Virus record (IMG/VR): IMGVR_UViG_3300032087_005847
Span: 1-25,287 of that record
Direction: 5' to 3' (one strand)
Source of the DNA: a virus
DNA: 25,287 nt
Under the pieces are notes generated by a model that was given only the letters and a program-made list of their open reading frames with translations, ran no database searches and had not been told where the DNA came from. This document shows, piece by piece, positions 1-25,287 of this stretch (position 1 is the stretch's first letter; each line of letters starts with the position of its first letter). The translations under genes and the position numbers were made by a program.

Positions 1-102
1 GATGGTGATATAGCATCAATTTTATTTTATGAAAATACAGCACTTACAGCGCAACAAGCTGCAGATATGTGGAACGGACAAAAATCAACATTTGGATACT
101 AA
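1..102 (+). CDS. C-terminal end of a LamG-like tail/adhesion protein (partial)
   Basis: An open frame enters from the left edge and stops with TAA at 100-102, leaving 33 residues. The visible tail (FYENTALTAQQAADMWNGQK, then STFGY) has the same pattern as the end of the next protein (IYNKALSQTQILQNYNALK, then SRFGL): a final beta-strand, a short helix beginning A/S-L-T/S-x-x-Q, and a closing S-x-F-G-aromatic/L. That ending is common in phage proteins with a concanavalin/LamG-like lectin fold. The stop overlaps the next start as TAATG. It is probably a paralogue of its neighbour and a surface or tail protein. The class is inferred only from this short similarity. Confidence 0.55.
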   Translation, partial: DGDIASILFYENTALTAQQAADMWNGQKSTFGY

Positions 103-803
103 TGGCATTTGCATATTCACCTAAAATAGTAACAGACGGTTTAGTTTTTGCAGTAGACGCTGCAAACAAAAAATCGTATCCTGGTAGTGGAACTACTTGG
201 AGCAATTTAAGCAGGAATGGTATTGATGGTACCCTAGTAAATACCCCAACATATAGTTCTAATAACTTAGGAACTTTTAGCTTTAACGGAACTAATGAAT
301 ATGTGAGTATCCCAGCTAATAATACTACAAATATTCAAGGTTCTTTAACGGTCGGGATGTTTTGTAAATCAAATCAATCTGGTTGGAGTATATATTGGTC
401 TGGTGTTAGTAAATATAGCCAATTTATATTAGGTCCTAATGCAGCTAGCGGTGGAAAAATGGCATTTCTAGTATATAGTAATGCATGGTATCCTACTAAT
501 TATGCTAGTGACGTATGGGGGCAAAGTGGATTAGATCTTGAAACGTATCATTATTATGTGGGAACTTACAATCAATCAACTGGCATTTTATCTATGTATG
601 TCGACGGAATTGAAGAAGCAAGTTTTGATATAGGTAGCCTAACCTTAAGTAGTGATACTGGTGGGTTTTATATAGGAAAACGTGATGTTTCTAGCCATTA
701 TTTAAATTTTACATTAGGAGTTTGCCAAATATACAATAAAGCATTATCTCAAACTCAAATTCTTCAAAACTACAACGCACTCAAATCACGCTTCGGATTA
801 TAA
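102..803 (+). CDS. LamG/concanavalin A-like domain protein, probable tail adhesin
   Basis: This is a 233-residue protein. I start it at the ATG at 102, which overlaps the upstream stop (TAATG); a start at 69 would add 11 residues inside the upstream gene. The N-terminus reads PKIVTDGLVFAVDAANKKSY, the usual opening of phage LamG-like proteins (a 'GLVLxLDAANxxSYPGSGTTW'-type pattern). It continues with SFNGTNEYVSIP, YHYYVGTYNQSTGILSMYVD and GGFYIGKR, the alternating strands expected of a jelly-roll lectin fold. No signal peptide or membrane segment is seen. Such proteins usually sit on tail fibres or the virion surface and bind glycans. The family call is from pattern recognition; the ligand is unknown. 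Confidence 0.7.
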   Translation: MAFAYSPKIVTDGLVFAVDAANKKSYPGSGTTWSNLSRNGIDGTLVNTPTYSSNNLGTFSFNGTNEYVSIPANNTTNIQGSLTVGMFCKSNQSGWSIYWSGVSKYSQFILGPNAASGGKMAFLVYSNAWYPTNYASDVWGQSGLDLETYHYYVGTYNQSTGILSMYVDGIEEASFDIGSLTLSSDTGGFYIGKRDVSSHYLNFTLGVCQIYNKALSQTQILQNYNALKSRFGL

Positions 804-807
804 CGTA

Positions 808-815
808 TATTTATA
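808..815. promoter_or_regulatory. TATTTATA motif in intergenic gap (possible late control element)
   Basis: The 44-nt gap before the large fibre gene contains GTATATTTATATATG. The core TATTTATA is the reverse complement of the T4 late-promoter consensus TATAAATA. The same 8-mer recurs in the gaps at 5935, 11683 and 13620. It lies 32 nt before the ATG at 848, whose ribosome site is AAGG at 838-841. Its function and orientation are unproven. Confidence 0.4.
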
Positions 816-847
816 TATGAACCTTTGGAAAGTGAAAAAGGCAGTAT

Positions 848-3800
848 ATGGCAAACGAATTTATAGCTAGGAAAGGGCTAATTGCTCTTAGCGACTCTCA
901 AATAACCGGTAGTTTAACAGTTAGTGATAAACTAACAATTCAAGGTGATATCTCAACTACCGGCGATATTATAGCTAATAATTATATTATCAATTCTACG
1001 GTCACTAACATGACTCAGTCATTCTCTAGTGGCTCAACAATCTTCGGAGATAGTTCGGATGATACACATCAGTTTACTGGTAGTGTAAGTATATCGGGTA
1101 GTTTAACTTCAGAAGCGGGTGATGATAAATTTGTAATCGAAAACGGTACATTTAAATATTATGATAGCACCGGCGATCATTATCTTTATTTAGATCAAAG
1201 TGGAACTCATGATGTTGTTTTTAAATCTAATTTAACAGGTGAATTAATTAACCTTTCTTTAAGTACTAATAAATTAAATTTAAAACAACCCACGGGAATA
1301 GGAAATCCTAGTAGTATTTCTTCATTTGAAAGATTAGTTATTAAATCTTCTGGAACTCTCCCGGAGAGACACAGTTTTAGAATTACAGATAGCTCCAATA
1401 ATACTTTTTTTAAGGTAAGTGACAACAGTAAAGTTATAATAGGATCAGACGGAATTCCCACTGCTTCTTTAGATATAACCGGAGATTTAAGAGTATCAAC
1501 TCATATAACGGCTTCAGGTAATATAAATGCTAGCGGTACTATAGTAGGATCAAATCTTTCAGGTACAAATACAGGTGACCAAGATTTATCGTCCTATGCT
1601 ACCATTACTGAATTAAATACGTCAAGTTCAGCACTTCAAACTAATATTGATACTAATACAACTAATATTAGTACTAATACAACGGACATTGCTACCCTGA
1701 CAGCCGCAACTAGTTCTTATTTAACTTCCGCAGGCACGACATTTCCATATACTGGAAGTGCAATTATTTCTGGAAGTTTAGAAGTAATAGGTAAAGTAAC
1801 CGGTTCTATTTTAATTGAAGGGTCTGGTTCTACCCTATTTGAAGTTGTAGGATCTGAAGGCCAGTTATTTTCTATAACAGATAATTTATCAGGTTCTCTT
1901 TTTGCAGTTAGTGATGTTTCTGGGTTGCCTATTTTAGAAGTGTTTTCGGATGATACCGTTAAGATAGGTACGTTTAACAGCGAAGGTATAATAGTAAATG
2001 GTACAGATGTTACTATTGGCGGAGTATTGACTATTCCCGGATTTGCCGATGTTTCAGCCTCACTCGCTGCCGCATCCGCCGGCGGAGATAATTTAGGTAA
2101 TCATACCGCCACCCAAAACTTAAATATGGGTACCTATGCAATTACAAATGTTGGTAATGTTGATGGGGTAGATATATCAGCCCTAAATTCTACCGTATCT
2201 ACTAATACTTCAAATATTAGTACGAATACAACGGACATTGCCTCATTAACGGCAGCAACTAGTTCTTACAGCACGGCAACAGGAGTTGAAAATAACGCCG
2301 ACGTTACTGATACTACAAACGTGACGGCTGCCGGTGCTTTAATGGATTCCGAAGTTACTTCGCTATCCGGAATAAAAACTTTAACAGTACCGGATAATAC
2401 TACAATTTCAACATTTGGTGCAAGTTTAATCGATGATACAAATGCTGCATCTGCCAGAGCAACATTAGGTTTAGGTTCAATGGCATTGCAAATTAGTACT
2501 GATTATGTAAGTATTAATGGTGATACACTAGAAGGCGATTTAGATTTTGATAGTTCAACTAACTACAACATTATTAATATTGGAGAAGTACGAGCAAATA
2601 CAATTTCAGGTTCAACATTTGTTTCGGATGGTGTTACTGTAGTATCTACACCAGATGTTCAAACAGTAAAAATAGGACAAAGCGCCGGCGGAAGCGGTCC
2701 GATGAGAGTTAGTATTGTTAGTAGTGACACTCAATACGGTTTATTTGGTAACGATGGTATACAATTGACAGGTTCGGTTGGTATTAGTAGTACTTTATCT
2801 ATCCCTGGATTTGCAGATGTTTCGGCATCATTAGCATCTTTAACATCTACCGACTATGTGTTAAGTATTAACAGTGAACTTCCCGACATTGATGGCGATG
2901 TAAGTTTATCAACAAGTGAAATAAGTGAAGGGTCAAATCAATATTATACTGATGCTAGAGTTAAAACAAAACTCAATGCAGATAATGTAGTTTCAGGTTC
3001 TGCCACCCAAGTACGTTCATTCTTAAATGTGGCCGATGGAGCAACTGCTAATACGGGTACTGTAGATACATCAGGTACACCGGCATCTACTCAAGTAGCG
3101 GTATTTACTGATGCAGATACAATACAAGGTACTAATAAATTAATATTTACAAACTCAGCACTTGAAGTTGCTGCAACTAATAGTGATTCATCAACTATAA
3201 AAATTTACGGAGGTGTTGTAGGTTCAGCTCAACCTTATATTTCTCCTACGGGGGGCCATACAAATTTAAGATTTGGCGATGCTACTTCAAACCTTACATT
3301 TGATTTCCAAAACAATAAAATAGCATTTGATCAGGATACTACCAACACATATATTATGGCAGATACTGATACTCCAGAAAATTTAGAAATTCATGCTGAC
3401 GGTAATATTGAATTAAGAGCTGACGATAATCTTCAAGTATTTAGTAATATAGATGTAAACAGTTTTGCCATTTCCAATGTAACTAGTATTACTGGTAGCG
3501 ATTCTGCTGCTATTGAATTAAATTCATATCCTATAGGTTATGAGGCCGTGTCAGCATTTCCAATAACCGGGTCTGGTCTTATTATAAGAGAAACAGGCTT
3601 ACCGGCAAATAACTATCCAATGTTAAAAATTGGCGATGTTGAGTTAGTAGATATTAATTCCGGATTAAGTCCAAATGTTTTCTTTATACATAACGTTGAT
3701 TCATTCTTAGTAGCATCTGGAAGTGAACCTGTAAATATTTTCGGAGATGGTCCGAATAAATTATTCGAACATGATGGAGATGCATTTAAAGTATACACAA

Positions 3801-4411
3801 AAGGAATCGATTCAGCAAAATTAACGGTAGAATCTGGATCAGTTACAATTGCCAGTGCTGATTTGTCCTTAGCCGGAAAGCTATATAATGTAGCCAATGA
3901 AACTACTATCGATTACATTGCCGGTTATACCGGACTTCCAAATCCATCGCCTACATACGACTTAAGCGTACAATCAGTAAGCAGTGTCATTGCTAATACG
4001 AATCGTGAATTTGATACAGGGTCATCGGCATTATCTAGCAATGGTGGTTCTTTAGGTGACATTGTTAAGTTTGGTGGTAGTACGACTATCGCCGGCGGCT
4101 TATATTATTTAAATAGTAGTGGTGGATGGACCTTAGCCCAGGCTGATGCCGGAGGAACATCGACAGGTTCATTAGCTGTTGCGTTAGGTACTAATTCAAC
4201 AACAGATGGAATGTTATTACGTGGATTTGTTAACCCGTATGCTATAGCAGATGCAGGAATTGGTGCACCAGTGTATGTAGCTAGCGCATCCGCAGGTAGA
4301 TTTAGTGGATTACCATCACAACAGACCGGAGAAATTGTTCGTGTAGTTGGTCATGCATATGGAAGTGATTTAGTTTACTTTAACCCAAGTAATAACTGGA
4401 TAGAACTTTAA
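848..4411 (+). CDS. Large tail-fibre / virion structural protein with repeats
   Basis: This 1187-residue protein is rich in Ser, Thr, Gly, Asn and Val and has almost no Cys, typical of fibrous beta-structured virion proteins. It opens with MANEFIARKGLIALSDSQIT and short GSLTVS / SISGSLT strands, plus STIFGDSSDDTHQFTGS, a pattern I associate with structural proteins of T4-like marine phages. Two in-frame TNTTDIA(T/S)LTAATSSY repeats look like heptad-type coiled-coil linkers, and two (T/S)IPGFADVSASLA repeats follow similar strands. SEGSNQYYTDARVKTKLNAD and VRSFLNVADGATANTG match stock phrases of phage fibre proteins. The last ~140 residues (LGDIVKFGGSTTIAGGLYYL to the end) look like a compact beta-rich C-terminal domain that could trimerise or bind receptor. 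The exact role (long fibre, short fibre or whisker) cannot be read from sequence. Confidence 0.7.
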   Translation: MANEFIARKGLIALSDSQITGSLTVSDKLTIQGDISTTGDIIANNYIINSTVTNMTQSFSSGSTIFGDSSDDTHQFTGSVSISGSLTSEAGDDKFVIENGTFKYYDSTGDHYLYLDQSGTHDVVFKSNLTGELINLSLSTNKLNLKQPTGIGNPSSISSFERLVIKSSGTLPERHSFRITDSSNNTFFKVSDNSKVIIGSDGIPTASLDITGDLRVSTHITASGNINASGTIVGSNLSGTNTGDQDLSSYATITELNTSSSALQTNIDTNTTNISTNTTDIATLTAATSSYLTSAGTTFPYTGSAIISGSLEVIGKVTGSILIEGSGSTLFEVVGSEGQLFSITDNLSGSLFAVSDVSGLPILEVFSDDTVKIGTFNSEGIIVNGTDVTIGGVLTIPGFADVSASLAAASAGGDNLGNHTATQNLNMGTYAITNVGNVDGVDISALNSTVSTNTSNISTNTTDIASLTAATSSYSTATGVENNADVTDTTNVTAAGALMDSEVTSLSGIKTLTVPDNTTISTFGASLIDDTNAASARATLGLGSMALQISTDYVSINGDTLEGDLDFDSSTNYNIINIGEVRANTISGSTFVSDGVTVVSTPDVQTVKIGQSAGGSGPMRVSIVSSDTQYGLFGNDGIQLTGSVGISSTLSIPGFADVSASLASLTSTDYVLSINSELPDIDGDVSLSTSEISEGSNQYYTDARVKTKLNADNVVSGSATQVRSFLNVADGATANTGTVDTSGTPASTQVAVFTDADTIQGTNKLIFTNSALEVAATNSDSSTIKIYGGVVGSAQPYISPTGGHTNLRFGDATSNLTFDFQNNKIAFDQDTTNTYIMADTDTPENLEIHADGNIELRADDNLQVFSNIDVNSFAISNVTSITGSDSAAIELNSYPIGYEAVSAFPITGSGLIIRETGLPANNYPMLKIGDVELVDINSGLSPNVFFIHNVDSFLVASGSEPVNIFGDGPNKLFEHDGDAFKVYTKGIDSAKLTVESGSVTIASADLSLAGKLYNVANETTIDYIAGYTGLPNPSPTYDLSVQSVSSVIANTNREFDTGSSALSSNGGSLGDIVKFGGSTTIAGGLYYLNSSGGWTLAQADAGGTSTGSLAVALGTNSTTDGMLLRGFVNPYAIADAGIGAPVYVASASAGRFSGLPSQQTGEIVRVVGHAYGSDLVYFNPSNNWIEL
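1664..1720 (+). repeat. In-frame repeat A, copy 1 (fibre gene)
   Basis: This 57-nt unit encodes NISTNTTDIATLTAATSSY. It matches the copy at 2213-2269, 549 nt (183 codons) downstream, with only scattered mostly silent differences. It probably arose by internal duplication within the fibre gene. Confidence 0.8.
2031..2068 (+). repeat. In-frame repeat B, copy 1 (fibre gene)
   Basis: This unit encodes TIPGFADVSASLA. It is paired with the copy at 2799-2836, which encodes SIPGFADVSASLA and differs mainly at third positions. The preserved protein with silent drift suggests an old duplication under selection. Confidence 0.75.
2213..2269 (+). repeat. In-frame repeat A, copy 2 (fibre gene)
   Basis: Second copy of the unit at 1664-1720, encoding NISTNTTDIASLTAATSSY. 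The single visible residue change against copy 1 is Thr to Ser. Confidence 0.8.
2799..2836 (+). repeat. In-frame repeat B, copy 2 (fibre gene)
   Basis: Second copy of the unit at 2031-2068, encoding SIPGFADVSASLA. Spacing between copies is 768 nt, so it is in frame. Confidence 0.75.
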
Positions 4412-4423
4412 GATAGGAACGTT

Positions 4424-5635
4424 ATGGCAAAAATAGACGGAATTGAAGCATCGAGCATTGTTGGTCTGGGAAGTATCGGGGTATCCGCCGGCGGCAGCGC
4501 TAGGGTACCGTTAGCTGGAGTAATTTATGTAGGAAGAATAGTAGATAATCTTTCTCTTTTTATGGCAGATGAAGGGGGAGCTGCCTTAGAGCAATTATAT
4601 GCACAGACAAGTACTACTTCTCATAACTTTACAAAAATTGTATCTAACCAATATGAACAATTCTGGGGACTAAAAGCTGATGGTACATTATGGCATTTTC
4701 ACCATAATTCTACTTTTAGTTCATACGGTACTCAAACTTCATGGACACAGCTAGGAAGTGATACTGATTGGGAAGATATTGCCGCCGGTCAATACTCTAC
4801 CTATGCTATTAAAAATGGCGAGTTATTTGCATATGGCTATCAACCTGATAGACAACAAGGCCGCGGCAACACAACAACATACACAAGCTTCACGTCAGTA
4901 AGCGGTTTTACTACAGGATGTGAACTGATAAGTGCCGGCAGAAGTTGGAGTATAGTTGTCCAAAGTGGAGCAGCCTACACAGCCGGCCAAAATTCAAACT
5001 ACAGAACAGGTCAAGGAACCCAATCAGGAGATACAACAACATATACTCAATTAACGGGCTTTTCAAACGTTATAGCTGTATTTGCAGGATATCGAGATGG
5101 ATTGCTAATTGAAGAAGCAACGGCCGGCGACGGGTATGGTGCAGTGTATGGCTGGGGTTATAATAATGCAAATAACATGGGAATGTCTGGAACAAAAACA
5201 ACGCCTACGCTTACCTCTATTACGTCAAATGCAACTGTAGTAACTAAAAACGATGTTAGATCAATGGTCGTAAAAAGTGACGGCACCCAGTGGTATGCAG
5301 GATATAGTACCGGTAATTTATCATGGATTGCTACCTCGAGCTCCACCGGTGGTGCATTTTCTCAAGACGGCTCTGCTACAGATCACCAATATGTTCAACT
5401 TGACGGCCCAATCGGGACTCAGTACATAGGCGTTTTAAAGAAAAACAATAAACATTATATAGTAGCAAACAATCTTAACGGGTTCGTATTAAACGGCCAA
5501 ACATCGACAGCGCAGCGAGCAAGTACAGTAGATGCAATCGAAGATTGGCCAATTTGGTCTGATAATGGTCTGACCATAGATAGAGTTAATATGACTCACG
5601 GTTATAATGCAGGAATATTTATTACAGTATCATGA
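4424..5635 (+). CDS. RCC1-like beta-propeller virion protein
   Basis: This 403-residue protein follows the fibre gene after 12 nt. From about residue 78 it carries repeated strand patterns of the RCC1 / BLIP-II propeller family: FWGLKADGTLW (80-90), WEDIAAGQYSTYAIKNGELF (116-135) leading into AYGY, LISAGRSWSIVVQSGAAY (168-185), VIAVFAGYRDGLLIE (216-230) and VYGWGYNNANNMG (241-253). Typical RCC1 phrases such as 'xxxIAAGxxHTxAIkxDGxLyxWG' are recognisable but diverged. The first ~45 residues look like a separate attachment segment. No signal peptide or membrane segment is seen. Its place among tail genes suggests a tail-tip, fibre-tip or adhesin component. The binding partner is unknown. Confidence 0.65.
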   Translation: MAKIDGIEASSIVGLGSIGVSAGGSARVPLAGVIYVGRIVDNLSLFMADEGGAALEQLYAQTSTTSHNFTKIVSNQYEQFWGLKADGTLWHFHHNSTFSSYGTQTSWTQLGSDTDWEDIAAGQYSTYAIKNGELFAYGYQPDRQQGRGNTTTYTSFTSVSGFTTGCELISAGRSWSIVVQSGAAYTAGQNSNYRTGQGTQSGDTTTYTQLTGFSNVIAVFAGYRDGLLIEEATAGDGYGAVYGWGYNNANNMGMSGTKTTPTLTSITSNATVVTKNDVRSMVVKSDGTQWYAGYSTGNLSWIATSSSTGGAFSQDGSATDHQYVQLDGPIGTQYIGVLKKNNKHYIVANNLNGFVLNGQTSTAQRASTVDAIEDWPIWSDNGLTIDRVNMTHGYNAGIFITVS

Positions 5636-5925
5636 TATATTACATAGAAATAACTGATCCATCCGAATTGGATAATGTATGGACTGATCCTTCAGTCGAA
5701 CATATAATATTTACATATCACCAACGTGATATAGAAGAATGTATTCAAGTTAATGGCATACCTTATGCCACTTACGAAACTTTAGTAGTTGCAACTGGCG
5801 AAACATATCGATGGGAATGTATACCACTTAACGGAGTAAAAGAGACTCATATTCTTAATGAAGGTGAATACGGTAAACATCCTACATTAACTTCTTTAAC
5901 TCAAGCTGAATTCGATGCGTTATAA
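5632..5925 (+). CDS. Small hypothetical protein after the tail genes
   Basis: This 97-residue protein starts with an ATGA overlap with the propeller gene stop, so it is probably translationally coupled. It is acidic and rich in aromatic residues and predicted strands (MIYYIEITDPSELDNVWTDP, HIIFTYHQRDIEECIQVNG), ending with SLTQAEFDAL. I do not recognise a family. The 'LTxAEFDAL' ending resembles C-termini of small tail-fibre assembly or chaperone-like proteins, but that is only an impression. Confidence 0.6.
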   Translation: MIYYIEITDPSELDNVWTDPSVEHIIFTYHQRDIEECIQVNGIPYATYETLVVATGETYRWECIPLNGVKETHILNEGEYGKHPTLTSLTQAEFDAL

Positions 5926-5934
5926 CTTTTGTCA

Positions 5935-5942
5935 TATTTATA
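5935..5942. promoter_or_regulatory. TATTTATA motif before the fusion enzyme gene
   Basis: The 30-nt gap holds CATATTTATAACAAAGGAA. It shares ATATTTATAACAAA with the gap before the portal gene at 11682. The AAAGGA part (5945-5950) is a good ribosome binding site for the ATG at 5956. The repeated, extended match in a very short gap argues for a functional element, though its nature is unproven. Confidence 0.5.
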
Positions 5943-5955
5943 ACAAAGGAATCGT

Positions 5956-8277
5956 ATGTTAGGAGAATGGTTAGCTAATCAATTACTCAACGAAAGTCAA
6001 ATTAAGACAGTCGTCGTAATATACCCCGGCCGATTTCAGCCAATGGGTAAACACCATGCCGAAGTATATAAAAAATTAGCTTCTAAATTTGGTAAATCAA
6101 ATACATACATTGCAACATCTGATAAAGTAGCGTTACCAAAGTCACCATTGACCTTTAACGAAAAGAAACGTGTTATTAATAAGCATGGCATTACAAATGT
6201 CGTTCAAGTTAAGAATCCATACCAAGCAGCAGAAATAACAAGTAAGTATGATCCAGACACAACCGCGGTATTGTTTGCCGTTGGTAAAAAAGATATGATG
6301 GAAGATCCTAGATTTAAAGTAGGATTTAAAAAAGACGGCTCGCCATCCTATTTCCAATATTATGATGATAATAAAGATAACATGATGCCTTATACTCGGC
6401 ACGGTTATTTATATGTCGCACCCCATGTATCACTAGACGTTCCTGGATTCGGAGAAATGTCTGGTACGATATTAAGACAGGCATTAGCAACAGCGACCCC
6501 GGAAGATTTTAAATCGATCATGGGATTCTTTGATCCTTCAATTTATAATCTTCTCAAAAAAAAATTCTCGACGTTAGCAACAGAAAACATTGAACGTTTT
6601 ATAGTTGAGACGAGTAGCAATTTACCGTTAGGTAAATCTATGGTAGATGATGGCCCTAGATATTTTTACGGTAATCAGGCTACATATCGAGCTAAAAATA
6701 AACAAATGGCTGAGAGGTTAGGGTTTTCAGTTCTTAATTACATTATTAAAGATAATCCTATAGAAGTTCATACAACAGAATATCCTGATGGCCCACCGAT
6801 GGCAGTTTCGTATTTTCCTAGCGGTGTCGCCGGAGCAGATTATGCAGGTACTAACTATGCCAAAGATATGCGAGGAAACCCGGCATATCGCGAATGGTCT
6901 AAGCATATAAGTAAAGTTGCACAGCAAGTAGGATATAAGTTTTTAAATTTTCTAGGAGCAAATGTGTCAGTAGCAAGTTCACAAAACGAGCCAACTAAGC
7001 CAGTGACAGTAAAAGAATCATTGTTTACTGCTGATTGGTGGAGTACTATTATAAAAGAGTCTCTTATAACAGAAGGAGGTGCATCAGGTCATATGGCACA
7101 TCCATTTGATGATCGAGATTTGACTTTTGCAGAAATGAAAGAAATTATTCGTTTATCATTAGAAGGGCGATTAGATTTAGAAGCTGATGTAACAGAAAAG
7201 ACGGATGGCCAAAATCTCAATGTAACATTTAAAGATGGGAAGGTAGGTGCTGCTAGAAACAAAGCTACGATACGGAATCCATTAGATGTACAAGCTATTG
7301 AACGTAAGTTTGCGGATAGAGGCGAATTAACGAAAGCATTTTCATATGCAATGCGTGATTTAGAACAAGCTATCTTAGCATTACCGCAAGATAAACGAGA
7401 AGAAGTATTTCAAAATGGAACTAGATTCTTAAACTTAGAAATTATATACCCCGGTACAAAGAATGTCATTAATTACGGCACCTCGGCGTATTTGCAATTT
7501 CATGGTCTAAACGAATTTGATTTAGAATCTGCAACTAAAACAGATACTTATCCAGAGTATGGACCGTTATTGCAATCATTAATAGCAGATGTGAATGCTG
7601 ATGTTCAAAAACATTTTAAAATTATTCCGCCAAAAAAATTAATGATTCAACGTAGTATTGATTTCGAAAAATTAGAACCTGAATTTATTGCTCGTGTCAA
7701 TAAACTTCAAAAAGAGTTTGGATTAAAAGACTCTGACGAAGTTATGAAATATCATGAAGAATGGTGGCGCCGTAAAATAGATTTAGATTTTCCGTCCGCT
7801 ACTACGGAAGTAAAGGAAGGCTTGTTACGGCGATGGGCATATAATGATAAATCGTTTAGGTTAAATGGAAAATCAGTACCGGATGTTAATATGCTTAATA
7901 AGATTAAAGCGTACGATAAGCAAGACTTTGCTAAGCAGAACAAAGCAAATGTAGCTCGATTCGAAGAAATTTTTCTAAAGCTAGGAGCAGAGGTGTTATC
8001 AAACGTAAAAGAATTTTTAGCTGCCTCGCCGAATGAAAGTGCACAAGAACTAAAAAGAGATATCGCCCAAACAATCAAAGAGTTACAGAAGGCAAAGGAT
8101 ATCGGCTCACTTGATAAGGTCAAATATGAACTTAAAAGAATTGAATCTATAGGTGGATTTGATAAGATTGTTCCATCCGAGGGTTTAGTGTTTATGTATA
8201 AAGGTAATTTATATAAATTAACAGGATTATTTGCACCAGTCAATCAATTGTTAGGATTATCTAGGTATAGTCGTTAA
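5956..8277 (+). CDS. Fusion of NMNAT/cytidylyltransferase-like domain and ligase-like nucleotidyltransferase domain
   Basis: This is a 773-residue protein with a clear ribosome site (AAAGGA, spacing 5). Domain 1 (about 17-205) looks like an HIGH-superfamily nucleotidylyltransferase. PGRFQPMGKHHAEV at 24-37 matches the NadM/NMNAT 'GRFQPFHxGH' region, and MSGTILR at 168-174 matches 'ISGTxIR'. The first His of HxGH is not in its usual place (GKHH). A poorly recognised middle section (about 220-350) follows. Domain 2 (about 380-773) carries covalent ligase/capping-type motifs: KTDGQN at 415-420 (motif I, Lys415), LNLEII at 492-497 (motif III-like), SEGLVF at 741-746 (motif IV) and YKLTG at 753-757 (motif V-like). 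Predicted activities are nucleotidyl transfer to a small phosphorylated substrate, and RNA/DNA ligation or capping. Neither substrate is shown. The linker at 352-376 has KESL twice plus ITEGGASG. Confidence 0.7.
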   Translation: MLGEWLANQLLNESQIKTVVVIYPGRFQPMGKHHAEVYKKLASKFGKSNTYIATSDKVALPKSPLTFNEKKRVINKHGITNVVQVKNPYQAAEITSKYDPDTTAVLFAVGKKDMMEDPRFKVGFKKDGSPSYFQYYDDNKDNMMPYTRHGYLYVAPHVSLDVPGFGEMSGTILRQALATATPEDFKSIMGFFDPSIYNLLKKKFSTLATENIERFIVETSSNLPLGKSMVDDGPRYFYGNQATYRAKNKQMAERLGFSVLNYIIKDNPIEVHTTEYPDGPPMAVSYFPSGVAGADYAGTNYAKDMRGNPAYREWSKHISKVAQQVGYKFLNFLGANVSVASSQNEPTKPVTVKESLFTADWWSTIIKESLITEGGASGHMAHPFDDRDLTFAEMKEIIRLSLEGRLDLEADVTEKTDGQNLNVTFKDGKVGAARNKATIRNPLDVQAIERKFADRGELTKAFSYAMRDLEQAILALPQDKREEVFQNGTRFLNLEIIYPGTKNVINYGTSAYLQFHGLNEFDLESATKTDTYPEYGPLLQSLIADVNADVQKHFKIIPPKKLMIQRSIDFEKLEPEFIARVNKLQKEFGLKDSDEVMKYHEEWWRRKIDLDFPSATTEVKEGLLRRWAYNDKSFRLNGKSVPDVNMLNKIKAYDKQDFAKQNKANVARFEEIFLKLGAEVLSNVKEFLAASPNESAQELKRDIAQTIKELQKAKDIGSLDKVKYELKRIESIGGFDKIVPSEGLVFMYKGNLYKLTGLFAPVNQLLGLSRYSR

Positions 8278-8282
8278 CTACA

Positions 8283-8290
8283 TATTTATT
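8283..8290. promoter_or_regulatory. TATTTATT, one-base variant of the recurrent gap motif
   Basis: The 33-nt gap between 8278 and 8310 contains ACATATTTATTTAAAAGAAT, close to the CATATTTATAAC form at 5933. It lies 20 nt before the ATG at 8311. Confidence 0.3.
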
Positions 8291-8310
8291 TAAAAGAATA
8301 GAGATAAACT

Positions 8311-8814
8311 ATGAAAGAATCAGAATTAAGATCAATGATCCGTAAACAAATAAAAGAATCATTAAAAGAAAATGATTCGTTTTTAAAGCAAGTGGGCGGA
8401 TCGGTCCGGGCTAAGTTAGGAAGCCGTCGTCAGATGTTAGATAGAATTTTAGCAACTATAGACACTAACAGATTAACAAGATTGCCTAGAGTACAAAAAG
8501 TCGATTTACTCGTTGCATTAGTACAAAAATTCGGCATATCAGAACAAGATTTTGCATCAATTAAATCTAGAGTACAGCGTAATTTAGGTGTAAGCGAATC
8601 AATTGATGAAGCTGATGGTACGAAGTTGAGCGGTTCATTAGCATCACGCGGTGAAAAACTTGAAAAGACACAAGCATTTAAAATGTTAATGAAGGCAGTA
8701 GAAGCAAAGCCAACGGCACAACAAGTAGATTTTGCAATTGACTTCCTTAGCAAGTTGCCTTTAGATGACGCCGGCAAGCGTCGTTTAAAGATGAAAATTC
8801 GTCAATTTCTTTAA
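8311..8814 (+). CDS. Small helical hypothetical protein, possible head-internal protein
   Basis: This 167-residue basic, strongly helical protein is preceded by the AT-rich gap motif. It starts MKESELRSMIRKQIKESLKE, an amphipathic N-terminal helix containing IKE|S and LKE|N. These resemble the (L/I)-x-E sites cut by T4 prohead protease gp21 and the short capsid-targeting leaders of T4 internal proteins. The C-terminal part (FAIDFLSKLPLDDAGKRRLK and MKIRQFL) looks like a small helical domain. I do not recognise a named family. A role inside the head or in scaffold assembly is inferred from the leader and neighbourhood only. Confidence 0.55.
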   Translation: MKESELRSMIRKQIKESLKENDSFLKQVGGSVRAKLGSRRQMLDRILATIDTNRLTRLPRVQKVDLLVALVQKFGISEQDFASIKSRVQRNLGVSESIDEADGTKLSGSLASRGEKLEKTQAFKMLMKAVEAKPTAQQVDFAIDFLSKLPLDDAGKRRLKMKIRQFL

Positions 8815-8816
8815 TC

Positions 8817-9431
8817 ATGAGCAATAAGTTACAAAATATCAAAGCTGTACAACAGCTGCTAGATGGCACACATAAATCTCAGACTCGTACAACGATAGGA
8901 TTTAATAAAGATTCTAAGCACGAACGTCACGAAGTCGGTGACGTTTGGGAAGAAGTAATGCCAAATGGTACAACATATATAGTTACGCAGAAAAAAGGAT
9001 TTCGTATTAGAAAGCCTAAAAACAGTGTTAAATCAAAAATTAAAGATTTACTTAAAGTACCAGAACAGTGTCCGTCATGCGGAACTGAAATGCGTAACGA
9101 AGAAAAACGATTAAACTTTAAGTTTTGGTTTAAACGAAAAAAATGTTTCGGTTGTGTGATAAAAGAAGAGCAAGAAATCCGCAATCAAGGTCATGAGGCG
9201 TGGCAAGAGTATGAGCAGCGTATAATGTCCGAAAATGCTGAGTCATGGTTTAAAGATACTGATGCGGAAGTTGAACTGTTAAAAACACAAATAAAAGAAA
9301 CATATTGGCAAAATGCTGACGGCGAAAATGGCCAAGTTGATATTTCATCGGTTATAGAAAAAATTGAAACTGACTATATAGAATTAAAATCAAATATTCG
9401 TAAACAATTTGGAACGATCGATGAACAATAA
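8817..9431 (+). CDS. Zinc-ribbon hypothetical protein upstream of terminase
   Basis: This 204-residue protein starts two bases after the previous stop. Residues 24-66 (TRTTIGFNKDSKHERHEVGD through GFRIRK) form a conserved-looking beta segment. A four-cysteine zinc ribbon follows: CPSC at 85-88 and CFGC at 110-113, separated by a basic stretch (KRLNFKFWFKRKK). The C-terminal third is helical and acidic. It may bind nucleic acid. Its place two genes upstream of the large terminase makes a packaging or DNA-end-binding role possible, but I see no helix-turn-helix or other hallmark of a small terminase. Confidence 0.55.
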   Translation: MSNKLQNIKAVQQLLDGTHKSQTRTTIGFNKDSKHERHEVGDVWEEVMPNGTTYIVTQKKGFRIRKPKNSVKSKIKDLLKVPEQCPSCGTEMRNEEKRLNFKFWFKRKKCFGCVIKEEQEIRNQGHEAWQEYEQRIMSENAESWFKDTDAEVELLKTQIKETYWQNADGENGQVDISSVIEKIETDYIELKSNIRKQFGTIDEQ

Positions 9432-10065
9432 AGATCAGATATTAAGAGCCGAAATAAAACGCTTAGTAAATGAAGTACTTTCGGAAGCAGAAGCGGGCGA
9501 AGACTTAGAAAAAGAATTGTCTAAAGTAGGAACTGAATTAGCCGCGGCAATTAAAAAAGCTGATATCGACGTTTCCGAATTAGAAGAAAAATACCAGCGG
9601 GCGATTGATGAGGGAGCTGATAAGAATCAGCTTAATGAAATTGTTATAGAAACAATTACGGCAATCTTATTAAAGATAATGACGCTTAATGCTATTATAG
9701 GATTGATTACAAAAGGCGTAAAGTTTCTTTCAAAAAAATTAAATTGGCAAAAAGGTGAAAATTTTGCTGAAAAAGTTTTGCATTATGTCCATGAAGTTGA
9801 AGCTGGATTTAAAAAGCCATTGGATGCAGTATTAAAGTTGTTTATTAAAGATGCACAAACACGAAAATCAGTTGTCAATATAATGTATGCTATCTTAGTT
9901 GCATCATTGGCTGTAGGATATGGCACGGAAGCAATTCAATCTCTCAAAGATGCGGAATGGTTTAGTGGCGGCGTAAAAGGTCTTAAGGTATTAGCTAAGT
10001 CTGATGAAGTAATGGCTAATCTTAAAAATCCTATAATTGTTAAAGCAATTAAAGCATTTGCATAA
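9421..10065 (+). CDS. Helical membrane-type protein, possible head-internal protein
   Basis: I use the ATG at 9421, which overlaps the upstream stop by 11 nt; a TTG start at 9409 is possible but less likely. The 214-residue product opens with an amphipathic helix (KDQILRAEIKRLVNEVLSEA) holding an LSE|A site like those cut by gp21-type proteases. An acidic coiled-coil-like stretch (27-65) comes next, then two hydrophobic segments at about 75-99 (ETITAILLKIMTLNAIIGLI) and 150-168 (VVNIMYAILVASLAVGYG). The leader resembles that of the protein at 8311. It could be an ejected or membrane-active internal protein. No family is recognised. Confidence 0.5.
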   Translation: MNNKDQILRAEIKRLVNEVLSEAEAGEDLEKELSKVGTELAAAIKKADIDVSELEEKYQRAIDEGADKNQLNEIVIETITAILLKIMTLNAIIGLITKGVKFLSKKLNWQKGENFAEKVLHYVHEVEAGFKKPLDAVLKLFIKDAQTRKSVVNIMYAILVASLAVGYGTEAIQSLKDAEWFSGGVKGLKVLAKSDEVMANLKNPIIVKAIKAFA

Positions 10066-10082
10066 TTTGTCGTTCTGACAAA
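10066..10082 (+). repeat. Short inverted repeat after stop codon
   Basis: TTTGTC, loop GTTCT, GACAAA: a perfect 6-bp stem immediately after the TAA at 10063-10065 and 22 nt before the terminase start. It is AT-rich, weak, and followed by AAATTT rather than a T run, so it is not a convincing rho-independent terminator. It might fold in mRNA or bind a protein. Confidence 0.35.
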
Positions 10083-10104
10083 AATTTCTTATATTTAGGT
10101 TATA

Positions 10105-11682
10105 ATGGCGCAACGTAGTATTAAAGAAGTAATTCGCGAAGAATACAAGAAATGTGCACAAGACCCCGTGCACTTCATGCGTAAGTACTGCATTATTCAA
10201 CATCCTACAAAAGGTAAGATGTATTTTAACCTATATCCATTCCAGGCAACGGCATTAACTACATTACAGCATAATCGATATAATGTAATTCTTAAGTCAC
10301 GTCAATTAGGCATTTCAACATTGTCAGCCGGCTTCGTATTATGGAACATGTTATTCAAAGATGATTATAACGTTCTTGTAATTGCCACGACACAAGAAGT
10401 TGCTAAAAACTTAGTAACTAAAATCAGAGTAATGCACGAAAATTTACCGTCATGGCTTAAAGGTAAAACGTTAGAAGACAACAAACTTTCCTTGAGATTT
10501 AAAAATGGCTCACAAGTAAAAGCGGTATCAAGCGCCGGCACTGCTGGTCGTTCTGAAGCATTATCATTGCTCGTTATTGATGAGGCTGCATTTATTAAAA
10601 ATATTGAAGAAATTTGGGCATCCGCTCAACAAACATTGGCAACTGGTGGAGGGTGTGTTGCTCTTTCAACGCCTAATGGTACTGGTAACTGGTTTCATAA
10701 AACATGGGTAGATGCCGAGGCCGGAGGGCAGTTCATGCCTACAGAACTACACTGGACCGTACACCCAGAACGAGACCAGAAGTGGCGAGATGAACAGACT
10801 GGTCTATTAGGTGAAAAGATGGCCGCACAAGAATGTGATTGTGACTTTATTACATCTGGTCATACTGTTATTGACGGTCCTATTTTGCAATGGTACGAAC
10901 AGACTTATGTTAAAGACCCAATGGAAAAGAGAGGGTTTGATTCTAACTACTGGATATGGGAGTATCCAGACTATGGAAAAGATTATGTAGTAGTAGCGGA
11001 CGTAGCACGAGGCGATGGCGGCGACTACTCTGCATTCCATGTTATTGAAATAGAAAACATGGTTCAAGTTGCCGAATACAAAGGAAAGATAGGCACTACA
11101 GAATACGGTAATATGTTAGTATCTGTTGCAACAGAATGGAACAATGCATTACTAGTCATTGAAAATGCTAACATTGGTTGGGCTGCAATTCAAGTTGTGA
11201 TAGACAAGAACTATGATAACTTGTATTATTCGTACCGGCAAGATGCATATGTAGATGAAGATATACATTTATCTAAAGGTTATGACTTAAAAAACAAAGC
11301 GCAAAAAGTACCAGGATTTTCTACAACATCTAAGACCAGGCCATTGGTCATATCAAAGTTAGAGACGTATTTTAGAGAAAAAACGCCTATTGTACATAGC
11401 AAACGTTTAATTGATGAATTGTTTGTGTTTATATGGAATGGTAGCAAGGCAGAAGCACAATCGGGCTATAATGACGATTTAGTAATGGCGTTTGGAATTG
11501 CATTATGGGTACGCGATACTGCACTGCGTTTACGGCAGCAGGGCCTGGAGCTATCTAAAAAATCGTTAGGTTATTTTGGAAAAGTACAACACGATACAGG
11601 TGTATATACAAATAAAAATTCTAACGGCTCATGGGAATGGCGTAATGGCTATGGAAAAGATGATCTAACCTGGCTAATATGA
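10105..11682 (+). CDS. terL: Terminase large subunit, T4 gp17-like
   Basis: This 525-residue protein has the length and motif order of a packaging motor. The N-terminal ATPase contains an atypical Walker A, KSRQLGIST (64-72; the 'SRQLGKTT' class of T4 gp17), Walker B plus catalytic Glu, LLVIDEAAF (155-163), and the coupling motif STPNGTG (188-194). The C-terminal RNase H-like nuclease shows ADVARGDGGDYSAF (298-311, Asp299), VIENANIGW (351-359, Glu353) and GYNDDLVMAF (454-463, Asp457/458), together the usual acidic triad. It cuts concatemeric DNA and pumps it through the portal, the next gene. The start has only a weak AGG (10097-10099). Confidence 0.95.
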   Translation: MAQRSIKEVIREEYKKCAQDPVHFMRKYCIIQHPTKGKMYFNLYPFQATALTTLQHNRYNVILKSRQLGISTLSAGFVLWNMLFKDDYNVLVIATTQEVAKNLVTKIRVMHENLPSWLKGKTLEDNKLSLRFKNGSQVKAVSSAGTAGRSEALSLLVIDEAAFIKNIEEIWASAQQTLATGGGCVALSTPNGTGNWFHKTWVDAEAGGQFMPTELHWTVHPERDQKWRDEQTGLLGEKMAAQECDCDFITSGHTVIDGPILQWYEQTYVKDPMEKRGFDSNYWIWEYPDYGKDYVVVADVARGDGGDYSAFHVIEIENMVQVAEYKGKIGTTEYGNMLVSVATEWNNALLVIENANIGWAAIQVVIDKNYDNLYYSYRQDAYVDEDIHLSKGYDLKNKAQKVPGFSTTSKTRPLVISKLETYFREKTPIVHSKRLIDELFVFIWNGSKAEAQSGYNDDLVMAFGIALWVRDTALRLRQQGLELSKKSLGYFGKVQHDTGVYTNKNSNGSWEWRNGYGKDDLTWLI

Positions 11683-11690
11683 TATTTATA
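11683..11690. promoter_or_regulatory. TATTTATA motif before the portal gene
   Basis: The motif begins directly after the terminase TGA. The 24-nt gap reads TATTTATAACAAAAGAAACT then GATT. It shares ATATTTATAACAAA with the gap at 5934-5947. AAAGAA also serves as a modest ribosome site for the ATG at 11707. Confidence 0.5.
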
Positions 11691-11706
11691 ACAAAAGAAA
11701 CTGATT

Positions 11707-13593
11707 ATGGCAGATACATCATTAAGATCAAGACTATCTAGACTATTTTCGACGAATGTAGTTGTACGTCGTATAGCAAAAAATAGACTCAAGGTAGTTG
11801 ATACGAATCGTTTGCAATCAATGGGGTCGCTTTCGAATAACAGATATATAGATCGTTTTTCCGGAATGCATAAAGCCCAATCTGGATTTGCAACATATAA
11901 TCAAAATTATACATTCTTTACATCTAAATTAGAGTTATATTCTGATTATGAAGCAATGGACATGGATCCGATTATTGCATCGGCATTAGATGTTTATGCA
12001 GATGAATGTACAGTTAAAGACGCCGATGGCGACACTTTAACTATCAATTCGCAGAACGATGAAATCAAAAAAGTTTTGCATAATCTTTTTTATGATGTAC
12101 TTAATGTCGATTATAATCTTTGGCCATGGATTCGTAATGCATGTAAGTACGGCGACTTTTTCTTGCATTTAGACATTGAAGATGAAATTGGTATTGTAAA
12201 TGTGACGCCGTTAAGTGGTTATGAAGTTCGACGTGAAGAAGGGTTTGACCCAGCAAATCCATATGCATATAAATTTGTATGGGAAGGTACTCATACAGCA
12301 TATGCATCGGCTCGTTCGAATCAAGATCAGAGAGAATTTCAAAACTTTGAAATAGCACATTTTAGATTATTATCAGATACAAACTTCTTACCGTATGGTA
12401 AGTCTATGATTGAGCCGGCACGTAAAGTATTCAAGCAACTCATGTTGATGGAAGATGCTATGTTAATTCATAGAATAATGCGCGCCCCGGAACGTAGAAT
12501 ATTTAAAGTAGATGTAGGAAATATTCCGCCGGCCGAAGTCGATGCTCATATGAAGAACATTATTGGCAATATGAAAAAAATTCCATATGTGGATGAACGA
12601 ACAGGTGAATACAACCTTAAGTTCAACATGGAAAACATGATGGAAGATTACTTCCTGCCAGTACGAGGGGGCGAATCTGGAACGGCTGTAGAATCTTTAC
12701 CAGGTTTATCTAATGATGGCCAAATCGAGGATATTGATTACCTACGCAATAAAATGCACGCCGCGCTTAAAATACCAAAAGCATTCTTAGGATATGATGA
12801 AGGAGTTGAAGGAAAGGCGACGTTGGCTGCAGAGGATGTTAGATTTGCTAGAACAATTGAACGTCTTCAAAAGATATTCGTTTCTGAGTTAACAAAAATT
12901 GCAATTGTACATTTATTTTCGCAAGGATTTAAAGATGAGGATTTAGTTGACTTTTCTATATCATTAACTAATCCTTCGTTAATTTATGAAAAGCAAAAAG
13001 TAGAAACATTAAATGAAAAAATAAGCTTAGCTTCATCATTAAAAGAATCTACGTTATTCTCCGAACGTTGGATTTATGAAAACATATTCGGATTGAGTCA
13101 AGATGAATGGCGTGCAGAACAAGAACAGGTAATACAAGACCTTAAGTCTGACTTTAGAAAAGAACAAATTAAATCTGAAGGCAATGATCCTAAAAAGACA
13201 AATATGAGTTTTGGTACTCCGCATGATATTGCCTCAATGCATGTTTCTAATAGAAATGGAGAATTATTGCCTGGACAAGAACAAAAACATGTTGCTGGCC
13301 CCGGTAGACCAAAAGAACCTGGTACATGGGGGTCACATGATTCGCCTCATGGCAGAGATCCAATTGGCATTAAGTCATTAGATACTGTATTTAATACAGA
13401 TAAGTCACCACTGCAACATAATTACCGAGGAAATTCTCCGTTAAGTATAGAAAGTAAAGATATGGCCGCATTGATAGGCTCATTGAAATCTGCATTTAAG
13501 ACATCTACGGTTCTACAAGAATCATTAAATAATAATGATAATTTATCGGATTCTGGTACGATGCTAGATGAAAACCAATTGATGGAAGAATGA
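11707..13593 (+). CDS. 20: Portal vertex protein, T4 gp20-like
   Basis: This 628-residue protein has characteristic gp20 family segments: YEAMDMDPIIASALDVYADE (near 80-100), LIHRIMRAPERRIFKVDVGN, MMEDYFLPVRGGESGT, and the clip/channel region FLGYDEGVEGKATLAAEDVR. It forms the dodecameric ring at the special head vertex, through which the terminase packages DNA and to which the neck attaches. Length is close to, and slightly longer than, T4 gp20 because of a low-complexity C-terminal extension after residue ~480 (GQEQKHVAGPGRPKEPGTWG and onward) that ends with acidic Asn/Ser-rich sequence. It is directly downstream of terL. Confidence 0.95.
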   Translation: MADTSLRSRLSRLFSTNVVVRRIAKNRLKVVDTNRLQSMGSLSNNRYIDRFSGMHKAQSGFATYNQNYTFFTSKLELYSDYEAMDMDPIIASALDVYADECTVKDADGDTLTINSQNDEIKKVLHNLFYDVLNVDYNLWPWIRNACKYGDFFLHLDIEDEIGIVNVTPLSGYEVRREEGFDPANPYAYKFVWEGTHTAYASARSNQDQREFQNFEIAHFRLLSDTNFLPYGKSMIEPARKVFKQLMLMEDAMLIHRIMRAPERRIFKVDVGNIPPAEVDAHMKNIIGNMKKIPYVDERTGEYNLKFNMENMMEDYFLPVRGGESGTAVESLPGLSNDGQIEDIDYLRNKMHAALKIPKAFLGYDEGVEGKATLAAEDVRFARTIERLQKIFVSELTKIAIVHLFSQGFKDEDLVDFSISLTNPSLIYEKQKVETLNEKISLASSLKESTLFSERWIYENIFGLSQDEWRAEQEQVIQDLKSDFRKEQIKSEGNDPKKTNMSFGTPHDIASMHVSNRNGELLPGQEQKHVAGPGRPKEPGTWGSHDSPHGRDPIGIKSLDTVFNTDKSPLQHNYRGNSPLSIESKDMAALIGSLKSAFKTSTVLQESLNNNDNLSDSGTMLDENQLMEE

Positions 13594-13619
13594 CGTGATG
13601 GTATTTAGTATTAACGCCA

Positions 13620-13627
13620 TATTTATA
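13620..13627. promoter_or_regulatory. TATTTATA motif before the head/lysis/two-component cluster
   Basis: The 66-nt gap between portal and the next gene contains CCATATTTATAAAAAAG, the fourth exact copy of the 8-mer in a gap. It is the last clear gap element before about 7 kb of nearly gapless genes, so it is the best candidate site controlling them. Confidence 0.45.
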
Positions 13628-13633
13628 AAAAAG

Positions 13634-13643
13634 TATGATCATA
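13634..13643. repeat. Perfect 10-bp palindrome TATGATCATA
   Basis: A dyad lies 6 nt after the TATTTATA motif and 16 nt before the start at 13660. It could be an operator half-site pair, but a 10-bp AT-rich palindrome may occur by chance. Confidence 0.3.
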
Positions 13644-13659
13644 ACAGGGCGATTACTTC

Positions 13660-14502
13660 ATGAAACGAATGAAACATTCCAAGTATAAGAATACAGGACT
13701 AATCTTTGAACTTCTCGTCCGCCAGGTTGCATCTGATACGATGCACAATAAAGACTCAAAAGCGTTACATATTTTAAAACGTCATTTTTCTAAAAGCGCA
13801 GAACTTTCGAAAGAATTAAAACTGTACAGGTCCTTACACGAAGAAAAATTTACTAGTGAGCGAAAGGCGGAACTTTTTTTAGATGCAGTTCTTAAATCTA
13901 GACGACAGTTAAATGAATCTCAATTACGTAGAGAAAAATATAACTTAGTTAAAGAAATTAACAATATATTAGATACGATAGAGTTTTTTAATGCTCGTAT
14001 TCCGTCGTATAAGCAACATGCTGCAATATATAAATTGTTTGAGTTTACCGAATCTGACGATCCTCGGCATTACGTTGATAATCGTATGTCATTAGTAGAA
14101 CATATACAGACACAAACAAAATCAGAAGAAAAAATATCGCTTGTATCAGAAGATAAAGATATAAGAATCTTAGCATCTAAAATGGTCGTGGACAAGTTTA
14201 ATGAAAAATATGCTACATTAAATACACCACAAAAAAGAATGTTGAGAGAATACATTAATAATGTTACTAATTCTACAAAGCTTAAAGCATATGTTTTAGA
14301 AGAAACAAACAAAATTGATTCCGAAATAAAAACATTAAGCCGCCAAGTTGTTAGCAAAGTAACACGTATTAAATTAAATGAAGTTTCATCATTGTTAGAT
14401 CAGTTACGCCAAAAGCATGTTATTCATGATAAGGACATCGTAACAATGTTACGTTATTATGAATTAGTCGAAGAGTTGAAAAAAACAAAAGGGACTAACT
14501 AA
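13660..14502 (+). CDS. Conserved-looking helical head-cluster protein downstream of portal
   Basis: This 280-residue, highly helical and charged protein starts MKRMKHSKYKNTGLIFELLV. I have the impression that such proteins sit next to the portal gene in T4-like marine phages, but I cannot name the family. Long amphipathic helices (35-130 and 160-270) suggest coiled coils, as in core or scaffold components. It contains LNE|S at 84-87, a possible prohead-protease site. No membrane segment or enzyme motif is seen. The stop overlaps the next gene (TAATG). Confidence 0.65.
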   Translation: MKRMKHSKYKNTGLIFELLVRQVASDTMHNKDSKALHILKRHFSKSAELSKELKLYRSLHEEKFTSERKAELFLDAVLKSRRQLNESQLRREKYNLVKEINNILDTIEFFNARIPSYKQHAAIYKLFEFTESDDPRHYVDNRMSLVEHIQTQTKSEEKISLVSEDKDIRILASKMVVDKFNEKYATLNTPQKRMLREYINNVTNSTKLKAYVLEETNKIDSEIKTLSRQVVSKVTRIKLNEVSSLLDQLRQKHVIHDKDIVTMLRYYELVEELKKTKGTN

Positions 14503-14807
14503 TGGCACGTGGGCAAGTTTATTTACCACCATCAGGGTCGCAAAATAATCAATTTGAAACCCAAGGCTTTCCGGGAGAATATCATTCACCTTTAGCATAT
14601 ACAGCCGGACAAATTGATCTTACCGGGTCAAATTACGGATATGGTGCAGTTATGGTAGTAGCTGACGGCAGCGCCACTTTACATTATGCCGGCGGAACTA
14701 GTTCATTGGCTAGCGATTTAACTGCTAAAGATATTTACAACTTATCCGTAGCAAAAATAACCGGCGGCACTGGATCTAAAATTTATTTATTTAAGAGACA
14801 ACAATAA
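14502..14807 (+). CDS. Small beta-rich virion protein
   Basis: This 101-residue protein starts MARGQVYLPPSGSQNNQFET and is rich in Gly, Ser, Tyr and beta-strand patterns (YGYGAVMVVADGSATLHYAG, then IYNLSVAKITGGTGSKIYLF). It lacks Cys and membrane segments. Both ends overlap neighbours by one base (TAATG), so it is tightly coupled to the head genes. Size and composition would suit a head decoration or stabilising protein, but this is an inference from context. Confidence 0.6.
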   Translation: MARGQVYLPPSGSQNNQFETQGFPGEYHSPLAYTAGQIDLTGSNYGYGAVMVVADGSATLHYAGGTSSLASDLTAKDIYNLSVAKITGGTGSKIYLFKRQQ

Positions 14808-15565
14808 TGAAGTTAATTGATCAATTAGATTTATATTTTGAAGCATTAGATAAAATTTCTGATAAAGAAGCGGCACAAGATTTCGATTCTTTAGATGATA
14901 AAGATATTGATAATGATGGCGATGTGGATGATACCGATTCATACCTTCATAACAAGTTAGGCAATGTTGCTAAAAACGTTAACGAAGCAGATGATATTGA
15001 ACAGCTTCATAGCGATTTTATGCGTATGTTATCCGATAAGTTATCAGATAATGAAGCTCGAGCGTTAATAACTCAATTGAGACGTCAATATGATGACGAA
15101 GAAATTCGTGCAGTATTAGGTCCATTAGGATTATTACGCGATGAAATGATGGAAATGTCAACGACAGCGGCCGTGCCTGGCGATATTAAAACGCCATATG
15201 CATTTGGTAAGAAAGAGGATGAAAAGGATAATGCTGAAGTTGTCGGATATAAAAAAGTACAAGAAAGTGCTTATAAGCGGATGATGCGAGATGTATATGG
15301 AATTGATTCAATTGATGAGGCAGTAACATATTCGGACTTTAAAAAAGATCCAAAATCGACACCACAGCAAAAGGTAAATAGAGGTATTGCAGAAGTAAAC
15401 CGCATGTTAGCTGAAATGGAAAAGATTGTTAACAACAACTTACGGTTAAAACAAGAAATGGGCGTTGATTCATCTCACTTTTGGAAAACGACCGGCAACC
15501 GCTTTGCAAAGATTAATGAGCGCATGACGCGTATATCAAATAGATTAAGAGAATTATCAAAATGA
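14807..15565 (+). CDS. Head-cluster protein with EF-hand/dockerin-like loop (probable prohead core protein)
   Basis: This acidic protein has 252 residues. Residues 33-44 (DIDNDGDVDDTD) fit a calcium-binding EF-hand or dockerin loop: Asp at positions 1, 3, 5, 7 and 12, Gly at 6, a hydrophobic residue at 8. Residues 117-134 (MSTTAAVPGDIKTPYAFG) resemble a phrase I associate with T4-like head-cluster proteins. The C-terminal half is coiled-coil-like (IAEVNRMLAEMEKIVNNNLR). Its position between portal and prohead protease is where T4 has its small prohead core genes 67 and 68, so a core/scaffold role is likely. The stop overlaps the next start (ATGA). Confidence 0.6.
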   Translation: MKLIDQLDLYFEALDKISDKEAAQDFDSLDDKDIDNDGDVDDTDSYLHNKLGNVAKNVNEADDIEQLHSDFMRMLSDKLSDNEARALITQLRRQYDDEEIRAVLGPLGLLRDEMMEMSTTAAVPGDIKTPYAFGKKEDEKDNAEVVGYKKVQESAYKRMMRDVYGIDSIDEAVTYSDFKKDPKSTPQQKVNRGIAEVNRMLAEMEKIVNNNLRLKQEMGVDSSHFWKTTGNRFAKINERMTRISNRLRELSK

Positions 15566-16356
15566 ATAAAGTAATGAGATATTACCAGACGTGGTCAGAT
15601 TATTCACGTCGTCCTGAAGTTCAATCTTTAATTGAATCAAAAGGCATGGAATATGTGCGTCAGCAGTATATGCGTGAAGTAAATTACATGCAATGGAATT
15701 ATCCAACTCAAATAAATGAGTCAACCTCGCCTGGCGGAGCTGTTAATAACGCAATTAATGCAGATGGCAGCTCAACTCAATTTATTACGGGATATAGTAA
15801 AGAAACATCGACGTTTACATTAGCTAATGGGTTAGCTGATGGATTTGAAGATGCAATCCATGGTACATTTTTCGACGTGTATGCATATAATAACACCGTA
15901 GATTATTCATTAGATCATGCTGATAGTGTTAAACAAATTAGATGTTTTATAACAACAGGGTCTGCAGAAACATTTTCAAATACCGGCGGCGCAGCATGCG
16001 TCATTACCGCATCTGTTGATGGCGTAAGTGGTATTGTTACCGGTTCAATATTAGAATCGTTTAGAGATGCAATAAATAATCAAGGTGCATCCGCAGTCGT
16101 AGCTGGCTTTACAAATACATTTGCGCCATCAGATATAATATCAGGTTCGGTAACAGATAATGTATTAACTATTACAAGAGAATATAACGCCGGCGTGCCA
16201 GATATATCATTAACGGCCGGTTCTAATACTATTAATTTATCCGATACGGCATCAGTTGCAACACCAGTTAATGGCCTCGATACATACTATTATGCACAAG
16301 GCATGCAAGTATTTGATGGAGCGGTTGCGCCTTATTCAACATTACCTAGAAAATAA
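15562..16356 (+). CDS. Head-cluster structural protein with possible cleaved leader
   Basis: This 264-residue protein has two parts. Residues 1-53 are helical and aromatic (MNKVMRYYQTWSDYSRRPEV and following) and end in QINE|S, the same I-N-E-S sequence found near the N-terminus of the prohead protease encoded next. After it comes a Gly/Ser/Thr-rich beta region (YSKETSTFTLANGLADGFED, FTNTFAPSDIISGSVTDNVL) like small virion proteins. I infer a structural head protein matured by cleavage after Glu53. No family name is recognised. Confidence 0.55.
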   Translation: MNKVMRYYQTWSDYSRRPEVQSLIESKGMEYVRQQYMREVNYMQWNYPTQINESTSPGGAVNNAINADGSSTQFITGYSKETSTFTLANGLADGFEDAIHGTFFDVYAYNNTVDYSLDHADSVKQIRCFITTGSAETFSNTGGAACVITASVDGVSGIVTGSILESFRDAINNQGASAVVAGFTNTFAPSDIISGSVTDNVLTITREYNAGVPDISLTAGSNTINLSDTASVATPVNGLDTYYYAQGMQVFDGAVAPYSTLPRK

Positions 16357-16364
16357 GGAATCTT

Positions 16365-16970
16365 ATGTCTAAAACATTATTAGTAGATTATACATTATTC
16401 GAAGTATCACCTCAGCAAATAAATGAGTCAATGGCTCAAAACAACGGACGCTTAATAGTATCCGGCGTATTGCAGCGGGCAGAGGCTAAGAATCAAAATG
16501 GACGTATTTATCCTAGAGAAACATTGGTACGTGAAGCAAAAAAATATTCTGACTCATTTATTGCCGAAAAACGTGCATTGGGAGAATTAGATCATCCAGA
16601 TTCTTCCGTTGTTAACCTTAACAATGTATCTCATAATGTTTTAGAAATGGCCTGGACGGGCAATGACCTCGTAGGTAAAGTTGAAGTGTTATCAACGCCT
16701 TCTGGTAATATTTTAAAAGAATTATTTAAGTCAGGTATTCGTTTGGGTATTTCATCTAGAGGTATGGGGTCTGTTAAAGAAGTAATGAAAGAAGGTGAAA
16801 ATACTTTAGAGGTACAACCTGACTTTGAATTAATTGCTTTTGATTTTGTATCGAATCCATCAACTCATGGCGCATTTTTATCGCCGGTTAATGAATCAGT
16901 AAATAAAGTTACGAACAATGTATATGGAACCGTTGATCGTATAATTACTGATATCATTAGAGAGTTTTGA
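16365..16970 (+). CDS. 21: Prohead core protease, T4 gp21-like (peptidase S80 family)
   Basis: This 201-residue protein has a herpesvirus-assemblin-like serine protease pattern. GRLIVSGVLQRAEAKNQNGR leads to IYP (28-50), ALGELDHPDS at 71-80 carries the catalytic His77, LGISSRGMGS at 127-136 carries the nucleophile Ser (130 or 131), and FDFVSNPS at 159-166 closes the fold. The enzyme cleaves scaffold and head proteins after Glu in (L/I)-x-E sequences during prohead maturation. It contains INE|S at 19-22 and VNE|S at 175-178, plausible self-cleavage sites trimming both ends. The ribosome site is AAGGAA, and the stop overlaps the next gene (TGATG). Confidence 0.93.
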   Translation: MSKTLLVDYTLFEVSPQQINESMAQNNGRLIVSGVLQRAEAKNQNGRIYPRETLVREAKKYSDSFIAEKRALGELDHPDSSVVNLNNVSHNVLEMAWTGNDLVGKVEVLSTPSGNILKELFKSGIRLGISSRGMGSVKEVMKEGENTLEVQPDFELIAFDFVSNPSTHGAFLSPVNESVNKVTNNVYGTVDRIITDIIREF

Positions 16971-17236
16971 TGAAATTACCAATATCGTTTGATCAATTTA
17001 CAAAAAACCCTGTTTCGGCGATTGCATTCGTTGCTTTAGGCGTTATAGGCTATTTATATGTTGATATGATTAAAGTACATGAAGCACAGTTAACTAACTT
17101 AGACCGAACATGTACGCAGCGCATTAATGACCATAAAGAGCGAATTGAGTCATTGGAAGAAACAGTAGTCCGTTATGAGGATAAGTTAGAACAAATAAAC
17201 GATAAGTTACTCGAATGTTTAGGACAAGACAATTAA
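16970..17236 (+). CDS. Membrane-anchored coiled-coil protein, candidate inner-membrane spanin
   Basis: I use the ATG at 16970 (TGATG overlap with the protease stop), giving 88 residues. A single hydrophobic segment at about 15-34 (VSAIAFVALGVIGYLYVDMI) is followed by a charged coiled coil (RINDHKERIESLEETVVRYE to the end). One N-terminal anchor plus a periplasmic coiled coil is the layout of Rz-type inner spanins. The next gene overlaps it in another frame and encodes a lipoprotein, as in Rz/Rz1 pairs. Alternatively it is a generic small membrane protein. Confidence 0.6.
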   Translation: MKLPISFDQFTKNPVSAIAFVALGVIGYLYVDMIKVHEAQLTNLDRTCTQRINDHKERIESLEETVVRYEDKLEQINDKLLECLGQDN

Positions 17237-17769
17237 TAGTAGCCGGTGTACTTACATTATTAGGCTGTAATGAACAACCCAAATTACCTACGGGTAATAC
17301 ACAACTAGCGGCTGTCGATTCAATAGTAATTGAAGAACAATGGGACGGGTTATCTAGCATAGATGCAACGTTAGCAATTGCAGATGCGGCATTAGAACAA
17401 AAAGCTCAAGAAGAGCAGCGTACACGTAATGTATTATCAAATTTACGTGTTACTATCGTCAATGAAGAAGCTATTATTGACTCGATGAATATAGAAGTCG
17501 GACAGCGCGATAGTTTAATAGCCAAAATTTTATACGAAAGTAATTATCGCCAACATCAACTTGACAGTGTATCGGTTGAGTTAGCACATAGAGTACATAA
17601 ATGTATGTCGGACTGTACACCGACAATATCCCAATTAAAAACTAAAAATAAACAATTGACAAATTACATAAAAGAGTTGCAATCTCAGATCGAACTAATG
17701 GATTCATTATTAATGGATAACAGAAAAACGAGAAAAATCTATGAACCCACTACCGGAAGATCTTTTTGA
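17215..17769 (+). CDS. Lipoprotein with coiled coil, candidate outer-membrane spanin
   Basis: This 184-residue protein starts inside the previous gene (22-nt overlap, different frame). MFRTRQLIVAGVLTLLGC is a textbook lipoprotein signal peptide: basic N-terminus, hydrophobic core, lipobox LLGC with the modified Cys at 18. The rest is long and helical, with two coiled-coil stretches (about 57-120 and 140-172) and Cys129/Cys133 that could form disulphides. With the preceding anchored coiled-coil protein it fits a two-component spanin that joins inner and outer membranes at lysis. It is much longer than typical Rz1 proteins and not proline-rich, so the assignment rests on architecture and position. 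Confidence 0.6.
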   Translation: MFRTRQLIVAGVLTLLGCNEQPKLPTGNTQLAAVDSIVIEEQWDGLSSIDATLAIADAALEQKAQEEQRTRNVLSNLRVTIVNEEAIIDSMNIEVGQRDSLIAKILYESNYRQHQLDSVSVELAHRVHKCMSDCTPTISQLKTKNKQLTNYIKELQSQIELMDSLLMDNRKTRKIYEPTTGRSF

Positions 17770-17857
17770 TTTGCCAGAATTTAAAGTACTACCATGGTAT
17801 AAAAGATTTTGGATTAGATTAAAGGTAGCATTTTTTACTTTTAACTCTTATATGTGA
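17741..17857 (+). CDS. 38-residue hypothetical protein between spanin and holin
   Basis: ATG at 17741 lies inside the end of the lipoprotein gene; the TGA at 17855-17857 overlaps the holin start (ATGTGATGA). The peptide MNPLPEDLFDLPEFKVLPWY continues with KRFWIRLKVAFFTFNSYM: an acidic, proline-containing N-terminus and a basic aromatic amphipathic C-terminus that might bind membrane. It fills exactly the space otherwise left empty in a gapless cluster, which supports it being real. No family is recognised. Confidence 0.5.
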   Translation: MNPLPEDLFDLPEFKVLPWYKRFWIRLKVAFFTFNSYM

Positions 17858-18273
17858 TGACTAAATCTACAACTATTATAATAAGCCTTACATCAGCATT
17901 AAGTTTTTTATGTTCATATTTTTTAAATCTAACATTAGATAATGTTGAGCAGTTTTTAGGCATAGCATGCGTCGTTTTATTAGACGGCTTTTTTGGAATT
18001 ATTGCCGGCACAAAAAGAGAAGGATTTAAAACTTTTAAAGCTCTTAGCGTACTTCGAACATTAGCAGTTTGGTGGATTATATTAGGAGCTATTCTAGCAG
18101 TAGAACAAGGTTTTGTAGGAGCCGGATGGTTATCAGAAACTATTATAATTCCATTTTTATTATTTCAAATCATAAGTGCTCTTAAAAATGCCTCGATGGC
18201 TGGTTTTATTAAAATGGATTTGTTAAATCAAATCTTAGATAAAATTGATAATCATAAAGGCATTAGAAAATGA
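17857..18273 (+). CDS. Phage holin-family membrane protein
   Basis: I use the ATG at 17857 (138 residues); a GTG three bases earlier is possible. Hydrophobic segments lie at about 6-24, 33-51, 68-84 and 94-112. The arrangement LLDGFFGIIAGTKREGFKTF, then an Arg-Thr-containing helix, then PFLLFQIISALKNASMAGF resembles the toxin-secretion/phage-lysis holin family (Cp-1/phi29 type), in which a conserved D-x-x-x-G loop follows the second helix. Its role would be timed permeabilisation of the inner membrane. Spanin candidates lie just upstream, supporting a lysis cassette. I see no endolysin in the window. Confidence 0.65.
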   Translation: MTKSTTIIISLTSALSFLCSYFLNLTLDNVEQFLGIACVVLLDGFFGIIAGTKREGFKTFKALSVLRTLAVWWIILGAILAVEQGFVGAGWLSETIIIPFLLFQIISALKNASMAGFIKMDLLNQILDKIDNHKGIRK

Positions 18274-18458
18274 GAAATTGGACTTCAGTTAGAGCAGTAT
18301 ATTTGCTCATGTCAATTGTGTTATTAATTGGCTTTAGTTTAAAAAATTGGTGGATAGTATTATTTGTAATATCAATGCTTCAAGTTGGAGTATGGACTAA
18401 GTTTTGCCCTTCTAAATGGTTATTTGAAAAAATAGGCCTGCAGAAGAGCAAACTTTAA
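18270..18458 (+). CDS. Small two-helix membrane protein, DUF2892-like
   Basis: This 62-residue protein overlaps the holin stop (ATGA). It starts MRNWTSVRAVYLLMSIVLLI, followed by a second hydrophobic stretch (WWIVLFVISMLQVGV) and CPSKWLFEKIGL. The order of an N-terminal 'RNxxxxR' segment, two helices and a C-terminal 'xCPxxxLF' phrase resembles the short YgaP-like/DUF2892 inner-membrane proteins of bacteria. It could be an antiholin, a second holin or a captured host membrane protein. The TAA overlaps the kinase start (TAATG). Confidence 0.5.
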   Translation: MRNWTSVRAVYLLMSIVLLIGFSLKNWWIVLFVISMLQVGVWTKFCPSKWLFEKIGLQKSKL

Positions 18459-19723
18459 TGTCATCAAATTTTTTAAACATATCATTGCGCTCTAAAATTT
18501 GTTTAGTGTGCGCCACGCTAATAATGCTTAGCTTCTTTGTAGTTAAGACATTATTATTGATAGAAGTATTTGACTATTCCGAATTTACGAATTGGTATGA
18601 ATATCTATCGGTCATTTTATTTATGCCGCCATTCTTTACTGTTGTTTTTGAATTTCTTTCAAAAGCCAAAAAAGAAGTAGCTGTTAAAGCTGATTTAGAA
18701 TCATTATTAAATGAATCTTGTTTAGTATCTAAAGCAGATGCCCATGGCAAAATTACTTATGTAAATGATAAATTTGTTGAAGTATCAAAATACACACGAG
18801 AAGAGTTGGTAGGCCAAGATCATAATCTATTAAATTCAGGTGTACAGGATAAACAATTTTGGGTAGATATGTATAAAACTGTTATAAGAGATAAACAAAT
18901 TTGGAATAAGTTTGTTACTAATGTCAATAAGTATGGTGAACATTATATTGTTAATTCTTGGATTATGGCGCATTTTGATGAAAAGGGCAAACTTAAAGGA
19001 TTTACGTCTGTACGTCAAGATGTAACCGAACTAGTTAATACGTTAGAAGCTATTAAACAAAAAGATGTTTATTTAGAGCATGCTGCTAAAATTATTAGGC
19101 ATGACATGCACTCTGGTATTAATACGTATTTACCTCGAGGCATTAAATCGTTAAAGCGTAGGCTAGACGATGAAAAAATTAAGAAGTTACGTATTCAAGC
19201 TCCGCTCCAACTAATTCAGGACGGTTTACATCATGCTCAAAAAGTATACGCTGGCGTATATGAGTTTACTAATCTAGTTAAGCATAATGCCCAAATGTCT
19301 AAACAGCCTTGTGATATAAAATTTATATTAGAAGACTATTTACGTTTAACGGCATATAAGAATCAAGTGATATTAGATGATAATTTGCCTAAAGATTTAC
19401 ATGTTAATGAAGCCTTGTTTTGTACAGCACTAGATAATCTGATACGAAATGGTTTAAAGTATAACGACTCTAAAACAAAATACGTAAAAATATATACAGA
19501 GTTTACCCTAGGTCAACAATATTTATGTATAGAAGATAATGGCCGCGGCATGTCTCAGGAAGATTTTGAGATATTGTCTAAGCCATATCAACGAAAAGAA
19601 GGCCAGAAAGAAGAAGGTACGGGTTTAGGATTAAACATATGTATCGAAATCTTAAAGGAGCATGGTTTTGAGATTGAATCAAAAAAATTAGATGTGGGAA
19701 CTAAGATAACGGTAAAAATATGA
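18458..19723 (+). CDS. Membrane PAS-domain sensor histidine kinase
   Basis: This is a complete 421-residue kinase. Two hydrophobic segments (about 15-37 and 48-66) anchor it with almost no extracytoplasmic loop. A PAS domain follows at 80-195 (KADAHGKITYVNDKFVEVSK, YTREELVGQDHNLLNSG, GFTSVRQDVTE), of the type seen in Aer-like sensors. The H-box is IIRHDMHSGINTYL (212-225, His215). The ATP-binding domain has an N-box, ALDNLIRNGLKYN (324-336), G1, EDNGRGM (359-365), and G2, GTGLGL (387-392). No catalytic residue appears missing, so it should autophosphorylate. It overlaps the small membrane gene upstream and the receiver gene downstream. The signal is unknown; the short loop suggests a cytoplasmic or membrane cue through PAS. 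Confidence 0.9.
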   Translation: MSSNFLNISLRSKICLVCATLIMLSFFVVKTLLLIEVFDYSEFTNWYEYLSVILFMPPFFTVVFEFLSKAKKEVAVKADLESLLNESCLVSKADAHGKITYVNDKFVEVSKYTREELVGQDHNLLNSGVQDKQFWVDMYKTVIRDKQIWNKFVTNVNKYGEHYIVNSWIMAHFDEKGKLKGFTSVRQDVTELVNTLEAIKQKDVYLEHAAKIIRHDMHSGINTYLPRGIKSLKRRLDDEKIKKLRIQAPLQLIQDGLHHAQKVYAGVYEFTNLVKHNAQMSKQPCDIKFILEDYLRLTAYKNQVILDDNLPKDLHVNEALFCTALDNLIRNGLKYNDSKTKYVKIYTEFTLGQQYLCIEDNGRGMSQEDFEILSKPYQRKEGQKEEGTGLGLNICIEILKEHGFEIESKKLDVGTKITVKI

Positions 19724-20157
19724 TTAATACATTAATGTTAATAGACGATGAAAATTTATTTCATCTTGTGTTTGAAGATGCATGTTCATTGTTAGATATG
19801 GCACTATCCATTGAAGCATTAGATAGTTCTGATGAGGCTGATAAAAAATTCAAAGAATGGTTTCCAGATGACCCAAATCATGAAAGGCCCGAATGTGTAT
19901 TCGTTGATTTAAATATCATCGGCTCATCATTTGATGGTATTGAACTTATTCGTAAAATTAACTTTGAGTACGGCAACGGAGTTGTTATTGGTATCATCTC
20001 ATCTTCAACTGACGAATCAGAAATAACAAAAGCAGTTTCAGCAGGCGCTCAGTTTTGGATTGTAAAGTCAGACGAAATCGAACCACGCTTGGAAGAGTTC
20101 CGTAGAGATTACGCAGGTTACAAAGATAGAAAAGCACCATTCAAGGTCTACAAATGA
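19720..20157 (+). CDS. Stand-alone receiver (REC) response regulator
   Basis: This 145-residue protein is essentially only a CheY-like receiver. Visible functional residues are the acidic pair Asp9-Asp10 in MLIDDENLF, phospho-acceptor Asp63 in VFVDLNI, the Ser/Thr switch in GIISSSTD (94-97) and Lys116 in WIVKSD. No DNA-binding or enzymatic output domain follows, only a short basic tail. The start overlaps the kinase stop and the stop overlaps the next gene (both ATGA), so the three should be made together. It is the obvious phosphorylation partner of the kinase and probably acts by protein-protein contact. Codon habit changes within this gene: the 3' half looks more like the downstream block. 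Confidence 0.88.
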   Translation: MINTLMLIDDENLFHLVFEDACSLLDMALSIEALDSSDEADKKFKEWFPDDPNHERPECVFVDLNIIGSSFDGIELIRKINFEYGNGVVIGIISSSTDESEITKAVSAGAQFWIVKSDEIEPRLEEFRRDYAGYKDRKAPFKVYK

Positions 20158-20711
20158 AACTCTCACAAGAAATGAAGTCGGCATTGCTAGACCTTGCCGA
20201 GAAAAGAAATATTTATCTTGAAGGTAATATTATCAAGGTAATAGACCCTGACAACGATGAAGAGTTCGCTGGATACCTAACAAAAGCAAAAGAGCAAGAC
20301 ACCGACAACCGAAAGAAAAGGTTGGAGATAACCAAGCAAGTTCAGCGACAATACAAAGAACTCCTTGAGGAAAAAGAAAAAAATGACACCCTCATGGACG
20401 AACTCAAAGAAGCACTTGGTCTTGCCGAGGAAGCAAAAAAATCGGCACAGAATGACCTAGATGTGCTGCAAAAGCGAACACAGTTTGAACTCATCGGTAA
20501 AATAGTTTCCGTCGCTCTGTGGGTCATTATGGGCGTAGGAGTGACAACTACAGCCCTATACATCTTTGCGATGATTACGAAGTTTGACACAACTCTAATT
20601 GGTAATGCTTGGTCAAACTTATTCGGCATCCTTCTCACTAACTCCTTCAGTATTATAGGAACTATCATGGGTGTGAAGTATGCGAGCAACGACTCTAAAG
20701 AAAAGTCTTGA
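20154..20711 (+). CDS. Coiled-coil protein with two C-terminal membrane helices, third gene of the two-component operon
   Basis: This 185-residue protein has a small globular N-terminus (EMKSALLDLAEKRNIYLEGN, then IIKVID), a long charged coiled coil at about 45-108 (EITKQVQRQYKELLEEKEKN and following) and two hydrophobic segments at 116-141 (GKIVSVALWVIMGVGVTTTA) and 154-174. Both short tails would be cytoplasmic if it is a hairpin. It starts in an ATGA overlap with the receiver gene, which suggests it is the receiver's target or an effector at the membrane. I do not recognise a family. Its last bases overlap the -35 box of the next promoter. Confidence 0.65.
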   Translation: MKLSQEMKSALLDLAEKRNIYLEGNIIKVIDPDNDEEFAGYLTKAKEQDTDNRKKRLEITKQVQRQYKELLEEKEKNDTLMDELKEALGLAEEAKKSAQNDLDVLQKRTQFELIGKIVSVALWVIMGVGVTTTALYIFAMITKFDTTLIGNAWSNLFGILLTNSFSIIGTIMGVKYASNDSKEKS

Positions 20712-20736
20712 CATTGGATCCAAACTAACATATAAT
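20708..20736 (+). promoter_or_regulatory. Consensus sigma70-type promoter driving dut
   Basis: TTGACA (20708-20713), a 17-bp spacer, and TATAAT (20731-20736): a full consensus match at the optimal spacing. Predicted transcription starts near 20743, followed by AGGAGGA (20750-20756), a strong ribosome site for the ATG at 20760. The -35 overlaps the stop of the preceding gene, so the promoter separates this block from the upstream cluster. Confidence 0.9.
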
Positions 20737-20759
20737 GTGTGCTGCAAACAGGAGGAAAC

Positions 20760-21215
20760 ATGCTTCTAAAAGTAGCACGAACACACAACATGGCAAAGTT
20801 GCCAAGCAGAGCAAACCCATCTGACGCAGGTGCAGATGTTTTTTATTGCCCAACAAAAGTTGTATCAGTTGAATTGCAACCGGGTGAATCCGCTGTACTT
20901 CCAACAGGATTGAAGGTTGAGGTTCCACATGGATATATGCTAGAGGTGAAGAACCGATCAGGCATGGCAGCAAAGAATAGTTTGGTTGTCGGTGCTTGTG
21001 TTGTTGATTCAGGTTATTCCGGTGAGATTTTTGTAAATCTTCACAACATCGGTAATACACCAAAGACCATCGACATGGGTGATAAGATTGCACAACTGGT
21101 TCTAATTCCAGTTGTTCAGTGGCGTAGTTTTCCGGTAGAGGAAGAAATGCTTTACGTTGATCCACTTACGATTTCAGATCGTGGAGACGGAGCACTTGGT
21201 AGCACAGGTAAGTAA
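20760..21215 (+). CDS. dut: dUTP diphosphatase (trimeric dUTPase)
   Basis: This 151-residue protein has all five dUTPase motifs: DAGADV (22-27), RSGMA (66-70), VVDSGYSGEI (81-90, catalytic Asp83), GDKIAQLVL (107-115) and RGDGALGSTG (141-150). It hydrolyses dUTP to dUMP and PPi, keeping uracil out of phage DNA and supplying dTMP synthesis. I choose the ATG at 20760 because of the ideal AGGAGGA site just upstream; an in-frame GTG at 20739 would lie within the promoter transcript start. In motif 5 the usual stacking Phe is Leu (A-L in place of the common G-F). Confidence 0.95.
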   Translation: MLLKVARTHNMAKLPSRANPSDAGADVFYCPTKVVSVELQPGESAVLPTGLKVEVPHGYMLEVKNRSGMAAKNSLVVGACVVDSGYSGEIFVNLHNIGNTPKTIDMGDKIAQLVLIPVVQWRSFPVEEEMLYVDPLTISDRGDGALGSTGK

Positions 21216-21721
21216 TGAAAGACATACAGGACTATCTGATAAATTTTATTGAGAAAGAGCAGGAAATTTTCAACGGATTTCCTGTATGTCCTTTTGCAAA
21301 AAAAGAAAGAATAGAGAATAAAATAAAATACGTTGAATGTTCATTTGCAAGCATCAATACACAGAAAGTGATAGGTGAAACACTGGATTGGTTAGAAAGC
21401 GATTACTCAACACTCTTATATGTTGATAATAGTGATTCAAGTTATATCCAGACAAATCACTTTAATAGATGTATTGATGCTTTGATGGATAATAAAAATG
21501 TAATTACTTTTCTTTTTCACAAAGAAAGTAAAAGAGAGTTTGGTGGAGTATTTACCAGACGATCACCAAGACCATTTATTATGGTCGGATATAAAAAACA
21601 GATTGGGAAAAAGAAAACCCAACTACTAAAAACAAAATATTATGATAAATTAACAGACAAAGAATATGGTGTCCTGAACTCAAAGGAAAGAAAACATGGG
21701 AAAGATAAAGCAAATAATTGA
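21215..21721 (+). CDS. Hypothetical protein with CPFAKK motif
   Basis: This 168-residue protein overlaps the dut stop by one base (TAATG). Its N-terminus (FIEKEQEIFNGFPVCPFAKK) and the segments TLLYVDNSDSSYIQ and NVITFLFHKES alternate helices and strands in a way compatible with a small alpha/beta domain. The C-terminus is very basic (KKKTQLLKTKYYDKLTDKEY onward). I do not recognise a characterised family. It is probably an accessory early protein by position behind the dut promoter. Confidence 0.6.
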   Translation: MKDIQDYLINFIEKEQEIFNGFPVCPFAKKERIENKIKYVECSFASINTQKVIGETLDWLESDYSTLLYVDNSDSSYIQTNHFNRCIDALMDNKNVITFLFHKESKREFGGVFTRRSPRPFIMVGYKKQIGKKKTQLLKTKYYDKLTDKEYGVLNSKERKHGKDKANN

Positions 21722-21860
21722 AAAAATAAAAACAGACGAGAACCTCACAACACAAGAGGTCTTGACAAAGTACCCAGACCTTGCTATACTATTAGAGCAA
21801 GAAGAACAACAGGAGAAACTAAATGAATCAAAAGACGGACGAGTTCTTCTCAAAAGTTGA
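21696..21860 (+). CDS. 54-residue helical hypothetical protein
   Basis: ATG at 21696 is preceded by AAGGAAAG (ribosome site, spacing about 6). The product starts MGKIKQIIEKIKTDENLTTQ and continues EVLTKYPDLAILLEQEEQQE, a coherent amphipathic helical sequence ending at TGA 21858-21860. It overlaps the genes on both sides (26 and 38 nt) and contains a promoter within its coding sequence. It fills a gap that would otherwise be 101 nt long. It could also be a chance frame. Confidence 0.45.
   Translation: MGKIKQIIEKIKTDENLTTQEVLTKYPDLAILLEQEEQQEKLNESKDGRVLLKS
21762..21790 (+). promoter_or_regulatory. Second sigma70-type promoter
   Basis: TTGACA (21762-21767), 17-bp spacer, TATACT (21785-21790): one mismatch from consensus. 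Predicted start is near 21797, followed by AGGAG (21811-21815) for the ATG at 21823. Same architecture as the dut promoter about 1.05 kb upstream, which makes chance unlikely. Confidence 0.8.
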
Positions 21861-22053
21861 GAACAAGTATGAAGTCAAAATTGGTCGTGTAAAGCGGTGT
21901 CCTATCTGTAAAGCAGAGGGGTCCCCCGTGCAAGGCAACGGATTGGTTATGGAACATCGAGTAGAGAATGCTAAAGGTATTGTTTATCATCGTTGGTCTT
22001 ATGGCACAGGTCGTCTTGTTGAGTACGAATCAAGTGATACAAATGTTTTGTAA
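21823..22053 (+). CDS. Small hypothetical protein with one CxxC
   Basis: This 76-residue protein starts at the ATG with the AGGAG site. KRCPICKAEG (residues 24-33) holds a single CxxC that could be half of a zinc site in a dimer. The second half (GIVYHRWSYGTGRLVEY) looks beta-rich. There is no second Cys pair, though His45 and His56 might complete a metal site. It is the first gene after the second promoter. Confidence 0.6.
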   Translation: MNQKTDEFFSKVENKYEVKIGRVKRCPICKAEGSPVQGNGLVMEHRVENAKGIVYHRWSYGTGRLVEYESSDTNVL

Positions 22054-22289
22054 TGAGTAAAAAAATTACCGTTTTTGTTGATGACACAGAACAATCGCGT
22101 CAGGTTTTAGGTTTTATTGTAAAGAATGGAATCGCTCACAACTTGGTTACAGACCAAGAGATTGTGAATAAAATGAAAGAGGCATTAGACTTTGAACCAC
22201 CGATTATTCTGTGTCACGATGAAGACACTAACGAATATTCTATTTTAGAAAATAAAAAAGAATTAATGGAGATTAAAAATGGAAACTGA
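22053..22289 (+). CDS. Small protein with glutaredoxin-like pattern but no active-site cysteines
   Basis: This 78-residue protein overlaps its neighbours (TAATG at the start; 11 nt at the end). KKITVFVDDTEQSRQVLGFI, then VKNGI, then PPIILCHDED and YSILENKKEL follow the strand-helix-strand-(cis-Pro)-strand-helix order of small thioredoxin-fold proteins. At the place of the CxxC there is TEQSR, so redox activity is not expected; one Cys remains near the 'cis-Pro' strand. The fold assignment is a weak inference. Confidence 0.5.
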   Translation: MSKKITVFVDDTEQSRQVLGFIVKNGIAHNLVTDQEIVNKMKEALDFEPPIILCHDEDTNEYSILENKKELMEIKNGN

Positions 22290-22551
22290 TAATAGGCAGC
22301 AAAAGATGGCAGAGTATATTCAATCCCTCGCCGCTATTGAGGATTGTATGCGTCCTTACCGTGAGTCCCGCAAGGAACTACGCAAGAACTTTATTGAGAA
22401 CGCATGGTTGGATAAGGATGAGATTTCCCTTGCAACAAAGGCATTCCGCATGTGGGAGCAGCAGATTGACTTTGATGACTTTGCTAAGATTTTTGAGGCA
22501 GTAGAGACAAGCTTTATTGATAAGGAGGATAAGGATGACTCCGCTCAATAG
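22279..22551 (+). CDS. Small helical hypothetical protein
   Basis: This 90-residue protein overlaps the upstream gene by 11 nt. It is highly helical and charged (QKMAEYIQSLAAIEDCMRPY, ELRKNFIENAWLDKDEISLA) and ends in a very acidic tail (DKEDKDDSAQ). It contains the ribosome site for the GroES-like gene in its last codons. No family is recognised. Confidence 0.6.
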   Translation: METDNRQQKMAEYIQSLAAIEDCMRPYRESRKELRKNFIENAWLDKDEISLATKAFRMWEQQIDFDDFAKIFEAVETSFIDKEDKDDSAQ

Positions 22552-22804
22552 GTCTTTGCTTGTAAATGTCTTGGAGCAAGAAGAGGAAAAGCAATCTGCT
22601 TTTTATTTGCCTGATGATGTTGTAACAGGCACGAAGCCGTTTGAGGTTGTGGAGATTGTTGACGTATCCTCAGAGTCGAAGTTTGTGGATAAGTTAAACC
22701 CAGGTGATAAGATTGTCGTTGAGGGTCACATGCTTCGTAAGATTAATGTGTTTGGTGAGACAGCAACTTTGATTGAGGATAATTACGTTTTAGCAAAAAT
22801 GTAA
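22535..22804 (+). CDS. GroES-like co-chaperonin (functional analogue of T4 gp31)
   Basis: The ATG at 22535 has a strong AGGAGG site (22523-22528) and overlaps the upstream stop by 17 nt; a start at 22517 lacks such a site. The 89-residue product follows the Cpn10 pattern: MTPLNRSLLVNVLEQEEEKQ (compare 'IRPLxDRVLVxxxExExKT'), a short mobile-loop region SAFYLPDDV, NPGDKIVVEG (compare 'vkxGDxVlfxxy') and the closing DNYVLAKM (compare 'EedILAvv'). It would cap the host GroEL chamber to fold phage proteins, as gp31 does for the T4 capsid protein. No GroEL is present. Confidence 0.65.
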   Translation: MTPLNRSLLVNVLEQEEEKQSAFYLPDDVVTGTKPFEVVEIVDVSSESKFVDKLNPGDKIVVEGHMLRKINVFGETATLIEDNYVLAKM

Positions 22805-23652
22805 TGCCTAAAAAGATTGTTGAAATACCTTACGAAAATATCGTTGTTGGGTCGGACGTAAGAGCACTGTTGTATTCTTTCACTAAGGGTATGACGTGCT
22901 TTTACGTCCATCAGGATAAGATAGAACCAATTGTCCAACCAACTAATCAATTTGTCTTAGATAATTTCTGTGCAGATGAGAATATCGCAAATGAAAATAA
23001 ACAAGAAAAGTTCTTAGAGACTGATAAATTAGAGTTCTTTTTGCGTTATATTCTAAATCTGGATGGCAAACTTTATCAGATAAACCGAGACAACTTACGA
23101 TATACAGATGGTAATTTAACTCACAAAACAAATAAGACAGAGTTTGTCTTACAACCTGAGAACATTCATCTTTTCGACAACATAAAACTAAATGGTGCAA
23201 AGCATAAGCAAGCACAAAGATCTTGTGTGGTTGAGGATCATTTCAGAACAAACGCAAAGTCGATGGATAAAACTTGGTTTCGTGGTCACGATCCATTTTT
23301 AAATTTTGTTCATATCGATGGCAAAGTTTTGAAGTCAAGGTTTTATTTGAAAGATGATAAAGGTTTGAATGACTTTGATAATAGTCCGGTGACAATCCGT
23401 TATATGTTAGATGAGTTTCTAACTGGCAACGAAGAGATCACATTAACCAGAGATTATTATAGAAGTTTGAAACCAAAGTTAGAGAATAGAATAATTGTAC
23501 CAGATTATAGGTATAAGACAGAAGAAGAGAATATTACTGTAATAGAAGAGAGTTTAGATCAGTTATGTCAGAAACCAATACTGCCTCAGCGGGAGTCATA
23601 TCTTTACTACCTAACAAAAAGAATTTTGGATTTGATTGGCACGACTGCTTGA
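22804..23652 (+). CDS. Hypothetical 282-residue protein
   Basis: It starts in a TAATG overlap with the GroES-like gene. The sequence is soluble, mixed alpha/beta (KKIVEIPYENIVVGSDVRAL, LEFFLRYILNLDGKLYQINR), with RGHDPFLNFVHIDGKVLKSR near residue 159 as the most distinctive stretch. There are no membrane segments and no enzyme motif I recognise. The last 88 nt overlap the next gene in another frame. By place it belongs to the early/replication block. Confidence 0.6.
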   Translation: MPKKIVEIPYENIVVGSDVRALLYSFTKGMTCFYVHQDKIEPIVQPTNQFVLDNFCADENIANENKQEKFLETDKLEFFLRYILNLDGKLYQINRDNLRYTDGNLTHKTNKTEFVLQPENIHLFDNIKLNGAKHKQAQRSCVVEDHFRTNAKSMDKTWFRGHDPFLNFVHIDGKVLKSRFYLKDDKGLNDFDNSPVTIRYMLDEFLTGNEEITLTRDYYRSLKPKLENRIIVPDYRYKTEEENITVIEESLDQLCQKPILPQRESYLYYLTKRILDLIGTTA

Positions 23653-24455
23653 TGCCAATCAATCATGACTTTACGCTTTTAGATTTAGCAGTTTATGAAT
23701 GCGCTGCTGCTGGCGTTAAATCAATTTGGATCTCAATAAACGATGATTGGGCACCTGTTGTAAAGAAACGCCTTAGAGATTACGTCATGGACCCTGTATG
23801 GCAGAAAAGGACTATGGATCCGATGCCATATCAGAACAAGAGATTGATCCCAATCTTTTTGGTTCCATGTCATGCAAGATATTATAATACAAGAGATAGT
23901 GAGGGCTGGGGATATATTAACGCTGCCCTTTATGCTTCATTATCAGCGAGAAGGATTAGCAACTTTCTAATACCAGATGTGTTTTATGCGACATCACCTT
24001 ACGTTGTTTATGAACCAAGTTATATTTCAAAGTTCAGAAAGATTATTCAAGACAAGAAAAGGTTTATGTTTGAGAGTGATGGCAAGAATTTTCTGAATGA
24101 TAGTCATCATGCTTTTACTTTTCTAAAAGAGGACATAAAGATTGTACGGCAATACATCAACGATAATGCAACAATGCGATATACAAAATCAGAAGAGTAC
24201 GAGCAAACTGGCGAGGGTCCGTTACTAAAACAACTACCAAAAGAAGAAAGGTATAGTGGAAAGAAGTTTGGTCTCAACGACTTATTCAGTCACTTAGGTG
24301 AGAAAGATTATCATAAAGAACAACTCAATTGGAGTTATACGATGAATGGTTGGGAAGATTACAGGGAATATATGCGAGACGGCAAAGAATTTAAGAAACC
24401 AAGTTTATTAGAAAGAAAAAGTATTTATAAAATTTATGGAGACGAAGATGATTGA
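23565..24455 (+). CDS. Nucleotidyltransferase-like hypothetical protein
   Basis: This protein has 296 residues. I keep the start at 23565, although an ATG at 23652 would give a neat TGATG overlap, because the segment SLLPNKKNFGFDWHDCLMPI spanning both starts reads as one conserved opening. The order 'LMPI-x-DFT...D-A-V-x-E-C-A-x-A-G' followed by IWISINDDWAPVVKKRL and DPVW resembles sugar-nucleotide/nucleotidyl transferase N-termini (a Rossmann-like 'P-x-x...AG-I-I-V-N' pattern). I have an impression of similar unnamed proteins in T4-like marine phages. There are no clear catalytic Asp motifs, so the activity is a guess. Confidence 0.5.
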   Translation: MSETNTASAGVISLLPNKKNFGFDWHDCLMPINHDFTLLDLAVYECAAAGVKSIWISINDDWAPVVKKRLRDYVMDPVWQKRTMDPMPYQNKRLIPIFLVPCHARYYNTRDSEGWGYINAALYASLSARRISNFLIPDVFYATSPYVVYEPSYISKFRKIIQDKKRFMFESDGKNFLNDSHHAFTFLKEDIKIVRQYINDNATMRYTKSEEYEQTGEGPLLKQLPKEERYSGKKFGLNDLFSHLGEKDYHKEQLNWSYTMNGWEDYREYMRDGKEFKKPSLLERKSIYKIYGDEDD

Positions 24456-24618
24456 TCCTCAAGAGGAATTACAAATTTTAAGAGAAATGAATAGAGAGTT
24501 AATGGAAGAGAATGAACACCTCCGCAATCAAGTCAGGGCGTTAGAAGAACTTGCAATCGACGTCAAATCTGGTTATAATTGGGACATGAATGAACACGAA
24601 TTCATGGAGGACGATTAG
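24448..24618 (+). CDS. Small coiled-coil hypothetical protein
   Basis: I choose the ATG at 24448, 56 residues, because GGAG lies at a good distance upstream; an ATG at 24436 is also in frame. MIDPQEELQILREMNRELME and ENEHLRNQVRALEEL make a leucine-rich heptad coiled coil, followed by an acidic tail. It overlaps the upstream stop by 8 nt. Function unknown. Confidence 0.55.
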   Translation: MIDPQEELQILREMNRELMEENEHLRNQVRALEELAIDVKSGYNWDMNEHEFMEDD

Positions 24619-24619
24619 A

Positions 24620-24853
24620 ATGAATAACGCAGAAATTTACGAGATGATCCCCTTTCAAGTGTTGGAAAGGGCTGGTTTTCCAATAAGCTATATGCAACTT
24701 AGCTTAGATCAAAAGTTTTTTGTAGATTGTGTCTTTAATAATTCACGCGATATCTTTAGTGAGAATTTGCGTATGCAAGACAAGATCTACCATTTAGAAG
24801 ATAAGGTCGCAGACCTACAACACGAACTCAAAAACCTAGCAGGAGAAAAATGA
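24620..24853 (+). CDS. Small hypothetical protein upstream of DNA polymerase
   Basis: I use the ATG at 24620 (77 residues) because GGAGG at 24606-24610 precedes it; the ATG at 24590 lies inside the previous gene. MNNAEIYEMIPFQVLERAGF precedes a coiled-coil C-terminus (MQDKIYHLEDKVADLQHELK). The TGA overlaps the polymerase start (ATGA). Its coupling to the polymerase suggests a replication accessory, without direct evidence. Confidence 0.6.
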   Translation: MNNAEIYEMIPFQVLERAGFPISYMQLSLDQKFFVDCVFNNSRDIFSENLRMQDKIYHLEDKVADLQHELKNLAGEK

Positions 24854-25287
24854 GTAACCAAATTAAATTCGTGGGCTTGCACGCTCACTCTGTTTTCAGC
24901 GTCTTTGATGGTCTTGGTTATCCACAGGACCACATTGATTATGCTATTGAGAACGGCATGGATGCCTTGGCACTAACAGACCATGGCAACATGAACGGTC
25001 TTTCTTATCAGGTGCTTCACTCAAAGAAGCTACAGAAGGAAGGCAAGAACTTCAAGCCAATCTTTGGTATTGAAGGCTATTTTATTGATTCCGTTGCGAA
25101 ATGGAAGGAAGAAAAAGCAGAAATCGACAAAAATAAAAAGGGTCGAAAGAAGAAAGAAGAGAATAGCGCAGTAGTTATTGAAGACGAGGAAGCAACAAAA
25201 CGGCAGGAAAAGAACATTCTAAACCGTCGCGCTCACTTGGTTTTGCTAGTCCAGAACCAAACTGGTCTAAATAACTTATTTACTTTG
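24850..25287 (+). CDS. dnaE: DNA polymerase III alpha-like (family C), N-terminal PHP domain (partial)
   Basis: ATG at 24850 follows AGGAG (24841-24845) and the frame stays open to the window edge, 146 codons. GLHAHSVFSVFDGLGYP (9-25; metal-ligand His11 and His13), MDALALTDHGNM (37-48; Asp44-His45) and KPIFGIEGYF (69-78; Glu75) are the PHP-domain signature at the front of bacterial DnaE polymerases. A Lys/Glu-rich insertion (about 84-120) lies between Glu75 and AHLVLLVQN, and the frame continues with TGLNNLF, the usual 'GxxNL' stretch. It would be the replicative polymerase. The catalytic palm lies outside the window. Confidence 0.9.
   Translation, partial: MSNQIKFVGLHAHSVFSVFDGLGYPQDHIDYAIENGMDALALTDHGNMNGLSYQVLHSKKLQKEGKNFKPIFGIEGYFIDSVAKWKEEKAEIDKNKKGRKKKEENSAVVIEDEEATKRQEKNILNRRAHLVLLVQNQTGLNNLFTL

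Follow-up and report, generated by a model that had tools for sequence, protein, structure and literature searches.

A virus record carrying T4-type head genes and a DnaE polymerase gene is very probably a hybrid of two phage lineages

Gene content of the window

The window analysed here is the whole of a 25287-base virus record, whose features are collected in Table 1. As the sequence-only reading had noticed, homologues of T4 gp17, gp20 and gp21 lie at 10–17 kb and a PHP-domain DnaE gene runs off the end of the contig; that these genes share one genome was not confirmed, as the identity of the window to its relatives switches from one lineage to another at ~19885–19930. We refer to the lineages matched on the two sides of this switch as the left lineage and the right, or DnaE, lineage.

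Table 1. Features along the window, with the matches that identify them
Feature	Position	Strand	Basis
Terminase large subunit (TerL), T4 gp17-type, left lineage	10105..11682	+	Terminase_6N 7.9e-10; phrog_2 7.3e-47
Portal, T4 gp20-type, left lineage	11707..13593	+	Portal_T4 1.1e-81
Prohead protease, T4 gp21-type, left lineage	16365..16970	+	Peptidase_S77 5e-27
PAS-histidine kinase, left-lineage version	18458..19723	+	HATPase_c 2e-15; PAS_9 1.4e-7; 100% to G022, 54% to G001
Response regulator, hybrid gene (N-terminal left lineage, C-terminal right lineage)	19720..20157	+	Response_reg 4.2e-8; alignment
Junction zone	19885..19929	.	Matches neither sampled parent exactly
Membrane protein of the kinase–regulator cassette, right-lineage version	20154..20711	+	97% to G001, 50% to G022
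dUTPase, right lineage	20739..21215	+	PF00692 1.1e-18; 96% to G001
GroES-like protein, right lineage	22517..22804	+	Cpn10 1.8e-5; 97% to G001
Protein conserved across the DnaE lineage, encoded upstream of DnaE	23565..24455	+	28–98% identity in 10/10 DnaE-lineage records loaded
DnaE N-terminus, 146-aa PHP domain, open at contig end	24850..25287	+	PF02811 1.7e-19; PHROG DNA polymerase 6.8e-24

Amid the left-lineage structural genes, positions 4424–5635 encode an RCC1-like repeat protein (PF25390 1.3e-16, below its cut-off; RCC1 4.2e-7). The large protein at 5956–8277 has an N-terminal nucleotidyltransferase-like stretch (a weak match) and is conserved upstream of the terminase both in the left lineage and in Microcystis phage Mel-JY01. 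The kinase, regulator and membrane-protein genes at 18458–20711 form a cassette found again in many diverse environmental phages, where a holin gene is often close by. A kinase match was present at 78 of the 80 regulator loci examined (the best 80 of 382 relatives), and we found no description of the cassette in a literature listing on phage two-component systems.

Two lineages meet within a response-regulator gene

Between 5007 and 19884 the window is nearly 100% identical to contig 3300031841_003801 (L143/G022), with 7 mismatches in 5007–19879 (14.9 kb) followed by 63 in 19880–20099. The genes of this left block are also 99–100% identical in L142 and L262/L437, and L145 is continuous with the block, at 88%, to about the same end point. 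From ~19930 to its end the window is ~95% identical to L002/L003, which correspond to G002 (69.7 kb) and G001 (141 kb); counted per 200 bases, identity over this right block is 90–100%, with one bin at 87%. Left of ~19930, identity to L002/L003 is 62–80% back to 18959, and none was found further left.

The alignment places the switch within the response-regulator gene, whose first part follows the left parent and whose last part follows the right parent. With the hybrid regulator excluded, genes left of the switch are 99–100% identical to G022 where covered and at most 54% to G001, while those right of it are 91–100% identical to G001 and no more than 50% to G022. The TerL and portal of the window are each 100% identical to those of G022, and are 41–46% and 39–42% identical, in that order, to those of eight DnaE-lineage records. 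A gp23 capsid gene is found in both parent lineages, and no match to it was found in the window. Around the 45-base junction zone, a stretch of 62 bases (19875–19936) is nearest to the L304/L328 alleles, with 4/62 mismatches, and the longest run of identical bases between the two sampled parents in the response-regulator gene is 14. We conclude that the window is very probably a hybrid, in which two T4-type water phages, related to each other but distinct, meet within a response-regulator gene that both possess; this gene is part of a kinase–regulator–membrane-protein cassette common to the two parents.

Occurrence of the join in related loci

The loci compared with the window were the best 80 of 382 relatives for the regulator, the best 80 of 452 for the membrane protein, and, for the kinase, the 79 distinct loci among the best 80 of 120. 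Both sides of the join were found together at none of the 80 regulator loci and at none of 140 newly numbered kinase or membrane-protein loci, sets between which one contig may recur. Two DNA patterns spanning the junction gave no exact matches; these scans, like those for the loci, may omit records near the window. Where the head genes are left-type, the locus runs on to a left-type membrane protein (49%), past which left-type contigs continue to the gp23 capsid gene, and loci with a right-type membrane protein (92–99%) carry a right-type kinase (54–55%).

The head genes and a family B polymerase

DnaE (PF07733) was found in none of 29 left-lineage records among the best 80 portal relatives, most of which are short, so that each single absence is weak. 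The longest of these relatives, G046 (85.5 kb, portal 73%), carries a polymerase of family B homologous to that of the cultured phage Mel-JY01 (3e-228), and a gp23-type capsid gene is present in six of the nine left-type records loaded. The head genes of the window belong to a lineage whose relatives, G046 and Mel-JY01, use a family B polymerase. A family B enzyme elsewhere, coupled with an ORF lacking the catalytic palm, was one finding that the sequence-only reading had set against its proposal; the family B enzyme is present here in the left lineage, and is absent from the DnaE lineage, with a match in none of the 20 records searched.

A T4-type lineage with a family C polymerase

Relatives of the window's DnaE ORF numbered at least 563 among 599 stretches; the best 80 loci were used, and the 20 right-lineage records searched were drawn from them. 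Among the matches listed for the ORF, the closest are complete ~1141-aa DnaE genes in environmental viral contigs, and the N-terminus in the window is 98% identical to the complete 1141-aa DnaE of L002/L003 (L003, 10001–13426). PF07733 was matched in 20/20 right-lineage records, a T4-type portal in 9/20, and a compact family A polymerase domain (PF00476) in 15/20 at E 0.001, 14 of them above the cut-off. DnaE and GroEL occurred together in all ten DnaE-lineage records searched for the pair.

Seven long independent contigs (G001, G003, G005, G007, G011, G012 and G013) carry T4-type TerL, portal, protease, gp23-type capsid and sheath genes together with DnaE. Portal and DnaE lie ~41–49 kb apart in these contigs versus 11 kb in the window, and the interval holds genes for capsid, tail and replication. 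A T4-type lineage whose polymerase is of family C and not of family B does exist on long independent contigs. In a quick portal tree, which gave long-branch warnings on outgroup rows, the two lineages stand apart with 99% SH-aLRT each, and the DnaE lineage forms its own clade. The distant T4-like lineage that the sequence-only reading proposed is thus real as regards its polymerase, while the head genes on which the proposal was based come from a sister lineage.

The window ends before the polymerase palm, which was seen in relatives only. The L003 DnaE has Pfam palm, finger and HHH_6 matches, and the lineage's DnaE has bacterial Pol III alpha subunits as its solved relatives (Thermus 2hpi, 2e-107). 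We aligned the 68 of the best 80 loci whose reading frame exceeds 1050 aa, dropping the other 12. The palm aspartates D465, D467 and D630 are kept in 68/68 of these full-length or near-full-length proteins. The PHP residues H45, E75, H129, C180, D254 and H256 are likewise kept in 68/68, and H11, H13 and D20 in 67/68, the remaining sequence being truncated there. The PHP residues align with those of Thermus 2hpi; from general knowledge of the family, we take these residues and the palm aspartates to be metal-binding. In a search for a host-clamp-binding motif, residues 1005–1009 of the L003 protein (NIELY in 25/68) occupied a conserved position but did not form a standard clamp motif.

A cellular DnaE was rejected, since in the three genome hits L351–L353 DnaE is surrounded by the same phage genes. 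L352 (1–9306) lies in a candidate division WOR-3 MAG chromosome record (CP070664.1, 2.85 Mb) with phage genes at its very start, and its DnaE is 65% identical to that of the right lineage; L351 and L353 are MAG contigs similar to it. The start of L352 is likely a phage stretch inside a bacterial assembly.

The replication set beside DnaE

The sequence-only reading spoke of a swapped replisome, which overstates the difference. Because the helicase, primase, SSB, UvsX-type recombinase and 5′–3′ exonuclease are homologous across A-, B- and C-type phages, it is the polymerase that is swapped, and exchange of the complete replisome was rejected. Neither a DnaN-type clamp (PF02767) nor a delta-prime-type loader (PF13177) was found in any of 19 records, 14 of them of the DnaE lineage, though these records may be fragments; for lack of either, DnaE may borrow the clamp of its host.

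A compact family A polymerase gene of ~395 aa is grouped with downstream SSB, UvsX, exonuclease and helicase genes in the seven long contigs and in G014, and is absent, with these genes, from the window itself. It aligns to the 777-aa enzyme of phage immuto over the polymerase domain only, and most of its motif A and motif C aspartates are kept in the alignment. In the DnaE lineage, DnaE would be the main phage replicase, with proofreading by its PHP domain, and would work with a phage DnaB/gp41-type helicase, a DnaG-type primase and SSB, while the compact family A polymerase, which is divPolA1-like, would be an accessory enzyme. The roles could be reversed, with the compact enzyme copying the genome and DnaE serving as a repair or auxiliary polymerase. 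This we regard as possible but the less probable arrangement: the compact gene adjoins the SSB, UvsX, exonuclease and helicase genes, and the available text of Yutin et al. 2024 (PMC11348598) takes the gene context of divPolA1 to suggest a replication role and considers a function of the regular polymerases in such genomes less obvious than one of divPolA1, but the compact enzyme's alignment to the immuto polymerase is confined to one domain, and DnaE is full length with its catalytic aspartates conserved throughout the alignment.

Origin of the join

Assembly continuity, on which the sequence-only reading made its proposal depend, largely fails for this contig, where identity to L143/G022 collapses at 19884. 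The join is probably an assembly artefact, and otherwise a very recent recombination. In favour of an artefact are the 7 mismatches that separate the left block from L143/G022 and the absence of the join from all 80 and all 140 loci compared. Against it, the sampled parents share no more than 14 identical bases in a row, which is short for a de Bruijn join; this argument is qualified by the true right parent being unsampled and by a junction zone that resembles a third allele. The response-regulator reading frame is intact across the join, as either an artefact or recombination would leave it.

An unlikely alternative is that the hybrid is real, and that recent homologous recombination in the kinase–regulator cassette placed a DnaE module beside a family-B-type T4-like head module. 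The preserved regulator frame is compatible with such an event, the cassette is widespread and conserved in many phages and so offers plausible homology for an exchange, and tailed phages commonly swap polymerases according to the available text of PMC11348598. However, the left half differs from a non-recombinant contig at only 7 positions in 14.9 kb, no examined locus repeats the join, the window lacks the left lineage's gp23 gene, and the junction zone matches neither parent. It is more doubtful still that the join is a snapshot of a T4-like polymerase module being swapped by homology in a widely common flanking gene; if real, it would point to a route for polymerase swaps, the mechanism of which the published account, in its available text, leaves open. 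That the window is an ordinary, unrearranged single genome from a DnaE-bearing T4-like lineage, as the sequence-only reading took it to be, is very improbable: T4-type heads do co-occur with DnaE in related phages, but their portals are the ones only 39–42% identical to that of the window and several times farther from DnaE, and 29/29 left-lineage records are without DnaE. A collapse between two cassette copies in one genome was also rejected, as in G001 only one cassette was found, lying close to DnaE and away from the portal; the 39% identity of the window portal to that of G001 disfavours it further.

Preferring an assembly artefact, we draw a caution, namely that lineages can be spliced at a common gene in viral metagenome contigs, producing a false linkage of head and replicase. 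The combination of a T4-type head with DnaE is real in nature and already described, in the available text of PMC11348598, and it is not demonstrated by the window contig.

Comparison with known systems

A T4-type myovirus has the gp17, gp20 and gp21 homologues present in the window, and its family B polymerase is the type found in left-lineage G046 and in no DnaE-lineage record searched. The bacterial Pol III holoenzyme differs from the DnaE lineage in its DnaN clamp and delta-prime-type loader, of which the possibly fragmentary records above gave no match. The closest cultured portal (50%) is that of Mel-JY01 (PP395634), which has a T4-type head and differs from the DnaE lineage by a family B polymerase and annotated clamp-loader genes. 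Flavobacterium phage immuto (NC_055915) is similar in portal (49.5%), TerL (59%) and its compact family A polymerase, and differs in having a second family A polymerase (777 aa) beside GroES/GroEL in place of DnaE. A PF07733 match was present in four of 11 phage records whose portal is T4-type: it is clear in the huge uncultured phages LR756511 and LR756508, and only short and weak in the jumbo phages XacN1 and Phosso, and all four differ in size (385–595 kb).

The Far-T4 phages, as described in the available text of Roux et al. 2015 (PMC4360716), which names no polymerase family, are similar in that their replication module is separate from a portal, terminase, capsid and tail of T4 type. It is already published that a single T4-type body can have polymerases of family A, B or C interchangeably, next to a conserved helicase–primase–recombinase set. 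Polymerase swapping in tailed phages is described generally in the accessible part of Yutin et al. 2024 (PMC11348598), which also reports 14 immuto-related phages of 155–190 kb with divPolA1 next to replication genes and a regular family A, B or C polymerase added near chaperonin (GroEL/GroES) genes. Our long DnaE-lineage contigs share this layout with the divPolA1 group, a likeness of gene arrangement.
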